From Bradyrhizobium sp. LMTR 3 (GTDB lineage: Bacteria; Pseudomonadota; Alphaproteobacteria; Rhizobiales; Xanthobacteraceae): a DNA stretch of 64,000 bases. The notes below the pieces were generated by a model that made no database searches, was not told the DNA's origin, and saw only the letters and a program-made list of their open reading frames with translations. Of the stretch, positions 1 through 64,000 are shown piece after piece. A program made the position numbers and the translations under genes. The stretch spans positions 1 to 64,000 of the forward strand of contig NZ_MAXC01000002.1 of the NCBI RefSeq assembly GCF_001693485.1, given 5' to 3'. Position 1 is the stretch's first letter. Every line of letters begins with the position of its first letter.

Positions 1-198
1 GTCATGGGGATGCTCCTGTTTTGAGTGAAGGTTGCGAACCCCTCATCTCAAGACAGGACGCCCCGTTGCGCTATCCTGTTAGCTGTGCTGCCTGCCGCAG
101 CGCCCTACCGCGCGAGCGGTTTAGTCCGTTGACCCGCAGCGGACATCAGATCAATGCCATGCGTGCCGTCCGGACATTTTACTTTCGAGCCAAACGGC

Positions 199-615
199 CT
201 AGCTTCGCTTTCTGAACCTCCGGTAATAGACCCAGTAGGGGGCATGAGGACCGACTTCCGAGCACTGAGCATACCGAAAAAGCCGTTCTCGCAAGTAATG
301 CCCCGGCGGAAAGCGGGTCCGAGCATGGTTTCGTGCAGCTTCGGCGTGCATAGGACGCACGTCGCTGTAGGGGCACAGCTCATACTGCAAGCGCAACCTT
401 GCGGCGATTTCGTCAACCATGGTCTGAACCACGCTACCGGGAATAAGCTCGCTTCCGGACCGGACCTCAAAAATCCAGCCGCCGTCGCCGGTGCGAACTA
501 GTGCGATACCTAGTCCACCAGGATCGCCGACTTCGTCCCAGACCATCTTCTCAAGCTCGTATGGTGTAACTTTCGTCTTGCTCACACGGATATCCACGGA
601 CCTCAGAAATCGCAC
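199..615 (-). CDS. Hypothetical protein, C-terminal part probably repeat-derived
   Basis: I do not recognise this protein. The first ~80 residues look like a real small soluble domain (charged N-terminus, then alternating strands around DGGWIFEVRSGSEL and a helix MVDEIAARL). After residue ~80 the composition changes to an Arg/His/Tyr-rich stretch with no domain character, which suggests that an original ~80-90 residue gene now reads into degenerate intergenic repeat DNA. Start codon and C-terminus are both uncertain, and it stands alone. Low confidence; it may be a decayed gene. Confidence 0.35.
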   Translation of the reverse strand: MRFLRSVDIRVSKTKVTPYELEKMVWDEVGDPGGLGIALVRTGDGGWIFEVRSGSELIPGSVVQTMVDEIAARLRLQYELCPYSDVRPMHAEAARNHARTRFPPGHYLRERLFRYAQCSEVGPHAPYWVYYRRFRKRS

Positions 616-796
616 TCCACTCCCATATCAAACTAAGCTCGCAATGTCGCTTGTTGGCCCCACGCTGACATCGCCAATGTCCGCTTCCATGTCCGCTCTT
701 GGGGGTGAGGCAGAAATAACGAATCTATGAGTACACGCCCTCGTTAGCGGAGCGTGATCCGCCATTTACTGACTTCAGATGAATTGGGTGCCGGCG
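616..796. other. Intergenic, repeat-like fragments, no gene seen
   Basis: No convincing coding frame. The stretch near 735-765 (gttagcggagcgtgatccgc) resembles part of the element at about 1345-1415, so this gap seems to hold decayed copies of dispersed repeats. Bases 1-198 are similar: short frames on both strands, none with credible protein composition. Confidence 0.3.
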
Positions 797-1351
797 ATGC
801 GGTTTGAAATCTTACCTGGGCTGCCGCCGTACGGGCCGAGGGCCGTGTCGTTCACCGGACGTGGTGAGCACGAGTTTCGTGAAGGGCTCGTGATACGCTT
901 TTATCCAGAAAAGTCCGATCCGTGGGTCGGCAACTTCCTTGGAGGGATGACGAACTGCACTGCCGTGCTTGATCATCCTAATGGAGCGGATGTGATTGTT
1001 GTCGCAGACGGTCACACCTGTGTCATCGATCCCGAATCGCGCGCCATGCGAGATTGCGCAGCATGGGATGACATCGCGGCCGTGTTTCCCCTACATCAAC
1101 TCGGCCTGGTAGTCTTCCAGGGACTGGTCGATTTCGCCGCTGTGCGGTCAGACAATTCGGGATGGATAAGCCCGCGGATTTCGTGGGATAGCTTCCGCAA
1201 CGTCAAAGTACATGAAACCGAGCTCACGGGCGAAGCATGGACTCCGGTTGGAGACATTTGGGCGCCATTCACGCTCGATCTTTTAACAGGCCACTGCGCT
1301 GATGGAATCTATGAAAAAGATATGGCGCGAGCAGTCCGCGTAGGGTCGTAG
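797..1351 (+). CDS. Conserved-looking hypothetical protein (184 aa)
   Basis: A soluble protein without signal peptide or membrane segment. It begins MRFEILPGLPPYGP, and has a mixed alpha/beta composition and no motif I can tie to an enzyme family. It resembles hypothetical proteins I recall from Bradyrhizobium, but this cannot be checked here. The start at 797 is preferred to the in-frame ATG at 779 because MRFEILPGLPPYGP reads as a natural N-terminus; neither start has a strong ribosome site. It is flanked on both sides by repeat DNA and has no operon partner. Function unknown. Confidence 0.6.
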   Translation: MRFEILPGLPPYGPRAVSFTGRGEHEFREGLVIRFYPEKSDPWVGNFLGGMTNCTAVLDHPNGADVIVVADGHTCVIDPESRAMRDCAAWDDIAAVFPLHQLGLVVFQGLVDFAAVRSDNSGWISPRISWDSFRNVKVHETELTGEAWTPVGDIWAPFTLDLLTGHCADGIYEKDMARAVRVGS

Positions 1352-1425
1352 GGCGGATTAGCGAAGCGCAATCCACCGCGTTGAGGCATGGACTACTCCT
1401 ACGCGGTGGCTCACGCGATTATCTG
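1345..1425. repeat. Dispersed repeat with inverted cgcggtgg/ccaccgcg ends
   Basis: Just after the preceding stop codon the sequence agggcggattagcgaagcg begins an element ending at a cgcggtggc inverted copy, so it can fold. Elements with this gcgaagcgcaatccaccgcg core are, from memory, very common in Bradyrhizobium intergenic DNA. A related fragment lies at about 735-765. Confidence 0.45.
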
Positions 1426-1521
1426 CCTGTCTTTCAACATATACCTCCTCTAGGTGTAACTGATCGACGCAAAAACTTTTCTGTGCTCATTAATCTTCCG
1501 TTAACCATTCGCGCCCACGCT

Positions 1522-1536
1522 CCCCTGCGGCAGGGG
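1522..1536. promoter_or_regulatory. Short perfect hairpin upstream of the Fis-type gene
   Basis: cccctg at 1522-1527 and cagggg at 1531-1536 form a 6-bp perfect stem around a 3-nt loop, 60-75 nt upstream of the preferred start of the HTH gene at 1596. It could be an operator or a leader hairpin. No sigma70 boxes are convincing here. Confidence 0.25.
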
Positions 1537-1595
1537 TTGTGATTCCTGATGTTTCTGCTCCGCGTTCCGGAGCAAGCGTCGATCGGGAGGTGTTG

Positions 1596-1877
1596 ATGCC
1601 CCGGGAGTATTGTGACGTGAACCTTGGCACGGATTGTGTCCCCGTGCCCGAGACTCCTCTTTCGGATTCTCATACCCTTTCACCCCACGAGATCGTGCCG
1701 ATGCTGATCGGCTCGACGGTCGAGGCGATCGAGCGCGAACTCGTGCTGCAGACGCTGGCGCGCTGCCACGGCAATCGCACCCACGCCGCCCGCCTGCTCG
1801 GACTTTCGGTGCGCACGATGCGCAACAAGATCCGGCAGTACGCGACTGATGGGGTCGTCATTCCCGCGCACGGCTAG
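1596..1877 (+). CDS. Small Fis-type helix-turn-helix DNA-binding protein (93 aa)
   Basis: The C-terminal ~55 residues match the Fis/NtrC-type DNA-binding domain: IERELVLQTLARCHGNRTHAARLLGLSVRTMRNKIRQY, with the HTH at GNRTHAARLLGLSVRTMRNKI. The N-terminal ~35 residues are short and unstructured, so there is no AAA+ or receiver domain: this is a free-standing effector domain, like the C-terminus of FlbD or NtrC. The start at 1596 is chosen over the upstream GTG at 1539 because GGGAGG lies 5 nt before the ATG. No partner gene is adjacent; a large dispersed repeat follows at once. Probable transcription factor or nucoid-type DNA binder; target unknown. Confidence 0.75.
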   Translation: MPREYCDVNLGTDCVPVPETPLSDSHTLSPHEIVPMLIGSTVEAIERELVLQTLARCHGNRTHAARLLGLSVRTMRNKIRQYATDGVVIPAHG

Positions 1878-1904
1878 GTCGAGCACAGCGTAGCGTCGGC
1901 AAAG

Positions 1905-2790
1905 CGAACCTGTCTCGCCGTAGCTCGAACAGCGAAGGCGGAAGCGTGTCCACCATCATGAGGCGCAGCGCGAACTGGTGGGCACGGCGCTTTGCGCCTT
2001 TGCCCACCCTACGGGCCGCGGACTGATTTGCCTGCCGAGCAAGCGCGATTTCGTGCTGCGGCCTGCGACAAATCAACACGACGGGCAAATCAATTCTGAT
2101 TTTCCGAAATCGTGTCAAGCCCAGGAAACAAAAAGAATCAAAAATATTCCGCTTTCGTTCTCACCCAAATCAGTCGCATAACTCCGCCCGTCTCACCCAT
2201 TGAGGGGCGCTCGCGATCGTCACGAACGTGCGGTGAGATGCGATGGACGCGGAATGCGCAAGACGTAGGCGCAGGATCCGCCTTCGCTAAAGCTTCGGCG
2301 GACCGGTACCAAACCCGGCGAAGCCTCTTGGCGAAGACGGGAGCGTACGGCGAAGTCGTGTGGTTCTGGCGCCGCGGTGCTGGCGTTAAGTCCTTAAGAA
2401 GCGAAGCTTCTCGGGGGCGACGGAGGCAAAAGAGCCGTTCTCCGGGGAGAGCACGAAGTAAGCCGTAAAGCCATTGCGCAGGGAAGGCCGGGATGCTCCC
2501 GCTGTACCTGTATGCTCGTGTGCGTGTTCTTTATGCGCACCTGCACACGAGACCGCGGGTGCAGCCAGCACCCGGTCTTCCCTGCGCCCTCTGTGTTTCA
2601 GGAGGGACAAGAGAAGATGCAAGCCTCGGGCAAACATGTCGCGAGATCGCGAAACTGTATCCACGTCATTGCGAGCCACCGGGTCGGGCGAATGCCCGCC
2701 CGATGACAGGCTCCGCGAAGCAATCCATCGCGCCGCACGCGGAGATGTGGATTGCTTCGTCGCTTCGCTCCTCGCAATGACGTGGATGGA
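1905..2790. repeat. Composite dispersed repeat, about 0.9 kb
   Basis: No credible gene lies here, although several frames stay open. The order of modules is: a GGTGGGCACGGCGC...GCCCACCC-type hairpin near 1978-2012, an AT-richer stretch (about 2080-2180), a GC-rich stretch with ttcgctaaagcttcggcgga, a long rod-like hairpin (2476-2587), and a cattgcgag/gaagcaatcc palindromic element (about 2667-2790). I recall the same module order from many Bradyrhizobium intergenic regions, where its translations are mis-annotated as hypothetical proteins. That recollection is unverified. Confidence 0.6.
2476..2587. other. Rod-like 112-nt hairpin, possible structured RNA
   Basis: Three nested pairings are visible. 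The outer 17-nt arms 2476-2492 and 2571-2587 pair with one G-U/A-C type exception. A middle cccgc/gcggg pair lies at 2498-2502 and 2555-2559. The inner 9-bp perfect arms are ctcgtgtgc (2515-2523) and gcacacgag (2543-2551). Together they make a nearly continuous rod. The strand is undetermined. It could be a mobile repeat core or a transcribed non-coding RNA. Confidence 0.4.
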
Positions 2791-3027
2791 CCGCCGGCGA
2801 CGGGTAGCCGTCCACAATCATAGGCGATGGCTATGTCCCCCGCGACCAATCCTGCGTCAGGATGCGCCGATCAAAAATCCAAATGGCGGGGACGAGCCGG
2901 CTTTTTTTCAATTAATCATTCTACTTCAGATAGCAATGACTTATTTTCGACGCAGGAAGAGCCAAGAGAAGAACGGATATCGCGGTATCCGTCAACGAGA
3001 TAAAAACACGGCAGGGGAAGGATAAAA
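2791..3027. other. Intergenic, leader of the SPFH gene
   Basis: AT-richer than its surroundings from about 2900 to 3000. A purine-rich ribosome site (AGGGGAAGGA, 3013-3022) sits just before the GTG at 3028. No other feature seen. Confidence 0.3.
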
Positions 3028-3651
3028 GTGGGTGAACTTCTGGGTTCTATCGTTTTTTCCTTGATTGTAATCGCTCTAATCGCCGGCGCATGGACCTGGA
3101 TTTCGACCCTGTTCGGGAAAGGGGTCATGGCGTGGCTTGGCTTCGAGCGGGTCTGCGTTCAATCGTTCGAGACCGTGCTGCTCTACAGGAACGGGTGGTT
3201 TGAAAAAGCCCTGCCGCCCGGCCGGCACCGGATCCGCGCCAGCAGCGGCCAGCTCGCGCGGATCGATCTGCGCCCCGAGGTGTTTCGGTTCACGCAAGGC
3301 GCGGTCTCCGCGGATCGCCTTGCGATCAACCTCGTCTATGTCGCACGGACGCAAATCATCGACCCCAGGGCCGCTTTCGAAAGCACCCAGAACTACCGGG
3401 ACGAGATATTCATCCGAGTGCAATCGGTCGTGAAGGCGGTGTGCAGCCGAAAGTCCCGCCTCGAAATTCAGATGGACCACCAGAGTTTTGGCAACAGCGC
3501 CCAGAAGGCCGCCAGCCAGGTGCTTCGCTCGATCGGTTGCGAATGCCTGAGTTTCGAACTGCTGCAGGTGGACTCCACCAGCCCCATCGCGGAGCTGGAC
3601 AATCGACGCGTGGGATTTGCGGCGCACCACAGCATGATGAAGGAAGCCTGA
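3028..3651 (+). CDS. Minimal SPFH/band-7 (stomatin/slipin-like) membrane protein
   Basis: One N-terminal membrane segment (residues ~5-26, LLGSIVFSLIVIALIAGAWT) is followed by a band-7 domain (about 35-200). Visible slipin-type features are VLLYRNGWFEKALPPGRHRI, the IDLRPEVFRF strand and a helix ESTQNYRDEIFIRVQSVVKAV. Stomatins usually run to 260 residues or more with a C-terminal coiled coil for oligomerisation. This 207-residue protein ends soon after the band-7 fold, and the NfeD-type partner that often accompanies slipins is absent. It uses a GTG start with a good purine-rich site at 3013-3022. Probable membrane microdomain scaffold; its partner is unknown. Confidence 0.7.
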   Translation: MGELLGSIVFSLIVIALIAGAWTWISTLFGKGVMAWLGFERVCVQSFETVLLYRNGWFEKALPPGRHRIRASSGQLARIDLRPEVFRFTQGAVSADRLAINLVYVARTQIIDPRAAFESTQNYRDEIFIRVQSVVKAVCSRKSRLEIQMDHQSFGNSAQKAASQVLRSIGCECLSFELLQVDSTSPIAELDNRRVGFAAHHSMMKEA

Positions 3652-3772
3652 ATCACCGGCGCGGCCGGTACCTTGCGCAGCTCGTCTGCGCCAGCCGAAT
3701 GGCTTGCGGGATTGCGCAATTGGCGGCAATGCCCAACTCTTCCCTATCATCAGCCATCCGGACATATCAGAC

Positions 3773-4873
3773 ATGAGCCAGACCAAACTGTTCGAGCCCC
3801 TCAAGCTTGGCCCGATTACGCTGCCCAACCGCCTCGTGATGGCGCCGCTGACCCGCAACCGCGCGGTACCTCCCGGCATGGTGCCAAGCCCGCTCGCGGT
3901 GGACTATTACGGCCAGCGCGCGTCCGCCGGATTGCTCATCACCGAAGCTAGCCAGGTTTCGCAGCAGGGCCAGGGCTATCAGGACACGCCCGGCATCTAT
4001 TCGAAGGAGCAGGTCGAAGGCTGGCGCAAGATCACCGACCGCGTGCACGAAAAAGGCGGGCGCATCTTCATCCAGATCTGGCATGTCGGCCGTATCTCGC
4101 ACACCACGCTGCAGCCCGGCGGCGGCAAGCCGGTCGCGCCGTCGGCGATCCGAGCCAAGGGCAAGACGTTTGTGGGCGGTATCTTCACCGAAATCTCCGA
4201 ACCGCGCGCGCTGGAGCTGTCGGAAATTCCAGGGATCGTCGACGATTTCAAGCGCGGCACCGAGAACGCGCTGGTCGCCGGTTTTGACGGCGTCGAGATC
4301 CACGGCGCCAACGGCTACCTGCTCGACCAGTTCGCCAAGGACGGCACCAACAAGCGCACCGACGCTTACGGCGGAGGAATCGAGAACCGCGCAAAGCTGA
4401 TGCTGGAAGTGTCGCAGGCGGTGGCCGCGGTCGCCGGCCCTGAGCGCACCGGCATCCGCATTTCGCCGGTGACGCCGGCCAACGACGTGTCCGATTCCAA
4501 TCCGCAGCCGCTGTTCGATCATATCGTGGATGGGCTCAGCGCGCTGAAGCTGAGCTACATCCACGTCATCGAAGGTGCGACCGGCGGCCCGCGCGATATC
4601 GCGCCGTTCGACTACGCAAGCCTGCGCAAGCGCTTTGGCGGAGCCTACGTCGCCAACAACGGCTACGACTTCGACCTCGCGACGAAAGTGCTCGAAGCCG
4701 GCGCCGCCGACCTGATCGCGTTCGGCAAGCCGTTCATCTCGAATCCCGATCTGGTCGAGCGGCTGAAGCAGGGTGCGCCGCTGAATGAGTGGGACAAGGC
4801 GACGTTCTACGGCGGCGGGGCGAAGGGATACACGGATTATCCGACGTTGGCAGCGGCGCAGGCGGCGGAGTGA
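3773..4873 (+). CDS. Old Yellow Enzyme family alkene reductase (NemA-like)
   Basis: An FMN-dependent ene-reductase that reduces activated C=C bonds with NAD(P)H, 366 residues as expected. Family marks: N-terminal LFEPLKLGPITLPNRLVMAP with the FMN-contacting Thr in APLTRNR, WHVGR, the substrate-binding His/Asn pair in HGANGYLLDQF, TDAYGGGIENRAKL, IRISPV, and the C-terminal phosphate-binding FGKPFISNPDLVERL and GGAKGYTDYP. The ATG at 3773 gives the canonical N-terminus (MSQTKLFEPL); the frame upstream to 3704 is not family-like. It stands alone, convergent with the glp operon. The physiological substrate (quinones, enals, nitro compounds) cannot be told from sequence. Confidence 0.9.
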   Translation: MSQTKLFEPLKLGPITLPNRLVMAPLTRNRAVPPGMVPSPLAVDYYGQRASAGLLITEASQVSQQGQGYQDTPGIYSKEQVEGWRKITDRVHEKGGRIFIQIWHVGRISHTTLQPGGGKPVAPSAIRAKGKTFVGGIFTEISEPRALELSEIPGIVDDFKRGTENALVAGFDGVEIHGANGYLLDQFAKDGTNKRTDAYGGGIENRAKLMLEVSQAVAAVAGPERTGIRISPVTPANDVSDSNPQPLFDHIVDGLSALKLSYIHVIEGATGGPRDIAPFDYASLRKRFGGAYVANNGYDFDLATKVLEAGAADLIAFGKPFISNPDLVERLKQGAPLNEWDKATFYGGGAKGYTDYPTLAAAQAAE

Positions 4874-4897
4874 GGGGTGCGATGCTCCGTCGCCCAG

Positions 4898-5166
4898 TCG
4901 TCATTCCGGGATGCGGCAAAGGCGCAGGCCCGGAATCCATCCAACCGCCGAGTTGGTGTCGCGATGGATTCCGGGCTCGATGCCTCGCATCGCCCCGGAA
5001 TGACAGAAAGAAAAAAGGCCGGGATCGCTCCCGGCCTTTGTCGTCTGCGTTCCCAGGATGCGGCGCAGCGCGAAGCGGTGCGCTGCTATTCCGGGGTCCA
5101 TCGGCGGCGTGGGTCCCGGCTCTGCGACGCAGCGCTCGCGCGCTGCATCGCGTCCGGGACAGGGTG
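4898..5166. repeat. Cluster of palindromic REP-like elements
   Basis: Two elements lie between the convergent genes. The first (about 4898-5004) is a long inverted repeat with outer gtcattccggg/ccggaatgac and inner cccggaatccatc/gatggattccggg arms. The second (about 5041-5160) starts with a run containing gctattccggggtcc and ends with gcgtccgggaca. A closely similar version of the first occurs at about 24918-25023. They flank the glp terminator. Confidence 0.65.
5011..5038 (-). terminator. Intrinsic terminator of the glp operon
   Basis: aaggccggga at 5015-5024 and tcccggcctt at 5029-5038 form a perfect 10-bp stem with a 4-nt loop. Read on the minus strand, the stem is followed by TTTT and a U-rich tail (complement of gaaagaaaaaa), which is the Rho-independent pattern. 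It lies about 130 nt beyond the glpV stop. On the plus strand the trailing U-run is short, so it would serve the reductase gene poorly. Confidence 0.8.
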
Positions 5167-6963
5167 TCACTTCGCCTCAGCCCGCTTCGGCGGCGTGGCC
5201 GGCCACGACTTGATCAGCGCGTCGTAGTCGACCGTCTCGCCCTTCGGCTTCTCGTTCGCCAGCTTGCGCTGCGGCGCGATGGTCTTGTCTTTCTCGGCCT
5301 TGGCGAACCAGAACTCGGCGGTCTCCTTCTTGTTCAGCTTCGGCCCGCACTCTTTCTGCACGCCGGATTTCTCGAGGCGTTCGAGCACCGAGTCCTGGGC
5401 TGCGGCCAGCGCATCCATCGCGGCTTGCGGCGTCTTCGCACCGGACGACGCGTCGCCGATGTTCTGCCACCACAATTGCGCGAGCTTCGGATAGTCAGGC
5501 ACGTTGTTGCCGGTCGGGGTCCACTGCACGCGCGCGGGCGAGCGGTAGAACTCGATCAGGCCGCCGAGCTTCGGCGCACGCTCGGTGAACGACTTGTCCC
5601 AGATGTCGGATTCACGCACGAACGTGAGGCCGACATGGCTCTTCTTCAAGCTGACCGTCTTGGAGTTGATGAACTGCAGATAGAGCCAGGCCGCCTTGCG
5701 GCGATCGGGCGGGGTCGACTTCAGCAGCGTCGCGGAGCCGGCGTCCTGGTAGCCGAGCTTCATGCCCTCTTTCCAGTACGAGCCGTGCGGCGACGGCGCC
5801 ATGCGCCACTTCGGCGTGCCGTCGGCATTCACGACCGCAATACCCGGCTTCACCATGTCGGCGGTGAAGGCGGTGTACCAGAAGATCTGCTGGGCGATGT
5901 TGCCCTGCGCCGGCACGGGACCTGCTTCGGAGAAGGTCATGCCTTGCGCCTGGGGCGGAGCATACTTCTTCATCCAGTCGAGGTACTTGGTGATCGAATA
6001 GACCGCCGCCGGGCCGTTGGTGTCGCCGCCACGCTCGACCGACGAGCCGACCGGACGGCAGCCGTCCATGCGGATGCCCCACTCGTCGACCGGCTTTCCG
6101 TTCGGGATGCCCTTGTCGCCGTTGCCGGCCATCGACAGCCAGGCGTCGGTGAAACGCCAGCCGAGCGAGGGATCCTTCTTGCCATAGTCCATGTGGCCAT
6201 AGACCTTGACGCCGTTGATCTCCTTGATGTCGTTGGTGAAGAACTCGGCGATGTCTTCATAGGCCGACCAATTCACGGGAACGCCGAGCTCGTAGCCATA
6301 CTTGGCCTTGAACTTGGCCTTGTATTCCGGATTGGAGAACCAGTCGTAACGGAACCAATACAGGTTCGCGAACTGCTGGTCGGGCAACTGATAGAGCTTG
6401 CCGTCCGGTCCTGTGGTGAAGGATTTGCCGATGAAGTCGTTGACGTCGAGCTGCGGGTTGGTGACGTCCTTGCCTTCGCCGCTCATGTAGTCCGACAGGA
6501 TCACGGTCTGGCCGTAACGGAAGTGCGTTCCGATCAGGTCGCTATCGTTGATCCAGCCGTCATAGACGTTCTTGCCGGACTGCATCTGGGTCTGCAGCTT
6601 TTCGACGACGTCGCCTTCCTGGATCAGGTCGTGCTTGACCTTGATCCCGGTGATCTCGGTGAAGGCCTTCGCCAGCGTGCGCGCTTCATACTCATGCGTC
6701 GTGATCGTTTCCGACACGACGTTGATTTCCATGCCCTTGAAGGGCTCGGCGGCCTTGGCGAACCATTGCAGCTCCTTCATCTGGTCCGCCTTCGACAGCG
6801 TCGAGGGCTGGAACTCGCTGTCGATCCACCTCTGATTGACGGCGTCGTCCGCACGCGCAGGTGCGGCAATGGTCACGGATGCGGCGATCAGCGCAGCCGC
6901 GCTGGTCATCGTCAGAAAGCTCTCCTTGGTCAAGGGACCGTTTCTTCCTCTCAAGCGTCGCAT
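5167..6963 (-). CDS. glpV: Glycerol ABC transporter periplasmic binding protein GlpV
   Basis: Family-1 extracellular solute-binding protein that captures glycerol in the periplasm for the GlpPQ/GlpST importer. A Sec signal is visible: basic MRRLRGRNG, hydrophobic MTSAAALIAASVTIAA, cleavage near PARA/DD (residue ~38). The mature part has the bilobal look of family 1, with AFTEITGIKVKHD, a D-G-W binding-loop region and a C-terminal helical lobe. At 598 residues it is longer than most sugar-binding proteins (~420), as in rhizobial GlpV. The ATG at 6963 has GGAGG 7 nt upstream. It is the last gene of the operon, 74 nt after glpU, with an intrinsic terminator after it. Symbol given by gene order and family. 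Confidence 0.88.
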   Translation of the reverse strand: MRRLRGRNGPLTKESFLTMTSAAALIAASVTIAAPARADDAVNQRWIDSEFQPSTLSKADQMKELQWFAKAAEPFKGMEINVVSETITTHEYEARTLAKAFTEITGIKVKHDLIQEGDVVEKLQTQMQSGKNVYDGWINDSDLIGTHFRYGQTVILSDYMSGEGKDVTNPQLDVNDFIGKSFTTGPDGKLYQLPDQQFANLYWFRYDWFSNPEYKAKFKAKYGYELGVPVNWSAYEDIAEFFTNDIKEINGVKVYGHMDYGKKDPSLGWRFTDAWLSMAGNGDKGIPNGKPVDEWGIRMDGCRPVGSSVERGGDTNGPAAVYSITKYLDWMKKYAPPQAQGMTFSEAGPVPAQGNIAQQIFWYTAFTADMVKPGIAVVNADGTPKWRMAPSPHGSYWKEGMKLGYQDAGSATLLKSTPPDRRKAAWLYLQFINSKTVSLKKSHVGLTFVRESDIWDKSFTERAPKLGGLIEFYRSPARVQWTPTGNNVPDYPKLAQLWWQNIGDASSGAKTPQAAMDALAAAQDSVLERLEKSGVQKECGPKLNKKETAEFWFAKAEKDKTIAPQRKLANEKPKGETVDYDALIKSWPATPPKRAEAK

Positions 6964-7037
6964 GTTGGATCCTCCGTTGCAGCGACAAACACATATTCAG
7001 GCCCGGGTTGATCCCGGATCTGTCTTTTTCCGCCGTT

Positions 7038-7364
7038 TCAGACCGTGCGAAAGATCGCAACGGCCGAAACGAGCGAAATCACGGTTGCGAGCCACAGGCT
7101 CGAAATCTCGACGCCCTCCCCGATCGGCAGGGTCGCGATCGGATCGGTGCCGACAAGGGCGATCCACAGCAAATGAATGACGGCGGCAAGCACCAGCGAA
7201 ATGAACAGCCGGTCGCCGCGCGTGGTCGGAATGCGCAGGATGCCGACGCGCTCGGCTTCGGGATAGGCGATCCCAAGCCACGTCATCACGCCGAGCGTCA
7301 GCGCCAGCATCACGAAGAAGATCGCGGTCGGCAGCGTCCAGGCCATCCATGCGATGTTTTCCAT
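7038..7364 (-). CDS. glpU: Small membrane protein GlpU of the glycerol transporter locus
   Basis: 108 residues with three evident membrane segments: ~8-30 (LPTAIFFVMLALTLGVMTWL), ~52-70 (LFISLVLAAVIHLLWIALVG) and ~85-104 (SSLWLATVISLVSAVAIF). It matches the DUF2160-type protein that sits between glpQ and glpV in rhizobial glycerol loci. It starts 2 nt after the glpQ stop, so it is probably translationally coupled. The molecular role is unknown; an accessory membrane subunit of the importer is a fair inference from its constant position. Confidence 0.85.
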   Translation of the reverse strand: MENIAWMAWTLPTAIFFVMLALTLGVMTWLGIAYPEAERVGILRIPTTRGDRLFISLVLAAVIHLLWIALVGTDPIATLPIGEGVEISSLWLATVISLVSAVAIFRTV

Positions 7365-7366
7365 GT

Positions 7367-8173
7367 CTACACCCTGCCCAGCGCAAAACCGCGCGCGATG
7401 TAGTTGCGGACGAACCAGATCACCAAGGCACCGGGGATGATGGTGAGCACGCCGGCCGCCGCCAGTAGTCCCCAATCCATGCCCGCGGCGGAGACCGTGC
7501 GGGTCATGATCGCCGAGATCGGCTTGGCGTTGACCGAAGTCAAGGTACGCGCCAGCAGCAATTCGACCCAGGAGAACATGAAGCAGAAGAACGCGGCGAC
7601 GCCGATGCCGCTCGCGATCAGCGGCACCAGGATCTTGACGAAGAAGCGCGGGAACGAATAGCCGTCGAGGAATGCGGTCTCGTCGATCTCGCGCGGCACG
7701 CCCGAGACGAAGCCTTCGAGAATCCACACCGCCAGCGGCACATTGAAGATGCAGTGCGCCAGCGCGACCGCCCATGGCGTATCGAACAGATTGATCGCCG
7801 AGTAGAGATTGAAGAACGGCAGCGCAAACACCGCGGCCGGCGCCATGCGGTTCGACAACAGCCAGAAGAACAGATGCTTGTCGCCGAGGAAGCGGTAGCG
7901 CGAGAAGCCGTAGGCGGCCGGCAGCGCTACCGCGATCGAGATCACGGTGTTGATGACCACGTATGTCAGCGAATTGATGTAGCCGGAATACCAGCTCTCA
8001 TCGGTGAAGATGCGCCTGTAGTTTTCCAGCGTCGGCTGGTGCGGCCACAGCGTCATCGTGGTGACGATCTCGGCATTGGTCTTGAAGCTCATGTTGACGA
8101 GCCAGTAGATCGGCAACAGCAGGAAGATCAAAAACAGCGAGATGATGAGGCGGCGGCCGGGAATCGAATGCAT
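7367..8173 (-). CDS. glpQ: Glycerol ABC transporter permease GlpQ
   Basis: MalG-type inner-membrane permease of 268 residues. It has an N-terminal segment IISLFLIFLLLPIYWLVNMSF, the periplasmic loop typical of the family (SLTYVVINTVISIAVALPAAYGFSRY), six membrane segments in all, and the EAA coupling loop at PREIDETAFLDGYSFPRFFVKILVPL, which contacts an ATPase subunit. The start at 8173 (MHSIPGRR) overlaps the glpP stop in a TGATG, so the two permeases are coupled and probably made 1:1. The longer open frame upstream to 8581 is glpP out of frame. Confidence 0.9.
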   Translation of the reverse strand: MHSIPGRRLIISLFLIFLLLPIYWLVNMSFKTNAEIVTTMTLWPHQPTLENYRRIFTDESWYSGYINSLTYVVINTVISIAVALPAAYGFSRYRFLGDKHLFFWLLSNRMAPAAVFALPFFNLYSAINLFDTPWAVALAHCIFNVPLAVWILEGFVSGVPREIDETAFLDGYSFPRFFVKILVPLIASGIGVAAFFCFMFSWVELLLARTLTSVNAKPISAIMTRTVSAAGMDWGLLAAAGVLTIIPGALVIWFVRNYIARGFALGRV

Positions 8174-9075
8174 CACGCGCCTCCCTGCTTGGCGGGGCGC
8201 TCGGCCCCGGCATTGGTCATGACGGTGTAGAACACCCAGCACACGATCAGGATGATCAAATTGTAGACGAGCGAGAGAGCGGCGGCCTTGCCGAGGTCGA
8301 ATTGACCGAGCGCGATCTTGACCAATTCGATCGAAACGAAGGTGGTCGAGTTGCCCGGACCGCCGCCGGTCACGACGAACGGCTCGGTGTAGATCATAAA
8401 ACTGTCCATGAAGCGCAGCAGCACGGCGATCAGCAGCACGCGGTTCATCTTCGGCAATTGGATCGCCTTGAACACCGCCCAGCGCGAGGCGCCATCGATC
8501 TGAGCCGCCTGGTAATACGCGTCCGGGATCGACTTCAGCCCGGCATAGCACAGCAGGGCCACGAGGCTGGTCCAGTGCCACACGTCCATCACGATGACGG
8601 TCGCCCAGGCATCGAACTCGTTGGAGACGTAATTATAGTCGAAGCCCAGGCTGTTGAGCGTATAGCCGAGCAGGCCGATATCGGGCCGGCCGAAAATCTG
8701 CCAGATCGTGCCGACCACGTTCCACGGAATGAGCAGCGGCAAAGCGAGGATCACAAGGCATACGGCAACCGTCCAGCCCTCGCGCGGCATCGACAGCGCC
8801 ACCACGATGCCGAGCGGCACCTCGATCGCAAGTATGATGGCCGAGAACAACAGATTGCGGCCGAGCGAGGCCAGAAAGCGTCCGCCGAGATCGGTCGAGG
8901 GATCGAGCAACTCCTTGAACCAGCCGACGCCGTTCCAGAAGAACTGGTTGTTGCCGAACGTGTCCTGCATCGAATAGTTCACGACCGTCATCAGCGGCAG
9001 AATCGCGGAGAACGCGACCACCGCGAATACCGGCAGCACCAGGAACCAGGCTTTCTGGTTGACGATCTTGTCCAT
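8173..9075 (-). CDS. glpP: Glycerol ABC transporter permease GlpP
   Basis: MalF/UgpA-type permease of 300 residues and six membrane segments. The first is at ~9-30 (WFLVLPVFAVVAFSAILPLM). The EAA loop is at SIPDAYYQAAQIDGASRWAVF followed by KAIQLPKMNRVLL, and the tail PFVVTGGGPGNSTTFVSIELV is typical of sugar and polyol permeases. It overlaps glpT upstream (TGATG at 9073-9077) and glpQ downstream in the same way. With GlpQ it should form the heterodimeric channel served by GlpS and GlpT. Confidence 0.92.
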   Translation of the reverse strand: MDKIVNQKAWFLVLPVFAVVAFSAILPLMTVVNYSMQDTFGNNQFFWNGVGWFKELLDPSTDLGGRFLASLGRNLLFSAIILAIEVPLGIVVALSMPREGWTVAVCLVILALPLLIPWNVVGTIWQIFGRPDIGLLGYTLNSLGFDYNYVSNEFDAWATVIVMDVWHWTSLVALLCYAGLKSIPDAYYQAAQIDGASRWAVFKAIQLPKMNRVLLIAVLLRFMDSFMIYTEPFVVTGGGPGNSTTFVSIELVKIALGQFDLGKAAALSLVYNLIILIVCWVFYTVMTNAGAERPAKQGGA

Positions 9076-10160
9076 CAGGCAACCCCCTCGACCAGACGGC
9101 TGTCGGCATAGACGTGAACATGCGCGGGATCGAACACCAGCCCGACCATGTTGTCGGGCACGGAGAATCCGGGCGGCACGCGCGCGGCAAACTTGGCGTC
9201 GCCGATGCGAACGCGAGCGAAACGGGCGCGACCAAGATCGTCGATCCGTTCGATCGTGGCCGATAACAGGCCCGACGCGGGAGCGGCGATATTGACGAAT
9301 TCCGGGCGCACGCCGACCTCGATCTTCGCACCCGCCGGCAGCACGCCGTAATTTCGATGGAGGCCGATGATGTGGCCGTCAATCTGGGCCTCATGCCCGC
9401 GCACGACAGCCGGCACGATGTTCATGCCGGGCGAGCCGATGAAGTAACCCACGAATGTATGCGCGGGCTTGTCAAACAGTTCGGCCGGCGTGCCGCTCTG
9501 CACCACGCGGCCGTCATGCATGACCACCACCGTATCGGCAAAAGTCAGCGCCTCGGTCTGGTCATGGGTGACGTAGATCATCGTGAGATCGAGCTCGCGA
9601 TGCAGCGCCTTCAACTTCGAGCGCAACTGCCACTTCAATTCAGGATCGATCACCGTCAGCGGCTCGTCGAATAGTACGGCGGCAACGTCGGAACGGACGA
9701 GGCCGCGGCCGAGCGAAATCTTCTGCTTGGCGTCCGCGGTCAGGCGCGTCGCCTTGCGGTCGAGATAGAACGTCAGATCCAGGAGATCGGCGATCTGCCT
9801 CACCCGCGCCTCGACCTCGGCCTTCGGCACGCCGCGGTTCTGCAGTGGGAATGCGAGGTTCTGCCCGACCGTCATCGTGTCGTAGATCACCGGAAACTGG
9901 AACACCTGCGCGATGTTGCGCTTCTGGGTTGACAGCGGCGTGATATCGGCGCCGTCGAACAGGATTTTTCCGCGCGACGGCGTGACGATGCCGGAGATCA
10001 GGTTGAGCAGCGTGGTCTTGCCGCAGCCGGAGGGGCCGAGCAGCGCGTAGGCCCCGCCCTGCCGCCAGGTCATGGTCACCGGCTTCAGCGCAAAGGATTC
10101 GGGCGCAGCGTCATTGCCGCCGTAGGAATGCGCGAGATCGACGAGGTCAATGCGTGCCAT
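9075..10160 (-). CDS. glpT: Glycerol ABC transporter ATPase GlpT, with degenerate signature motif
   Basis: Polyol-type ABC ATPase of 361 residues with a C-terminal MalK-like regulatory domain (about 235-361). Walker A is canonical (GPSGCGKTT, 42-50), the Q-loop is VFQFP, Walker B ends VLFDEP (E166) and the H-loop is intact (YVTHDQ, H199). The family signature LSGGQ, however, is replaced by TADAKQK at 141-147, before ISLGRGL. It can therefore bind and hydrolyse ATP in its own Walker A but offers a poor signature to its partner. It is coupled to glpP and lies 12 nt after glpS. The symbol denotes the rhizobial ABC subunit, not the E. coli GlpT antiporter. Confidence 0.92.
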   Translation of the reverse strand: MARIDLVDLAHSYGGNDAAPESFALKPVTMTWRQGGAYALLGPSGCGKTTLLNLISGIVTPSRGKILFDGADITPLSTQKRNIAQVFQFPVIYDTMTVGQNLAFPLQNRGVPKAEVEARVRQIADLLDLTFYLDRKATRLTADAKQKISLGRGLVRSDVAAVLFDEPLTVIDPELKWQLRSKLKALHRELDLTMIYVTHDQTEALTFADTVVVMHDGRVVQSGTPAELFDKPAHTFVGYFIGSPGMNIVPAVVRGHEAQIDGHIIGLHRNYGVLPAGAKIEVGVRPEFVNIAAPASGLLSATIERIDDLGRARFARVRIGDAKFAARVPPGFSVPDNMVGLVFDPAHVHVYADSRLVEGVA

Positions 10161-10172
10161 ATCGCATCTCCC

Positions 10173-11312
10173 TCACATGCTCTTGGCTTTTGATGCGTTT
10201 TCGGCATGCGAAACGCTAGGCATTTCGCTTGAAAACGCGATGGCTGGCGCTGCGACCAGGCGATCGGCGGCGTCGAACACGAAGACATTGTTGGGATCGA
10301 GCACGGCATCGAGCGTCTGGCCGGGCTCATATTCATGCACGCCCGGCAGCACCGCAACCCAGTTGGAGGCGTCGCGGTTGAGATGCACGAAACTTTCCGA
10401 GCCGGTGATCTCGGTCACGGTGACGGTGGCGTGAAACGCGTGGCGGCCGGCGATGCCGTTCGCCACTTCGAGCTGGTGGGCGCGGAAACCGACGCGATAG
10501 GGGCCGTCGGAAAGCTGCGCATAGAGCCCGGTGGCCGGCGCCTTGACGCCGCCGGCATAGGCGACCTGCCCGTTCTTCTTCTCGATGCCGACGATGTTGA
10601 GCGGCGGATCTGAGAATACCTGCGCGACGCGCAGCGTATCGGGACGGCGATAGACTTGCGATGTATTGCCGGCCTGAAGCACCTGGCCTTCCCACATGCA
10701 CACCGTGTTGCCGCCGAGCAGCAGCGCCTCCGAGGGCTCAGTCGTGGCATAGACGAAGATCGCACCGGACGCCTCGAAGATGCGCGGCAGTTCGGTGCGC
10801 AGCTCCTCGCGGAGCTTGTAATCAAGATTGGCGAGTGGCTCATCGAGCAGCACGAGGTCGGCGCCCTTGACCAGCGCACGCGCGATCGCGGTGCGCTGCT
10901 GCTGGCCGCCGGAAAGCTGCAGCGGCGTGCGCTTCAGATAGGGCTCGAGCCGCAAGAGCTTCGCGGCTTCCTGCACGCGGTGGTCGATCTCCTCGCGCGG
11001 CCGGCCCTGCACCCGCAAGGGCGAGGCGATGTTCTCGTACACCGTCAGTGAGGGATAGTTGATGAACTGCTGATAGACCATCGCAACCGAGCGCTGCCGC
11101 ACGTCGGCGCCGGTAACGTCGTTGCCGTCGACCAGCACGCGACCGGTTGACGGCTTGTCGAGACCGGCGAGCAGCCGCATGATCGAGGTCTTGCCCGACA
11201 ACGTCGGCCCGAGCAGCACGCTCAGCGTGCCGCGCTCCAGCGTCAGCGACACGTCGCGAATGGTCGCCATGCCATCCACGGTTCGCGTGACGTGTTCGAG
11301 CGTGACGCTCAT
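10173..11312 (-). CDS. glpS: Glycerol ABC transporter ATPase GlpS, with degenerate Walker A and H-loop
   Basis: Second ABC ATPase of the importer, 379 residues, with a C-terminal regulatory domain from ~240. The signature is perfect (LSGGQQQR, 133-140) and Walker B normal (LVLLDEP, E158). Walker A is atypical (GPTLSGKTS, 35-43), and the H-loop His is replaced by Thr (YATTEPSEA, T191, against YVTHDQTEA in GlpT). This is the mirror image of the GlpT defects. The last ~22 residues (AIAFSSEMPSVSHAENASKA and beyond) are encoded by a dispersed palindromic repeat at 10190-10238. The ATG overlaps the glpD stop (ATGA, 11309-11312), so the two are coupled. Confidence 0.92.
   Translation of the reverse strand: MSVTLEHVTRTVDGMATIRDVSLTLERGTLSVLLGPTLSGKTSIMRLLAGLDKPSTGRVLVDGNDVTGADVRQRSVAMVYQQFINYPSLTVYENIASPLRVQGRPREEIDHRVQEAAKLLRLEPYLKRTPLQLSGGQQQRTAIARALVKGADLVLLDEPLANLDYKLREELRTELPRIFEASGAIFVYATTEPSEALLLGGNTVCMWEGQVLQAGNTSQVYRRPDTLRVAQVFSDPPLNIVGIEKKNGQVAYAGGVKAPATGLYAQLSDGPYRVGFRAHQLEVANGIAGRHAFHATVTVTEITGSESFVHLNRDASNWVAVLPGVHEYEPGQTLDAVLDPNNVFVFDAADRLVAAPAIAFSSEMPSVSHAENASKAKSM
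10190..10238. repeat. Dispersed repeat copy inside the 3' end of glpS
   Basis: These 49 nt align without gaps to 44270-44318 (about 39 of 49 identical by hand). Both hold gcgttttc near one end and gaaaacgc at the other, a self-complementary layout. Here the element is in frame and encodes most of the C-terminal tail of GlpS. At 44270 it is intergenic. Confidence 0.75.
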
Positions 11313-12853
11313 GTCCGCCCTCCCGCTTCGCGCAAGGCACGTTCACCGGAGGCGCTGTTGGCCTTGATCCATTCGTCAAGCACGGCGACTTCATCGGCCG
11401 ACAGTTGCAAGCCGAGTTTAGACCTACGCCACACCACGTCTTCGGCGCTGCAAGCCCACTCGGTCGAAATCAGGTACCGGACCTCGCTTTCGGTCAAGGT
11501 AGCGCCAAACGCCTGGCCTAGATCGGCCAATGATTTCGCATTGCCGAGCAATTTTGTCGCACGCGTGCCATAGGCATGCGCGAGCCGGCCAGCATGCGCC
11601 GAGGTGAGGAACGGATACTTCCGCGTCAGTTCCGCCGTCAGCGCAGCGACTGCCGAAACATCCAGGTCGCCGCCGGGCAGCGGCGCCTTGCCGGTCCAGC
11701 CTTCTTTCGCTTTGTCGCTGCGCAAGTAGGGCGCGAGCCGCTCCAGCGCCTCTTCGGCGAGGCGCCTATAGGTCGTGATCTTGCCACCATAGATCGACAG
11801 CAGCGGCGCACCGCCGGGCGTATCGAGTTCGAACACGTAATCGCGGGTCGCGGCCCTGGCCTCGCTGGCGCCGTCATCATAGAGCGGGCGGACCCCGGAG
11901 TAGGTCCAGACCACGTCTGCGGGCAGCACCGGCTTTTTCAGGTACTCACTGGCGGAGGCGCAGAGATATTGAATCTCCTCGGGGCTGGCTTTCACCTTGG
12001 CCGGGTCGCCGTCGTAGTCGCGATCAGTGGTGCCGATCAGCGTAAAGTCGCCCTGGTAGGGGATGACGAAGATGATGCGGCCGTCGGCATTCTGGAACAT
12101 GTAGGCGCGGTCGTGCTCATATAGCTTGCGCACCACGATGTGTGAGCCCTGCACCAGCCGCACCTTTGCCCGCGCGTTGACGCCTGAGCCCGACGACAGC
12201 ACCTGCTCCACCCACGGACCGCCGGCATTGACCAGCGCGCGCGCCTGGATGGTGGTGCGCTCGCCGCTGACGGCCTTCTCGACGGTCACGTGCCAGATGC
12301 CGTCCACCTGCCTGATCTCGACCGCGCGCGAGCGGGTGTGAATTTCGGCGCCGCGATCGGCCGCATCCCGCGCCGTGAGCACGACCAGGCGCGCGTCATC
12401 GACGAAGCAGTCGGAATATTCGAAGCCTTTTCTGTAGCGGTTGGCGATCAAGGGTTTGCCCACCTCGTCATGGAGGAGATCGACCGAGCGCGTCGGCGGC
12501 AGGAGATGACGGCCGCCGATGTGGTCGTACAGGAACAACCCTAACCTGAGCAGCCAGGCCGGCCGCAAGCCAGCGTGGTGCGGCAAAACGAAACGCAAGG
12601 GACGGATGATGTGAGGCGCGATCTGCCAAAGGACTTCGCGCTCGATCAGCGCCTCGCGGACCAGGCGGAACTCGTAATATTCGAGATAGCGCAGCCCGCC
12701 GTGCACGAGTTTGGTCGACCAGGACGAGGTCCCGCTCGCCAAGTCATTCATTTCACAAAGGAAAACGGAATTGCCCCGGCCCGCCGCGTCGCGCGCGATG
12801 CCGCAGCCATTGATGCCGCCTCCGATAATGGCGAGGTCGAATATCCGATCCAA
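11309..12853 (-). CDS. glpD: Aerobic glycerol-3-phosphate dehydrogenase
   Basis: FAD enzyme at the inner membrane that oxidises sn-glycerol-3-phosphate to dihydroxyacetone phosphate and passes electrons to quinone. 514 residues, against 501 in E. coli. The Rossmann motif is at 10-16 (IIGGGINGCGIARDAAGRG), then SSWSTKLVHGGLRYLEYYEF, RLVQGSHIVV, the DAO core TLIGTTDRDYDGDP and VWTYSGVRPL, and a DAO_C helical domain from ~390. It leads the operon glpDSTPQUV, overlapping glpS by 4 nt. The upstream region holds repeated cgaaagc motifs that may bind GlpR. In related rhizobia glpR is next door; here it is 3 kb away. Confidence 0.96.
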   Translation of the reverse strand: MDRIFDLAIIGGGINGCGIARDAAGRGNSVFLCEMNDLASGTSSWSTKLVHGGLRYLEYYEFRLVREALIEREVLWQIAPHIIRPLRFVLPHHAGLRPAWLLRLGLFLYDHIGGRHLLPPTRSVDLLHDEVGKPLIANRYRKGFEYSDCFVDDARLVVLTARDAADRGAEIHTRSRAVEIRQVDGIWHVTVEKAVSGERTTIQARALVNAGGPWVEQVLSSGSGVNARAKVRLVQGSHIVVRKLYEHDRAYMFQNADGRIIFVIPYQGDFTLIGTTDRDYDGDPAKVKASPEEIQYLCASASEYLKKPVLPADVVWTYSGVRPLYDDGASEARAATRDYVFELDTPGGAPLLSIYGGKITTYRRLAEEALERLAPYLRSDKAKEGWTGKAPLPGGDLDVSAVAALTAELTRKYPFLTSAHAGRLAHAYGTRATKLLGNAKSLADLGQAFGATLTESEVRYLISTEWACSAEDVVWRRSKLGLQLSADEVAVLDEWIKANSASGERALREAGGRT

Positions 12854-12894
12854 TGAAACGCTTCCCCGGCGATCGCCTCTTCACTTCGGCGACT

Positions 12895-12946
12895 TTGCTT
12901 TCGGATGGGAGTTAATCACAAAGAAAAACGAAAGCAAGGCGAAAGC
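12895..12946. promoter_or_regulatory. Candidate GlpR operator region upstream of glpD
   Basis: ttgctttcg (12895-12903) and cgaaagcaa (12929-12937) form a perfect 9-bp inverted repeat with 25 nt between, and a third cgaaagc follows at 12940-12946. The block lies 42-93 nt before the glpD start. DeoR-family repressors of the GlpR type often bind repeated TTTCG-containing boxes; the link to this GlpR is inference. Confidence 0.5.
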
Positions 12947-13037
12947 GGGGAACCGGGTCTCCTACTTGAGGGTAAGTTCAGGTTTGGCCGCACAGGTCCG
13001 TACCACGGGCTCAGACCGCGGCGCATTGGTCTCGGTA

Positions 13038-13421
13038 TCAGCCCGCGGCCACGGCCTCGACTTCGAGAAGCCACGCCTCGTCGAAGATGCCAGCGATAAC
13101 CACCGTCAGCGCTGTTTCCCGTCCACCAAGTACCTCGTTTCGCACGGAGCGATTGAGAAGGGCGTAGCGCCGGTCGGCAAGGTAGGTCCGGTGCATGACC
13201 AGATTGTCGAGGGTCATGCCGGCTGACTTGAGCTGAGCCTCGACGTTTCGCCAGGCGAGCCTGCACTGCGCTTCAAAGCCCTCAGGGACGGTGCCGTCGA
13301 CGCCGAGCGGGATCTGGCCACTGATAAATACCAGACGGGTGTGACCGCTGACCTCTAGCGCCTGGCTGTAGCCCGTCGTCGGCACGGTTACTGTTTCGGC
13401 GTTGATGCGTCGGATGTGCAT
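13038..13421 (-). CDS. RidA family (YjgF/Rid) protein
   Basis: 127 residues, the usual size of this trimeric deaminase/enamine-hydrolase family. Visible: MHIRRINAETV, SGHTRLVFISGQIPLGVDG, the helix FEAQCRLAWRNVEAQLKSAG, TYLADRR, and a tail ending with a Glu-containing strand (LLEVEAVAAG). I do not see the exact R-x-S/C-R-x-x-V signature of true RidA (ALLNRSVRNEVLG occupies the position), so it may belong to a neighbouring Rid subgroup without imine deaminase activity. The start at 13421 has AGGAG 7 nt upstream. It diverges from the LysR-type gene across a 112-nt gap, a common LysR/target arrangement. Confidence 0.82.
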   Translation of the reverse strand: MHIRRINAETVTVPTTGYSQALEVSGHTRLVFISGQIPLGVDGTVPEGFEAQCRLAWRNVEAQLKSAGMTLDNLVMHRTYLADRRYALLNRSVRNEVLGGRETALTVVIAGIFDEAWLLEVEAVAAG

Positions 13422-13501
13422 TAGGTTCTCCTGCCCTCGAAACATCACCTCGTGCACCGCTGCACCCGTCGCGCACAAACCATTTTTCCTGGACAGTTGA
13501 G

Positions 13502-13514
13502 TTAGATTTTCTAA
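13502..13514. promoter_or_regulatory. LysR-type T-N11-A box
   Basis: ttaga (13502-13506) and tctaa (13510-13514) form a perfect inverted repeat with a 3-nt centre, fitting the T-N11-A consensus for LysR regulators. It is 19 nt before the LysR start and 80 nt before the divergent Rid gene, so it could control both. If the LysR protein is dead, the site may be orphaned. Confidence 0.5.
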
Positions 13515-13533
13515 TCTGCGCGCCTAACGCCCT

Positions 13534-14142
13534 ATGGATGGAATCCTGGTGAGCTACAGACTGCCTCCGCTCAACGGACTGCGAGCCTTCGAGGCTGCCG
13601 GCCGCCATCTCAGCTTCAAACTGGCTGCGCAGGAGCTTTCGGTAACGCCGGGCGCCGTCAGCCAGCAGATCAAGCATCTGGAGCAAATCCTGGGGGTTCC
13701 GCTGTTTCAGCGCATGCCGCGCGGCCTCACGCTCACCGGCCATGGCGAGGCCATGCTGCCCACCATCAGCGATGCGTTCGAGCGCATGTCGGCGGCTGCG
13801 GATGCTGTCGCGCGCACATTGCCGACAAAGGCGTTGCGGCTTGGTGTCTCTCCGAACTTGACGGAAGACCCGCATGGCCTGTTGGCGAAACTTGCGAACA
13901 CAGAACAGTCGCCGGACTATGTCCAGATAACCTCGACCGATGATGTCGCGAACCTGTTGAGTGGCGCGCTGGATGCGATTCTGCGTCCGGGACCGGGCCC
14001 TTACCCGGGAATGCATGCGGAGTTGCTGAATCTGCACCAGGCTTTCTCACCCCATGCGCAGGCTTCTCTTGTCGTTTGGCCTGGCCTCGCCAAGTGTCGG
14101 GAGTTCCTGAAAACGAGATCGCTGCTCGGCTCGCCCGGATAA
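13534..14142 (+). pseudogene. LysR-type regulator (GcvA-like), internally deleted
   Basis: The N-terminal DNA-binding domain is intact: LPPLNGLRAFEAAGRHLSFK, then the HTH AAQELSVTPGAVSQQIKHLE and FQRMPRGLTLTGHGEAML, as in the GcvA subgroup. The effector domain starts normally (KALRLGVSPNLTEDPHGLLA) but the protein stops at 202 residues, against about 300 for the family. The last part (HAQASLVVWPGLAKCREF) looks like the C-terminal end of a GcvA-like protein, so roughly 90 residues seem missing from the middle. Right after the stop lies a fragment of glpR. It may still make a DNA-binding fragment, but ligand sensing should be lost. A rearrangement scar is the likely cause. Confidence 0.7.
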
Positions 14143-14151
14143 TCGCGCTAC

Positions 14152-14216
14152 GGCTGAGATGGGCGATGCGCACCGGCGCGCTGCAGCGAAGTTTCGTGGA
14201 ATCCGCAACCACATGA
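14152..14216 (-). pseudogene. 65-bp fragment of a glpR-like gene
   Basis: This stretch matches about 16045-16110, inside the intact glpR, with about three substitutions and one single-base gap. Read on the minus strand it encodes VADSTKLRCSAPVRIAHLS, against VADSTKLRRSAPVRIAHLS in GlpR. It has no start, stop or flanking glpR sequence. It is in the same orientation as glpR and begins 10 nt after the truncated LysR gene: a leftover of a duplication or recombination event. Confidence 0.8.
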
Positions 14217-14257
14217 CAACGAAAACAAGACGAGGACCAATGACGGGATACTTTGGT

Positions 14258-15184
14258 CTACGCAGAACCTGATGCCCGTCGCGGCAATGGCCCGCCGCTC
14301 ACGACGTAAACGCCAGTCGAGATCAAGGCGATAGCGATCCAGTCCAGCATCGCAGGCCATTCGCCGAGAACCGGGATGGCCATCACCGCCGTCATGGCCG
14401 GACATAGTGCGGCGAAGGCGGCCCCGCTCGAGGCGCCGAGCAGGCTGACCGCACGCCCGTAAAAAACAAGTGAGGCAATCGCCGTCAGAACACCCTGCAC
14501 AAATGCCTGAAGAGCAACGTCGCCCAAAGATGCTCCTCCAAGCCCTGCTGCGCCTTCCACAAGAAAATAGACGGGTACATAGAGGATCAAGGCTCCGACT
14601 GCGGCGATGCCTGCCGCATGCAATCCATCAAGCCGCGCCCGCCGCATCGCAACCGTGTAGCAAGCCCAGGCAAACGCAGACGCGAGGAAGAGCGCGTGGC
14701 CCGTAGTCTGCTTCGGATCGATCGCGCCGGCCGTGCTCCAGCCGATGCCAAAGACGCCGATCATGATCAGCGCGAAGCCGATCTTTTTCGCATCCGTGAA
14801 TGCTTCATGCAGGAAGGCCGCGGCGAGAACAGCAACTGCCAGAGGCATTACGCCGGGAAACAGGGCACCAGCGTGGGCCGCAGGAGCGAACAGCAGGCCG
14901 GTATTGGCGAGAAGCACGGGGGCGCCACCGCCCAGCACGACCGCCGCCAATCCAATGAAGCCCAGCCGTCTGAGCGCGAGGCCCTTCTGCAGGACATAGG
15001 GCAGCAGGAGCAAGCCCGCGACGCCGAAACGAAGCGCCGCGATATCCCACGGCGTGAGGCTCGTCTGTAGCCCAAGCCGAGCCACGACAATCCAACCCGA
15101 CCAGATGCTGACGGCCGCAAGGCCGTAGAGAGCTCCGCGAACGTAATTCCCGGGAGCGTGCCGATCGGCGACCAAATCGGGCAT
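14258..15184 (-). CDS. EamA/DMT-family transporter
   Basis: Inner-membrane exporter of the drug/metabolite transporter superfamily: 308 residues, ten predicted membrane segments in two EamA halves (about 15-145 and 165-295). First-half marks are GLAAVSIWSGWIVVARLGLQ and LRFGVAGLLLLPYVL; second-half marks are ASAFAWACYTVAMRRARLDG and GASSGAAFAALCPAMTAVMA followed by GEW. The substrate cannot be told; amino acids and metabolite overflow are usual. It diverges from the CGNR regulator, with an imperfect inverted repeat between (taacct 15215-15220, aggtta 15237-15242). It is part of the block lying between glpR and glpD. Confidence 0.88.
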   Translation of the reverse strand: MPDLVADRHAPGNYVRGALYGLAAVSIWSGWIVVARLGLQTSLTPWDIAALRFGVAGLLLLPYVLQKGLALRRLGFIGLAAVVLGGGAPVLLANTGLLFAPAAHAGALFPGVMPLAVAVLAAAFLHEAFTDAKKIGFALIMIGVFGIGWSTAGAIDPKQTTGHALFLASAFAWACYTVAMRRARLDGLHAAGIAAVGALILYVPVYFLVEGAAGLGGASLGDVALQAFVQGVLTAIASLVFYGRAVSLLGASSGAAFAALCPAMTAVMAIPVLGEWPAMLDWIAIALISTGVYVVSGGPLPRRASGSA

Positions 15185-15214
15185 GATTCACTTCCGCCAA
15201 GGCCGTCGGAATGG

Positions 15215-15242
15215 TAACCTCTTTATCGGCTTTTAAAGGTTA
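15215..15242. promoter_or_regulatory. Imperfect inverted repeat between EamA and CGNR genes
   Basis: taacct and aggtta are the ends of a 28-nt imperfect palindrome with a t/a-rich interior. It sits in the 67-nt divergent promoter region and is a natural candidate site for the CGNR protein. The evidence is symmetry and position only. Confidence 0.35.
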
Positions 15243-15251
15243 TGACGGAAC

Positions 15252-15878
15252 GTGGCATTGAGCAAGAAAGAGATGAGAAGTCGCGCCGATCGTTTTGAAT
15301 GGAGCGGTGGCCATCCAGCCCTCGATTTTGTCAATACGCTGGATGAACGGCCTTCTGACGAGCCGATCGAGAATCTTAAGAACTACCGCGACTTGGCGCG
15401 GTTCACCGAATTGGCAGGATTGGTCGAACCTCGGATTGCCAGACCGCTGCAGCGGTTCCGTGATCCGGCGTCCTTTCGCATCGTGAAACAAGCGCGTCGC
15501 CTTCGCGAGCACCTTCACGACCTGCTGGCAGCGACAACCTCCGGACGGCCAATGCGGCAGTCGGACCTGGACGCGGTGGCCACAGCCATCCAGGCCGCCC
15601 ATGCAGCCCGGGCGCTGGTCGCATCTCGATCAGCAGGATTAGTCAAATACCGCTGGTGTTTGCATCGGACGCCCGAAATTCCGCTGCATGCCTGCTCGCT
15701 TGCGATCGAATCTCTACTAGTTGATGCAGAGCGCAAGAGAATCCGAAAATGCGGGGCTGCTGACTGCGATGCCTACTATCTCGACACGAGCAAGGGTCAA
15801 CGCCGGCAATGGTGCAGCATGAAGGGTTGCGGAAATCGCGAAAAACAACGGCGACGGCGTTCCGCGAGGCGAAACTAG
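15252..15878 (+). CDS. CGNR zinc-finger protein (ABATE domain), probable regulator
   Basis: 208 residues. The N-terminal ABATE domain starts at FEWSGGHPALDFVNTLDERP, followed by a helical middle (RDLARFTELAGLV, ARRLREHLHDLLAA). The C-terminal zinc finger is complete: CGAADCDAYYLDTSKGQRRQ, then WCSMKGCGNREKQR, with four Cys and the CGNR name motif, plus a basic tail. These proteins are thought to act as DNA-binding regulators, and its position divergent from the EamA exporter supports control of that gene. It begins with GTG at 15252; the ATG at 15273 (MRSRADRFEW) is an alternative start. The stop overlaps the glpR stop by 3 nt, convergently. Confidence 0.85.
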   Translation: MALSKKEMRSRADRFEWSGGHPALDFVNTLDERPSDEPIENLKNYRDLARFTELAGLVEPRIARPLQRFRDPASFRIVKQARRLREHLHDLLAATTSGRPMRQSDLDAVATAIQAAHAARALVASRSAGLVKYRWCLHRTPEIPLHACSLAIESLLVDAERKRIRKCGAADCDAYYLDTSKGQRRQWCSMKGCGNREKQRRRRSARRN

Positions 15879-16717
15879 CGCACTCGGATGGGTGTTGGGG
15901 CGACCGCCGAAGCAGGCTCGCCGCCGGAATCGTCGATATCCGTCGCCGGCTTCTCCATCGCCTGGACCACCTCGATGCCGCGGTGGCTGCAGATATTGGC
16001 AAGGCCCGCCGGTAACGGCGCGTCAGTCACAAAGGTCTGGATCTGGCTGAGATGGGCGATGCGCACCGGCGCGCTGCGGCGAAGTTTTGTCGAATCCGCA
16101 ACCAGCATGACGCTGCGCGCATTGGCGATGATCGCTTGCGCGGCCTGCACTTCGCGATAGTCGAAGTCCAAGAGCGCGCCCTCCTCGTCGATCGCGGATG
16201 CGCCGATGATGGCGTAGTCGACCTTGAACTGGCCGATCAGGCTGATCGCGGTCGAGCCGATCACCGCACCGTCGGCACGGCGCACCGCGCCGCCCGCCAC
16301 GATCACCTCGATGCGTGGATGCCGGTACAAAAGCATCGCGACGTTGAGGTTGTTGGTGATGACGAGCAGGTCCTCATGCGAGGTCAGCGCGCTCGCGACT
16401 TCTTCCGTCGTGGTGCCGATGTTGATGAACAGCGAGCAGCCGTTCGGAATCCGCGATGCGGCGGCCACGCCGATCGCCCGCTTTTCCTCTGCCGCCACGA
16501 AGCGCCGCGCCTCATAGGCGAGGTTCTCCACGCCGGAGGCGATAATGGCGCCGCCGTGGATGCGCGTCAGCGAGCGCTGATCGCAGAGGTCGTTGAGGTC
16601 TTTTCGGATGGTCTGCGCCGAAACCTCGAAACGCTTGGCGAGATCTTCCACCATCACCCGGCCAAAGGCGCGGGCAATGTTGAGGATTTCAGTCTGACGG
16701 TGGGACAATCCGGCCAT
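15875..16717 (-). CDS. glpR: DeoR-family repressor of the glycerol regulon
   Basis: 280 residues. The N-terminal winged HTH (SHRQTEILNIARAFGRVMVE, then DLAKRFEVSAQTIRKDLNDL and LTRIHGGAI) has the DeoR signature. The DeoRC effector domain from ~75 contains FINIGTTTEEVASALTSHED, VIVAGGAVRRADGAVIGSTA, DYAIIGASAIDEEGALLDFD and VADSTKLRRSAPVRIAHLSQ. The last ~25 residues (TDIDDSGGEPASAVAPTPIR) are a low-complexity extension. It is assigned to glycerol by proximity to glpD and the transporter, from which it is parted by a ~3-kb block. The ATG at 16717 gives the canonical MAGLSHRQTEIL; the upstream GTG at 16993 does not. The inducer is presumably glycerol-3-phosphate. Confidence 0.85.
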   Translation of the reverse strand: MAGLSHRQTEILNIARAFGRVMVEDLAKRFEVSAQTIRKDLNDLCDQRSLTRIHGGAIIASGVENLAYEARRFVAAEEKRAIGVAAASRIPNGCSLFINIGTTTEEVASALTSHEDLLVITNNLNVAMLLYRHPRIEVIVAGGAVRRADGAVIGSTAISLIGQFKVDYAIIGASAIDEEGALLDFDYREVQAAQAIIANARSVMLVADSTKLRRSAPVRIAHLSQIQTFVTDAPLPAGLANICSHRGIEVVQAMEKPATDIDDSGGEPASAVAPTPIRVR

Positions 16718-16950
16718 GGCAGCACCCCTGAAGAACAGACTTGGGCACAAAGATGCCGTTATGGTGCGGCTGATTAGGAGCGCGGTCAACGAGGGAGATC
16801 GGCCGCAAAGGCATTTGACAGGGCGAAACAACGAATCCTGGTTAAGGCGACCGCGCCCGAAGCCGTGCGAGCCGCACATGCGCGCGGCCGCTCGACAAAG
16901 CAATTTGTGGCTGCAACACTGATCACAACCAGAAACGAATGGAGGAAACC

Positions 16951-17394
16951 ATGAAGATCGATCGCCGTCAGCTCGCCTTGCCCGTACTCGCACTGGGTCT
17001 CATGAGCGTGGTCCCCGCTTTTGCCGGCGCGGACGAGGATGCCATCGCGAAGAACGTCGAAGCGTTCCGTGCAGCGCAGGCGGCCGGCAATGCCGACGGC
17101 ATCGCCCCGCTCTGCGCGGAAGAACTCAGCTACAGCCACTCCAGCGGATCTGTCGACGACAAGGCGGCATTGCTGGCGGGCGTCAAGAATGCGAAATACA
17201 AATGGACCTCGCTTGAATACAAGAACCCCACGATCCGCGTCGTCGGCCCGGCGGCCATCGTGCGCTTCAACTTCGTCGGCGAGCAGGAGTTCACCGACGG
17301 CAAGAAGACGCCGCAGAACCTGCACATCCTGATGAACTGGCAGAAACAGGGCTCGGACTGGAAGCTGCTGTCGCGGTCGGCCACCAAGCTCTGA
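16951..17394 (+). CDS. Secreted NTF2-like (DUF4440-type) protein
   Basis: 147 residues with a Sec signal (MKIDRRQLALPVLALGLMSV to the AFA/GADED cut near 26). The mature part is a single cone-shaped NTF2-like domain: helix EDAIAKNVEAFRAAQAAGNA, LCAEELSYSHSSGSVDDKAA, ALLAGVKNAKYKWTSLEY, and C-terminal strands AAIVRFNFVGEQEF and NLHILMNWQKQGSDWKLLSR. DUF4440 proteins are often tied to ketosteroid-isomerase-like folds, but no catalytic set is obvious. The ATG at 16951 is used because GGAGG is at 16940-16944; the ATG at 16939 overlaps that site. It diverges from glpR across 233 nt. Confidence 0.85.
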   Translation: MKIDRRQLALPVLALGLMSVVPAFAGADEDAIAKNVEAFRAAQAAGNADGIAPLCAEELSYSHSSGSVDDKAALLAGVKNAKYKWTSLEYKNPTIRVVGPAAIVRFNFVGEQEFTDGKKTPQNLHILMNWQKQGSDWKLLSRSATKL

Positions 17395-17409
17395 CCGCCG
17401 GAAGACCGG

Positions 17410-17432
17410 CGCTGGCGGTTACGCCGCCAGCG
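17410..17432. terminator. Hairpin between convergent genes, no clear U-run
   Basis: cgctggcgg (17410-17418) and ccgccagcg (17424-17432) form a perfect 9-bp stem with a 5-nt loop, 16 nt after the preceding stop and spanning the stop of the convergent small gene. Without a U-tract on either side, intrinsic termination is uncertain. Confidence 0.4.
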
Positions 17433-17607
17433 TCATCCCGCTGACGAGATGGTATGCCGCACGCTCGGCGTCGCGCGCATTGCGAAATATCTGTCCCTCC
17501 AGCCGGTTGAAACGGTGCGAGGCGGCGAAGAACTGATAGCCGCCGGCAGCGCGCACGATAATCCCGGCCGGCTGCGAGCCGACTTCGATGATGTAGGTGT
17601 CCGACAT
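17419..17607 (-). CDS. Small conserved-looking hypothetical protein (62 aa)
   Basis: MSDTYIIEVGSQPAGIIVRA, then GGYQFFAASHRFNRLEGQIF, then a helix NARDAERAAYHLV. A compact beta-beta-beta-alpha layout is suggested. Proteins starting MSDTYIIEV with an FFAA-HRFN-LEG core are familiar to me from Bradyrhizobium as multi-copy hypotheticals, which cannot be checked here. It has no signal peptide. Function unknown. It converges on the NTF2-like gene. Confidence 0.7.
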   Translation of the reverse strand: MSDTYIIEVGSQPAGIIVRAAGGYQFFAASHRFNRLEGQIFRNARDAERAAYHLVSGMTLAA

Positions 17608-17750
17608 GGCCCAGCCTCAGATTTATTCCGGGCCTACAACGGGTTGCACGGCCAATTGTTCCTGCTTCCGCCGTTGCGCCGCAAGGCCAACCTATGCCAA
17701 AGCTGGTCCGGAACACGCTAGCGAATCGTCCAAATGGCCGGAGAACTGAC

Positions 17751-18185
17751 ATGATACCGAAATTCGGGCTCTCGATGCTGATCGTCCTTGCGGCTTGCGC
17801 GCCGCTCCAGGAGGCTGCGGCGCAGGAAAGCACGCTCGGCGGCGCACTATTCGGCGGCGCGGCGGGCGCGATTGTCGGCGGCGCGCTCGGCGGCGGCCGC
17901 GGTGCGGCGGTTGGCGCTATCGTAGGCGCCACGACGGGTGCTGCGATCGGCGCCCAGGGCGAGCCGCGGCCCGGCGGCTATCGCTGGTATCAGGGCGGCT
18001 GCTACGTGGAGCAGCCCGGCGGGTGGCAGGAAGTTTCGCCGCGCTATTGCGGCGTCCAGGCGCAATACGCACCCCCGCCGCCCCGGTATCACGACGATAC
18101 GCCGCGCTGCATGCGCTCGCAGACCTATGATCCGCGCCGCGGCACCTTCATCGGCCGTGACGGCTACGAGCGTCCCTGCCCGTAA
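17751..18185 (+). CDS. Secreted glycine-zipper protein with BA14K-like C-terminus
   Basis: 144 residues. A signal peptide (MIPKFGLSMLIVLAACAPLQ to AAA/QE near 24) includes AAC, a possible weak lipobox. A glycine-zipper region follows (about 28-66: GGALFGGAAGAIVGGALGGG, AAVGAIVGATTGAAIGA), of the membrane-inserting kind. The C-terminal half is aromatic and Cys-containing (YRWYQGGCYVEQPGGWQEVS, CMRSQTYDPRRGTFIGRDGY, ERPC), which recalls the BA14K family's C-x-R-Y-x-S-Y-D-P-x-x-G-T-F pattern. Probably an envelope protein. The ATG at 17751 is chosen because the signal peptide begins there. Confidence 0.75.
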   Translation: MIPKFGLSMLIVLAACAPLQEAAAQESTLGGALFGGAAGAIVGGALGGGRGAAVGAIVGATTGAAIGAQGEPRPGGYRWYQGGCYVEQPGGWQEVSPRYCGVQAQYAPPPPRYHDDTPRCMRSQTYDPRRGTFIGRDGYERPCP

Positions 18186-18188
18186 GAT

Positions 18189-18632
18189 TTAGGTCTTGAT
18201 CACGCCGTCCGGACTGACCGGCTGCGGACGGCCGTTGTCATCGATCGAGACATAGGTGAAGTTGCCGTCGGTCACCAGGATCTGTTGCAACTCCTTGCGG
18301 CGCACGACCCAGGCTTCGAGATGCACCGTGATCGAGGTGCGCCCGACCCGCACCAGATTGGCGTAGACTGAAACGAGGTCGCCGACATAGACGGCCTTGC
18401 GGAAATTCATCGCCTCGATCGCGACCGTCACCGTGCGCGATTTCGCGATCTTGGAAGCAAACACGCCGCCGCCGATATCCATCTGGCTCAAGAGCCAGCC
18501 GCCGAAGATGTCGCCATTGGCGTTGGTGTCGGCCGGCATCGCCAGCGTGCGAATGCAGAGATCACCGCGGGTCTCGGTCTCGGTCGAGACCGGCGCGTGC
18601 AGACGGGGTTCATTCACTTGAAATTCTCCCAA
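18189..18632 (-). CDS. Hotdog-fold acyl-CoA thioesterase (YciA-like)
   Basis: 147 residues. The signature is TLAMPADTNANGDIFGGWLL followed by SQMDIGGGVFASKIA, with the catalytic Asp of the YciA/BFIT group in NANGDIFGGW. Then MNFRKAVYVGDLVSVYANLV and a basic strand EAWVVRRKELQQILVTDGNF. It hydrolyses acyl-CoA to free acid and CoA in the cytoplasm. Its start lies 19 nt inside the end of the upstream fadJ frame, so it is part of the beta-oxidation operon and probably coupled to it, as a relief valve for CoA. Confidence 0.9.
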   Translation of the reverse strand: MGEFQVNEPRLHAPVSTETETRGDLCIRTLAMPADTNANGDIFGGWLLSQMDIGGGVFASKIAKSRTVTVAIEAMNFRKAVYVGDLVSVYANLVRVGRTSITVHLEAWVVRRKELQQILVTDGNFTYVSIDDNGRPQPVSPDGVIKT

Positions 18633-20710
18633 CCGGCATCCGGCGCAAATCTTCCGCCGAATTTTTCCGTAAGCGCCCGCAGCGTCGAGACCACGTTCTC
18701 AACCCCTCGGGTTCGCGCATAGTTCAGGGGACCGCCGCGGAACGGCGCGTAGCCGGTGCCGAAGATGACGGCGCCGTCGACCGCGTCGGCATCGTCGACG
18801 ATACCTTCGCACAAGCAGGCGACACAGACATTCGACATCGGCAGGATCAGCCTGTCGATCATTTCCGCCGAGGGTTCCGATGTCGCGGGCAGGCCTGATG
18901 AGGTATCGGCCTTGCCGCCCTTCCAGGTGTAAAAGCCCTTGCCCGACTTGCGGCCGAGTTCGCCTCTGGCAACCTTCTCACGCAACCAGGCCGGCGTCGG
19001 CGGAAGCGCGTCCCCGAACTTCGAGCGCAGCATGTCGCCGACGTCGAGACAGATGTCGAGGCCGACCTGGTCGGCGAGTTCGATCGGACCCATCGGCATG
19101 CCGAACTTTTTCGCGGCGGCGTCGATCACCGTCTTGTCGATCTTCTCGTCCAGCATCAGCATCGCTTCCAGCATGTAGGGCGTCAGCGCGCGGTTGACGA
19201 GGAAGCCGGGCGACGATTTTACGGGCAGCGGCAACCGGTCGATGGCGCCGACGAAGGCGAGCGCCTCCCTCAAGAGTTGCGCGTCGGTGCCGTCATGGCT
19301 GACGACTTCGACGAGTTGCAGCCGCGACACCGGATTGAAGAAGTGCAGCCCGAGAAGCCGCTCGGGTTTTTGCAGCGTGGTGCGCAGGTCCTGCAGCGGA
19401 ATGCTCGATGTGTTGGTGGCAAGAATCGCGCCGGGCTTCATCTTCGGTTCGAGGCCGGCATAGACCTTCTGCTTCAACTCCAGCTTTTCCGGCACCGCCT
19501 CGATGATGAGATCGGCGTTGCGGACGCCATCGGCCTGCATGTCCGGCATCAGCCGGTCCAGCGCATCGCGCACGGCAGTCCGCTTGCGCAGGATCTTGCC
19601 GTAGAGATCGGCGGCGCGCTTGATCGCGCCTGCAATCGGCTCCGGCTTCATGTCGGCGAGCGTCACCCGCAAATCCTGGCCGGCGCACCAGGCGGCGATG
19701 TCGCCACCCATGGCGCCGGCGCCGATGACGTGAACGTGCTCGATCCTGTTGCCGGATCCCGCGAGCTTCTTCATCTGCTCGCGCAGGAAGAACACGCGGA
19801 TCAGGTTCTGCGCGGTCGGCGTCACCATCAGTCTGGCGAAAGACGCTTTCTCCGCATTCAGCATCGCCCGCCGGTCGCCGCCGTGCTTTTCCCAGAGATC
19901 GATCAACGCATAAGGCGCGGGATAATGCTCCTCGCGCGCCGCCTTGCCGGCCTCGCGGCGCATGCGCGAGGCGAGAAAGCCCTTGATCGGGCCGAGGCTG
20001 AGAACGGAGTTGAGAAACCCGGGCTTCGCGCGGTTCAAGCGGCCGGACACGGCATCCTTCACGGCATTCAAGACATGCCGCTCCTGCGTCACGGCATCGA
20101 CCAGCCCGAGCGATTTTGCGCGGCGGGCATCGATGGTCTTGCCGGTCAGCATCAGCGGCATCGCCTGCATCGGATTGACGAGCTGCGTGAAACGCACGGT
20201 GCCGCCAAGACCGGGGTGGAGGCCGAGCATCACCTCGGGGAAGCCGAACCGCGCGTCCTCGATCGCGATCCGCATCTGACAGGCCAGCGCCACTTCGAGG
20301 CCGCCGCCGAGGCAAAAGCCGTGGATCACGGCCACGCTCGGAATCCGCAGGGCTTCGAGCCGGTCGATCACGGCATGCGCGCGGCCGATCTCGGCCTCGA
20401 CGGCCGCCGCATCGGTGGCGCCGCGAAAGGCATTGACGTCGGCACCGGCGATGAAGCCGGACTTTTTGGCGGAGCGGATGACGAGACCGGTGGGCCGTGC
20501 AGTTTCCAGCTCGGACAAGATTTTGCTGAGCTCCTCGATCAGATCGGCGGACAGCGTGTTGGCGCTGGTGCCTTCGCGATCGAACAAGAGCCAGGCGACG
20601 CCGTCGCCATCGCGGGTCAGCCTGAAATTCTTGTACGGGCCCTCAGCGTCAGGCTTCGGCCCGAGTTCGAGCACGCGATCGCCGAGAACGTTCATGATCT
20701 GGCTATCCAT
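18614..20710 (-). CDS. fadJ: Bifunctional enoyl-CoA hydratase/3-hydroxyacyl-CoA dehydrogenase
   Basis: Fatty-acid oxidation alpha subunit, 698 residues (E. coli FadJ 714). The N-terminal hydratase (about 25-210) shows SGFIAGADVNAF, HGFCLGGGLEVALACQMRIA and FPEVMLGLHPGLGGTVRFTQ. The NAD-binding Rossmann fold starts at HVHVIGAGAMGGDIAAW, with HFFNPVSRLQLVEVV and the 3HCDH C-terminal domain KSSPGFLVNRALTPYMLEAM, then GPIELADQVGLDICL. It converts trans-2-enoyl-CoA to 3-ketoacyl-CoA, the substrate of the adjacent thiolase. The start at 20710 lies 2 nt after the thiolase stop. The symbol is by family; paralogues of FadB type cannot be excluded. Confidence 0.93.
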   Translation of the reverse strand: MDSQIMNVLGDRVLELGPKPDAEGPYKNFRLTRDGDGVAWLLFDREGTSANTLSADLIEELSKILSELETARPTGLVIRSAKKSGFIAGADVNAFRGATDAAAVEAEIGRAHAVIDRLEALRIPSVAVIHGFCLGGGLEVALACQMRIAIEDARFGFPEVMLGLHPGLGGTVRFTQLVNPMQAMPLMLTGKTIDARRAKSLGLVDAVTQERHVLNAVKDAVSGRLNRAKPGFLNSVLSLGPIKGFLASRMRREAGKAAREEHYPAPYALIDLWEKHGGDRRAMLNAEKASFARLMVTPTAQNLIRVFFLREQMKKLAGSGNRIEHVHVIGAGAMGGDIAAWCAGQDLRVTLADMKPEPIAGAIKRAADLYGKILRKRTAVRDALDRLMPDMQADGVRNADLIIEAVPEKLELKQKVYAGLEPKMKPGAILATNTSSIPLQDLRTTLQKPERLLGLHFFNPVSRLQLVEVVSHDGTDAQLLREALAFVGAIDRLPLPVKSSPGFLVNRALTPYMLEAMLMLDEKIDKTVIDAAAKKFGMPMGPIELADQVGLDICLDVGDMLRSKFGDALPPTPAWLREKVARGELGRKSGKGFYTWKGGKADTSSGLPATSEPSAEMIDRLILPMSNVCVACLCEGIVDDADAVDGAVIFGTGYAPFRGGPLNYARTRGVENVVSTLRALTEKFGGRFAPDAGWENFK

Positions 20711-20712
20711 GC

Positions 20713-21996
20713 TCACACCGTCTCTATCAACATCGCGCCGCCCTGCCCGCCGCCGATACATTCGGTGACGATGCCGCGCCTGGTACCCAATCGCTTCATG
20801 GTGTTGACCAAATGCAGCACGATGCGGTTGCCGCTGCAGCCTACGGGATGGCCGAGGCTGATCGCGCCGCCATCGACGTTCAATTTTGCCTGATCGAGCT
20901 CGCCGGCAACGCCGTCGAGGCCGAGGATCTCCTTGCAGAACTTTTCGTCATTCCACGCGGCGAGGCAGCCCAGCACCTGCGTCGCAAAGGCTTCGTTCAG
21001 TTCCCAGGTCTCGATATCGGCGAGCGTCAGCTCATTGCGCTTCAACAATTCGGTCGCCGACAGCACAGGACCCAGGCCCATGATGCCGGGATCGAGCGCC
21101 GACCACTGGCTGTCGAGGATGACCGCCTTCGGCGTCAGGCCGTGCTTGGCAACGGCCTCCTCGGAAGCCAGGATCACCCAGGACGCGCCATCGGTGATCT
21201 GCGAGGAATTGCCGGCGGTGACCTTGCCCCACGGTCGCTCGAACACAGGCTTCAGCTTTGCCAAGCTCTCCGGTGTCGAGTCCGGCCGCACGCCGTCGTC
21301 ATGATCGTAGAACGTTCCGTCGCGCGCGAATGCGGTTTCGACCTCGCCCTTGAGCCACCCTTGCGACTGCGCGTTTGCGAGCCGCTTGTGGCTTTCGGCA
21401 GCATAGGCATCCGATTGCGCGCGGGTGATGCCGAAGAGATGGCCGACCACCTCGGCGGTCTGACCCATATTGAGTTCGGTGATGGGATCGGTCAGGCCGC
21501 GCTCAAGCCCAATAATCGGTTTGAAGTAGCCGGGCTTCACTTTCAGCGCAGCCATGACTTTCGCGCCGATGCCTTTTGCCCCTGCAAGCCCTGCAAACCA
21601 GCGCACGCCCTGTTGCGGCCAGACCAGCGGGGCATGGCTCAGCGCTTCGGCGCCGCCTGCCAGGATCAGGTCGGAGACGCCCTCGCGGATGTAACGATAG
21701 CCCGTGTCGATCGACTGCATGCCGGAGCCGCAATTGATCTGCACGGTGAAGGCGACCATCTTCTCGCCCATGCCGAGCCGGAGCGCGGCGACGCGGGCCG
21801 GATTCATTTCATCGGCGATGACGTTGACGCAGCCGAGAATGACCTGATCGAACGCCGATGGCGCAAAGGGTTGCCGCGCCAACAGCGGCCGGCCGCATTG
21901 CACGGCGAGATCAACCGGCGTGAAGGGTCCTGGGCCGGAGCGCGCTTTCAGGAACGGCGTCCGGCTGCCGTCGACGATAAAGACCGGTCGCGCCAT
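20713..21996 (-). CDS. fadI: Acetyl-CoA C-acyltransferase (3-ketoacyl-CoA thiolase)
   Basis: 427 residues, thiolase fold. The acyl-accepting Cys is C89 in INCGSGMQS. The second half has the His of NEAFATQVLG-type context (WELNEAFATQVL) and the C-terminal catalytic GHPVGCSGNRIVLHLVNTMK. It cleaves 3-ketoacyl-CoA with CoA to acetyl-CoA and a shortened acyl-CoA. The gene order dehydrogenase-thiolase-FadJ and the length resemble the FadI type (E. coli 436) more than the FadA type (387). The start overlaps the fadE stop by one base (TGATG). Operon: fadE-fadI-fadJ-thioesterase. Confidence 0.92.
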   Translation of the reverse strand: MARPVFIVDGSRTPFLKARSGPGPFTPVDLAVQCGRPLLARQPFAPSAFDQVILGCVNVIADEMNPARVAALRLGMGEKMVAFTVQINCGSGMQSIDTGYRYIREGVSDLILAGGAEALSHAPLVWPQQGVRWFAGLAGAKGIGAKVMAALKVKPGYFKPIIGLERGLTDPITELNMGQTAEVVGHLFGITRAQSDAYAAESHKRLANAQSQGWLKGEVETAFARDGTFYDHDDGVRPDSTPESLAKLKPVFERPWGKVTAGNSSQITDGASWVILASEEAVAKHGLTPKAVILDSQWSALDPGIMGLGPVLSATELLKRNELTLADIETWELNEAFATQVLGCLAAWNDEKFCKEILGLDGVAGELDQAKLNVDGGAISLGHPVGCSGNRIVLHLVNTMKRLGTRRGIVTECIGGGQGGAMLIETV

Positions 21997-24263
21997 CAGC
22001 TTGCCGCCCTCTGTTCACCCAGTTCCTGGAAGAACTGATGCACGTCGGCCCCCTTGCTGTAAATCGGCGACAACGCCTCGGGCGCGAAATCGTCGACCTC
22101 GATCACCTTGGCAACGGCTTCATGTGCAGCCTGCAGCTTCTCGCCCTGGGCCTGAGTGATGACACCCTTCTTCACCGCCTCTTTCCAGTCATGCAGCCGC
22201 GCGGCGCGCATCTGCTTTGCGACGTCGTCCGCAGCCGTTACCAGCCGGAACGCCTTCTCCAGCCGGGCGATGCCGCCATCATCATCGACGGCTGACAGAT
22301 CGGAAGTGAGCCGGTCGCGCGCCGCCGATGGCTCCAGCACGAGCTGCGCGCATTGATGCACGATGCGGTCGGACGGGCCGAGCACGCGCGCACCGAACGG
22401 CTGGATCAGGAATTTCAGGATCACCGCCACGAACCGGTTCGGCAGATTGGCCAGGATTTCCGCAAAACGGCTCTCGATGGTCCTGAAGCCGCTCGCCATG
22501 CACCATTCGAGCGCAGCGAAATCTTCCTTCTGCCGTCCCTCGTCCTGCCAGCGCTTCAGCGCGGCGGACAGCAGATACAGTTCGGACAGAATGTCGCCGA
22601 ACCGGGCCGAGAGCATTTCCTTGCGCTTGAGCGCGCCGCCAAGCGTCAACAGCGCCATGTCGGCGCACAGCGCGAATGCCGACGAGTAGCGCGAGAGCTG
22701 GCGGTAGAACCGCGTCGCCTCGCCGGCATCGGGCGCCGGCGCAAACACGCCGAAGGTCCAGCACCTGCCCCAGGCACGGAACATGGTCTTGAAGCTGTGG
22801 CCGACATGACTCCAGAACGCCTTGTCGAAGGCTTCCAAGCCCTTAGGCCGATCGGCTTCACCCAGCGCATTCATTTCGTCGAGCAGGAATGGATGTGCGC
22901 GGATCGCGCCTTGCCCGAACACGATGAGATTTCGCGTGAGGATATTGGCGCCTTCAACGGTGATGCCGACCGGCACCGCGCGATAAAGGCTGCCCATGTA
23001 GTTCTGCGGTCCGTCGATCACGGCCTTGCCGCCATGGATGTCCATGGCGTCGTCGATCACGATCCGCATCCGCTCGGTGGCGTGCAGCTTCATGATGCCG
23101 GAGATGACGGCGGGATGATGCCCCTGGTTGAGCGCCGCGCAGGTCAGCCGCCGCGCGGCATCGAGCAGATAGGCGGTGCCGGCGATGCGCGCGAGCGGCT
23201 CCTCGATGCCTTCGAACTTGCCGATGGAGATGCCGAACTGCTCGCGGATGCGGGCATAGGCGCCGGTGGTGCGTGCCGCATACGCCGCCCCCGCGGCGGA
23301 CAGCGACGGCAGCGAGATGCCGCGGCCGGCAGCGAGCGCCGTCATCAGCATCTTCCAGCCCTGCCCGAGCCGCTCTTGCCCGCCGATGATGTAATCCATC
23401 GGGATGAAGACATCGCGACCCCAGTTCGGACCGTTCTGGAACATCTGCATCGCCGGCAGATGGCGGCGGCCGATCTCAACGCCGGGCAGATGGGTCGGGA
23501 TCAGGGCTACGGTAATGCCGAGCTCTTCCTGCTGGCCCACGAGATGATCGGGATCATAGGCCTTGAACGCGAGGCCGAGCAGCGTCGCGACGGGCCCCAG
23601 CGTGATGTAGCGCTTGTGCCAGTTCAGCCGCAAGCCGATGACTTCCTTGCCTTCGAAATTGCCCTTGCAGATGATCCCGGTGTCGACCATCGAGGCCGCG
23701 TCCGAGCCGGCTTCAGGGCTGGTCAGGCCGAAGCAGGGAATGTCGGTGCCTTCGGCGAGCCGTGGCAGCCATCTATCCTGCTGCTCCTTGGTCCCGAAGC
23801 GCATCAACAACTCACCGGGGCCGAGCGAATTCGGCACCATCACGGTGACGGCGGCGGTCAGCGAGCGCGACGAAAGCTTTCGCACCACTTCCGAATGCGC
23901 GTAAGGCGAGAAGCCGAGCCCGCCAAACTCCTTCGGAATGATCATGCCGAAGAACCTGTGGCGCTTGATGAAGGACCATACCTCCGGCGGCAGATCGCGC
24001 CATTCCCAATTGATCTTCCACTCGTCGAGCATGGCGCAAAGCTCGTCGACGGGACCGTTGAGAAAGGCGTTTTCTTCTTCGGTCAGCGTCGCGGGCGCGA
24101 CAGCCAGCAACTTCGACCAATCCGGATTGCCAGTGAAGAGATCGGCGTCCCACCAGACGTCGCCTGCCTCCAGCGCCTCGCGCTCGGTATCGGACATCGC
24201 GGGCATAGCGCCGCGCGCGAAAGCGAAGATCGGTTTGCTGATGAAATCGCGGCGGAAGCTCAT
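21996..24263 (-). CDS. fadE: Acyl-CoA dehydrogenase, FadE type
   Basis: Large FAD-dependent acyl-CoA dehydrogenase of 755 residues (E. coli FadE 814). The N-terminal domain carries FFGMIIPKEFGGLGFSPYAH and the flavin-binding CFGLTSPEAGSDAASM; the middle has LAAGRGISLPSLSAAGAAYA and MDIHGGKAVIDGPQNYMGSL; the C-terminal ~250-residue extension is typical of FadE and absent from short-chain enzymes. It makes trans-2-enoyl-CoA and passes electrons to ETF. AGGAGG precedes the ATG by 7 nt. First gene of the operon; no operator was identified in the 249-nt leader. Confidence 0.93.
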   Translation of the reverse strand: MSFRRDFISKPIFAFARGAMPAMSDTEREALEAGDVWWDADLFTGNPDWSKLLAVAPATLTEEENAFLNGPVDELCAMLDEWKINWEWRDLPPEVWSFIKRHRFFGMIIPKEFGGLGFSPYAHSEVVRKLSSRSLTAAVTVMVPNSLGPGELLMRFGTKEQQDRWLPRLAEGTDIPCFGLTSPEAGSDAASMVDTGIICKGNFEGKEVIGLRLNWHKRYITLGPVATLLGLAFKAYDPDHLVGQQEELGITVALIPTHLPGVEIGRRHLPAMQMFQNGPNWGRDVFIPMDYIIGGQERLGQGWKMLMTALAAGRGISLPSLSAAGAAYAARTTGAYARIREQFGISIGKFEGIEEPLARIAGTAYLLDAARRLTCAALNQGHHPAVISGIMKLHATERMRIVIDDAMDIHGGKAVIDGPQNYMGSLYRAVPVGITVEGANILTRNLIVFGQGAIRAHPFLLDEMNALGEADRPKGLEAFDKAFWSHVGHSFKTMFRAWGRCWTFGVFAPAPDAGEATRFYRQLSRYSSAFALCADMALLTLGGALKRKEMLSARFGDILSELYLLSAALKRWQDEGRQKEDFAALEWCMASGFRTIESRFAEILANLPNRFVAVILKFLIQPFGARVLGPSDRIVHQCAQLVLEPSAARDRLTSDLSAVDDDGGIARLEKAFRLVTAADDVAKQMRAARLHDWKEAVKKGVITQAQGEKLQAAHEAVAKVIEVDDFAPEALSPIYSKGADVHQFFQELGEQRAAS

Positions 24264-24512
24264 GGCGACCTCCTCATGATTGGGGCGCGACGTCTCGCCT
24301 CATCTATACCAAACATGGGTTCATCCTAGCTGAAAAGCACGGGTTTCGGGGACGCTTCGCATCGGGAAATGAAGCGAAACTGAACTTGGAGATAACGGCG
24401 GAGGCCCGGGCCCGTTCCCAAAATGCCAGCACTGTCCGGCGTTTAGAGACCGGCAACGTTGCCGGACCAATGCCGCTCGGGAGTGCCGGTCTCAACCGTG
24501 GGCACACCGGTG

Positions 24513-24779
24513 TTATGAATCACGCTTGTTGCGGCGTCGCTCATTGGGGACGAACACGGCAAATACTTCCCTGACGCGAACGGCAGGCGTGACGTCGCGG
24601 GTAAAGCGAAGCTCGGCGGTCGCTCGGGTTTCTGCCACGCGAGGCGCGTAAAGCGCGCTCCCGTACAGCGATCCATCGAAGCGCAAATTGCTTTCGTCGT
24701 CGGTGAGGTAAGCGTTCGAAACAAACAGGAATACGAGCAGTGTCGATCCTACGACGGTAAAATACTTGAATATGGGCAT
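24513..24779 (-). CDS. Small protein with N-terminal membrane anchor (88 aa)
   Basis: MPIFKYFTVVGSTLLVFLFV gives one membrane segment or uncleaved signal (about 5-24), followed by a soluble tail with a YAPRVAETRATAELRFTRDV core and a basic end (NERRRNKRDS). Proteins starting MPIFKYF..VG are, from memory, a recurrent small family in Bradyrhizobium. No function is assigned. The 249 nt between it and fadE show nothing I can name. Confidence 0.65.
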   Translation of the reverse strand: MPIFKYFTVVGSTLLVFLFVSNAYLTDDESNLRFDGSLYGSALYAPRVAETRATAELRFTRDVTPAVRVREVFAVFVPNERRRNKRDS

Positions 24780-25045
24780 TGGTGGATGAGCCTCCCTTCC
24801 TGCGAAGAAGGGTGGACCGTTCGCAATAAACGCTCAGTTTAAGCGTGCCCAACTTTTGCCGGAGCGGTTGGTTGGCGGTTGCCAATTTATGACGAATTTT
24901 AGCGAATCGCCCTCTCGTCATTCCGGGGCTCGCGAAGCGAGAGCCCGGGAATCCATTCTGCAGCAGTAGCTGCGGCCTTATGGATTCCGGGCCTGCGCCC
25001 AAACGGGCGCATCCCGGAATGACCAGCGGCGAGGCAAAAACCAAG
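24780..25045. repeat. Intergenic with a REP-like palindromic element
   Basis: About 24918-25023 is a long inverted repeat with outer gtcattccggg/cccggaatgac and inner cgggaatccat/atggattccggg arms, plus a short ctcgcgaagcgag hairpin. It is the same family as about 4898-5004. The rest of the gap shows no gene. Confidence 0.65.
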
Positions 25046-26284
25046 CTAGCCCGGTCCGGCACCCTGCGTTGCCGTGTACACGGCGTAGAGCGACTGGCTC
25101 GCGGCCATGAACAAGCGGTTGCGCTTGGGGCCGCCGAAGCAGATGTTGCCGCACACTTCCGGCAAACGGATGCGGCCGATCAGCTTGCCCTCCGGGGACC
25201 ATACGGTCACGCCGCTGTAGCCGACGGCTCGGCCGGCATTGCTCGAGCACCAGACATTGCCGTTGACGTCGCAGCGCACGCCGTCCGGTCCGCACTTCAC
25301 GCCGTCGACCATGAAATCGCTGAACCGCTTGTGGTTGGTCAGCTTGTTGTCGGTGCCGACGTCGAACACGAACATGTCGCCCTTGCCGCCCGGACCGGTG
25401 TCGCCCGGCCCCTTGCCGGTAGAGGCGACATACAGCTTTTTGTAGTCGGGCGAGAAGCAGAGGCCGTTGGGATCAGGCACCTGTTCCTCGGTCACGACGA
25501 GGTCGACACGGCCAGACGGATCGATGCGATAGCAGTTGGTCGGCAGTTCGCGCTTGCCCGGCACGAAGCCTGCCGGCTGGCCGATCCGTGGATTGAGCTT
25601 GCCGGCAGAATTGCTCGGCCCACCCGCGACGTCAGGCTCACCCTCATAGAGCATGCCACCATAGGGCGGATCGGTGAACCAGTAGCTGCCGTCCGGATGC
25701 GCGACGACATCGTTCGGCGAGTTCAGCTTCTTGCCGTTATAGGAGTCCGCCAGCACGGTTGCAGTGCCGTCATGCTCATAGCGCACGACGCGCCGGGTGA
25801 GATGCTCGCAGGAAAGCTGTCGTCCCTGGAAATCAAACGAGTTGCCGTTACTGTTGTTGGACGGCGTACGGAAGATGCTGACATGACCGTCATCCTCCGA
25901 CCATCGCATCTGCCTGTTGTTGGGAATGTCGCTCCACAGGAGATAGCGCCCCTGCGCGCTCCAGGCGGGGCCTTCGGCCCACAACAGGCCGGTGTAGAGG
26001 CGCTTGATCGCCGTATTGGGCTGGGCGAGATTGTTGAAGGATGGATCGACGGCGATGATGTCGGGGTCCCAGAAATAGGTGGTGGGGGCACCGCGCGGAC
26101 TGAAATCGCGCGGCGGGCTGGTGACCGTTGACGGGGGCGCCACAGGACCAGCCTGGGCCAATGCGCTGCCGGCTCCCGTGACAGTAGCACCGGCGCATAC
26201 CGCCAAACCCTGGACAAGCGTTCGTCGTGAAATCGCGACTTCTGGATCATGCCGTTGTGAATCGCGCCGCTCCTGGCGTGTCAT
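25046..26284 (-). CDS. TAT-exported SMP-30/gluconolactonase-like protein
   Basis: 412 residues. The twin-arginine signal is clear: VAISRRTLVQGLAVCAGATV, cleaved near ALAQA. The mature protein is a six-bladed propeller of the SMP-30/gluconolaconase/LRE type: YTGLLWAEGPAWSAQGRYLL, WSDIPNNRQMRWSEDDG, LNSPNDVVAHPDGSYWFTDP, PDPNGLCFSPDYKKLYVAST, DGVRCDVNGNVWCSSNAG and GGPKRNRLFMAASQSLYAVY. The E-N-D metal ligands of the family fit AEGPAW, NSPNDV and DG(V)KC. It probably hydrolyses a sugar lactone in the periplasm. GGGAGG lies 6 nt before the ATG at 26284. It stands alone, divergent from the next gene. Confidence 0.88.
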   Translation of the reverse strand: MTRQERRDSQRHDPEVAISRRTLVQGLAVCAGATVTGAGSALAQAGPVAPPSTVTSPPRDFSPRGAPTTYFWDPDIIAVDPSFNNLAQPNTAIKRLYTGLLWAEGPAWSAQGRYLLWSDIPNNRQMRWSEDDGHVSIFRTPSNNSNGNSFDFQGRQLSCEHLTRRVVRYEHDGTATVLADSYNGKKLNSPNDVVAHPDGSYWFTDPPYGGMLYEGEPDVAGGPSNSAGKLNPRIGQPAGFVPGKRELPTNCYRIDPSGRVDLVVTEEQVPDPNGLCFSPDYKKLYVASTGKGPGDTGPGGKGDMFVFDVGTDNKLTNHKRFSDFMVDGVKCGPDGVRCDVNGNVWCSSNAGRAVGYSGVTVWSPEGKLIGRIRLPEVCGNICFGGPKRNRLFMAASQSLYAVYTATQGAGPG

Positions 26285-26560
26285 CGCATCCTCCCAATCT
26301 GTTCGCCGGCCGTTGATCCGGCCTGGCAACTTGAGGTTAGTCCGGTCCGTGCCCGGTTGCGAGAGCTGCTTTTGATTTCAGCCCCGGTTCAGGCTTGCAG
26401 CCGAAAATGGCATCAACTCGTCCAATGCATGTCTGTCAGGAGGCTCCGCCATCATCGCGCTTGGGGCAATCGCCCACGTGGCGACAAGGTGCGCGACATG
26501 CTAGTCATTCGACAGTTGGTCGAATTCTCCGGCAAATCAGTCGGTCCGCGGGCAATCAAA

Positions 26561-27871
26561 ATGAACACGCCGACCCGGCAGATATTGCATTGCACCGCTG
26601 GATCTCGCGGCAAACGACTTTTTGCTGCGGCCTTGTCATTGGCAATCTGGACGGACATGGCCGCAGCCAATCAAGCGGCCAAAGTCCCCGCGCCGTCGCC
26701 GAGCAAGCTCGAACGTATCACTGAATTCTTCAACGACGAAGTTGCAACGGGGCGGTTGCCGGGCGCCGTCGTATTGATTCAGCAACACGGCAGGCCGGTC
26801 TATCTGAAATGTTTCGGCTTTCAGGATGTCGAGACCAAGGCTCCGATGACATCAGATACGATCTTTGCGCTTCATTCGATGACGAAGCCAATCACCAGTG
26901 TCGCGGCGATGATGTTGATCGACGCAGGCAAGCTCTCGCCCGCCGATCCCGCGTCCAAATTCATTCCAGGGTTTGCTGACGCGAAGGTAGTTGTCGGTTC
27001 TGAAACTCTTGACGGCAAGAACGTTCTAACGCTTGTCCCGGCAGATCGGCCGGTGACCGTTATGGATCTGCTACGCCATACGTCGGGCATCACGTACGAT
27101 TATATCGGCGGCAAGCTGATCATGAAGGCCTATTCGGAATCAGGCCTTTTCGATGGGCGTTACACCAACAAGGTGTTTGCCGATCGCATCGCCAGATTGC
27201 CCCTGGCACGACAACCCGGCACGCTTTGGCGTTACGGACATTCAACCGACGTCCTCGGACGCATCATCGAGATCGTATCCGGGCAGACACTCTATCAGTT
27301 TGAAAAGCAGCACATCTTCGATCCGCTAGGTATGACCAGCACGAAATTCGTGCTGGAGAGTGCCGACGAACGCGCGCGGATGGCGGAGCCGCTGCCAGGC
27401 GATACCATCCTGAAACTTGCGGAGACTGAACGCCGCGCCCATCCGGAATGGGAATCCGGCGGCGGCGGGTTGGTCTCGACACTGAACGACTATGCCCGTT
27501 TTGCCCAGATGATCCTCAACGGCGGGCAACTCGATGGCAAACGGTACCTTAGCCCGGCCGCATTCAAGTCGATGACGTCAGACCATATCGGGCCCGGCTC
27601 CGGCGTCGCGCGGGATTATTACTACTTTCCCGGAGATGGCTTTGGCTACGGCTATGGTTTTGCCGTGCGCACCGATCCAGGAAATGCCAAGCCGCCGCCG
27701 CCAGGGTCGATCGGCGAACTCAAATGGGATAGCGGCAGCGGCACCTATTTCGGTGTCGACCCGAAGCTGGACATGATCTACATCCTGCTGGAGCAGACCC
27801 AGAACGAACGTGGACGCATCACACCCGCGTTCAAGAAGCTGGTTTACGACGCGTTTGCCACGGACGAATGA
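26561..27871 (+). CDS. Serine hydrolase, beta-lactamase/class C fold (esterase-like)
   Basis: 436 residues from the ATG at 26561, which gives a credible export signal (MNTPTRQILHCTAGSRGKRL then FAAALSLAIWTDMAAA). The upstream ATG at 26498 only adds a poor N-terminus. Catalytic marks: S-x-x-K in LHSMTKPITS, the Tyr of YxN/S in RYGHSTDVLGRIIEIVSG, and a C-terminal WDSGSGTYFGVDPKLDMIYI in place of K-T-G. These fit the EstB/class C esterase and D-aminopeptidase group rather than a true beta-lactamase. Probably periplasmic hydrolysis of an ester or amide; substrate unknown. Confidence 0.85.
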   Translation: MNTPTRQILHCTAGSRGKRLFAAALSLAIWTDMAAANQAAKVPAPSPSKLERITEFFNDEVATGRLPGAVVLIQQHGRPVYLKCFGFQDVETKAPMTSDTIFALHSMTKPITSVAAMMLIDAGKLSPADPASKFIPGFADAKVVVGSETLDGKNVLTLVPADRPVTVMDLLRHTSGITYDYIGGKLIMKAYSESGLFDGRYTNKVFADRIARLPLARQPGTLWRYGHSTDVLGRIIEIVSGQTLYQFEKQHIFDPLGMTSTKFVLESADERARMAEPLPGDTILKLAETERRAHPEWESGGGGLVSTLNDYARFAQMILNGGQLDGKRYLSPAAFKSMTSDHIGPGSGVARDYYYFPGDGFGYGYGFAVRTDPGNAKPPPPGSIGELKWDSGSGTYFGVDPKLDMIYILLEQTQNERGRITPAFKKLVYDAFATDE

Positions 27872-27886
27872 TCCGGTGGCGTTGCG

Positions 27887-28663
27887 CTACGTCAATCCTT
27901 CGTCGGGAATATTCAACACCGTACCGCAGGCCTTGCAGTGAACTGCATCGCTGTCATGGCGCTGCAATCCGCAGACGGGGCAAGCAAATCGCACCTTGTT
28001 GGGCGAGAGCAGCGCGCGGGCAAGATTGAAAAACAGGGTGACTCCGAAAATCATGATGACGACCGAGATCATGCGGCCGACAGTCCCGTGCAGGGTGATG
28101 TCGCCAAAGCCGGTCGTCGTCAGCGCGGTGACGGTGAAATAGAGCGCGTCAGCATAATTCGATATCTGAGCGTTACGGAATTTTTGGGTCTCATAAACGA
28201 TCGCAGTCATCACGAAGATGAAGACCGCAAGATTGGTCACCGCGAAGATCACTTCCTCGTTGCGCCGGAAGAATGAACTGTCCTGGCGTAGCCGCACCAG
28301 CATCTGATAGTCGCGCAGCAGCCGCAGCGTTCGCAGGATCCGCAGAAAACCACCGGCCTCTCCGGCCAGCGGCGCCAGGAACGAAATGATCGCGACGACA
28401 TCCGTCCATGTCGAGAAGCGTGTGAACTCCAGCATTCGATGCCGGCTGACGAGCAGCCGCGCGGAAAAATCCGCCAGGATCACGATGCCGAACAGGACAT
28501 CGAGTACTTCAGTGATATCGTTGGAGGGGAAGAACGACGTCGCGATGATGAACAGGACGGTTACGATATCGAACATTAGTAGCGCGTAGCGAAAACGGAC
28601 GCCTTCCGGCGTGGCACCCTCGTAGAGCTGTCGGACATTGTTCTGGAGCGAGGCAAATGACAT
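27887..28663 (-). CDS. Voltage-gated-type potassium channel with C-terminal zinc ribbon
   Basis: 258 residues, full S1-S6 plan. S4 carries regular Arg (FLRILRTLRLLRDYQ, 106-120), the pore helix is YFTVTALTT and the selectivity filter TTGFGD is at 183-188 (GFG, K+-type). S6 is ISVVIMIFGVTLFFNLARAL. Unusually for a channel this small, the cytoplasmic tail is a Cys4 zinc ribbon: C228-P-V-C231 and C243-K-A-C246. A metal-sensing or assembly role for the ribbon is inference. It stands alone on the minus strand, convergent with the hydrolase. Confidence 0.88.
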   Translation of the reverse strand: MSFASLQNNVRQLYEGATPEGVRFRYALLMFDIVTVLFIIATSFFPSNDITEVLDVLFGIVILADFSARLLVSRHRMLEFTRFSTWTDVVAIISFLAPLAGEAGGFLRILRTLRLLRDYQMLVRLRQDSSFFRRNEEVIFAVTNLAVFIFVMTAIVYETQKFRNAQISNYADALYFTVTALTTTGFGDITLHGTVGRMISVVIMIFGVTLFFNLARALLSPNKVRFACPVCGLQRHDSDAVHCKACGTVLNIPDEGLT

Positions 28664-28752
28664 GGCGCATATTCACCGCTCACATGCGTCATTGCAAATG
28701 ATGTTGGTGGCGACCATGACAAATTGCGTGCCAGCCCTCCTCCCACCAGACG

Positions 28753-29745
28753 TCACTTCCTGTTGGCCGCCTCGCGCTCGATGAAAGCAACCTCCACGCC
28801 CTTCTTCAGGAGCTTTGCCAATTTGTCGGCGTCCCAGTTGGTGAGACGCACGCAGCCGTGAGATTCCGCCTTGCTTACCTTCGACGGATTGGCCGTGCCG
28901 TGAATGCCGTAGCCTTCCGCGGAAAGTCCGATCCACTGCGTTCCGACGGGGTTGTTCGGCCCGGGCTTGATCGTGAAGGCGCGCCTGGATCTGACTTCCT
29001 TGAACTTATAATCCGGGTTGTAGCGGTAGTACGGGCGGGCATCGATCGAAGTCACCTTAAGCACGCCGCTCGGGGTCGGCTTTTCCTCGCTTCCGACGGT
29101 TGCGGGAAAGAAGGCGATCAGATCGGAATTCGCGAACGCCTTGACGGTCTGCGAGCTCTTGTCGACCTCGACACGGGTTGCAATTGGTTTCGTCTCTTTC
29201 GCCATCACATTGATTACCGAGATCGTCTGGTCGGCCTGGTCGAATTTCTTGCCGGGGTTGAGGGCCGCGAGCAGCGCCTCGCTCATGTGAAATTTCTCGG
29301 CGATGGCCTCGCGCGGACTGGTGTAATCGAGCGCCTTCAGCCGTTTCATGTCTTCCATCCTGGCGGGCAGCTTCTTTAAGAACGGCCCCTTCACGTCTGC
29401 CGCTGCGATCTTGTAGTCGACGACGATCGCATCCGCGCTGGTCGCGATCAAAGCGCTCCAGACCTCCGGGGTCAGCGGCTGCTTGTTGACGATGAGGCCT
29501 TTGGCTTCGGCGAACGCCCGCAACGCTTTCTGGGCGTTCTCGCCGAGCTTGCCGTCGATCTCGCCCGGCGAGAAATTAGCGCGGTCGAGCAGCACCTGGG
29601 CCTTGACGACAATGGGATCGATCTTGTCGTTGGCCGGCGGCTTGCCCCTGAACGCCGCGTTGTTGACTGCCGCCGCATCGAGGCCTGCGAAGGCCGGGTG
29701 GACAAGGCAGGCGAGCACGGTCAGCCCGGCAAACAAGCGGATCAT
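28753..29745 (-). CDS. L,D-transpeptidase (YkuD family)
   Basis: Periplasmic peptidoglycan cross-linker, 330 residues. Signal peptide [20 protein letters not shown]. An N-terminal peptidoglycan-binding-like repeat follows ([40 protein letters not shown]), then a LysM-like helix pair ([25 protein letters not shown]), then the YkuD domain with [20 protein letters not shown] plus [14 protein letters not shown]; the nucleophile is the Cys of SHGCVRL. It forms 3-3 cross-links or attaches proteins to peptidoglycan. The start at 29745 is set by the signal peptide; the frame upstream runs through a repeat. Confidence 0.92.
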
Positions 29746-29853
29746 CGGCAATCTCCGAAATACAGACGATAAGCATTTCGGCGCGTCGGAGTTCCGTGTT
29801 GCCGTGGGGCGCGCATGCGCGCGACCCGTTGGCTGCATCCGGACTACATTCGC

Positions 29854-30486
29854 TTAATCCGGCCGGATCATCTCGAACATGTTTTCCGGCTTAATCTCGA
29901 AATAGTCGCCGCGGCGGCCGGCGCGGACGATGGGATGGGCGAGGCCGGTCTGGTAGACGCCATCCTTGAGGAAGGCCTTGTCGATATGGACGGCGACGAC
30001 TTCGCCCAGCGTCAGCCAGGCCAGCGCCTTTTCGCCGTCCTTGCCCTGCAACTGGATGATCTGCGTCAGTTTGCATTCGAAGGCAACGGGGCTTTCCGCC
30101 ACCCGGGGCACGTTGACGAGCTTGCAGGACGCGGCCGTAAGGCCTGCGAGCGCGAACTCATCGACTTCAGGGGCAACGTGGGCCGCCGTCGCGTTCATCT
30201 GCTTCGCCAGATCCATCGTGGCGAGATTCCAGACGAACTCCCCGGTCTCCTGGATATTGCCCGCGCTGTCTTTCCAGTTGGTGGAGGAAAAGCCGATGAT
30301 CGGCGGCACGTAGCAGAAGGCGTTGAAGAAGCTGTAGGGCGCCAGATTGACGTTGCCCTTGCCATCGCGCGAGGAAATCCACCCGATCGGACGCGGCGCA
30401 ATGATGGCGTTGAAGGGATCGTGCTTGAGGCCGTGGCCGTTCTTCGGCTCGTAGAAATGCAGGTCTTTTGGGCTCTTGGCGTCCAT
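29854..30486 (-). CDS. Flavin reductase-like domain protein
   Basis: 210 residues, split-barrel FMN-binding fold of the DIM6/NTAB type. Marks: FNAIIAPRPIGWISSRDGKG, NVNLAPYSFFNAFCYVPPII, a stretch GFSSTNWKDSAGNIQETGEF, VWNLATMDLAKQMNATAAH, and CKLTQIIQLQ with a late GEVVAVHID strand. It reduces flavin with NAD(P)H or acts as an FMN-containing oxidoreductase. The start at 30486 (MDAKSPKDLHF) is the natural one; the frame further upstream is translated REP repeat. No partner monooxygenase is adjacent. It overlaps nothing and may be monocistronic. Confidence 0.88.
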   Translation of the reverse strand: MDAKSPKDLHFYEPKNGHGLKHDPFNAIIAPRPIGWISSRDGKGNVNLAPYSFFNAFCYVPPIIGFSSTNWKDSAGNIQETGEFVWNLATMDLAKQMNATAAHVAPEVDEFALAGLTAASCKLVNVPRVAESPVAFECKLTQIIQLQGKDGEKALAWLTLGEVVAVHIDKAFLKDGVYQTGLAHPIVRAGRRGDYFEIKPENMFEMIRPD

Positions 30487-30496
30487 TCCGGCTCGT

Positions 30497-30620
30497 CCTT
30501 CTTCGTCATTACGAGGAGCGATTGCGACGAAGCACCCCATGTCACGGCACGCGGCGCGATGGATTGCTTCCGCCTTCGCTAAAGCTACGGCGGACAAGTC
30601 GCTTCGCTCGCAATGACGGC
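30497..30620. repeat. REP-like element (cattacgag / ctcgcaatgacg)
   Basis: Inverted repeat with cgtcattacgaggagcga at one end and tcgctcgcaatgacg at the other, an inner gatggattgcttc block and a ttcgctaaagctacggcgga module also seen in the 1905-2790 composite. It fills the gap between the tetR and flavin-reductase genes. Confidence 0.65.
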
Positions 30621-30640
30621 GGTGTCAAGAAGGGAACGTT

Positions 30641-31249
30641 TCAATTCGCCTTGGCACGTGGCGACAGCCCCGCAATGACGAAATCGATCATTTCGTCGAT
30701 CGTCGGGCCGGGCTTGGTGGCGCATTGCGCGATCATCTGCGGGTGGAAGAACCGCATCATCGCGGTGCAGGCGCAGAGCGAGGCCAGTTGCAAATCGGCA
30801 ACCTCGAACTCGCCGGAGGCGGCGCCCTGCCCGATCACCTGGCCGATGGTCCGGGCAATCATCTCCATATGAGCGACGCAAACGCCCCAGTCCTCCTGCA
30901 TCGCTATCTCGACCATCTCATGCAGCTTGGAATCGCCGACATAGCGCTCGGTGTTCATGCGATTGATGGTCTTCATCATGTCGCGCAGACGGACCGCCGC
31001 GGGTCCAGGCATCGACGCGATCCGTTGCGTCTCGACCTCGACCTCGCCCATCAAGGTCCGCGCCACGCCCTCGTGAATCGCCTTCTTCGAATCGAAGAAG
31101 CGATAGACGTTGGCGGGGCTCATCCGCAATTCCTTGGCGATGTCGGCGACCGTCGTCTTCTGGTAGCCCATCTGCCTGAACAGACGCTCCGCCACCACGA
31201 GGATCTTCTCGCGGGTGTCAGTCTCGATGTGTTCCGAAATCAGCGTCAT
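30641..31249 (-). CDS. TetR-family repressor of the adjacent efflux operon
   Basis: 202 residues. The N-terminal HTH is canonical: TREKILVVAERLFRQMGYQK then TTVADIAKELRMSPANVYRF and FDSKKAI. The C-terminal ligand domain is helical (RDMMKTINRMNTERYVGDSK, MIARTIGQVIGQGAASGEFE). It is the last gene of an MFP-RND-TetR transcription unit, 19 nt after the RND gene, an order that gives autoregulation if it binds the palindrome at 35656-35677. The start at 31249 (MTLISEH) is preferred to 31261. Confidence 0.9.
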   Translation of the reverse strand: MTLISEHIETDTREKILVVAERLFRQMGYQKTTVADIAKELRMSPANVYRFFDSKKAIHEGVARTLMGEVEVETQRIASMPGPAAVRLRDMMKTINRMNTERYVGDSKLHEMVEIAMQEDWGVCVAHMEMIARTIGQVIGQGAASGEFEVADLQLASLCACTAMMRFFHPQMIAQCATKPGPTIDEMIDFVIAGLSPRAKAN

Positions 31250-31268
31250 GTCAGCTCTCAATGTTCAA

Positions 31269-34200
31269 TTATTCTGCGGCGTCGGCAAGCGGAATTGCGT
31301 GCGGACCCTTGGGGTGCTCCTTGGCCTGATGTTGCGCCGCAAGATCGGGCTGCTCGGCCTGACCGCTTTCTTCCAGGCTCTTCCTGAACCACAGGGCGTA
31401 AAGGCCCGGCAGGTACAGCAGGGTCAGGAAGGTTGCTACAAACAAGCCGCCCATGATAGTGATCGCCATCGGCCCCCAGAAGGCGGAGCGCGACAGCGGG
31501 ATCATGGCCAGGATCGCCGCCAGCGCCGTCAGGATCACCGGGCGAGCCCGCCGGACGGTGGCTTCGACGATGGCTTCCTTCCGCGTCAGGCCCTGGGAAA
31601 CGTCGGCTTCGATCTGATCGACCAGAATCACCGCGTTGCGCATGATCATGCCGGCCAGCGCGATCAGTCCGAGCAGCGCCACAAAGCCGAACGGCTGGTT
31701 GGCAATATTGAGGCCGAGCGAGGCGCCGACGATGCCGAGCGGCGCGGTCAGGAACACCAGGATCAGGCGTGAGAAGCTCTGCAACTGGATCATCAGCAGG
31801 GTGAGCATCACCAGCGCCATCAGCGGAAACAGCAGGGCGATCGAGGCATTGCCCTTTTCGGATTCCTCGAACGCGCCGCCGGGCTCGATCCGGTAGGCCG
31901 GCTCGAGATGGTCGCGGATTTCCTTCAGCTTCGGCCAGATCTGGTTGGTGATGTCGGGCGCCTGCACGCCGTCGACGACGTCGGTCCGCACCGTAATCGC
32001 CATATCGCGGTTGCGCCGCCACATGATCGGTTCCTCATGGGAATATTCGATCCTGGCGATCTGCTGCAGCGGTACGGCGACGCCATTGCGCGACGTCACG
32101 GTCAGATCGCCGACGCGGCCGAGGTCCAGCCGCTCCGACGGTACCGCGCGCGCGACCACGCCGACCTTCTCGATGCCGTCGCGAATGGTGGTGACCGGCG
32201 CGCCCGAGATCAGCATCGCAAGCGCCTGCGAGACGTCCTGCGGGGTGAGGCCGAGCGCCCTCGCCCGGTCCTGATCGACCACGAGCTTCAGGTAAGGCGA
32301 CTGCTCGTTCCAGTCGAGTTGCGGCTCGGTGACGCTGGGATTTTGCTTCATGACATCGCGGACCTTGTAGGCGATGTCGCGCACGGTATTGGGGTCGGGG
32401 CCGATCACGCGGAACTGGACCGGAAAACCGACCGGTGGGCCGAAATTGAAGCGATCGATGCGAACGCGCGCTTCGGACAGGTCGCCCTCGGCGACTGCCT
32501 TCTCCAGTCGCGCCTTGATCCGCTCGCGGGCCTCGACGTCCTTGGAGACGATCACGATCTCGGCAAAGGCCTCGTTGGGCAGTTGGGGATTGAGGCCGAG
32601 CCAGAAGCGCGGCGAACCCTGACCGACATAGGCGGTGTAGGTCGCGATGTCCTTGTCGTCCTTCAAGAGCGCCTCGGCCTTCTTGACGGACTTCTCAGTG
32701 ACGTTGAAGGCGGTGCCTTCCGGCAGGCGCAGTTGCAGGAACAGCTCGGGCCGCTCCGACAGCGGGAAGAATTGCTGCTGCACGTTGCCGAAGCCCACGA
32801 TCGAGAGCGCGAACACGCCGACGGTCGCCGCCACGACCTTGATCCGGTGATCGACGCACCACTGCACCACGGCGCGCAAGCCCCGATACATCCGCGTCTC
32901 GTAGATCGCGTGCGGATCGTGGTTATGATGGACCGCGATGTTGGGCAGGAGCTTGACGCCGATATAGGGCGTGAAGATCACTGCCACGAACCAGGATGCG
33001 ACCAGCGAGATCGCCACGATCCAGAAGATGCCGCCGGCATATTCGCCGACCGCCGAATTGGCAAAGCCGATGGGGAGGAAGCCAGCGGCCGTGACCAGCG
33101 TTCCCGTGAGCATCGGAAACGCAGTTGATTCCCAGGCAAAGGCGGCCGCGCGGACGCGGTCCCAGCCCTGTTCCATTTTCACCACCATCATCTCGACGGC
33201 GATGATGGCGTCGTCGACCAGCAGGCCGAGCGCGATGATCAGCGCGCCGAGTGTAATGCGGTGCAGGTCGATCGACATCGCGTTCATGACGATGAAAACG
33301 ATCGCCAGCACCAGCGGCACCGACGTTGCCACTACGATGCCGGTGCGCCAGCCGAGCGCCACGAAGGAGACGAACAGCACGATCGCCAGCGCCTCGATGA
33401 AGGAATGCACGAACTCGCCGACCGCGCGCTCGACCACCTTTGGCTGGTCGGCGATCTGTTCGACCTCGATGCCCTGCGGCACGGCCTTCATGAAATCGTT
33501 AGTCGCCTTCTCGACATCCTTTCCGAGTTCGAGGATATTGGCGCCCTTGGTGGTGACGACGCCGATGCCGATCGCAGGCTTGCCTTCCTGGCGGGCGACG
33601 AAGGTCGGGGGATCGACGAAGCCGTGGGTGACGGTCGCGATATCGCCGAGCCGGAACACGCGGCCGTTGCTTTCGACCGGGGTTTCCGCGACTGCCTTGG
33701 CGCCATCGAGTGCGCCGGTGACACGCAGCGGCACGCGCTGCGATGAGGTTTCCACCGTGCCTGCGGGCGTAACGTTGTTCTGCTTGGCGAGCGAATCGAA
33801 CAGCGCCTGCGGCGTGATGCCGAGCGTCGCCAGCTTGGCGTGGGAGAATTCGACGAAGATGCGTTCGTCCTGGGTGCCGTAGAGGTTGACCTTGGTGACG
33901 CCGGTGACCTTCAGCAGCCGCTGGCGCATGCCCTCGGCGGCCTTCTTCAACTGCGCGTAGTCGGCGCCGTCACCGGTCATCATGTAGAGAATGGAATCGA
34001 CGTCGGAGAATTCGTCGTTGACGTTCGGGCCGAGCAGGCCTGCGGGCAACTGGCCCTGCACGTCGACGAGCTTCTTGCGCAACAGATAGAACAGGTAGGG
34101 CACGTCCTTCGGCGGCGTCGAATCCTTGAAGGTGACCTGCATCGCCGTGAACGACGGCTTGGAATAGGTCTGCACCTTCTCGAAGAATGGCAATTCCTGC

Positions 34201-34421
34201 AGCTTCTTCTCGATGGGGTCGGCGACCTGGGTCTGCATTTCCTGCGCGGTCGCGCCCGGCCAGATCGCGGAAACATTCACCACCTTCACGGTGAAGAACG
34301 GGTCCTCGGCGCGGCCGAGCCGCTGATAGGAGAAGAAGCCGGCAACGCCGAGCGCGATCATCAGGAACAGGATCAGGGTCGGATGGCTCACCGCCCAGCC
34401 TGAGAGATTGAAGCGCTTCAT
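31269..34421 (-). CDS. RND efflux transporter, inner-membrane pump
   Basis: 1050 residues, the length of AcrB-type pumps, with 12 membrane segments and two large periplasmic loops. TM1 is HPTLILFLMIALGVAGFFSY, and the porter domain opens with RAEDPFFTVKVVNVSAIWPG and ATAQEMQTQVADPIEKKLQE. The proton-relay pair in TM4 is visible in IIALGLLVDDAIIAVEMMVV; TM10-11 hold LIALAGMIMRNAVILVDQIE. It exports substrates with the lipoprotein adaptor encoded upstream; no outer-membrane channel gene is nearby, so TolC elsewhere is presumed. GGAGAG lies 5 nt before the ATG at 34421; the ATG at 34445 is less likely. Confidence 0.93.
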   Translation of the reverse strand: MKRFNLSGWAVSHPTLILFLMIALGVAGFFSYQRLGRAEDPFFTVKVVNVSAIWPGATAQEMQTQVADPIEKKLQELPFFEKVQTYSKPSFTAMQVTFKDSTPPKDVPYLFYLLRKKLVDVQGQLPAGLLGPNVNDEFSDVDSILYMMTGDGADYAQLKKAAEGMRQRLLKVTGVTKVNLYGTQDERIFVEFSHAKLATLGITPQALFDSLAKQNNVTPAGTVETSSQRVPLRVTGALDGAKAVAETPVESNGRVFRLGDIATVTHGFVDPPTFVARQEGKPAIGIGVVTTKGANILELGKDVEKATNDFMKAVPQGIEVEQIADQPKVVERAVGEFVHSFIEALAIVLFVSFVALGWRTGIVVATSVPLVLAIVFIVMNAMSIDLHRITLGALIIALGLLVDDAIIAVEMMVVKMEQGWDRVRAAAFAWESTAFPMLTGTLVTAAGFLPIGFANSAVGEYAGGIFWIVAISLVASWFVAVIFTPYIGVKLLPNIAVHHNHDPHAIYETRMYRGLRAVVQWCVDHRIKVVAATVGVFALSIVGFGNVQQQFFPLSERPELFLQLRLPEGTAFNVTEKSVKKAEALLKDDKDIATYTAYVGQGSPRFWLGLNPQLPNEAFAEIVIVSKDVEARERIKARLEKAVAEGDLSEARVRIDRFNFGPPVGFPVQFRVIGPDPNTVRDIAYKVRDVMKQNPSVTEPQLDWNEQSPYLKLVVDQDRARALGLTPQDVSQALAMLISGAPVTTIRDGIEKVGVVARAVPSERLDLGRVGDLTVTSRNGVAVPLQQIARIEYSHEEPIMWRRNRDMAITVRTDVVDGVQAPDITNQIWPKLKEIRDHLEPAYRIEPGGAFEESEKGNASIALLFPLMALVMLTLLMIQLQSFSRLILVFLTAPLGIVGASLGLNIANQPFGFVALLGLIALAGMIMRNAVILVDQIEADVSQGLTRKEAIVEATVRRARPVILTALAAILAMIPLSRSAFWGPMAITIMGGLFVATFLTLLYLPGLYALWFRKSLEESGQAEQPDLAAQHQAKEHPKGPHAIPLADAAE

Positions 34422-34457
34422 TTCACTCTCCAAGTTCGAAATCAATTTGCAACCTCG

Positions 34458-34484
34458 CCGTCATTGCGAGGCCCGCAATGACGG
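34458..34484. repeat. Intercistronic REP-type hairpin between adaptor and pump genes
   Basis: ccgtcattgcg (34458-34468) and cgcaatgacgg (34474-34484) form a perfect 11-bp stem with a 5-nt loop. It lies in the 82 nt between the MFP stop and the RND start, inside one transcription unit. It is a minimal copy of the cattgcgag repeat family seen at about 2667-2790 and 30497-30620. It may act as an mRNA stabiliser for the upstream message. Confidence 0.75.
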
Positions 34485-34503
34485 TGCCGGTTAATTGACG
34501 GGG

Positions 34504-35610
34504 CTAGAACGACAGCGACGAGACCACCCGGACCTTCTGGGCCGGATCGAGCTTCTGCACGCCGAGCGCAACCACCTTGGCGCCCTCGTTGACACCGCCT
34601 GCGATGACGACGGAGTTGCTATCGTAGGATTTCACGATGACCGGCTTCAGCGTTACCGCGCCGGAATCGTCGACGATATAGAGCGAGGGATTGCTGCCCT
34701 GGCTGAACAGCGCCGACAGCGGCAGTTTTGCCACGCGCTCGCTGGCGGCATCGGCAAGCGTCAGTGTGGCGGTCATGCCGAGCGAGACTTTGTCGTCGGC
34801 TTCCGGCAGCGAGAATTTGGCCAGATAGGTCCGCGTCGCCGGATCGGCGGAAGGCGCAATCTCGCGCAGCTTCGCGGTGTATTTCCTCTCCGAATCCGAC
34901 CACAGCGTCACGGTGGCGGAGCCCGACTTGGCGCGGCCGACCAGCGTCTCGGGGATCGCGACCACGGCTTCCTTTTCGCCAAAGCGCGCGACGCGGACCG
35001 CAGTCTGGCCGGAGGCGACGACCTGGCCGGGATCGATCAGGGTCGCGGTGACGACGCCGCGGCTGTCGGCCAGCAGCGTCGCATAAGACAGAGAATTCTT
35101 GGTGAGCTCGACCTGCCGCTCGGCGCGATTAAGGCGTGCGCGCGCCTCATCGGCGGCGGCGCGGCTCTGATCCATCTGCGCATCCGTGGTCCAGCCCTTG
35201 GCGCGCAGATCCTTGGCGCGCTGCTCGGCGGCGCCGGCCTGCGCCAGCACGCCGGTGGCGGCGCGGAATTCGGCCTCCGCCTGCTCAGCCTGCAGTTTCA
35301 GATCGACCTCATCGAGGGTGGCGAGCGGCTGACCAACATCCACGGTCTGGCCGACCTCGACCAGACGCCGGGCAATCTTGCCGGGGACGCGGAAACCCAT
35401 GTCGGTCTCGATCCGGGGACGGATGGTGCCAACGAAACTACGTTCTGGCGTCTCGGCCGCATAGTGCACCGTGGCAACCAGAACCGGGCGCCCGGGAGCG
35501 GCCGCCTCAGTCGCCTTTTCGGTGCAGCCGGCCAGCACGAACACCGCAAACGCCAAGAAAGCTCCAGTCAAGAGCCTGTAATAGCTAGAGAAAATGGACC
35601 GGGCGAACAT
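34504..35610 (-). CDS. RND efflux periplasmic adaptor (membrane fusion) lipoprotein
   Basis: 368 residues. Lipoprotein signal with lipobox VLAGC (Cys29 from the start at 35610). The adaptor plan is clear: barrel-sandwich strand GKIARRLVEVGQTVDVGQPL, the long coiled-coil hairpin (LKLQAEQAEAEFRAATGVLA, then DQSRAAADEARARLNRAERQ), the second lipoyl half VVTATLIDPGQVVASGQTAV, and beta-barrel and membrane-proximal domains to the end. It joins the RND pump to an outer-membrane channel. GGAGAG lies 4 nt before the ATG at 35610; the ATG at 35622 has no site. First gene of the operon. Confidence 0.93.
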   Translation of the reverse strand: MFARSIFSSYYRLLTGAFLAFAVFVLAGCTEKATEAAAPGRPVLVATVHYAAETPERSFVGTIRPRIETDMGFRVPGKIARRLVEVGQTVDVGQPLATLDEVDLKLQAEQAEAEFRAATGVLAQAGAAEQRAKDLRAKGWTTDAQMDQSRAAADEARARLNRAERQVELTKNSLSYATLLADSRGVVTATLIDPGQVVASGQTAVRVARFGEKEAVVAIPETLVGRAKSGSATVTLWSDSERKYTAKLREIAPSADPATRTYLAKFSLPEADDKVSLGMTATLTLADAASERVAKLPLSALFSQGSNPSLYIVDDSGAVTLKPVIVKSYDSNSVVIAGGVNEGAKVVALGVQKLDPAQKVRVVSSLSF

Positions 35611-35639
35611 CGAACTCTCCATCGCGGAAACTGATGAAG

Positions 35640-35668
35640 AGTATTGAATGGCGACTGACGAATGTCAA
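35640..35668 (-). promoter_or_regulatory. Near-consensus sigma70 promoter of the efflux operon
   Basis: On the minus strand TTGACA (35663-35668) is followed by exactly 17 nt and AATACT (35640-35645), so transcription would begin about 20-25 nt before the adaptor start codon at 35610. The -35 box lies inside the palindrome at 35656-35677. Confidence 0.7.
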
Positions 35669-35677
35669 TATTCGTCA
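35656..35677. promoter_or_regulatory. Palindromic operator overlapping the -35 box
   Basis: tgacgaat (35656-35663) and attcgtca (35670-35677) are perfect 8-bp inverted arms with a 6-nt spacer. The size and symmetry suit a TetR dimer, and a bound repressor would cover the -35 hexamer. The TetR encoded at the end of this operon is the obvious ligand. Confidence 0.7.
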
Positions 35678-35858
35678 TAGATCATGAATTCGTGAAGACG
35701 GACGAGGTTAAGAGGTAATTGCTTCCCAAGGGAATTGCCTCCAGACCAGCCGGCTCTTAGCCCGGCACAGCGGAACTCACGAGGCCTCGCGCCGAACGCC
35801 GGGCGGAAGTACTCCTCCATCTGGCCATGCGGCTTTCGCCTCGCCCGTCACCCGTGCA
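35678..35858. other. Intergenic, nothing recognised
   Basis: 181 nt upstream of the efflux promoter and downstream of the H1-like gene. Some open frames cross it but with repeat-like composition. No terminator hairpin stands out. Confidence 0.25.
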
Positions 35859-36335
35859 TCAGGCACGTCGAGCTCTCTTGCGAGACTTCTTTGCGGTGGC
35901 CTTCGCGCCTCTCGCGGTCTTACTCGCCGGCCTTGATTTCTGGCTGCTCGATTTCCTTGCGGCCGACCTTTTCGCCGTCTTCTTGGCGCTCCGCGCCTGT
36001 GCGGTTCGAGTCTTGGCTGCTCTAGACTTGGCTGTTCGAGACTTGGCTGTTCGAGACCTGGCAGCTCCGGCTTTCCTTGGCCTGGCTGCCGGCGCGCTGC
36101 GCCGTTGTTTCGTTGCGCGCTTCCGCCGTGCGGGCGCGGCTGCGGTCGGCGGCACCATCAGCGGATCGGACACGAGACCGTCGGCAGCAAGCGGCACGTA
36201 GGCCGCCGCGCGTTCGTCGGCCTTCAAGCCCGGCTCGTCGGCTTTCAGCGCCTGGCTGGCAGCTTCCGTAGCGGTGTTCGCAATCTCCTTCACCGTGTCG
36301 GTGAATTTCTTCAGAACCGATTTGTCCTTGCCCAT
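35859..36335 (-). CDS. Histone H1-like Lys/Ala/Arg-rich DNA-binding protein
   Basis: 158 residues in two parts. The N-terminal ~55 residues are acidic/amphipathic (MGKDKSVLKKFTDTVKEIAN, TATEAASQALKADEP). The C-terminal ~85 residues are a low-complexity basic tail built of short A-K-T/S-R units (AARSRTAKSRTAKSRAAKTR, AKKTAKRSAARKSSSQKSRP), as in eukaryotic H1 tails and bacterial Hc1-like proteins. It probably binds DNA non-specifically as a nucleoid protein. The tail is encoded by near-tandem repeats (about 36010-36060), a likely source of length variation between strains. Confidence 0.8.
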   Translation of the reverse strand: MGKDKSVLKKFTDTVKEIANTATEAASQALKADEPGLKADERAAAYVPLAADGLVSDPLMVPPTAAAPARRKRATKQRRSAPAARPRKAGAARSRTAKSRTAKSRAAKTRTAQARSAKKTAKRSAARKSSSQKSRPASKTARGAKATAKKSRKRARRA

Positions 36336-36403
36336 GTCGCCCTCCCGGGCTGTGGCACATGGAACTAACCGATGAGGCGGAGTCGGGTTCCCGAACGCAA
36401 GCG

Positions 36404-37576
36404 CTACTCCCCCAACTGAAACCGCTCGAAGCGATCCAGTTCTTCCTCAATGCGCCGCTTGTAGTCCTTGCGCGCCGCCCTCGCGGCGCCCTTGCCGACC
36501 CAGCTCCATTTCTGCATCAGGAGTTTCTTGTTCTGACGGTCGGTTTTGAGATCGATGGCGGCGACGATGTCTTCGCCGACCAGCACCGGCAGCGCAAAAT
36601 AGCCGAACAGGCGCTTCTCCTTCGGCACATAGGCCTCGAAACGGTGGCCGTAGTCGAAGAACAGCTCGGTACGCTTGCGCTGGATGATCAGGGGATCGAA
36701 CGGCGAGAGAATGTGCACCGGGCCATCGCTTATATCCGCCGTCCCATTCGCCTCCAGCACTTCCGGCCGCGCCCAATGCTCCTGCTTGCCGGCGCCTTCG
36801 AGCGCGACTGGCACCAGTTCCTTGCGCCGCACCCGCGCCTCGATCAGGCGCCGCACCGCCGGCTTGCTCGGCGCGTCGAGATGACAGACGGAATCCAGGC
36901 TGACGACGCCTTGAGAGCGAAGCGCGCGGTCGAGCAGGTAGGCGGTGATTTCCACCGAGGGAGCCGGCCTTGGCGGCTTGTCCCAACCGAAATGCCGCGT
37001 CATCAGTTCGTAGGTCTTGAGCATGCCGGTGCGTTCGGAGATCGTGACCTCGCCGGTGTAGAAGGCAAGCTGCAGCGCCCGTTTCGAGGGTTTTCGGCTC
37101 TGCCATAGATGCTCTTTTTCAGTCAGAATGTCGTCCTCGATGTCGCGGATGGTGAGCGCGCCGTCGCGCCGCAACAGCCGCATCACCTTGCGGGTGTCCT
37201 CCGGCTTGACGGAAGCGAACCACCGATGACCTTCGCGCCGGTGCTCTCGCATCGCCGGAACGAAGAAGCGAAAATCCTTCGCCGGCACATAGGACAGGGC
37301 GTGGGTCCAGTATTCGAACACGCTCTTGTCGACGCTCTGCGCCTGGCGCAGGTCGGCGCGGGCGTAAGCCGGGATGCGGCTAAAGAGAATGTGGTGATGG
37401 CAGCGCTCGATGACGTGGATAGTGTCGATCTGCACATAGCCCAGATGGTCCACCGCGGCCGCGACCGCCTGCGGTCCGGCGCCGAACGGTTCGCTGGTGT
37501 CGAGCCGTTGAGCGTGCAGCCAGATTCGCCGGGCTTCCAGCTTGGTCAGGGGATGGGGCTTAGTCGTGCGGGGCAT
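36404..37576 (-). CDS. YcaQ/AlkZ-type winged-helix DNA glycosylase
   Basis: 390 residues of the HTH_42 (AlkZ/YcaQ) family, which unhooks alkylated bases and interstrand crosslinks. The start is typical (TKLEARRIWLHAQRL). The catalytic Q-x-D motif is present at Q49-I50-D51 in YVQIDTIHVIERCHHHILFS. Later marks are EYWTHALSYVPAKDFRFFVP, RFFVPAMREHRREGHRW, PVHILSPFDPLIIQRKRTEL and FDYGHRFEAYVPKEKRLFGY. The Q-I-D form puts it with E. coli YcaQ rather than Streptomyces AlkZ. Cytoplasmic. It lies alone between the H1-like gene and a small membrane gene, all on the minus strand. Confidence 0.88.
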   Translation of the reverse strand: MPRTTKPHPLTKLEARRIWLHAQRLDTSEPFGAGPQAVAAAVDHLGYVQIDTIHVIERCHHHILFSRIPAYARADLRQAQSVDKSVFEYWTHALSYVPAKDFRFFVPAMREHRREGHRWFASVKPEDTRKVMRLLRRDGALTIRDIEDDILTEKEHLWQSRKPSKRALQLAFYTGEVTISERTGMLKTYELMTRHFGWDKPPRPAPSVEITAYLLDRALRSQGVVSLDSVCHLDAPSKPAVRRLIEARVRRKELVPVALEGAGKQEHWARPEVLEANGTADISDGPVHILSPFDPLIIQRKRTELFFDYGHRFEAYVPKEKRLFGYFALPVLVGEDIVAAIDLKTDRQNKKLLMQKWSWVGKGAARAARKDYKRRIEEELDRFERFQLGE

Positions 37577-37654
37577 CGCACGGCAATGTAGCGGGATTCG
37601 CGCGGGTGGGGAGTCCCGGGTTCCCTGACCGCCGCCTCGCGGCGCGAAATCACC

Positions 37655-37885
37655 TCACCGCTTCGGCTGCTCTCCGACGCTGCCGGTTGCGATCTCGGCC
37701 TCGCAGGAGGCGCGGCCGGGTTGGGGCGCATGGCATTTGTAGACATGGCCGGTAAGGCGATCGACCAGCCACGCGCTCTCTTCCGTCGGGCTTTCGAACC
37801 CGACATAGCGGCTGCCGAGCGAGTTGAGCAGCGTCGACAGCAAGATTGCAGCGGCGATCATCGCCGCGCCGATCAGTGTTGGCAT
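37655..37885 (-). CDS. Small single-pass membrane protein (76 aa)
   Basis: MPTLIGAAMIAAAILLSTLL is a membrane anchor, followed by a short exported tail NSLGSRYVGFESPTEESAWL and VDRLTGHVYKCHAPQPGRAS with two Cys that could pair. The start at 37885 has GGAAG 5 nt upstream; the longer frame to 38059 adds a basic N-terminus without its own ribosome site. Unknown function. The tail's DRLTG-VY-C pattern recalls small Bradyrhizobium envelope proteins, from memory only. Confidence 0.6.
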   Translation of the reverse strand: MPTLIGAAMIAAAILLSTLLNSLGSRYVGFESPTEESAWLVDRLTGHVYKCHAPQPGRASCEAEIATGSVGEQPKR

Positions 37886-38349
37886 TGAACTTCCGGAACC
37901 GGCTGGCTCCGATGCGCTGGTGCGATGACCCAGATACTCACGCTGACGTTTGACTGACTGTAACACCCGCCCCGCCCGTTTGGTTGCCCGAACGAATTCT
38001 TCTTCAGATTTTTTGTGAGTAGTTTGGCTAGGCGCGCATCTGGCCGATTTGTTGTCCACAGATCGGCGCTGGCGCGACGAGCCACTTTTTTTCTTTCCGA
38101 AGTCAGCGGCGGGAAGCGATGGAACGGCCCGCTATCGGCGAAGCGTCGTTGCCCGCTGCTCAGACCGTTCAGTCACGACAGCGTAAGCTAGCGCCGCGAC
38201 CTCCGGCGTCACCGGGCTCGACTTCGACATCAGGCGGCCTTTACCAATGTGATTTGAATCACATTGCCCGCTTTGAACCCGTCCTATCGTCGCAGCATCA
38301 AAACGTCATGCACGCCAGTTTGCAGGCGTTAACAGTGAGGATTACGACA
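37886..38349. other. Intergenic region upstream of the OmpA-family gene
   Basis: 464 nt without a credible gene. It contains a 20-bp palindrome at 38246-38265. No sigma70 boxes are convincing. Confidence 0.35.
38246..38265. promoter_or_regulatory. Perfect CRP/FNR-type palindrome upstream of the OmpA gene
   Basis: aatgtgatt (38246-38254) and aatcacatt (38257-38265) are perfect 9-bp arms around a 2-nt centre, containing TGTGA-N6-TCACA, the CRP consensus. It is centred about 94 nt before the OmpA start codon. CRP/FNR-family regulators are numerous in this group; which one binds is unknown. Confidence 0.6.
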
Positions 38350-38982
38350 ATGACCCGCTTTCTCTCGATCATGACTATCGGCGCCGCGCTGTCGATGACA
38401 GCGGGGCTGGCCGTCGCCGGCGATACCGTCTCGGCCGACAAGATCCTGGACGCTCTGAAGCCGAAGCCGGGCGCGACCCGCGGCCTTTCGACCGGCCCGC
38501 AGCAGCCGGTGGATGCTGCCGCAAAGGCCAAGGAAGTCGGCTTCGTCGACACCCTACGCAACCGCAAGACCCGGTCGCTGTCGCTCGGCGAGCGCCAGGA
38601 AATCGCGGAACTTGCCGCAAGCAAGCCGAAGATCGATCTCGAAATTCAGTTCGACTACAATTCGGCCGACATCAGCAAGAACTCGGTTTCCGCGGTGCAG
38701 GAGCTTGGCAAGGCGCTCTCCGATTCGAGCCTGAAGGGTTCGACCTTCGTGGTCGCCGGGCACACCGATGCGATCGGCAGCGAGGCCTACAACCAGGATC
38801 TTTCCGAGCGCCGCGCCGATACGATCAAGAAGTACCTGACCGAGAAGTACGGCATCGCCGGTTCCAATCTCGTGACGGTCGGTTACGGCGAGACCAAGCC
38901 GAAGGATGCGAACGCGCCGATGGACCCTACCAACCGCCGCGTTCAGGTCGTCAACATGGATAGCAAGACCGCCTCGAAGTGA
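38350..38982 (+). CDS. OmpA-family peptidoglycan-binding protein
   Basis: 210 residues. Signal peptide MTRFLSIMTIGAALSMTAGL cut at VAG. A linker with KPKPGATRGLSTGPQQPVDA leads to an OmpA C-terminal domain (about 95-205): IDLEIQFDYNSADISKNSVS, FVVAGHTDAIGSEAYNQDLS, ERRADTIKKYLTEKYGIAGS, VTVGYGETKPKDANAP and NRRVQVVNM, with the Asp and Arg that grip diaminopimelate. There is no beta-barrel and no lipobox, so it is a soluble periplasmic anchor. The ATG at 38350 follows gagg at 38338-38341. A CRP-type palindrome lies upstream and a strong hairpin downstream. Confidence 0.9.
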   Translation: MTRFLSIMTIGAALSMTAGLAVAGDTVSADKILDALKPKPGATRGLSTGPQQPVDAAAKAKEVGFVDTLRNRKTRSLSLGERQEIAELAASKPKIDLEIQFDYNSADISKNSVSAVQELGKALSDSSLKGSTFVVAGHTDAIGSEAYNQDLSERRADTIKKYLTEKYGIAGSNLVTVGYGETKPKDANAPMDPTNRRVQVVNMDSKTASK

Positions 38983-39013
38983 GATTTTGAAAGGCGAGGT
39001 CTCGAAAGCCGAT

Positions 39014-39037
39014 CCGCCTGCCGCCAGCGGCAGGCGG
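39014..39037. terminator. Strong hairpin after the OmpA gene
   Basis: ccgcctgccg (39014-39023) and cggcaggcgg (39028-39037) form a perfect 10-bp GC-rich stem with a 4-nt loop, 32 nt after the stop. No U-run follows on either strand, so it may be a transcript-end stabiliser rather than a complete intrinsic terminator. Confidence 0.4.
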
Positions 39038-39132
39038 ACTCGATCCGACCTTCCCCGCAATCAAGGAAGCAATCGCGGATCACGATATGTCTGGAATTGA
39101 TTGTTCGCGTTGCGATTGGCGTAACGACCGGC

Positions 39133-40443
39133 TCAAATCCAGTTCTGGAAGATCATCAGGCGGCTGAACGTCGCCATCGAAGTGCCTATGAACGCGGCCG
39201 ATATCGGCAGCATCGCGGCAAAGCCGGCAAAGCCGATTGCGACGTAGGCCCATAGTACCCAACCGGGCATCCCGCCGCGTTTCAAGGCGTACACCAGCGC
39301 AAGGCTCGCCGTGGTCGCCGCGGGCAGATAGTAATAGATGAAGCCGAGCGTTCGCGGCAGCAACGCCCATGCGAGGTATGGGCCGAAATAGAAAGCCAGT
39401 ATCAGGAAGGCATCGACGCGCCGCGTCACGATCCAGTCGCGCAGGCAGATCGCGACCGCAATCAGCGCCGGCCACAGGATCAGCGGGTTGCCGAGGAAGA
39501 CCACGGCGGCGATATGGTCTTCGTCGATCTTGTCGAAGAGATACCAGACCGGGCGCACCAGGAACGGCCAGGACGGCCATGAACTCATATAGGTGTGGCC
39601 TGCAATCGCACTCGTCGTGTTATCGCTGAAGATGCGCCGTTGCGCCTGCAGAATATCCGAAACCGCCAATCCATAGAGCGGAATGAAAGTGGCAAGATAA
39701 ACGACGGCCGGGACCAGGACGAAGCAGACCGCGAAATGCCATGCCTTGAAACCGGGCCAGAGATCGGGCCGGTACCAATCCTCCGGCCCGGCATCCGCGA
39801 AGTGAGTGCGCCAGCTTTGCATCAAGCGGATCACGGCGACGATGGCGATGCAGACCGCGAGCGCGAACAGCCCGCTCCATTTGCAGCCGACCGACAGGCC
39901 AAAGCCGATCCCGGCAAGCGCGAACCACAGATGCGGCCGCTCTCGTCGAAAGCCATGCATGAATGCCGCGATGGCGAACAGGCCAAATGCGAGCGCAAAA
40001 ATATCCAGCATCGCGATCCGCGATTGCACGAACAGCATCTGATTGAAAAAGGCGACCAGGCTCGCCGCAATCGCCGGGCTCTGGGCGGCGAACAGCGCCA
40101 GGCCGCACAGATACACTGCAACAACGGCGAGCGATCCGAACAGCACGGCCGGATAGCGCCAGCCCAGCGGTCCGTCGCCTAATGAATGGATCGACAGGGC
40201 AATGAACTGCTTGGCGAGCGGTGGATGCATCGGGTTGAGCATCGGCTCTCGCATCACCGGCTCGAGCATCTGCCGCGCCGCCGGGACGTAATGCACCTCG
40301 TCGAAATAGAATTTCTCCGGTGCGGTGACGCCGATCAGCATCGCAAAGTGTGCGAGAACAAAAAGAAGACCCGCGGTGATGCCCGTGCGCATCATCGAAC
40401 TGGACAGAACAGAATGTGATGGGGCCAATGGCTTCACGGACAA
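39133..40443 (-). CDS. PMT-family glycosyltransferase (phospholipid-carrier dependent)
   Basis: 436 residues with about 11 membrane segments, GT-C fold. The catalytic acidic pair is in the first periplasmic loop (YFDEVHYVPAARQML, D48-E49) and the second loop motif is NPMHPPLAKQFIA. Further marks are GWRYPAVLFGSLAVVAVYLC, CKWSGLFALAV and a late IYYYLPAATTASLALVY. It transfers a sugar from a polyprenyl-phosphate donor to protein or lipid acceptors in the periplasm. The start is uncertain: the frame opens with TTG at 40443; ATG codons at 40395/40392 (MMRTGITAG) are equally plausible. It stands alone. Confidence 0.85.
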   Translation of the reverse strand: MSVKPLAPSHSVLSSSMMRTGITAGLLFVLAHFAMLIGVTAPEKFYFDEVHYVPAARQMLEPVMREPMLNPMHPPLAKQFIALSIHSLGDGPLGWRYPAVLFGSLAVVAVYLCGLALFAAQSPAIAASLVAFFNQMLFVQSRIAMLDIFALAFGLFAIAAFMHGFRRERPHLWFALAGIGFGLSVGCKWSGLFALAVCIAIVAVIRLMQSWRTHFADAGPEDWYRPDLWPGFKAWHFAVCFVLVPAVVYLATFIPLYGLAVSDILQAQRRIFSDNTTSAIAGHTYMSSWPSWPFLVRPVWYLFDKIDEDHIAAVVFLGNPLILWPALIAVAICLRDWIVTRRVDAFLILAFYFGPYLAWALLPRTLGFIYYYLPAATTASLALVYALKRGGMPGWVLWAYVAIGFAGFAAMLPISAAFIGTSMATFSRLMIFQNWI

Positions 40444-40576
40444 TCTGGCACAGAATCACGGAATGACATTGCGGCACAATTTAGTGTGGCCGCTCCAGAT
40501 TTTTATGTCCATCGCGTTGAACGCATTTCGATCGCCGACCACCAACCGGCGGGCGAGCAGCCGCGTGCGCCACCGT

Positions 40577-40690
40577 CATGCCCCGCTTCAAGCGGGGCAT
40601 CCAGTACTTCGCGACGTCAGTTCCTTCGCAACAATCGGCGGCACGGCTTACTAGATCGCCCGGTCAAGCCGGGCGATGACACGCTGGGGC
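40577..40690. repeat. REP-like element (gtcatgccccgc / gcgatgac)
   Basis: Two hairpins in tandem: ccccgcttcaagcgggg and gcccggtcaagccgggc, flanked by gtcat and atgac. The first half is closely similar to 48658-48690 (catgccccgcgaaggcgggg). The surrounding 40444-40741 gap has no gene. Confidence 0.65.
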
Positions 40691-40741
40691 GAGCTATGAG
40701 CCGTAGAGATTTGCAGCCTGATTGCTGACGGGTTCGACCTC

Positions 40742-41167
40742 TCACGCAGTGGCGGACTGCGCGGCGGTTGCTGCGGCGACATCCATCCACATCACTTCCC
40801 AATGGTGGCCGTCGGGATCTTCAAAGCTGCGGCCATACATGAAGCCGTAATCCTGTTTCGGGCCCGGATCGGCGCCGCCGCCTGCGCCTTGCGCCTTGCT
40901 GACCATGTCGTCCACTGCGTTGCGGCCGTCGGCGGAAAGGCAGAGCAGGACCTGGCTCGTGGCCTTGGCGTCGGCAATCTTCTTCGGGGTGAACTGGCGG
41001 TATTTGTCGTGCGTCAGCAGCATGACGTAGATGGTCTCGGAGAGGACCATGCAGGACCCCGTATCATCGGAGAACTGCGGATTCTTCTCGCCGCCGATCG
41101 CCTGGTAGAAGGCGGTCGAGCGGGCGAGATCGCTGACAGGAAGATTGACGAAGATCATTTTAGCCAT
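40742..41167 (-). CDS. VOC-superfamily (glyoxalase-like) protein
   Basis: 141 residues, one betaalphabetabetabeta pair of modules. It begins MAKMIFVNLPVSDLARSTAF, with SDDTGSCMVLSETIYVMLLT and the second half DYGFMYGRSFEDPDGHHWEV, MWMD. Several family members carry metal ligands at the N-terminal H/Q, the mid E/H and the terminal E. Here the early ligand is not obvious, so the protein may be a non-enzymatic binding protein of the DUF899/PhnB-like type. AGGAG lies before the ATG at 41167. It is first in a minus-strand row running downstream from the enoyl-CoA hydratase gene, with 126 nt between. Confidence 0.85.
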   Translation of the reverse strand: MAKMIFVNLPVSDLARSTAFYQAIGGEKNPQFSDDTGSCMVLSETIYVMLLTHDKYRQFTPKKIADAKATSQVLLCLSADGRNAVDDMVSKAQGAGGGADPGPKQDYGFMYGRSFEDPDGHHWEVMWMDVAAATAAQSATA

Positions 41168-41293
41168 GATGGGCTCCTTTTCGCGGGTTCGGACCCAGGA
41201 CGAACGGACCGAGACAACTCCGACATTCCGTTTCAAATTATTTTCTGGCGGCGAGTTGGCGCGCGGTCACTGGAGCCCGGCGGCGAATGGCCG

Positions 41294-42031
41294 CTACCTG
41301 CCCTTGAAGTCAGGCTTGCGCTTTTCCGCAAACGCCTTGACGCCTTCCTTGAGGTCGTCGCTGTCGCGCACGACGTCGAGCAGCCGGCGCACCTCGGCGA
41401 CCGTCTCAAGTGGTCCCTTCGGCATCGCATCGCGGGCGAGTTTCTTCAGGGCCCGAACCACCAGCGGCGCATTCGCGGCGATTTTTGCGGCCATCTCCTG
41501 GGCGAGCACGACATGCTGCCCCTTCGGCGCGACCTTGTTGACGAAGCCAATCTGATAGGCCCGCTCCGCCGACATTTCCTCACCGACCAGCAGGAATTCC
41601 ATGGCGATCTTGTGCGGCATGCGCGCCATCACCGAGGAGACGCCGCCGGCGGTGGTGCCGATCTTGCCCTCGGGGTAGATGAAGCGCGTCGTCTCCGAGG
41701 CCACGCACATGTCGGCCATCTGCACCAGCACGAAGGCGCCGCCGACGACCCACCCCGAGGTTGCGGCAATGACCGGCTTGTCCAGCTCAACGCCCAAGCC
41801 GGGCACAGCATGCCACATGTTGACAGGGAGATCGTTCACGTCGGCGCCGACCGAGAAATACGCCTCCTCGGACGAGGCGAGCACCGCCACGCGATCGTCG
41901 CTGTCGTGAAAACGCTGCCAGGCCTGCCGCAGTTCGTCGCACAAGGCGTTGTTGAGCGCGTTGTGCGAAGATCTACGATCCATCGTGATGGTGGCGACGT
42001 GGCCCGTGCTCTCGTAGCGAACAAGCGTCAT
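41294..42031 (-). CDS. Enoyl-CoA hydratase/isomerase family protein
   Basis: 245 residues of the crotonase fold. Marks: ATITMDRRSSHNALNNALCD, AYFSVGADVNDL (oxyanion loop; the usual G-A/AG-G-D is VGAD), PVIAATSGWVVGGAFVLVQM, ADMCVASETTRFIYPEGKIG and ALKKLARDAM. At the catalytic Glu positions of crotonase, PEGKIGTTAG keeps one Glu, so hydratase or isomerase is open. The protein begins MTLVRYESTGHVATITMDR; the upstream frame to 42118 is not family-like. It lies 44 nt after the cupin gene, probably co-transcribed. Confidence 0.85.
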   Translation of the reverse strand: MTLVRYESTGHVATITMDRRSSHNALNNALCDELRQAWQRFHDSDDRVAVLASSEEAYFSVGADVNDLPVNMWHAVPGLGVELDKPVIAATSGWVVGGAFVLVQMADMCVASETTRFIYPEGKIGTTAGGVSSVMARMPHKIAMEFLLVGEEMSAERAYQIGFVNKVAPKGQHVVLAQEMAAKIAANAPLVVRALKKLARDAMPKGPLETVAEVRRLLDVVRDSDDLKEGVKAFAEKRKPDFKGR

Positions 42032-42075
42032 GGGATTCTCTCGAGCGGCGGCGATGCCGGATAACGTTGCAATCG

Positions 42076-42591
42076 TCACTTCTTCTCGGCGGGATCGCGG
42101 TGCACGGGATCGACCCACAGCACTGTCTCCGGCTTTTCCACCGGCTCGATGTCGAGATTGATCGCCACCGCCTCGCCGTCAGAGCGCACCAGCACGCATT
42201 CCAGGACCTCGTCGCGGCTGGCATTGATCTCCTGGTGCGGCACGTAGGGCGGCACGAAGATGAAATCTCCGGGGCCGGCCTCGGCGGTGAACTGCAGATG
42301 TTCGCCCCAGCGCATCCGTGCCTTGCCCTTCACGACATAGATGATGCTTTCGAGATGGCCGTGGTGATGCGCGCCTGTCTTGGCGTCGGGCCGGATCGTG
42401 ACCGTGCCCGCCCACAATTTCTGCGCGCCGACACGGGCGAAATTGATCGCGGCCTTGCGATCCATGCCAGCGGTCGAGGGCACGTTGGGATCGAGTTGAT
42501 TGCCGGGAATCACGCGGACGCCGTCATGCTTCCAGCGCTCGTCGTGATCGTGGGAGTGATGTGAATGGGTGTGGTCATGCGTGCCGGTCAT
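42076..42591 (-). CDS. Single-domain cupin with His-rich N-terminus
   Basis: 171 residues. The N-terminal tail is His-rich (MTGTHDHTHSHHSHDHDERW), a likely metal-binding stretch. The cupin core has the first motif G-x5-H-x-H in RPDAKTGAHHHGHLESIIYV with E6 downstream, and the second PGDFIFVPPYVPHQEINASR, with the His of motif 2 present. It should bind one metal (Fe, Mn, Ni or Zn). The reaction is unknown; such small cupins act as dioxygenases, isomerases or sensors. It is adjacent to the enoyl-CoA hydratase and the hydroxyacid dehydrogenase on the same strand. Confidence 0.85.
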   Translation of the reverse strand: MTGTHDHTHSHHSHDHDERWKHDGVRVIPGNQLDPNVPSTAGMDRKAAINFARVGAQKLWAGTVTIRPDAKTGAHHHGHLESIIYVVKGKARMRWGEHLQFTAEAGPGDFIFVPPYVPHQEINASRDEVLECVLVRSDGEAVAINLDIEPVEKPETVLWVDPVHRDPAEKK

Positions 42592-42719
42592 TGGGCGCCT
42601 TCTCGAAATATCGCTTGTCCCGAACGGTATCGAAATCCAGGGCCGCAAACCAGAAGATTAAGGGAGCCGGCGGCGCATAGGCGTCCCGGTTTTCGTCATG
42701 GCCGGGCGCCCCCGCCTAT

Positions 42720-43700
42720 TCAACGCCGTCTGGGCATCACATCCGGATTGACGACATTCGTCGGTGTTCCGGCGGAATAGGCAGCGATCTGGTCGAAGAT
42801 ATCCGTGAACTGGATTTCGTATTCGTCGCGCGAGACGTAGCCGAGATGCGGTGTGCAGATCACGTTGTCCATGTTCAGGAGCGGATCGTTGACGTCGCGG
42901 AGCGGCTCTTTTTCGTAGACGTCCACCGCCGCCATGCCGGGTCTCCCGGCGCGCAGCGCATTGACCAGCGCGCTCGGCTCGATCAGCGGCGCACGGCTGG
43001 TGTTGACCAGAAGCGCCGACGGCTTCATGCGCGCGAGATCTGCTGCCTTCACGATGCCGCGCGTGGCATCGACGAGCCGCATGTGCAGCGAAAGGACGTC
43101 GCATCGTTCGAAGAAATCAGCCTTGCCTGCCGCAGTCTCGTATCCGTCGGCGCGGGCCTTCGCCATGGCCGGTTCGCGCGCCCATACCAGCACGTTCATG
43201 CCGAACGCCTTGCCGTAGCCCGCGACAACGGCACCGATCCGCCCATAGCCATAAATGCCGAGCGTCTTGCCACGCAGCGTGTTGCCGACGCCGATCTGCC
43301 ATTTGCCGGCCTTGAGCGCCGCCATTTGCTGCGGAATCGCGCGCATCGCCGCCAGGATCAGGCCCCAGGTGAATTCGGCGGTCGCATAGGACGGCGTATC
43401 GGCATGCTGGCTCGACGACACGACGATGCCGAGCCGGGTGCAGGTGTCGATGTCGATATGCGGATAGACGCTGCGCTGGCTGATCAGTTTTAGCTTCGGC
43501 AAGCGTTCCAGCAGCGGCGTCCGGATCTGCGTGCGCTCGCGGATTAGCACCAGCGCTTCGGTATCGCGCAGGCGCTCCACCAGCGCATCGACATCCTGGA
43601 CGTGATCGTTCCAGATCGTGACGTCGTGTCCGGTTAGCTTGCCGAAACAATCGAGGGTGCGCAGCGTGTCGAAATAGTCGTCGAGGATCGAGACCTTCAC
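42720..43700 (-). CDS. D-isomer-specific 2-hydroxyacid dehydrogenase
   Basis: 326 residues. The NAD-binding fold starts at [20 protein letters not shown] (GxGxxG). The catalytic triad is complete: Arg in [13 protein letters not shown], Glu in DVYEKEPL and His in CTPHLGYV. The substrate-domain start [20 protein letters not shown] and the SERYPH-like stretch [20 protein letters not shown] are close to enzymes annotated as D-3-phosphoglycerate dehydrogenase-like; without an ACT domain it is not SerA. Probably reduces or oxidises a small 2-ketoacid. First of a minus-strand set with the cupin and hydratase; FKBP is upstream. Confidence 0.88.
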
Positions 43701-43726
43701 GATGCGCTCCCTCGCTCCGTGTGCGG

Positions 43727-44185
43727 CTACTTCACCGCCAGCAATTCGACGTCAAACATCAGCGTCGCGTTCGGCGGAATGACGCCGCCGGCACCCCGCG
43801 CGCCGTAACCGAGCGCGGGCGGAATGATCAGCGTGCGCTTGCCGCCGACGTTCATCGATGCGACGCCTTCGTCCCAGCCGGCGATCACCTGGCGCTGGCC
43901 GATCTTGAACTCGAACGGCTCGTTACGGTCGACGGAGGAATCGAACTTCTTGCCCTTCTGGCCGTTCTCGTAGAGCCAGCCGGTGTAATGCATGACGCAG
44001 GTCTGGCCGGTCTTGGGCGAGGCGCCGGTGCCGACCTTGCTGTCGATGATCTGCAAGCCTGAAGCTGTGGTCATGGGTTTTCCTGCGGTCTGGGCCGCTG
44101 CCATCCTCATGGCAGCGGGCGTTGAAACCGCGGCTGCCACGGCGGCAAATGCGGTCCGGAAGATCGTGCGTCGCGAGAAGCGCAT
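43727..44185 (-). CDS. Exported FKBP-type peptidyl-prolyl isomerase
   Basis: 152 residues with a twin-arginine-like signal ([20 protein letters not shown] to MAAAQ). The FKBP domain (about 40-152) is complete: [78 protein letters not shown]. It catalyses cis-trans isomerisation of Xaa-Pro bonds, here outside the cytoplasm. The start at 44185 follows an AAGAGG-like site. It lies 26 nt before the hydroxyacid dehydrogenase gene, so co-transcription is possible, though the functions look unrelated. Confidence 0.9.
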
Positions 44186-44269
44186 CTGTTGAACCTCTTT
44201 CTGGAGAGACGGAGCTTCTAGAGCCTTATCGGTTCTGATTGAATCGGAACCGGGCTCTAGTCTTTTGTC

Positions 44270-44318
44270 TTGACGCGTTTTCTTCACGCGAACCGGTATC
44301 CACTTCGCTCGAAAACGC
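44270..44318. repeat. Dispersed repeat, intergenic copy
   Basis: 49 nt matching 10190-10238 inside glpS (about 39 identities, no gaps). Here it lies between the GGT stop (44328) and the FKBP start (44185). Its ends gcgttttc and gaaaacgc are complementary. Elements with this acttcgctcgaaaacgc core are, from memory, common in Rhizobiales. Confidence 0.75.
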
Positions 44319-44327
44319 TATCGACGC

Positions 44328-45914
44328 TCAGTAGCCCAGCGCGCAACCGTCCTTGCGGGGATCGGAACCGCCGGTCAGCGTGCCCTTGTCCCAGTCGATC
44401 CAGATCGCCTGGCCGCCGCCGAGCGGACCGACCACGCTGGTGGTCTTGTGGCCGATGTTCTTCAGGCCCTCGACGATCTCGGCCGGCACGCTGTCCTCGA
44501 GCTGGTAGACGCCTTCGTAGTGCAGGCCGCGCGGCATATCGATGGCTTCCTGCACGTCGCAGCCATAGTCCAGCATATTGGTCAGCACGTGCGTCTGTCC
44601 CACCGGCTGATACTGGCCGCCCATCACGCCGAACGGCATCACCGCGCGGCCGTTCCTGGTCGCGAGCGACGGGATGATGGTATGCAGCGGCCGCTTGCCC
44701 GGCGCGATGCAATTGGGATGGCCGGGCTGGATCCGGAAACCGCCGGCGCGGTTTTGCAGGAGGATGCCGGTCTTGTTGGAAACGATCGCCGAGCCGAACG
44801 AATGCGCGATCGAATTGATGAACGAACAGACGTTGCGGTCCTTGTCGACCACGGTGATGTAGACGGTCGATGGATTCATCGGCGGCGCGACGTTCGGCAG
44901 ATCGAGCAGCCGGTCCATCCGGATATTCTTGATGTGCTCCTCGGCGAACTCCTTGGCGAGGATTCCGGCGACATCGACATGAACATACTGCGGATCGGCG
45001 ACGTGCTGCTCGCGCATCATATAAGCGATGCGCGCGGCTTCCGCCTCCAGATGGAAACGCTCGACGCTGAGCGGCGCGAATTTCGTCAGATCGAAGCGAG
45101 AAAGGATGTTCAGCATCACCAGCATGGTGATGCCAGGACCGTTCGGTGGGCACTGCCAGACATCGTGGCCTTTGTACAACGTGCCGATCGGCGATGTCGT
45201 CTCGGTCGAATGTGCGGCGAAATCTTCCAGCGTGTGCAGGCCGCCGATGCCGCGCAAGGTCTCGACCATGTCCGCGGCGATCTCGCCGGTATAAAACGCA
45301 TCGCGGCCGTTCTTGGCGATCGCACGCAGGGTCTTGCCCAATTCGGGCTGGTGGATCACGTCGCCGGCAACCGCGGGCTTGCCGTGCGGCAGCAGATAGC
45401 GCTCGGTGTTGGTGCCGTTCTTCAGCTTCTCGAACTGGTTCTTCCAGTCGAAAGCAATACGGGGCGCGACGACGTAGCCTTCCTCGGCAGCCTTGATCGC
45501 GGGCTGCAGAAGCGTGTCGAGTCCCATCTTGCCATGGTCGCGCAGGATCGTCTCCCAGGCGTCAATCGCGCCGGGAATGCTCACTGCATGCGCCGAGGTC
45601 AGCGGTACCGAATGGATCTTGCGCTCGAGGTACCATTCGGCCTTGGCCGCCATCGGCGCGCGGCCGGAGCCATTATAGGCGACGATCTTGCCCTCGCCCT
45701 TGGGTTGGATCAGCGCGAAGCAATCGCCCCCGATACCGGTCGATTGCGGCTCGATGACACCGAGCAGCGCGCAAGCCGCGACCGCGGCGTCCGCCGCCGT
45801 GCCACCCGCCCGCATCACGTCGATTGCGGCCAATGCGGCCTCCGGATGCGACGTAGCCACCATCGCGTTCTGGGCATGGACCGTGGAGCGGCCGGCGAAA
45901 TGGAAATTCCTCAT
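44328..45914 (-). CDS. Gamma-glutamyltransferase-like Ntn-hydrolase, no signal peptide
   Basis: 528 residues, a self-cleaving Ntn-hydrolase precursor. The N-terminal large subunit shows GGTAADAAVAACALLGVIEP and STGIGGDCFALIQ. The likely nucleophile is T350 in NPSTVYITVVDKDRNVCSFI, where classical GGTs have T-T-H-x-S-V-V-D; cleavage before T350 would give a ~178-residue small subunit with GSAIVSNKTGILLQNRAGGF and a C-terminal GPLGGGQAIW. There is no export signal, so it is probably cytoplasmic, like YwrD-type proteins. It may act on gamma-glutamyl amides or on a cephalosporin-type acyl group. Upstream frame beyond 45914 is non-family. Confidence 0.88.
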   Translation of the reverse strand: MRNFHFAGRSTVHAQNAMVATSHPEAALAAIDVMRAGGTAADAAVAACALLGVIEPQSTGIGGDCFALIQPKGEGKIVAYNGSGRAPMAAKAEWYLERKIHSVPLTSAHAVSIPGAIDAWETILRDHGKMGLDTLLQPAIKAAEEGYVVAPRIAFDWKNQFEKLKNGTNTERYLLPHGKPAVAGDVIHQPELGKTLRAIAKNGRDAFYTGEIAADMVETLRGIGGLHTLEDFAAHSTETTSPIGTLYKGHDVWQCPPNGPGITMLVMLNILSRFDLTKFAPLSVERFHLEAEAARIAYMMREQHVADPQYVHVDVAGILAKEFAEEHIKNIRMDRLLDLPNVAPPMNPSTVYITVVDKDRNVCSFINSIAHSFGSAIVSNKTGILLQNRAGGFRIQPGHPNCIAPGKRPLHTIIPSLATRNGRAVMPFGVMGGQYQPVGQTHVLTNMLDYGCDVQEAIDMPRGLHYEGVYQLEDSVPAEIVEGLKNIGHKTTSVVGPLGGGQAIWIDWDKGTLTGGSDPRKDGCALGY

Positions 45915-46216
45915 CGCGAGTGCTTTCTTTTCAGCGTTTCTTGAGCATCCCGCGGGAGCATCGGGCGGGTTTACAGACGGTTCTTTGGCATATTCATCCC
46001 CGGCAGGGCAATGGCTGGCATGCCAAGGAAAGTCACGATCTCCGTCGCCCCTGCCAAAGTTTGCGAAAGCAAGGGCGCCCATACGCCCTGTCCTACGGAA
46101 AAGGCACTGCGGTAGACGCCTTCTGCCATTCCGACGGCCGGTGGTTATGGGTCCCTGCGTTTCGCAGGGACGACGGCGGGGTTTCCCCTGCGCGGCCCGC
46201 CTGATAAACGATCGCC
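45915..46216. other. Divergent intergenic region with one REP-type hairpin
   Basis: 302 nt between the divergent ggt-like and trhO genes. gtccctgcg (46152-46160) and cgcagggac (46164-46172) form a perfect 9-bp stem with a ttt loop, a common small repeat. No promoter boxes are clear. Confidence 0.5.
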
Positions 46217-46969
46217 ATGCCGCTCAAGGTCGCCGCCTTCTATCAATTCGCCGCGCTATCGGACTTCCGGGAGTTGCGCGAACCGCTGCGCTCGTTTGCT
46301 GCAGGCCTCGGGCTGAAGGGCAGCGTGCTGCTGGCGGATGAGGGCATCAACGGCACGGTTGCGGGCGGCGATGCGAGCATCGACGCGTTCGTCGGCGAAT
46401 TGCAGCACGGCGCCCTTTTCGGCGGGCGGCTCAGCAATCTCGAACTCAAGTTTTCGACCGCTTCCGAGATGCCGTTTCAGCGGCTGAAGATCCGGCTGAA
46501 GAAGGAAATCGTCACGCTCGGAGATATGGCGGTCGATCCGACGCGACAGGTCGGCACCTATGTCGAGCCGTCAGACTGGAACGAACTGATCGCAGCGCCC
46601 GACACGCTGGTGATCGACACCCGCAATGCCTTCGAAGTAGCGATGGGGACGTTCGAAGGCGCGGTCGACCCCGGCATCAAGAGCTTTGGGCAGTTCAAGG
46701 AATTCGCCGCACAGAAGCTCGATCCGGCGAAGCACAAGAAGATTGCGATGTTCTGCACCGGCGGCATCCGATGCGAGAAGGCCAGCGCCTATCTGCTGGC
46801 GCACGGATTTGACGAGGTCTATCATCTCAAGGGCGGCATCCTCGGCTACCTCGAGGGCGTACCGGAGAATGAGAGCCGCTGGCGCGGCGAATGCTTCGTG
46901 TTCGACGAACGCGTGGCGCTGGGCCACGGCCTGCGGCAGCGACGAGGGAACGATGGCGCCCAAGAATGA
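46217..46969 (+). CDS. trhO: tRNA uridine(34) hydroxylase, rhodanese type
   Basis: 250 residues of the TrhO (YceA) family, which forms 5-hydroxyuridine at wobble position 34 with oxygen. The N-terminal acylphosphatase-like domain runs to ~105 (AAFYQFAALSDFRELREPLR, VLLADEGINGTVAGG, PFQRLKIRLKKEIVTLG); the rhodanese domain follows (TLVIDTRNAFEVAMGTFEGA) with catalytic C180 in FCTGGIRCEKASAYL and LKGGILGYLEGVPENESRWR. It lacks the long C-terminal zinc region of some homologues, ending soon after CFVFDERVALGHGL. It overlaps slyX by 17 nt. Confidence 0.93.
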   Translation: MPLKVAAFYQFAALSDFRELREPLRSFAAGLGLKGSVLLADEGINGTVAGGDASIDAFVGELQHGALFGGRLSNLELKFSTASEMPFQRLKIRLKKEIVTLGDMAVDPTRQVGTYVEPSDWNELIAAPDTLVIDTRNAFEVAMGTFEGAVDPGIKSFGQFKEFAAQKLDPAKHKKIAMFCTGGIRCEKASAYLLAHGFDEVYHLKGGILGYLEGVPENESRWRGECFVFDERVALGHGLRQRRGNDGAQE

Positions 46970-47177
46970 CGTCACCGCACTGAGCGAGCGTCTCGACGCA
47001 CTGGAAATACGGGCGACGTTCCAGGATGACACGATCGAGGTGCTGAACCAGACGATTACCGCACAATGGCACCAGATCGATGCGTTGACGCGCCAATTGG
47101 CTGAACTGAAGGAGCGCCTGCGGGAAGCCGAAAGCAACTTCCCCGGTCCGGCGAACGAGCCGCCGCCGCATTATTGA
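46953..47177 (+). CDS. slyX: SlyX family protein
   Basis: 74 residues, a short coiled-coil of the SlyX family: LSERLDALEIRATFQDDTIE, VLNQTITAQWHQIDALTRQL, AELKERLREAE, and the usual polar C-terminus ending PPPHY. Function unknown; SlyX is named from its place next to slyD in E. coli. The gene starts inside the end of trhO in another frame (17-nt overlap), so it is translationally coupled. Confidence 0.9.
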   Translation: MAPKNDVTALSERLDALEIRATFQDDTIEVLNQTITAQWHQIDALTRQLAELKERLREAESNFPGPANEPPPHY

Positions 47178-47186
47178 AGTACAAAC

Positions 47187-47214
47187 AGAAACGGCCTCCG
47201 CTTGGGGAGACCGT
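47187..47214. terminator. Putative terminator hairpin after slyX
   Basis: aaacgg (47187-47192) with ccgttt (47209-47214), and ctcc with ggag inside, form a stem with one mismatch and a gcttgg loop. It starts 10 nt after the slyX stop. The U-run is short on both strands, so it could act for slyX or for the convergent small gene. Confidence 0.4.
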
Positions 47215-47245
47215 TTGCCACGCGAAACGATTCACGCCATTTGCA

Positions 47246-47500
<255 letters not shown>

Positions 47501-47599
47501 TTACGCCGGTTCCACATTCGCCCTCGCTATCCGTCCTTGGCCTCGAGGGAACCTGCGTGTATCAGAGGCGCATCAGCCGCGCCCGCAGGAATCCACGTT

Positions 47600-48646
47600 T
47601 TGTCTCAGAAATCCGTAGCAAAACCCTTTGTCGAAGTGCTCTCCGGCCGCAGGCAGAAGGTGCCGCCGGTCTGGATGATGCGACAGGCCGGCCGCTATCT
47701 GCCGGAGTACCGCGAGCTGCGCGCCAAGGCGGGAAGCTTTCTCGACCTGTGCTTTACGCCGGAATATGCTGCCGAGGTAACGCTGCAGCCGATCCGCCGT
47801 TTCAACTTCGATGCGGCGATCATCTTTTCCGACATTCTCGTCATCCCCCACGCACTCGGCCGCTCCGTGCGCTTCGAGGCCGGCGAAGGTCCGCGGCTTG
47901 ATCCGCTAGATACCCCCGAACATGTGGCGGCGCTCGCGCGCCATGCCGATTTCGGCAGGCTCGAACCGGTCTATGAAGCGTTACATCGCGTGAAGCGCGA
48001 GCTCGCACCCGAGATCGCGCTGATCGGCTTCTGCGGTGCGCCCTGGACGGTCGCAACCTACATGGTTGCAGGACAGGGCACGCCGGATCAGGCGCCGGCG
48101 CGGATGATGGCCTACCGTCATCCCGAGGCGTTCGCTGAAATCATCGACGTGCTGGTGGAGAATTCGATCCAGTATCTGCTCGGCCAGCTCAAGGCCGGCG
48201 CCGACTGCTTGCAGATCTTCGACACCTGGGCCGGCGTGCTACCGCCGCGCGAATTCGAACGCTGGTCGATCGAGCCGGCGAAACGCATCGTGGCCGGCGT
48301 GCGCGCGCAAGTGCCGGATGCCAAGATCATCGGCTTTCCGCGCGGCGCCGGCGCGCTGCTGCCGGCCTATGTGGAGGCAACGGGCGTCAACGCAGTCAGC
48401 ATTGACTGGGCGGCCGAACCTTCCATGGTCCGCGAGCGCGTGCAGAACCGTGTCGCCGTGCAGGGCAATCTCGATCCGCTGGCGTTGATCGCAGGAGGCG
48501 CCGCACTCGACCGCGCCGTCGACGACGTGCTGGCGAACTACGCGCAAGGACGGCTGATCTTCAACCTCGGCCACGGCATCCAGCCGGAAACCCCGATCGC
48601 CCATGTCGAGCAGATGCTCGAGCGGGTGAGGGGGTACGGCAGCTAA
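47600..48646 (+). CDS. hemE: Uroporphyrinogen decarboxylase
   Basis: Haem pathway enzyme converting uroporphyrinogen III to coproporphyrinogen III in the cytoplasm. 348 residues from the proposed TTG start at 47600 ([20 protein letters not shown]); the ATG at 47537 would add 21 atypical residues, and AGGAA lies upstream of the TTG. The active-site signature is [20 protein letters not shown]; the Asp that holds the pyrrole NH groups is in [12 protein letters not shown]; then [31 protein letters not shown] and [16 protein letters not shown]. It stands alone; an unrelated REP element follows. Confidence 0.96.
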
Positions 48647-48657
48647 TGCAGCTTGGC

Positions 48658-48775
48658 CGTCATGCCCCGCGAAGGCGGGGCATCCAGTAACCACCGCCTT
48701 TCATTAGAATCGAGATGTCACGGCGTACTGGATCATCCGCCGGAGCCTGTCATCGGGCGCGCATTCGCGCGACCC
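48658..48775. repeat. REP-like elements downstream of hemE
   Basis: gtcatgccccgcgaaggcgg begins a hairpin with a gcggggcatcc right arm (about 48660-48690). A second element (about 48722-48772) contains tcatcgggcgcgcattcgcg and ends gacccgttggcggatgatga. A variant of the second (gcgcgcatgcgcgcgacccg) occurs near 29808-29828. Confidence 0.6.
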
Positions 48776-48812
48776 GTTGGCGGATGATGACAGCAGTGTT
48801 TGCCGCTTCAGC

Positions 48813-50426
48813 CTACCGCGCATCCTCCAAAATCATGTCGGACGCCTTCTCTGCGATCATGATGGTTGGCGCGTTGGTATTGCCGGACATCAGATCAGGC
48901 ATGATCGAGGCATCGACCACGCGAAGGCCTTCGATGCCGCGCACGCGCAAGCGCTGGTCGACGACCGCGAGCGCGTCGCTGCCCATCCGGCAGGTCGAGG
49001 TCGGATGATAGACCGTGCTGCCGGTGCGGCGGCAGAAGTCCAGCAATTCGTCGTCACTCTGTACCTTCGAACCCGGATCGACTTCTGAGACCGCGTAAGC
49101 CTTCAGCGCGGGGGCTGCGAGGATCTTGCGCAGGATGCGGATGCCGTCGATGAAAGCGCGGCGATCGGTTTCGGTAGCGAGGTAATTGATGCGGATTTCC
49201 GGCGGCACCGAAGGGTCCGCGCTCCTGATACGCAGCGAACCGCGGCTCTCCGGGCGCAACTGGCAGACGGAAGCGGTGAAACCGGAAAGCGCGTGAAGTT
49301 TCTCGCCCATCTTGTCGGTCGAGAACGGCAGGAAGTGAATCTGGATGTCGGGCGACGCCAGCCGCGGGCTGGTCTTGAAGAAAGCGCCTGACGTGCCGGC
49401 CGCGATCGTCAGCGGCCCTTTGCGCAAGGCGGCGTACTGAATGCCCGCCATCATCTTCCGGATCGGGTTGTTGACGACATCGTTGAGCGTGCACTTTTGC
49501 GCACAGCGGGTGATCAGGCGGACCTGCATGTGGTCCTGCAGATCGTTGCCGACGCCCGGCGCATCGAGCACGATCTCGATGCCGTGCTGCTTCAACAGAT
49601 CCGCCGGGCCGACGCCCGAGAGCTGCAGTAGTTGCGGCGAATTGTATGCGCCGCTGGAGACCAGAATTTCCTTGCGCGCCCGTGCGGTCCGCACGCGGCC
49701 TTCCTGCTTGTATTCGATCGCCTTGGCGCGGCGGCCTTCGAACAGGATGCGCTGCGCCAGCGCGGAAGTCTCGACCCGCAGGTTAGGCCGCTTCCTGGCG
49801 GGACGAAGATACGAGAACGCCGTGCTGGCCCGGCGCCCACGCCGCGTCGTGGTCTGGAAAAATCCCGCGCCCTCCTGCGCGGCGCCGTTAAAATCGGGAT
49901 TGGTCGGAATGCCGGTCTCAGCCGCGGCGACGACAAACGCTTCCGACAGGGGATCGTGATGCCGCCAGTCGGACACCGGCAGCGGGCCGCCGGCGCCGTG
50001 ATATTTGTCCGCGCCGCGCTGCTGGTTTTCGGCCTTCTTGAAATAGGGCAGCACGTCGTCATAGCCCCAGCCGGCATTGCCGCGCTGCCGCCATCGATCG
50101 TAATCCTCGTGCTGGCCGCGCACATAGAGCAGGCCGTTGATGGAACTGGAGCCGCCGAGCACCTTTCCGCGCGGCTGGAACACCTGCCTCCCGTTCAATC
50201 CCGGTTCCGGCTCGGTCTGGTACATCCAGTTGACGGATTTTTCCTTGAACAGTTTGCCGTAGCCGAGCGGCACGTGGATCCAGAGATTGGTGTCCTTCGG
50301 CCCGGCCTCCAGCAACAGGACGGAGTGCTTGCCGTCGGCCGTCAATCGATTGGCGAGCACGCATCCGGCCGATCCGGCGCCGACGATGACGTAGTCGAAT
50401 TCGGAAGCTTCATTGTTCTTGTTCAT
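48813..50426 (-). CDS. GMC-family FAD oxidoreductase (choline dehydrogenase-like)
   Basis: 537 residues. N-terminal FAD motif FDYVIVGAGSAGCVLANRLT; the GMC-1 signature WMYQTEPEPGLNGRQVFQPR with GKVLGGSSSINGLLYVRGQH; GMC-2 SSGAYNSPQLLQLSGVGPAD; and the C-terminal HPTSTCRMG with the catalytic His in YHPTST and Asn in GNTNAPTIMIAEKASD. It oxidises an alcohol, with electrons to a quinone or other acceptor. It lies downstream of the MarR-hydratase pair on the same strand, so the substrate is probably an alcohol in the same catabolic route, not necessarily choline. Confidence 0.93.
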   Translation of the reverse strand: MNKNNEASEFDYVIVGAGSAGCVLANRLTADGKHSVLLLEAGPKDTNLWIHVPLGYGKLFKEKSVNWMYQTEPEPGLNGRQVFQPRGKVLGGSSSINGLLYVRGQHEDYDRWRQRGNAGWGYDDVLPYFKKAENQQRGADKYHGAGGPLPVSDWRHHDPLSEAFVVAAAETGIPTNPDFNGAAQEGAGFFQTTTRRGRRASTAFSYLRPARKRPNLRVETSALAQRILFEGRRAKAIEYKQEGRVRTARARKEILVSSGAYNSPQLLQLSGVGPADLLKQHGIEIVLDAPGVGNDLQDHMQVRLITRCAQKCTLNDVVNNPIRKMMAGIQYAALRKGPLTIAAGTSGAFFKTSPRLASPDIQIHFLPFSTDKMGEKLHALSGFTASVCQLRPESRGSLRIRSADPSVPPEIRINYLATETDRRAFIDGIRILRKILAAPALKAYAVSEVDPGSKVQSDDELLDFCRRTGSTVYHPTSTCRMGSDALAVVDQRLRVRGIEGLRVVDASIMPDLMSGNTNAPTIMIAEKASDMILEDAR

Positions 50427-50533
50427 TTGTTTCCCCCGCAGGCGGCCCAAAGAGGTAGCTGGGCCGCCACGGGCGGTCAATTGCCTCGCCGTCGCAGGCG
50501 GGGAAAAACGATCTTCAATGCAGCCGGCGCCGG

Positions 50534-51307
50534 CTAGCTTGCCAGTTTCAAAAAGTCCGGCGGCCGGCGCTCGGCAAACGCAGCGAACGCCTCACGCGCC
50601 TCCATCGTCTTCAGGCGAGCCGCGAACTGCTCGCTCTCGGCCTTGATCTGCGCCATCAGAAGTTCCGGATTGCGCATCAGCCGTTTGGTCGTGCTGACGG
50701 CGCCCGCCGGCTGTTTCGCCAACCGGGACGCGAAAGCCTTCGCTTCCGCATCGAGCTTGTCGAGCGGCACCACGCGGTTGGCAAGTCCCCAGGCGAATGC
50801 GGATTTGGCATCGACCGCCTCACCGAGCGCGAACATCTCGAAGGCGCGGGCATAGCCGATGCGGAGCGGCATCAGCAGGCTGGAGGCGGCTTCCGGCACC
50901 AACGCAAGGTTGACGAACGGCGTCGACAGTAGGGCATTCTCGGCCAGCACGACCAGATCGCAGTGCAAGAGCATCGTGGTGCCGATGCCGACGGCGCGCC
51001 CTTGAACGGCTGCGACCAGCGGGCGGCTCGAATGTGCAAGCGCCTGCAGGAAGCGGCCGACATGGCGCTCGCCCTGAAGTGTGCCGGTTGCAATGGCTGC
51101 AAACTCGCCGACGTCGTTGCCGGCGGTGAACATGTCGCCCTCGCCGCGGATCAGCAGCACGCGGACGGATGAATCCGTCTCGGCGGCTTCGATCGCGTCC
51201 GCAAGCGCGCCGTACATCGCATTCGTCAGCGCGTTCTTCTTGTCGGGGCGAGCCATCGTCAGGCTCAAAATCCCGTCGCTCTTCTCGATCTTGATATGCT
51301 CGGTCAT
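50534..51307 (-). CDS. Enoyl-CoA hydratase/isomerase family protein
   Basis: 257 residues, crotonase fold: ILSLTMARPDKKNALTNAMY, GDMFTAGNDVGEFA (oxyanion hole), RPLVAAVQGRAVGIGTTMLL and HCDLVVLAENALLSTPFVNL, ALVPEAASSLLMPLRIGYAR. One Glu sits at the ALVPEA position as in isomerase-type members; the other crotonase Glu is replaced by G-I-G-T context. The end (RRPPDFLKLAS) resembles feruloyl- and dodecenoyl-CoA group members, but no substrate can be set. The ATG overlaps the marR stop (ATGA), and an AGGAG site precedes it. Confidence 0.88.
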   Translation of the reverse strand: MTEHIKIEKSDGILSLTMARPDKKNALTNAMYGALADAIEAAETDSSVRVLLIRGEGDMFTAGNDVGEFAAIATGTLQGERHVGRFLQALAHSSRPLVAAVQGRAVGIGTTMLLHCDLVVLAENALLSTPFVNLALVPEAASSLLMPLRIGYARAFEMFALGEAVDAKSAFAWGLANRVVPLDKLDAEAKAFASRLAKQPAGAVSTTKRLMRNPELLMAQIKAESEQFAARLKTMEAREAFAAFAERRPPDFLKLAS

Positions 51308-51744
51308 TCGTCTTCTCCTTTGGGAAATCTGCTCTGCATGGTGGTAAGCCAGCGCGCAACGACATCGATCTCGGCGTCGGTAAACCCTTCCGTGAGCCGC
51401 GCGTTGACGTCGGCGAGCCCGGCTTTCGACTGCGCCATCGCCACGCGGCCGGCCGGCGTCAGCCAGAGACGCCACGCGCGCCCGTCATCCGGATCGGCCC
51501 GCCGCTCGATCAGGTTCGCCGCCGTCATCCGGTCCACCAATCCGGAGATCCCGGGTGGTCCAAGATCGAGCGCCGCACCCGCCTCGCCCATCAGGGCGCC
51601 GTCGCGCTGGCCCAGGACGAAGAGCAGGCCGGATTGTGCGGCGGTCACGCCGGTGTGCGGGGACCGCGCCGCCATCCAGCGCTGCAGCCGGCGCTGCGCG
51701 ACGTTGAGCAGGAACACGAGCCGGTGCTCGCGACGCGGACTCAT
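51304..51744 (-). CDS. MarR-family regulator
   Basis: 146 residues. Winged HTH: TAAQSGLLFVLGQRDGALMG, EAGAALDLGPPGISGLVDRM and the wing LIERRADPDDGRAWRLWLTP, AGR. Dimerisation helices are at both ends. It leads the set MarR-hydratase-GMC, overlapping the hydratase by 4 nt. The palindrome ttcgcatgcgaa at 51764-51775, 20 nt before its start, is the likely operator, so autoregulation is expected. The ligand is unknown, perhaps an aromatic or acyl-CoA intermediate as for many catabolic MarR proteins. Confidence 0.88.
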   Translation of the reverse strand: MSPRREHRLVFLLNVAQRRLQRWMAARSPHTGVTAAQSGLLFVLGQRDGALMGEAGAALDLGPPGISGLVDRMTAANLIERRADPDDGRAWRLWLTPAGRVAMAQSKAGLADVNARLTEGFTDAEIDVVARWLTTMQSRFPKGEDE

Positions 51745-51763
51745 ATCGATGAGGTCAATTTAT

Positions 51764-51775
51764 TTCGCATGCGAA
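51764..51775. promoter_or_regulatory. Perfect palindrome upstream of the MarR gene
   Basis: ttcgcatgcgaa is a 12-bp perfect palindrome 20 nt before the marR start, in the divergent marR/gntR region. The length and position suit a MarR dimer operator. Confidence 0.55.
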
Positions 51776-51903
51776 CTATCTAAAGCAAATGCCGGGAAGT
51801 TGTCACGATGAATTTGATCGGGCTCATCGCGCGATATTCGGGGCTCGTCGGCCTGAAGCGAACGGCGGGGAATAAACTCAAGCGTTGACAGTCACTTAGT
51901 AGA

Positions 51904-51915
51904 AAAATCGATTTT
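51904..51915. promoter_or_regulatory. Perfect AT-rich palindrome upstream of the GntR gene
   Basis: aaaatcgatttt is a 12-bp perfect palindrome 40-51 nt before the proposed GntR start. A ttgaca hexamer lies upstream at 51885-51890, but no good -10 box follows at 16-18 nt. Candidate operator for the adjacent GntR protein. Confidence 0.45.
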
Positions 51916-51954
51916 CGATTGACGATCTCACCTACTCTCGCCAAGCTGCCCGCC

Positions 51955-52683
51955 ATGAGCAGTATCGGGTTGAGTTTTGGCGAACGCCTTGCCGACGAAC
52001 GGCCGCGAAGCCTTACCTCCGCCGTTCAAGAACGGCTGCGCGCGGATATTCTCTCGACCCGGCTGCTACCCGGCCAGAAGCTGCATATCGCCGGTCTCGC
52101 CAAGCAGTTTTCGGTCAGCCTCGCCGCGGTGCGCGAAGCGCTGTCGCGGCTGGTCGCGGACGGGTTGGTGCAGGCGTCCGACCAGCGCGGTTTTCGTGTC
52201 AGCCCGGTATCATCAGCCGACCTCAGGGACGTGACTCAGACTCGCGTCGATATCGAAGGTCTGGCGCTGCGCCGTTCGATCGAGCGTGGCGATGCGGCAT
52301 GGCTTGCCTCGGTCGAGAAGTCTTTTACGGCGCTCTGCGCCGTCCCCCACACCTATCCCGACGATCCTACCCATCACTACGAGGAGTGGGTGGTGCGGCA
52401 CCGCGTCTTCCACCGTACGCTGGTGAACGCCTGCGGTTCGCAATGGTTACTGAGCTTTCGCGACGTCCTGCACGAGCAGAGCGAGCGCTATCGAAGGCTT
52501 GCGATCCGGCGCAACACGGAACACACACGCGACGTCGAGGCCGAACACGCGGCAATCGTGCATGCCGTGCTCAAGCACGATGCCGACGCCGCAGTCGCGG
52601 CGCTCTCGAAGCATTTCATGACCACCATGCATCTCGTCGAGCTCGCTACGCCGAAAACGTTCGGGGATGGCGACACCGCCTGA
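51955..52683 (+). CDS. GntR-family (FCD) regulator of the ABC-transporter operon
   Basis: 242 residues. N-terminal GntR HTH: LTSAVQERLRADILSTRLLP, GQKLHIAGLAKQFSVSLAAV, REALSRLVADGLVQASDQRG, FRVSPVS. The FCD ligand domain follows, with VDIEGLALRRSIERGDAAWL, H-containing metal-ligand helices (VVRHRVFHRTLVNACGSQWL, EHAAIVHAVLKHDADAAVAA). FCD proteins bind carboxylates through a metal, so the inducer may be an organic acid. It stands 52 nt before the binding-protein gene and probably leads that operon. ATG 51955 is preferred; a TTG at 51919 is the alternative start. Confidence 0.9.
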   Translation: MSSIGLSFGERLADERPRSLTSAVQERLRADILSTRLLPGQKLHIAGLAKQFSVSLAAVREALSRLVADGLVQASDQRGFRVSPVSSADLRDVTQTRVDIEGLALRRSIERGDAAWLASVEKSFTALCAVPHTYPDDPTHHYEEWVVRHRVFHRTLVNACGSQWLLSFRDVLHEQSERYRRLAIRRNTEHTRDVEAEHAAIVHAVLKHDADAAVAALSKHFMTTMHLVELATPKTFGDGDTA

Positions 52684-52735
52684 TCGACCGTTCGAAGACC
52701 AAATCAAATCAAGAAAAGCAAAGGGAAACGTCACC

Positions 52736-53707
52736 ATGAGAATCACGCGACGCTACATATTGGGAACGATTGCGGCCGCCACAGTGCTTGGCACATCAGG
52801 CATGGCGCAAGCTGCCGATACCGTCCGCATCGGGCTTCCGACGAAAACCTACTGGCCCACGACGATCGCGGAAACCGCAGTGCGCCAAAAGCTGTTCGAG
52901 AAGGAAGGCATCACCGCTGAACTCACGATCTATCGCGGCGGCGCCGAGACCTTCGAGGCGATGGCGGCGGGCGCCGCCGACGTGATCCTCGACGCGACTT
53001 CGCTGGTATCGGCCGGGCGCAAGAAGGGCGTGAACTCCAAAGTGCTCGCGAGCGCCGCAACGGGCTATTACGGCTGGCAGTTGATGACGCTTTCGAAATC
53101 GACGGTCGGGGTGAAGGACCTGAACGGCAAGAAGGTCGCCATCACCTCCGCGGGCTCCGGCTCCGACCTGCTGGCGTTGTGGACCCAGCAGGACAAGAAG
53201 ATCGAATTCACCCGCGTTCCCGTCGGCGGCGGCGGCCTGGTGCCGAACCTACTTGCCGGGAACGTTGACGCGGCCGTCGTCTATTCGCCGCTGAGCTTCC
53301 AGATCTCAAAATCGGGCGAAGCGCGCACCATCCTTGACTTCTCCAAGGAAGTGCCGCCGAACCTCGCCGCCGGCTGGATCGCGCTTGACAAATACGTGCA
53401 GGACAAGCCGCAACTCGTACAGAAGACGCTGAACGCGCTCTATGGCGCACTGATGTACATGCGCGCCAACAAGGACGCCTCCGTCAAGCTGATCACCGAA
53501 CTCTATGAAATTCCTGCCGAGATCGCGGCGCTGGAATATGAGAACACGATCATGAAGCTGGAAACCGACGGCAGCATGGATGGGTCGAAGATTCCGGAAC
53601 AGCTCCAGCTCGCGCTCGACATGGCCAAGGCGGGCGGCATGAAGGACCTGGGGCCGGCGGCGGAAATTATCTCGACGCAGTTCAAGCCGGTTCCGACCAA
53701 GTTCTGA
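52736..53707 (+). CDS. ABC transporter substrate-binding protein (SsuA/NMT1 type)
   Basis: 323 residues. Signal peptide MRITRRYILGTIAAATVLGT, cut near AQA/AD. The mature fold is of the NMT1/SsuA/TauA group: VRIGLPTKTYWPTTIAETAV, FEKEGITAELTIYRGGAETF, AMAAGAADVILDATSLVSAG, VKDLNGKKVAITSAGSGSDL, AGNVDAAVVYSPLSFQ. The group takes up sulfonates, nitriles, pyrimidine precursors, phthalates and similar small organics, so the substrate is open. It is followed by permease, ATPase and a second permease, all in one operon. Confidence 0.9.
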   Translation: MRITRRYILGTIAAATVLGTSGMAQAADTVRIGLPTKTYWPTTIAETAVRQKLFEKEGITAELTIYRGGAETFEAMAAGAADVILDATSLVSAGRKKGVNSKVLASAATGYYGWQLMTLSKSTVGVKDLNGKKVAITSAGSGSDLLALWTQQDKKIEFTRVPVGGGGLVPNLLAGNVDAAVVYSPLSFQISKSGEARTILDFSKEVPPNLAAGWIALDKYVQDKPQLVQKTLNALYGALMYMRANKDASVKLITELYEIPAEIAALEYENTIMKLETDGSMDGSKIPEQLQLALDMAKAGGMKDLGPAAEIISTQFKPVPTKF

Positions 53708-53717
53708 GACAAGCGCG

Positions 53718-54473
53718 ATGCAAAGCGGGCTAGCGGTAAAGGCGGCGCGGATCGCCATTGTGGTGGCGCTGTTTGCGATATGGGAAATCTTGTCGCGAAC
53801 CGGCATCGTCAATCCGCGCCTGCTTCCCTCCGCCTCCGATACGCTGTCAACGCTTGGCGAGCTCTTGCAACGCGCGAGCGTGCGCAAGGATCTCGCGGTG
53901 ACCGCAACCGAGGTGGTGACCGCATTCGCCCTCGCCGTTCCCGTCGGCGCGCTGATCGGCTTCCTGATCGCGGAGAACCGCTATTTTGCCGAGGTGGCAA
54001 AGCCGCTGCTGTTCTTCGCCTTCAGCATTCCGAAGTCGATCTTCCTGCCGATGTTCATCCTGGTGTTCGGGGTCGGCTTTTCGCAGAAGGTGGGCTTCGG
54101 TTTCTTCTCGACGATCTTCATCGTGATCATGTCGACCACGACGGCGGTTGAGTCGGTCAAGGTTGAGCATTTGACGGTCGCCCGCTCCTATGGCGCGACA
54201 CCCGTTCAGACCGCGTTCCGCGTCTACCTGCCGAGCATGCTCCCCGTTCTGCTGGAAGCGCTGCGGATCTCGATGATCTTCAACCTCACCGGCGTCATTC
54301 TCGCCGAAATGTACGCCTCGCGCGACGGGATCGGGCACCAGATTGCGACTTGGGGCGAGAATTTCCAGATGAAGCAATTGCTGGCCGGCGTGGTGATGAT
54401 CGCCGCCATCGCAATTGCCTTCAATGAACTGGTCAGATGGGTGGAAACACGATGCAGCCATTGGCGAACATAA
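53718..54473 (+). CDS. ABC transporter permease 1 (SsuC/TauC type)
   Basis: 251 residues, six membrane segments, starting AARIAIVVALFAIWEILSRT and NPRLLPSASDTLSTLGELLQ, typical of nitrate/sulfonate/taurine permeases. The EAA loop that contacts the ATPase is VEHLTVARSYGATPVQTAFR followed by VYLPSMLPVLLEALR. The end overlaps the ATPase start by 22 nt. A second, different permease (55257-56057) follows the ATPase; most SsuC/TauC systems use a homodimer, so here a heterodimer is likely. Confidence 0.9.
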   Translation: MQSGLAVKAARIAIVVALFAIWEILSRTGIVNPRLLPSASDTLSTLGELLQRASVRKDLAVTATEVVTAFALAVPVGALIGFLIAENRYFAEVAKPLLFFAFSIPKSIFLPMFILVFGVGFSQKVGFGFFSTIFIVIMSTTTAVESVKVEHLTVARSYGATPVQTAFRVYLPSMLPVLLEALRISMIFNLTGVILAEMYASRDGIGHQIATWGENFQMKQLLAGVVMIAAIAIAFNELVRWVETRCSHWRT

Positions 54474-55249
54474 CCCCGCTGAAGCCGGCCGGCGCGATCG
54501 AAGTCCGCAATGTCGGGCAGATCTTCAAGACCACGACGCAGGACGTCGTCGCGCTGGAAGACGTTTCGCTCGACGTCAGGCCCGGCCGCTTCGTTGTGCT
54601 GGTCGGCCCGAGCGGTTGTGGCAAGTCGACGCTTTTGATGATGATGGCGGGTTTGCGCCAACAGACCTCCGGCACCATCACCATCAGCGGCGCGCCGATC
54701 CCCGAGCCCGACCCGAACCGGGTCGGCGTGGTGTTTCAGGAGGCCAGCCTTTTTCCCTGGCTGACGGCGGAGGAAAACGTCGAGTTTCCGCTGGCGCTGC
54801 GCGGCGTCACCAAGAGTGATCGACGCGCGCGAGCGCAGGACGCGCTGAAGCTCGTTGGACTTGACGGCTTCGGCAAGCGCCATCCGCACGAATTGTCGGG
54901 CGGCATGAAGCAGCGTGTCTCGATCGCGCGCGGCCTGGTGCAGGATCCGCCGGTGCTTCTGATGGACGAACCGTTCGCGGCGCTCGACGAACAGACCCGC
55001 ATGACCATGGGCGACGAGCTGCTGCGGATCTGGGCGGCGACCGGCAAGACGGTGGTATTCGTGACCCATAGCCTGACGGAAGCGGTCTACCTCGCCGACG
55101 AGGTGATCGTGATGTCGCCGCGCCCCGGCCGCATCGTCGATCATCTGCAGGTCCCGCTGCCCCGACCCCGCACCTATGAGATGCTGAGCGGCGACGCGTT
55201 CGGCAGTCTGCGCGACCGCATCTGGCGGCACATCCGCAAATCGGCGTGA
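54452..55249 (+). CDS. ABC transporter ATPase (SsuB/TauB type)
   Basis: 265 residues with all motifs intact: Walker A GPSGCGKST, Q-loop VVFQEASLFPW, signature LSGGMKQRVSIARGLV, Walker B VLLMDEPFAALDEQTR and H-loop VVFVTHSLTEAVYLADEVIV. It energises the importer made of the two flanking permeases. The start at 54452 (MQPLANITPL) is taken; an in-frame ATG at 54437 (MGGNT) is equally possible. Both overlap the preceding permease, so translation is coupled. Confidence 0.93.
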   Translation: MQPLANITPLKPAGAIEVRNVGQIFKTTTQDVVALEDVSLDVRPGRFVVLVGPSGCGKSTLLMMMAGLRQQTSGTITISGAPIPEPDPNRVGVVFQEASLFPWLTAEENVEFPLALRGVTKSDRRARAQDALKLVGLDGFGKRHPHELSGGMKQRVSIARGLVQDPPVLLMDEPFAALDEQTRMTMGDELLRIWAATGKTVVFVTHSLTEAVYLADEVIVMSPRPGRIVDHLQVPLPRPRTYEMLSGDAFGSLRDRIWRHIRKSA

Positions 55250-55256
55250 GGCTGGC

Positions 55257-56057
55257 ATGAGCGCGGCAACACTTCGCAGATTGATCGTGATCGGCCTGAT
55301 AGTGCTGTGGGAAATCCTGCCGCGTGCCGGCTTCATTCCGGAACTGTTTCTGCCGTCGCTGTCTTCCACGCTCGCAGCCGGATGGAACGAGGCGGGCGAA
55401 TACGGCCACGCCCTTGCCGTCACGCTCTACGAGGTCGCGATCTCGATGGCGTTCGCCTGCGGCGGCGGCATCCTGCTCGGCGCCATCGTCGGCAGCCTGC
55501 CGCGGCCGCGCATCCTGATCATGCCGATGGTCTCGAGTCTCTATGCGGTGCCGCTGGTCATCCTCTATCCCGTCTTCACGGTCTGGCTCGGCATCGGCTC
55601 GGAATCCAAGATCGCATTCGCTTCGATTTATGGTTTTCTGCCGACGATGCTGGCGACTGCCGCAGGCATCCAGACCATCGATCCGCAATTGCTGCTGGCC
55701 GCCCGCAGCATGGGCGCGACGCTGAGCCAGCGGCTAGTTCGCGTCATCATCCCGGCGGCGATCCCGACCGTGCTGTCGGGACTGCGCGTCGGTGGCGCGC
55801 TTGTGATCGTCGGTGTGGTGGTGTCGGAAATGCTGATCTCGTCGGCGGGCATCGGCTATCTGATCTCGCGCTACCGCACCATTCTCGATAGCCCGCATGT
55901 GTTCGCCGGCGTGTTGCTGGTGCTGGCGATGGCGATCGCCTTCAACGCCGCCATCAAATGGATCGAGCGCAAGGCCGCGATCTGGCAGACCGGCACACGC
56001 GCCGGGCAAGACTCCGCGGGCGAAGTCGCGCCGACTGCCCTGCAGCCTGCGACCTGA
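55257..56057 (+). CDS. ABC transporter permease 2 (SsuC/TauC type)
   Basis: 266 residues, six membrane segments: TLRRLIVIGLIVLWEILPRA, LYEVAISMAFACGGGILLGA, PMVSSLYAVPLVILYPVFTV, and the EAA loop IDPQLLLAARSMGATLSQRL, VRVIIPAAIPTVLSGLR. It differs clearly from permease 1 but is of the same family. A start 7 nt after the ATPase stop indicates one transcript. The polar C-terminal tail (GTRAGQDSAGEVAPTALQPA) is low-complexity. Confidence 0.9.
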   Translation: MSAATLRRLIVIGLIVLWEILPRAGFIPELFLPSLSSTLAAGWNEAGEYGHALAVTLYEVAISMAFACGGGILLGAIVGSLPRPRILIMPMVSSLYAVPLVILYPVFTVWLGIGSESKIAFASIYGFLPTMLATAAGIQTIDPQLLLAARSMGATLSQRLVRVIIPAAIPTVLSGLRVGGALVIVGVVVSEMLISSAGIGYLISRYRTILDSPHVFAGVLLVLAMAIAFNAAIKWIERKAAIWQTGTRAGQDSAGEVAPTALQPAT

Positions 56058-56063
56058 CGGAGT

Positions 56064-56735
56064 GTGAGCGTGTTCGACCTGACGCTGACATTCGACAATG
56101 GTCCCGAGCCCGGCGTCACGCCGCGCGTGCTCGATACCTTGCGCGAACGCGGTATCACGACGACATTCTTCGTGATCGGCGAAAAGCTTGGCGATGACGA
56201 GCGCCGCCGGCTGGCGGCGCGTGCGCATGAAGAAGGCCACTGGATCGGCAACCATACCTTTACGCACACCGTGCCGCTCGGGCAGCAACGCGATCCAAAC
56301 GCAGCACAAAGCGAGATCGGCCGGACGCAAGACGCAATCGGCGACCTCGCCCATGCAGAGCGCTGGTTCAGGCCGTTCGGCGGCGGCGGCAATCTCGATT
56401 CGCGGCTGTTGAAGCCCTCCGTGGTCGACTACCTCGTTCGCAACAGGCATGGCTGCGTACTCTGGAATGCGATCCCGCGCGACTGGGACGATCCCGATGG
56501 CTGGGTCGACCGAGCCCTCGACCTGTGCCGCTCGCAGCCGTGGAGCCTGATGGTGCTGCACGATCTGCCTGGCGGCGCCATGGATCACCTTGAGCGCTTT
56601 CTCGACCGAGCAGAGGAAGCCGGCGCGCGCTTCCACCAGGACTTTCCGCCCGACTGCGTCCCGCTCCGGTCGGGCAAGATCGTGCTGCCCATCCAGCCCT
56701 ACGTTTCCAACATCGAAGAGAGTGTCACAACATGA
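56064..56735 (+). CDS. NodB-fold polysaccharide deacetylase-like hydrolase
   Basis: 223 residues, GTG start. NodB motif 1 is TFDNGP (D11-N12) where most have TFDDGP; the base Asp is kept but the metal-ligand Asp is Asn. Motif 2 is complete (GNHTFTH, H64 and H68), motif 3 is RPFGGGGN and a late LMVLHD supplies the general acid His. Asn replacing the second Asp is known in the PdaA-type subgroup, so activity is possible. There is no signal peptide, hence a cytoplasmic small-molecule amidase is more likely than a cell-wall enzyme, as with allantoinase-type PuuE relatives. The stop overlaps the FAH start (ATGA). Confidence 0.85.
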   Translation: MSVFDLTLTFDNGPEPGVTPRVLDTLRERGITTTFFVIGEKLGDDERRRLAARAHEEGHWIGNHTFTHTVPLGQQRDPNAAQSEIGRTQDAIGDLAHAERWFRPFGGGGNLDSRLLKPSVVDYLVRNRHGCVLWNAIPRDWDDPDGWVDRALDLCRSQPWSLMVLHDLPGGAMDHLERFLDRAEEAGARFHQDFPPDCVPLRSGKIVLPIQPYVSNIEESVTT

Positions 56736-57601
56736 GGATCGCGAGTTTCAAGGCAGGTCAAACGGCAACCTACGGCCTGGTCACGAACGCAGGCATTGTC
56801 GACGCCGGAAAACGGCTCAAGGCTTATCCAACCCTGAAGTCGCTGCTCGCCAAGGGATTGCTCGACGAACTGAAAGCGCTGCAGGGTGAGCGTCCCGATT
56901 ACGCATTGGCCGAAATCGAGCTGCTGCCGACCGTGCCCGACCCGGACAAGATCTTCTGCATCGGCGTCAACTACGCCACGCACCTTGCCGAAAGCGGCCA
57001 TCCCACGCCGCCGCACCCGATGATCTTCACCCGTTTCGCCAACAGCCAGGTCGGCGGCGGCCAGCCGATGATCCGGCCGCTGGAATCCGAACGTTTCGAC
57101 TTTGAGGGCGAGATGGCCGTGATCATCGGCAAGGCAGGCCGCCGGATTTCGCGGGAAGAGGCGCTGGCGCATGTTGCGGGCTATGCGTGCTACAATGACG
57201 GCAGCATCCGCGACTGGCAGCGCCACACCTCGCAGTTCGCGCCGGGAAAGAATTTTGTCGGCACCGGCGCATTCGGACCGTGGATGGTCACCACGGACGA
57301 AATCCCCGATATCAGCAAGCAGACCATTGCGACCCGCCTCAACGGCGTTGAAGTGCAGGCCGCGCCGATCTCTGACCTCGTGTTCGATGTCCCTGCACTG
57401 ATCGCCTACTGCTCGACCTTCACCGAGCTTGTGCCCGGCGACGTCATCGTCACCGGCACCACCGGCGGCGTCGGCGCCTACCGCACGCCGCCGCTGTGGA
57501 TGAAGGATGGCGACGTGGTCGAGGTCGAGGTGTCCGGCATCGGTGTGCTGCACAATCCTGTGAAGGACGAGGTTGCGGCGGCTGCGACACGCGCGGCTTG
57601 A
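56732..57601 (+). CDS. Fumarylacetoacetate hydrolase family protein
   Basis: 289 residues. The N-terminal ~70 residues are the small FAH_N-like part; the C-terminal domain has IFCIGVNYATHLAESGHPTP, the metal-binding ERFDFEGEMAVIIGKAGRRI, AGYACYNDGSIRDWQRHTSQ, FAPGKNFVGTGAFGPWMVTT, ATRLNGVEVQAAPISDLVFD, and LVPGDVIVTGTTGGVGAYR. The family cleaves C-C bonds of diketo acids, hydrates enols or decarboxylates oxaloacetate-like acids, using Mg or Mn. In an operon with an importer and an amidase, a late step of ring or ketoacid breakdown is plausible. Coupled to the deacetylase gene. Confidence 0.92.
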   Translation: MRIASFKAGQTATYGLVTNAGIVDAGKRLKAYPTLKSLLAKGLLDELKALQGERPDYALAEIELLPTVPDPDKIFCIGVNYATHLAESGHPTPPHPMIFTRFANSQVGGGQPMIRPLESERFDFEGEMAVIIGKAGRRISREEALAHVAGYACYNDGSIRDWQRHTSQFAPGKNFVGTGAFGPWMVTTDEIPDISKQTIATRLNGVEVQAAPISDLVFDVPALIAYCSTFTELVPGDVIVTGTTGGVGAYRTPPLWMKDGDVVEVEVSGIGVLHNPVKDEVAAAATRAA

Positions 57602-57637
57602 TATGAGAGGAACAACAATAAGAGCAAGGAGATACTG

Positions 57638-58678
57638 ATGAACCTGCCGAAACATCTTCTGCCGACCACTGTCGTCGGCAGTTACCCGCAGCCGGAATGG
57701 CTGGTCGATCGCGCGATGCTGTCAAAGGTGGTGCCGCGCACACGCCTTCACGCGATGTGGCGGCTGCCTGCGGAGCACCTGGAAGAAGCGCAGGACGACG
57801 CCACCATCGTTGCGATCAGGGACATGGAGCGCGCCGGCATCGACATCGTGACCGACGGCGAAATCCGCCGCGAGAGCTATTCCAATCGCTTCGCCACAGC
57901 GCTTGAAGGCATCGATGACGAGAATCCGGCGATGATCACCTCGCGTAGCGGACACGAAACGCCGGTGCCGCGCGTGGTCGGCCCGGTAAAACGCCGTGGC
58001 CCGGTCGAGCTGCACGACATGGAATTTCTGCGCCAGAATACCGATCGCGCGGCCAAGATCACCCTGCCCGGCCCGTTCACGATGAGCCAGCAGGCGAAGA
58101 ACGAGTACTACAAGGACGATGAAGAGCTGGCGATGGCATTTGCCGAAGCCGTCAACGCGGAAGCGCTCGATTTGCAAAAAGCCGGCGCTGACGTGATCCA
58201 GCTCGACGAGCCCTGGGTGCGCAACAACCCGGACCTTGCCCGCCGCTACGCCGTCAAGGCGATCAACCGCGCCCTGCAAGGCATCACCGTGCCGACCGTG
58301 GTGCATCTGTGCTTCGGCTATGCCGCGGTCGTCCCCGGCTCGACCAAGCCGGCCGGCTATTCCTTCCTCGCTGAGCTCGCCGACACCAGTGCCGAGCAGA
58401 TTTCGATCGAGGCGGCGCAGCCGAAGCTCGATCTCGGCGTGCTCAAGGATTTATCGTCGAAGAAGATCATGCTCGGCGTACTCGACCTCGGCAATCCCGA
58501 GATCGAATCTGACGGTGTGGTGGCCGGCCGCATCCGCAACGGGCTGAAGCATGTCGCCGCCGACCGGCTGGTCATCGCGCCCGATTGCGGCATGAAATAC
58601 ATGCCGCGGCATGTCGCGTTCGGAAAACTGAAGGCGATGTGCGACGCGGCAGCAACGGTGCGCAAGGAGATCAGCTAG
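57638..58678 (+). CDS. MetE C-terminal-domain-like protein (zinc methyltransferase fold)
   Basis: 346 residues, single TIM-barrel domain of the cobalamin-independent methionine synthase C-terminal type: TTVVGSYPQPEWLVDRAMLS, DGEIRRESYSNRFATALEGI, KITLPGPFTMSQQAKNEYYK, AGADVIQLDEPWVRNNPDLA, VHLCFGYAAV and APDCGMKYMPRHVAFGKLKA. Zinc ligands H and C (HLCFG), a Glu and the late C (DCGMKY) are present. It has no N-terminal MetE half, and the homocysteine/folate role is doubtful. Such proteins occur in catabolic operons, where demethylation or C-S bond chemistry is possible. Last plus-strand gene of the operon. Confidence 0.88.
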   Translation: MNLPKHLLPTTVVGSYPQPEWLVDRAMLSKVVPRTRLHAMWRLPAEHLEEAQDDATIVAIRDMERAGIDIVTDGEIRRESYSNRFATALEGIDDENPAMITSRSGHETPVPRVVGPVKRRGPVELHDMEFLRQNTDRAAKITLPGPFTMSQQAKNEYYKDDEELAMAFAEAVNAEALDLQKAGADVIQLDEPWVRNNPDLARRYAVKAINRALQGITVPTVVHLCFGYAAVVPGSTKPAGYSFLAELADTSAEQISIEAAQPKLDLGVLKDLSSKKIMLGVLDLGNPEIESDGVVAGRIRNGLKHVAADRLVIAPDCGMKYMPRHVAFGKLKAMCDAAATVRKEIS

Positions 58679-59283
58679 ATCGGCCCGCCCTGCAGCCACG
58701 CCGCACCGCGCGCATACAAGGCCTCGACCTCGGGTCCCTTCAGGCCGGGCATGTCGCGCTTGACCGTGTAGCCGATGCGGGTCTGCAAATAGGCGAGATG
58801 GCGGTAGCCCGGCGGGAATTGCTCGAGGAGAGTTTTGTCCAGTACCGGCGCCGTGCCCGGCGTGACAGGGTCCATGCGGTCCTTCTCATAGATCGGCTGG
58901 CGCAGCACGATGCCCCAGCGTCCCTCCCGCTTTTCGAGGAAGTCGTAGAATCTCCCGGTGCAGAGCACGTCGCACGGCACGCCCTCGACCTCGGCACGCT
59001 GCGAGATCGTCATTTTGGTCTGCGCAATCGCGCGGGCGCCTGCGAGGTCAACCGAGATGCCGCCGAGAAAATGCAGGATGCTGACGCCCTTGGCCCAGGC
59101 CTGCTTGCTGATTTCGATGAACTCGTCGCCGGTGCCCTGCGTCCAGGTCGCCATCATCCGGCCGTCCGGATGCCAGACCGTGCGGAAACGCTCCCAGTCT
59201 CCGGCATCGCGCCAGATCGCCCAGTTCTGCAACAATTCCCGGATCAGGCGATCGTCTTCAATCTCGGCGTCACTTATGGGCAT
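58675..59283 (-). CDS. SnoaL/NTF2-like protein
   Basis: 202 residues. An NTF2-like domain occupies about 10-135: EDDRLIRELLQNWAIWRDAG, DWERFRTVWHPDGRMMATWT, KGVSILHFLGGISVDLAGAR, and DVLCTGRFYDFLEKREGRWG; the rest is an extension (YEKDRMDPVTPGTAPVLDKT, PPGYRHLAYLQTRIGY). This plan is found in bile-acid or ring-hydroxylating-dioxygenase-beta-like isomerases and dehydratases. The D-W-E-R-F plus W-H-P-D-G pattern is common in aromatic-catabolism relatives. The start at 59283 (MPISDAEIEDDRL) is chosen. It converges on the MetE-like gene with a 4-nt overlap. Confidence 0.85.
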   Translation of the reverse strand: MPISDAEIEDDRLIRELLQNWAIWRDAGDWERFRTVWHPDGRMMATWTQGTGDEFIEISKQAWAKGVSILHFLGGISVDLAGARAIAQTKMTISQRAEVEGVPCDVLCTGRFYDFLEKREGRWGIVLRQPIYEKDRMDPVTPGTAPVLDKTLLEQFPPGYRHLAYLQTRIGYTVKRDMPGLKGPEVEALYARGAAWLQGGPI

Positions 59284-59364
59284 GCGCACATTTTCCCTTG
59301 GGACATATTTTCTCAAGCGTCCAAGAGCCATAGCCGTGGGGCTTCCACTGACAGGCCGGCGCCT

Positions 59365-59634
59365 TCACAACAGCTTCGCGCGGACGAACAGCGCACGCAA
59401 GGCGTCGGTCGCCTGCACGGTCAGCATCGCGTTATCAGCGGCGCCCTGCAGTGCTTGCACGGCCTCGGCATGCAGCGCGCGGAATTCGATCCATTCGATC
59501 GAGGAGAGATTGGTGATGAAGCGATAGGCCTGGCCGACGGTGGCGATCGACACCGTCCTGCCATTCAGGCTGATCTTGAAGAGCGCCCGCAGCGGGGTGT
59601 CGGAATCGGCGGCATCGCCCGCAACTGCGGTCAT
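59365..59634 (-). CDS. Small hypothetical protein, DUF982-like pattern
   Basis: 89 residues. PLRALFKISLNGRTVSIATV, GQAYRFITNLSSIEWIEFRA, LHAEAVQALQGAADNAMLTV, ATDALRALFVRAKLL. The spacing of an EA/QA helix, a central W, an A-x-x-A-L-x-G helix and a terminal A-x-x-A-F-x-x-A helix recalls DUF982 proteins of rhizobia, a tentative match by eye. Its ATG overlaps the stop of the upstream L,D-transpeptidase-like gene (ATGA), so the two are coupled and may work together. Function unknown. Confidence 0.65.
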   Translation of the reverse strand: MTAVAGDAADSDTPLRALFKISLNGRTVSIATVGQAYRFITNLSSIEWIEFRALHAEAVQALQGAADNAMLTVQATDALRALFVRAKLL

Positions 59635-60632
59635 GACGGAGATGGCGAACGCCGCGACGCGGTGAGGCCTTCGCGCAGACTCGGCACGACGACGAGCCGC
59701 TTGACCTCTCCGTTCCGGTAGGCCTGCAGGAACCTGTCGTAGTCCTTGATCGAGACGCAGCCGTTGGAATCACCGTTCGGCCCGAGCAGGTAGCTGTGCA
59801 CGAGCAGGCCCGTTCGCCCGTGCATTTCGTTTTCGCCAATCGGCGTCATGCGCAGCGCCGCGACACCGTGAAACAGTTTCTCGCGCGGCTTCAAATCGTA
59901 AACGTTCGGCGGGGTCGCGCCGACCATGCGCTGGTCGACATGCGCCGGATTGTCCATCAGGCTGCCCAGCCCCGAGTGTGCCTCGAGCTTGGTGCCGCTC
60001 GGCAGGTAAACGGCACGGGCCGAAATGTCGTAGACGGCGGTCTGACCATCATAGCCCAGCGCCGCCAGATCCTTGCGCTCGCTGAGCAGCCCATCCCCCG
60101 GCGTCAACGAGGCCAAGGAGAAGCGCATCGGCACCAGATCGGCAAGCTTGTCGAACATGGTGCGGTTGTCGGACGAAACCGGCGGCGGATCGCTTCTCGC
60201 CGACTGAAGGTTGGCCAGGACCGGCCGGGACCTCGGGAGCGGGATGGCCGCCTCGACCGTCGGGGCGGGCGGCGGGGGCTGCACGTTCTCCTCACGCGAC
60301 TGCTCCTCGCGCGATTGTCCGCCCAGCAGGATTTCGATGTACGCGAACTCCGCATCGAAGTCCGCGCGCTGCGGGCGGGCGGCGGCACGCCAGGGATAGT
60401 TGATGGTCAGCGAACGCCGCACCGAGCCGTGGCCGAAGCGCTCGTCGAACGAGGATGTGCTGCCGACATTCGCGGATGCGGGCTTGACCAAGCCGACCAC
60501 ATCGAAATCGGTCACCCAGGCAGCCAACCCCAAGGCCATGACGAGCGCCGTCGTGCCGAATGCCATCTCACGGAGCAATCGGGTACCGCGGCTTGACGCA
60601 AGCCCGGCTGCGCTGGTCTTGGCTCTATCCAT
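59631..60632 (-). CDS. DUF2778 (L,D-transpeptidase-like) membrane-anchored protein
   Basis: 333 residues: one N-terminal membrane anchor (about 24-44, FGTTALVMALGLAAWVTDFD), a proline- and charge-rich linker (about 95-150, with EEQSREENVQPPPPAPTVEA), then a catalytic domain from ~185 resembling DUF2778: HSGLGSLMDNPAHVDQRMVG, ATPPNVYDLKPREKLFHGVA, and LLGPNGDSNGCVSIKDYDRF with the nucleophile Cys in SNGCVSI, as in L,D-transpeptidases. Relatives include Tlde1-type peptidoglycan enzymes, but no secretion-system gene is nearby, so a self-acting envelope enzyme is more likely. ATGA overlap with the next gene. Confidence 0.82.
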   Translation of the reverse strand: MDRAKTSAAGLASSRGTRLLREMAFGTTALVMALGLAAWVTDFDVVGLVKPASANVGSTSSFDERFGHGSVRRSLTINYPWRAAARPQRADFDAEFAYIEILLGGQSREEQSREENVQPPPPAPTVEAAIPLPRSRPVLANLQSARSDPPPVSSDNRTMFDKLADLVPMRFSLASLTPGDGLLSERKDLAALGYDGQTAVYDISARAVYLPSGTKLEAHSGLGSLMDNPAHVDQRMVGATPPNVYDLKPREKLFHGVAALRMTPIGENEMHGRTGLLVHSYLLGPNGDSNGCVSIKDYDRFLQAYRNGEVKRLVVVPSLREGLTASRRSPSPS

Positions 60633-60820
60633 TCGTCCCCGGATCGGCGCTTCGGAATCGAATGATTCCTAAGGGATTCACCGAATAAGTCCCACCATAA
60701 TGCAAACCAAAGTAAGGCATAATCGAGACAGTCGCTCACGGCCATCATGACCGGCCGAATTCACAGGTTCAAGCCTCGTATTGGTAAACGGGCCGGGGTT
60801 TTCGACCAGCAGAGCCGCGC
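60633..60820. other. Intergenic, nothing recognised
   Basis: 188 nt of moderately AT-rich DNA at 60660-60740 upstream of the DUF2778 gene. No hairpin or clear promoter seen. Confidence 0.25.
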
Positions 60821-61246
60821 TCAAGGCCGGAGAATTGGATTGGTATTCGGTGCCGGCGCCTCTTCCATCTCGGCGTGCTCCGGCAGCTTATCGCCATGTA
60901 CGGCCAGCGCCGGCCCGATCCAGACCGGATCGGCCAGATGATCCCGGCGCGGATTGGTCGTATTCGGATGGACCAGAACGCTCAGATTGCCATGGTTGAG
61001 CATCAGCCAAGGCACCAGTTCGGGGAATATCTCGCGGGCAAAGGCGACCTGGTACATGGCCTGATCGTGCGGCCCGACCTTGACGTCGTGCCACCGTCCG
61101 AGCGTGACCGAAAAGCGCTCGCCGATCCACGTGCGCAGTTGCTCGGCCTCGGCCCGCGTGATCGCCGGATCGTAGTAGATGTGGGCGTGATAGCTGGCGA
61201 TTTCGCCTAGTGGTCGCGGACCCGTCGTTTCCGCCACACCTGTCAT
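60821..61246 (-). CDS. DOPA 4,5-dioxygenase family protein
   Basis: 141 residues from the ATG at 61246 (the ATG at 61270 is the alternative). Family marks: the H-x-H of SYHAHIYYD, HDVKVGPHDQAMYQVAF, MLNHGNLSVLVHPNTTNPRR and DHLADPVWIG. The His residues of YHAH and of VHPNT...RRDH would hold iron. The family cleaves catechol-type rings beyond the diol (extradiol), or acts on small aldehydes. It is the last gene of the P450 cluster, 78 nt after ferredoxin, so ring cleavage after hydroxylation is a fair hypothesis. Confidence 0.85.
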   Translation of the reverse strand: MTGVAETTGPRPLGEIASYHAHIYYDPAITRAEAEQLRTWIGERFSVTLGRWHDVKVGPHDQAMYQVAFAREIFPELVPWLMLNHGNLSVLVHPNTTNPRRDHLADPVWIGPALAVHGDKLPEHAEMEEAPAPNTNPILRP

Positions 61247-61324
61247 CTTAAGCGCTCCCAACACCGCCACCTCAATGCCGGATGGATGATCGCTGCAACC
61301 GGCGGCGTGGTCAATGTGCAGGTG

Positions 61325-61555
61325 TCAGCCGGCCGCCTCCGCCACCTCGACGATCTCGACCGCCAACTCCGGACAATTGGCCCTGGCGATCCATGCCTGG
61401 TCTTCGAGCGCGGGCGGAATCCGGCCGGAGCCGCGAACGCGCGCGTTGCCTAACTCATCCAGTTCGAACAGTTCGGGGGCCAGTGCATGGCAGCGCGCGT
61501 GGCCCTGGCACTTTTCCGGATCGATTCGGGCAGTGAGGACGCGATTTTCGCTCAT
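61325..61555 (-). CDS. P450-type 3Fe-4S ferredoxin
   Basis: 76 residues. The cluster motif is C-x-x-H-x-x-C-(x)n-C-P: CQGHARC then ANCPELAVEI, the H-containing variant known from soluble P450 redox partners. Body ALAPELFELDELGNARVRGS is typical. It passes electrons to the P450 encoded two genes upstream. No ferredoxin reductase is in the window. The start at 61555 (MSENRVLTARIDPEK) lies 4 nt after the SRPBCC stop, so the two are coupled. Confidence 0.92.
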   Translation of the reverse strand: MSENRVLTARIDPEKCQGHARCHALAPELFELDELGNARVRGSGRIPPALEDQAWIARANCPELAVEIVEVAEAAG

Positions 61556-61559
61556 GCTG

Positions 61560-62027
61560 CTACGCCTTGCCACTTTCGGAGAGTGCAAGGAAACGTTTTT
61601 CCACATTGCGCTTGATGTTCTGAAGCCCGATCATCGCTTCTTCGTCCATCCGCGCGACCTGCTCGGGGCTGGGCTCCAACGGCCGGTCGGGATTGCGCAA
61701 TGTCCGCGTATATTTCGTACCACCTGCTGTCACCTCGAAGGTGTAGCGGATGACGATCTTGCCGATGAAATCGGTATCTGCTTCGACGGTCCAGGTCCGG
61801 GGCGGGTCGCTTTCGGTGACCGTCCAGGCAAGACGGACTTCGCCGCGCTTGATATGCCATTGCTCACGGAAGGTCTCGCCGCGCAGCAACGGCCGGTCTT
61901 CGCCATCGATGTGACGGGAGGCGGCGAGCCATTCCGGCCAGGAGTTCGGATTGCAGACATAGTCGTAGACCGCTGAGGGCGGGGTCTCGACCGTGATGTC
62001 GTGGCTTCGCTGAAACGATACGCCCAT
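61560..62027 (-). CDS. SRPBCC-family (polyketide cyclase/START-like) protein
   Basis: 155 residues of the helix-grip fold: HDITVETPPSAVYDYVCNPN, SWPEWLAASRHIDGEDRPLL, GETFREQWHIKRGEVRLAWT, and the long C-terminal helix VARMDEEAMIGLQNIKRNVE. It encloses a hydrophobic cavity and may carry or cyclise a lipophilic intermediate. It sits between P450 and ferredoxin, 55 nt after the P450 stop, with a good GAAGG site, so it belongs to the pathway. No catalytic set is evident. Confidence 0.88.
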   Translation of the reverse strand: MGVSFQRSHDITVETPPSAVYDYVCNPNSWPEWLAASRHIDGEDRPLLRGETFREQWHIKRGEVRLAWTVTESDPPRTWTVEADTDFIGKIVIRYTFEVTAGGTKYTRTLRNPDRPLEPSPEQVARMDEEAMIGLQNIKRNVEKRFLALSESGKA

Positions 62028-62082
62028 TGCTGGTCCTTCTCTCAAGTTTTGAGTGCATGCAAAACCGGCGAGCGGTCCCGCC

Positions 62083-63267
62083 TCATCCGATCCTGATCGG
62101 CAAATTGCGGGGGCCGCGTACCGTGCCTTGTGACCATGTGGTGGGCTTCGAAGTATCGAGGGTGAAGGCAGGAATGCGCTTCAGCCATTCCTGCAATGCC
62201 ACCACCATTTCCATCCGCGCCAGGTTTGAGCCGATGCAGCGATGAATGCCGAGACCGAAAGCGGCATGCGGATTGTTCTTGCGGTCGATCAAGACCTTGT
62301 CGGCGCTGGGAAATTTTTCGGGGTCACGGTTGGCCGCCGGGAAAGACAGCAACACCATCTGTCCTTCCCGCATGGGGCAGCCACCGACATCGGTTGTCCT
62401 GGTGATCTCCCGTGCCATCGTCACCGGCGCATAGGCGCGCAGGAATTCCTCGACCGCGGTTGGAATCAATTCCGGCTCCGCGACGAGCCTCGCCCGATCC
62501 TGCTCGTGTGTCGCCAAATGCCACAGGGATGATCCGATCGCGCTCCAGGTGGTGTCGATGCCGGCCACCAGCAACAGGCGCAGGGCGCCGAGAACCTGAC
62601 GGTCCGAGAACGGCTCGCCGTCGGGAGAACGCGCCGCGATCAGGAAGCTGACGAGATCCTCGCCCGGATTTTCGCGACGTGCCTTGATCTGGACCTCGAA
62701 ATACGCGGCGATCGCCTCCTCCGCCTGCCGGAGCGCCTGCTCGTCGGTGACGCCGGTCTGCAGCGCCATCGTGATCCACTCGCGAAACTGATCGCCGTGC
62801 TCGGCCGGAATTCCCAGCATATGACTGATGATCAGCACGGGAATGTTCTGGGCGTAGTCGACCGCGCCATCGCACATGCGATTGGCGACGAAGCGGTCGA
62901 TCAGCTCATTGCAAACTGCCCGCGCCTTTGCTTCGAGCTTCGCGACGGCCTGCGGCGTGAAGGGCGGGATCAGGACCATCCGCATTGGGCGGTGGTTGGG
63001 CGGATCCGATGTAATCGGCGGCGAATTCACCCGATAATCGCCTTCGCGAACGACCACGCGCCGGGACGAGAAATGCTCGTAATCGTAGGCGATGTCGCGG
63101 ATGTCCTGATAGCGCGTCGGAAAGTAGACGCCTCTGTAGCGGTCCGTATGGGCTATCGAACACTGCCGCCGCAGACCGTCCCAGATTCCATAGGGGTCGC
63201 AGGTCCAGGCCGGATCAAGGTGATCCCAATCCGTGGCCCAATCGGAAACCGGAGGACGTGCGGTCAT
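62083..63267 (-). CDS. Cytochrome P450
   Basis: 394 residues, soluble bacterial class I P450. The heme-ligand Cys is C344 in FGLGIHRCIGSNLAR. The I-helix acid-Thr pair is AGIDTT (235-240), the K-helix ExxR is E274-F-L-R277, and the meander is PAANRDPEKF. The C-helix H-R is PNHRPMRM. It should hydroxylate a small hydrophobic or steroid/terpenoid-like substrate with electrons from the ferredoxin encoded next. No CYP family can be set by eye. It diverges from a GntR gene; the palindrome 63322-63343 between them is the likely control site. Confidence 0.95.
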   Translation of the reverse strand: MTARPPVSDWATDWDHLDPAWTCDPYGIWDGLRRQCSIAHTDRYRGVYFPTRYQDIRDIAYDYEHFSSRRVVVREGDYRVNSPPITSDPPNHRPMRMVLIPPFTPQAVAKLEAKARAVCNELIDRFVANRMCDGAVDYAQNIPVLIISHMLGIPAEHGDQFREWITMALQTGVTDEQALRQAEEAIAAYFEVQIKARRENPGEDLVSFLIAARSPDGEPFSDRQVLGALRLLLVAGIDTTWSAIGSSLWHLATHEQDRARLVAEPELIPTAVEEFLRAYAPVTMAREITRTTDVGGCPMREGQMVLLSFPAANRDPEKFPSADKVLIDRKNNPHAAFGLGIHRCIGSNLARMEMVVALQEWLKRIPAFTLDTSKPTTWSQGTVRGPRNLPIRIG

Positions 63268-63321
63268 TCTCGCTCCCGGGTAGATTCCTTCGCGGCCGGT
63301 CGATCTTTCCGACCGGGCTTG

Positions 63322-63343
63322 TGATATATCAGTTAATATATCA
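63322..63343. promoter_or_regulatory. Perfect palindromic operator between P450 and GntR genes
   Basis: tgatatat (63322-63329) and atatatca (63336-63343) are perfect 8-bp arms with a 6-nt spacer. They lie 55-76 nt before the P450 start and 18-39 nt before the GntR start. AT-rich in otherwise GC-rich DNA. A GntR-FCD dimer site is likely. Confidence 0.7.
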
Positions 63344-63360
63344 GAAATTCCACGTCAACC

Positions 63361-64000
63361 ATGATTCGAACGCCGGGGCCACACGCCTTGTCCAAAGCCG
63401 CAAAGAAATACAAAGCGCGCGAGCGCGAGCCGGCGGAAGCCGAAAGTCTCACCACGCGGGCCTACAGCGTGCTCGAAGAAATGATCTGTACGCTGCAATT
63501 GCCTCCCGGCACGCCGGTGTCGGAGGCAGAGCTTTCATCCCAACTCGGAATTGGCCGGACCCCGGTTCGCGAAGCCATGCAACGGCTGGCGCGGGAACGG
63601 CTTCTGCTGGTCCTGCCCCGCCGCGGCTGCATCGTTACGCCGATCAGGCCCGACGAAGAGGTGATGCTGATCGAGACGCGGCGCGCGATCGAGACGCTGG
63701 TGATGGAAACGGCAGCCGCGCGAGCCAGCGACTCCGAACGCAGGCAGTTTGGCGAGATCGCCGCCCGAATGAAGACCGCGCTGCGCACACAAGACTTCGA
63801 TGCCTTCGCGCAGCTCGATGCCGAGTTCAACCGCCTTTGCGTTGCCGCCTGCAAAAACGAGCTTGTGGGCTCGATGATGCAGGTGATCGCACCGCTCAAT
63901 CGCCGGTTCTGGTTTACCCATCACGGCCGAACGCTGTCGAAGGAAGGCGTGGAAGCGCATATCGAGATCGCGTTTGCGTTGTCGCGGGGCGACGCCAGGG
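63361..64000 (+). CDS. GntR-family (FCD) regulator, truncated by the window end
   Basis: Open to the last base, ~213 codons without a stop. N-terminal GntR HTH: LTTRAYSVLEEMICTLQLPP, GTPVSEAELSSQLGIGRTPV, REAMQRLARERLLLVLPRRG. The FCD domain follows: IRPDEEVMLIETRRAIETLV, DFDAFAQLDAEFNRLCVAAC, with acidic and His metal-ligand positions (D-A-E-F-N-R-L, EAHIEIA). It is divergent from the P450 operon across the palindrome, and likely represses it. The ATG at 63361 is used; a TTG at 63388 (LSKAAKK) is possible. Confidence 0.88.
   Translation, partial: MIRTPGPHALSKAAKKYKAREREPAEAESLTTRAYSVLEEMICTLQLPPGTPVSEAELSSQLGIGRTPVREAMQRLARERLLLVLPRRGCIVTPIRPDEEVMLIETRRAIETLVMETAAARASDSERRQFGEIAARMKTALRTQDFDAFAQLDAEFNRLCVAACKNELVGSMMQVIAPLNRRFWFTHHGRTLSKEGVEAHIEIAFALSRGDAR

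Follow-up and report, generated by a model that had tools for sequence, protein, structure and literature searches.

A candidate regulated uptake and catabolic operon in Bradyrhizobium that carries a stand-alone MetE-like gene

What does an operon do that joins a regulator and an ABC importer to a NodB-fold hydrolase, a fumarylacetoacetate hydrolase (FAH) family enzyme and a relative of the methionine synthase catalytic domain? Such a gene set lies in the window, a stretch of 64,000 nucleotides from Bradyrhizobium sp. LMTR 3. The original prediction of eight genes from the stated families, on one strand with overlaps or gaps below 60 nt, holds throughout, since all eight are present between 51955 and 58678 (+) and are separated, in order, by 52, 10, -22, 7, 6, -4 and 36 nt. 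They look like a single operon for uptake and catabolism under GntR-FCD control. Searches of the open-licence literature turned up no paper that deals with these genes as a set or with their relatives.

Features of the putative operon, with positions in the window
Feature	Position	Strand	Basis
Putative operator, conserved 17-nt AAAATCGATTTTCGATT	51904..51920	+	Conservation across loci
GntR-FCD transcription regulator	51955..52683	+	Pfam GntR 65.8 bits, FCD 73.5 bits
Periplasmic binding protein, NMT1/SsuA-like	52736..53707	+	Pfam NMT1 54.2 bits
ABC permease 1	53718..54473	+	BPD_transp_1 79.2 bits
ABC ATPase	54452..55249	+	ABC_tran 133.2 bits
ABC permease 2	55257..56057	+	BPD_transp_1 84.7 bits
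NodB-fold (CE4-like) hydrolase, GTG start	56064..56735	+	Polysacc_deac_1 76.3 bits
Fumarylacetoacetate hydrolase (FAH) family enzyme	56732..57601	+	FAA_hydrolase 216.6 bits, cut-off 23.9
Stand-alone MetE C-domain ('core methionine synthase') relative	57638..58678	+	Meth_synt_2 137 bits

A search for the same gene order in other genomes bore out the arrangement. In 15 loci whose genes were read one by one, among them that of the window, the eight genes are consecutive throughout, and the 22-nt overlap between permease and ATPase recurs in every one of them. Such recurrence of order and spacing indicates that the arrangement is more than chance. In these loci the gap into the NodB gene is at most 13 nt, that into the FAH gene at most 3 nt and that into the MetE-like gene 14-48 nt. 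The spacing therefore lends no support to the idea that these three genes are transcribed on their own, which would speak against the operon.

The regulator would bind a 17-nt site, AAAATCGATTTTCGATT, that contains the perfect palindrome AAAATCGATTTT and starts 51-57 nt ahead of the GntR start codon. Its sequence is identical in 15/15 full-operon loci while the flanks have diverged. Binding by the GntR-FCD protein would probably be relieved by the substrate or a product. Among 142 genomes of the genus, 60 carry the site, in 63 copies altogether. Of these copies 59 are found upstream of the MetE-like gene, in 58 cases at a distance of about 5.7 kb, and the site therefore appears to define a dedicated regulatory unit. 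A genome-wide search for a wider regulon returned one exact site and one two-mismatch site at C19. The four off-target copies in other genomes of the genus, inspected by eye, are found beside an acetolactate-synthase-like gene (L197 and L198), in a region of repeat-rich genes (L195) and in a place without a called gene (L196); as all are away from the operon, the search added no further pathway genes.

The importer, made up of the binding protein, both permeases and the ATPase, would take up a small compound that is probably methylated and either acylated or amide-bearing. We considered taurine, sulfonate, nitrate and other named importers and rejected them, because every NCBIfam match falls below its cut-off, and no substrate follows from these matches. 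TauABC and SsuABC, the taurine and aliphatic sulfonate systems, share the superfamilies of binding protein, permease and ATPase with the operon; however, the operon importer scores below the family cut-offs, has two permeases and is not accompanied by a sulfonate monooxygenase. The regulated uptake and catabolism part of the original prediction, with its NodB-fold hydrolase, FAH-family enzyme and zinc methyl- or thiol-transfer enzyme, is supported, but the specifically nitrogen- or sulfur-containing substrate is not: the SsuA-type label is weak (SsuA_fam cut-off 163.5, score 84.6 bits), and aromatic ring-cleavage dioxygenases adjoin the enzymes in some of their relatives' loci. The structure model of the binding protein is poor (mean pLDDT 46.1).

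The last gene encodes a protein of 346 amino acids with one Meth_synt_2 domain and no N-terminal folate domain, which refines the earlier label of a MetE-C-like zinc protein to a stand-alone domain of that family. Its zinc and homocysteine residues (S, E, D, H, C, E and C) and the MesD-type tyrosine are shared by every one of the 35 rows in a 37-row alignment that are not MetE, with E. coli numbering taken from PMC7857596. Judged from its sequence, a catalytic domain that has kept these residues and lacks the folate domain, the protein would count as a core methionine synthase. We propose that the operon is inducible and serves uptake and catabolism, and that this protein would move a methyl group from the substrate to homocysteine, a reading that we hold tentatively, at slightly under an even chance. 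The enzyme would activate homocysteine as a zinc thiolate, as its residues suggest, and, with either the imported compound or one of its products as methyl source, might yield methionine.

The other two enzymes would act on the same compound. The NodB-fold protein is predicted from its fold and conserved H/H/D residues to remove an acyl group or open an amide, and the FAH-family enzyme, whose superfamily membership is clear from its domain score, would then hydrolyse or decarboxylate the resulting 2-oxo acid skeleton. In favour of this reading, a single cluster on two Roseomonas-type plasmids holds all three enzymes together with an intradiol dioxygenase. A structure model of the NodB-fold protein (pLDDT 95.9) superposes on PgdA 2c1g with Z 23.2 over 187 residues (rmsd 2.6, about 25% identity), and the predicted fold is therefore upheld; the allantoinase PuuE, a rejected candidate, stands low in the same fold list (Z 14.3). 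The usual CE4 motif is FDDGP. Here it reads FDNGP: among the D-H-H residues, both histidines are kept in 24/24 sequences and the second D of the DD pair is N in 24/24. PdaA likewise has N at the second acidic position. The enzyme shares its fold, HxxxH histidines and catalytic D position with the CE4 polysaccharide deacetylases PgdA, PdaA and NodB, but differs from them in carrying DNGP rather than DDGP and in lying in an operon with an importer.

Alternatively, the FAH and NodB enzymes may handle ring-cleavage products of an aromatic or heteroaromatic compound, with the MetE-like protein serving as a thiol-dependent enzyme (in adduct formation, isomerisation or thioether cleavage) and not as a methyltransferase. 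We regard this as rather improbable, although the neighbours of MetE relatives lend it some weight. Outside the genus, MetE relatives have aromatic ring-cleavage dioxygenases close by in a minority of loci. Ring-cleavage dioxygenase genes are near 14/80 and 7/13 loci, CoA-transferase genes near 18/80 and 3/13, and citryl-CoA-lyase-like genes near 14/80 and 3/13, while all three are absent from the control regions, a set of only 20 of which 15 come from the window's genus. Of the five ring-cleavage query proteins, three had been taken from loci under test (L122, L080 and L046); when those loci are left out the dioxygenase counts become 12 and 6, and with only the two outside queries they are 12/80 and 5/13 against 0/20. 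An Aminobacter pUSP2 cluster includes an extradiol dioxygenase, CaiB and citryl-CoA lyase. However, the window operon has no dioxygenase, nor do 66 of the 80 MetE loci have one nearby, and full conservation of the homocysteine-binding S/E/D residues favours chemistry on an amino-acid thiol and a methyl group. Rieske oxygenase genes, vanillate-demethylase-like by eye but below every family cut-off, are near the MetE-like gene in 6/36 genus loci and 0/15 controls, an association that is weak because three of the six loci were fetched as members of the 75% group. As a separate observation, a SnoaL gene adjoins the MetE-like gene and an NTF2-type gene is found beside MetE in the Roseomonas cluster; the two are unrelated by BLAST.

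A further alternative, which we consider unlikely, is that the MetE-like protein is a backup for methionine synthesis. It would then draw on a methyl donor generally present in the cell, in the way that MesD works with MesX, and would simply be carried along with the transport operon. Its closest solved relative is indeed the MesD structure 3rpd (198.3 bits), and a paralogue in the same genome, at C44, exceeds the MesD-type cut-off with 581.8 bits. Moreover, the gene is present in other genomes without importer, NodB and FAH genes (for example L058, L194, L199 and L204) and so does not depend on them. The available text on MesD (Price et al. 2021, PMC7857596) describes a stand-alone MetE catalytic domain with the same zinc and homocysteine residues, likewise in aerobic hosts, whereas the MetE-like protein sits in putative catabolic operons of a genus in which no MesX was found. 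Identity with the MesD/MesX system was rejected. The protein scores 255.5 bits with the PRK09121 equivalog model, which we read as standing for MesD, against an NCBIfam cut-off of 392 (relatives in L050, L053, L160 and L162 score 243-274 bits), and a profile search for MesX (PF08908) gave no match in 142 genus genomes, the source genome included, although the same model matches G647, one of 142 class genomes. In a tree, the protein is separated from the MesD pair by 2.97 changes per column along one branch, and its exact place is unsure. Nor is a plain biosynthetic role needed, because the source genome has MetH as well as two MetE-type genes, whose open frames span 842 and 825 amino acids. 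Finally, the MetE-like gene is accessory (at least 75% identity in 75 loci, 146 genomes searched) and is mostly under the dedicated site.

Core-MetE, or MesB, attributed to Deobald and colleagues in 2020, is reportedly a minimal MetE form without the folate domain. The MetE-like protein resembles it in this respect, by description only, but is encoded in a genome that has MetH. In the available text of PMC12366255, the Mes-like PGA1_c27430 of Phaeobacter inhibens, another protein likened by description only, is an orphan core-MetE-like protein in an aerobic host, with no operon described for it, and the tested DMSP effect persisted in the mutant. The available part of PMC12478193 calls the function of core-MetE-like homologues in aerobic marine bacteria questionable, and the role and methyl source of stand-alone MetE relatives of aerobes are left open in what is available of papers up to 2025 (PMC7857596, PMC12366255, PMC12478193). 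It is possible, though doubtful, that the MetE-like protein stands for an additional family of methionine synthases in aerobes, as yet unnamed, which need neither cobalamin nor folate and harvest methyl groups onto homocysteine straight from catabolites that were imported or ring-cleaved. If so, demethylation of a nutrient, for example a methoxylated, N-acylated aromatic, and methionine synthesis would be one step. Since the operon joins an importer of its own and two partner enzymes to a regulator that has a single conserved site, it offers a test of the methyl-source question, and a reporter on the 17-nt site could be used as a screen for the substrate.

It is very improbable that importer, NodB-FAH pair and MetE-like gene are separate modules, three in all, with nothing but location in common, given the shared site, the constant spacing and the closeness of the same three enzymes in L047, L048, L160 and L161 (of which L160 and L161 have a different importer), even though the modules do separate in evolution. 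The importer and MetE-like gene are kept without NodB and FAH genes in L035, L201, L203 (up to the end of its contig) and L030 (where the two are convergent), and the imported compound may therefore itself be the methyl donor. NodB and FAH genes are found without MetE within the stretch read in L148, L150, L151, L156 and L158. Genomes with importer and MetE only, or with MetE alone, count against the operon as a strict unit. From a genome collection that yielded at least 593 MetE relatives, 80 were kept, and none of these has a NodB or FAH gene within 6 kb; the link thus applies to only a part of the MetE clade. Only 4 of the 11 NodB-positive class genomes outside the order have this MetE type. 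In favour of the main reading, NodB and MetE co-occur across 397 genomes: 20 have MetE at E <= 1e-80, among them 12 of the 13 NodB-positive genomes (Fisher p 6e-17, or about 3e-9 outside the genus, uncorrected for relatedness). A distant operon of importer, NodB and MetE genes is present in another family (L057).

All gaps between the eight genes of the operon lie below 60 nt (52, 10, -22, 7, 6, -4 and 36 nt), which bears out the original prediction of a closely spaced set on one strand of this 7.83-Mb Bradyrhizobium genome. A SnoaL-like gene converges on the gene for the MetE-like protein and overlaps its 3′ end by 4 nt. The proposed check for the same gene order in other genomes was run, and the order is identical in all 15 loci read gene by gene (the window, L034, L036-L042 and L059-L064, L numbers denoting loci elsewhere). 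The permease and ATPase genes overlap by 22 nt in all 15, and the remaining gaps mostly differ by some nucleotides; those of 46 nt in L039 and 108 nt in L064 stand out. The operon is real and conserved, with a dedicated site. As had also been claimed, no description of a pathway with this exact gene set was found in the open-licence literature searched.

Coordinates of the operon and of other features discussed in the text
Feature	Sequence	Positions	Strand
Operon: GntR-FCD regulator, NMT1/SsuA-like binding protein, permease, ATPase, permease, NodB-fold protein, FAH-family enzyme, stand-alone MetE catalytic domain	window	51955-58678	+
MarR regulator, enoyl-CoA hydratase and GMC oxidoreductase genes, beside the operon	window	48813-51744	-
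Separate importer set	window	5167-12853	-
Shortened operon with site directly before NodB	G137 (L205)	near 7101-7146	
Second stand-alone methionine synthase	L043	7802-8821	
Its counterpart in the window's genome	C44	154807-155817	
Other MetE-like family, example	L087	11026-12165	
Other MetE-like family, example	L110	11023-12144	

A 17-nt site, AAAATCGATTTTCGATT, is identical in the 15 loci amid diverged flanking DNA, and starts 51-57 nt 5′ of the GntR start. If a single mismatch is allowed, 60 of 142 Bradyrhizobium genomes contain 63 copies in all, and a reversed control pattern gave no occurrence in the same genomes at the same tolerance. The site lies upstream on the same contig in 59 of 75 MetE loci (at least 75% identity), a count that does not demand a match of printed strand (genomes G064 and G113 have the site printed on the opposite strand). 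Two of the 16 site-less loci, in G143 and G145, are outside the 142 genomes searched for the site, and G143 holds an additional complete operon copy (L200) with a 15-nt core of it. The distance from site to MetE is 5.6-5.82 kb in 58 of the 59. In G137 it is 1,584 nt; the locus there lacks the GntR and importer genes but keeps FAH and MetE, and its match to NodB begins only at residue 31. Four of the 63 copies are located elsewhere, not upstream of MetE. On sequence grounds, we take the site to be a dedicated putative operator.

The solved structure closest to the MetE-like protein is 3rpd (198.3 bits), which PMC7857596 names as the core methionine synthase MesD, listing zinc residues H641, C643, E665 and C726 and homocysteine residues S433, E484 and D599. 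All of these are kept in the 35 rows of a 37-row alignment that are not full MetE, and the same 35 share a tyrosine that, judging from chain numbering, would be MesD Tyr226. The two MetE C-terminal rows from the window's own genome carry H at the C643 position, which we take for an alignment slip. Identity with MesD itself was rejected: the protein scores under the cut-off of PRK09121, an NCBIfam model read as MesD-type, and a paralogue in the same genome exceeds it. In the 37-row tree a branch of 2.97 (support 100/100) sets the MesD pair apart, but the pair emerges within an open fork where long branches meet, and its exact place is unsure. A profile search for the partner protein MesX found it in none of the 142 Bradyrhizobium genomes; the search works, since the same model matches one of 142 genomes of the class. 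MetH is encoded in the window's genome too, as are two MetE-type proteins whose open frames, 842 and 825 aa long, we take as full-length MetE.

The NodB-fold protein is modeled as a CE4-type fold (pLDDT 95.9) that matches the PgdA structure 2c1g over 187 residues (Z 23.2, rmsd 2.6). All 24 aligned relatives keep a DNGP motif, the two metal histidines and, further along, a D and an HD. Model and residues fit a catalytically active enzyme, predicted to hydrolyze N-acyl or amide linkages.

Across the order, MetE of the operon type (E ≤ 1e-80) is present in 20 of 397 genomes, NodB (E ≤ 1e-30) in 13 and both in 12, the two counts being taken as the same 397 genomes because handles and totals agree (Fisher p 6e-17, and ~3e-9 outside the genus, with kinship ignored). 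In the class, 4 of 11 NodB-bearing genomes have MetE (at least 56% identity) versus 1 of 16 NodB-negative genomes hand-picked from class, order and family. Of 22 NodB loci read outside the genus, 7 came from the order search, 11 from the class and 4 from plasmids. FAH is present within ~2.5 kb in ten (L047, L048, L148, L150, L151, L156, L158, L160, L161, L164) and MetE within 10 kb in six (L047, L048, L053, L057, L160, L161). In L057, importer, NodB and MetE form an operon at 49-63% identity. In Roseomonas haemaphysalidis and Pseudoroseomonas cervicalis, plasmids have a row made up of FAH, NodB, a TctC-type gene, a catechol 1,2-dioxygenase-type gene, a branched-chain-type importer, an NAD(P) oxidoreductase, an NTF2 gene and MetE; a GntR gene points away from this row. 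On pUSP2 of Aminobacter MSH1, MetE accompanies a TRAP importer, a hydrolase, citryl-CoA lyase, CaiB and an extradiol dioxygenase.

The modules also separate. The importer and MetE occur without NodB and FAH in L035 and L201, and in L203 as far as its contig reaches; in L030 they adjoin but converge. MetE lacks importer, NodB and FAH alike in L023-L025, L029, L031-L033, L058, L194, L199, L202 and L204. It looks like the most retained member, among loci located through MetE itself, which is a search bias. The marR, enoyl-CoA hydratase and GMC genes lie directly beside MetE in L199 and ~7 kb off in L058 and L194. More widely, these genes are near MetE in several Bradyrhizobium genomes, even without the rest of the operon.

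Neighbors within 6 kb of MetE were counted at 80 genome-collection loci (the best of at least 593, some on short contigs, the shortest stretch being 3.6 kb), 13 order loci and only 20 control regions, 15 of them from the window's genus. Relatives of ring-cleavage dioxygenases were found at 14, 7 and 0, respectively, with five queries, three of them drawn from the tested loci, and at 12, 5 and 0 with the two plasmid queries only. Plasmid queries gave 18, 3 and 0 for CaiB, and 14, 3 and 0 for the citryl-CoA-lyase-like gene. The corresponding counts were 0, 4 and 1 for FAH, and 0, 3 and 0 for NodB. By these counts, members of the MetE clade sit in an aromatic setting more often than controls do, though not as a rule, and a subset of the clade is accompanied by NodB and FAH.

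Taking as established the gene set, its conservation and dedicated site, the kept residues and the predicted NodB fold, we propose that a methylated, acyl- or amide-bearing compound would be imported and hydrolyzed by NodB, that FAH would carry out C-C hydrolysis or decarboxylation, and that the MetE-like protein would transfer a methyl group to homocysteine. The existence of loci with importer and MetE suggests that the imported compound itself may be the methyl donor. Because the context is partly aromatic, methoxy or N-acyl aromatics are plausible substrates, none singled out by the evidence. PMC7857596 sets out four core families without settling what donates the methyl group to MesD, PMC12366255 reports that Phaeobacter inhibens kept its DMSP effect after deletion of a core-MetE-like gene, and PMC12478193 calls the role of core-MetE homologues in aerobic marine bacteria questionable. 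This question, still open for the core methionine synthases of aerobes, gains a testable link through the operon.

Several further genes were observed. The paralogue that passes the PRK09121 cut-off, scoring 581.8 bits, is a second stand-alone methionine synthase, despite no MesX having been found in the genus. Many Bradyrhizobium genomes list a relative that is 35-38% identical to the window's MetE-like protein. Tandem MetE-like copies occur in L111, L117, L136 and L139, which would fit a second substrate for one of the paralogues. In six loci the MetE-like gene has a member of another MetE-like family (~375 aa) nearby, less than 1.5 kb away in five of them. The separate importer set in the window comprises, by eye, two ATPases, two permeases and a large binding protein, and its first gene resembles an FAD-dependent glycerol-3-phosphate dehydrogenase.
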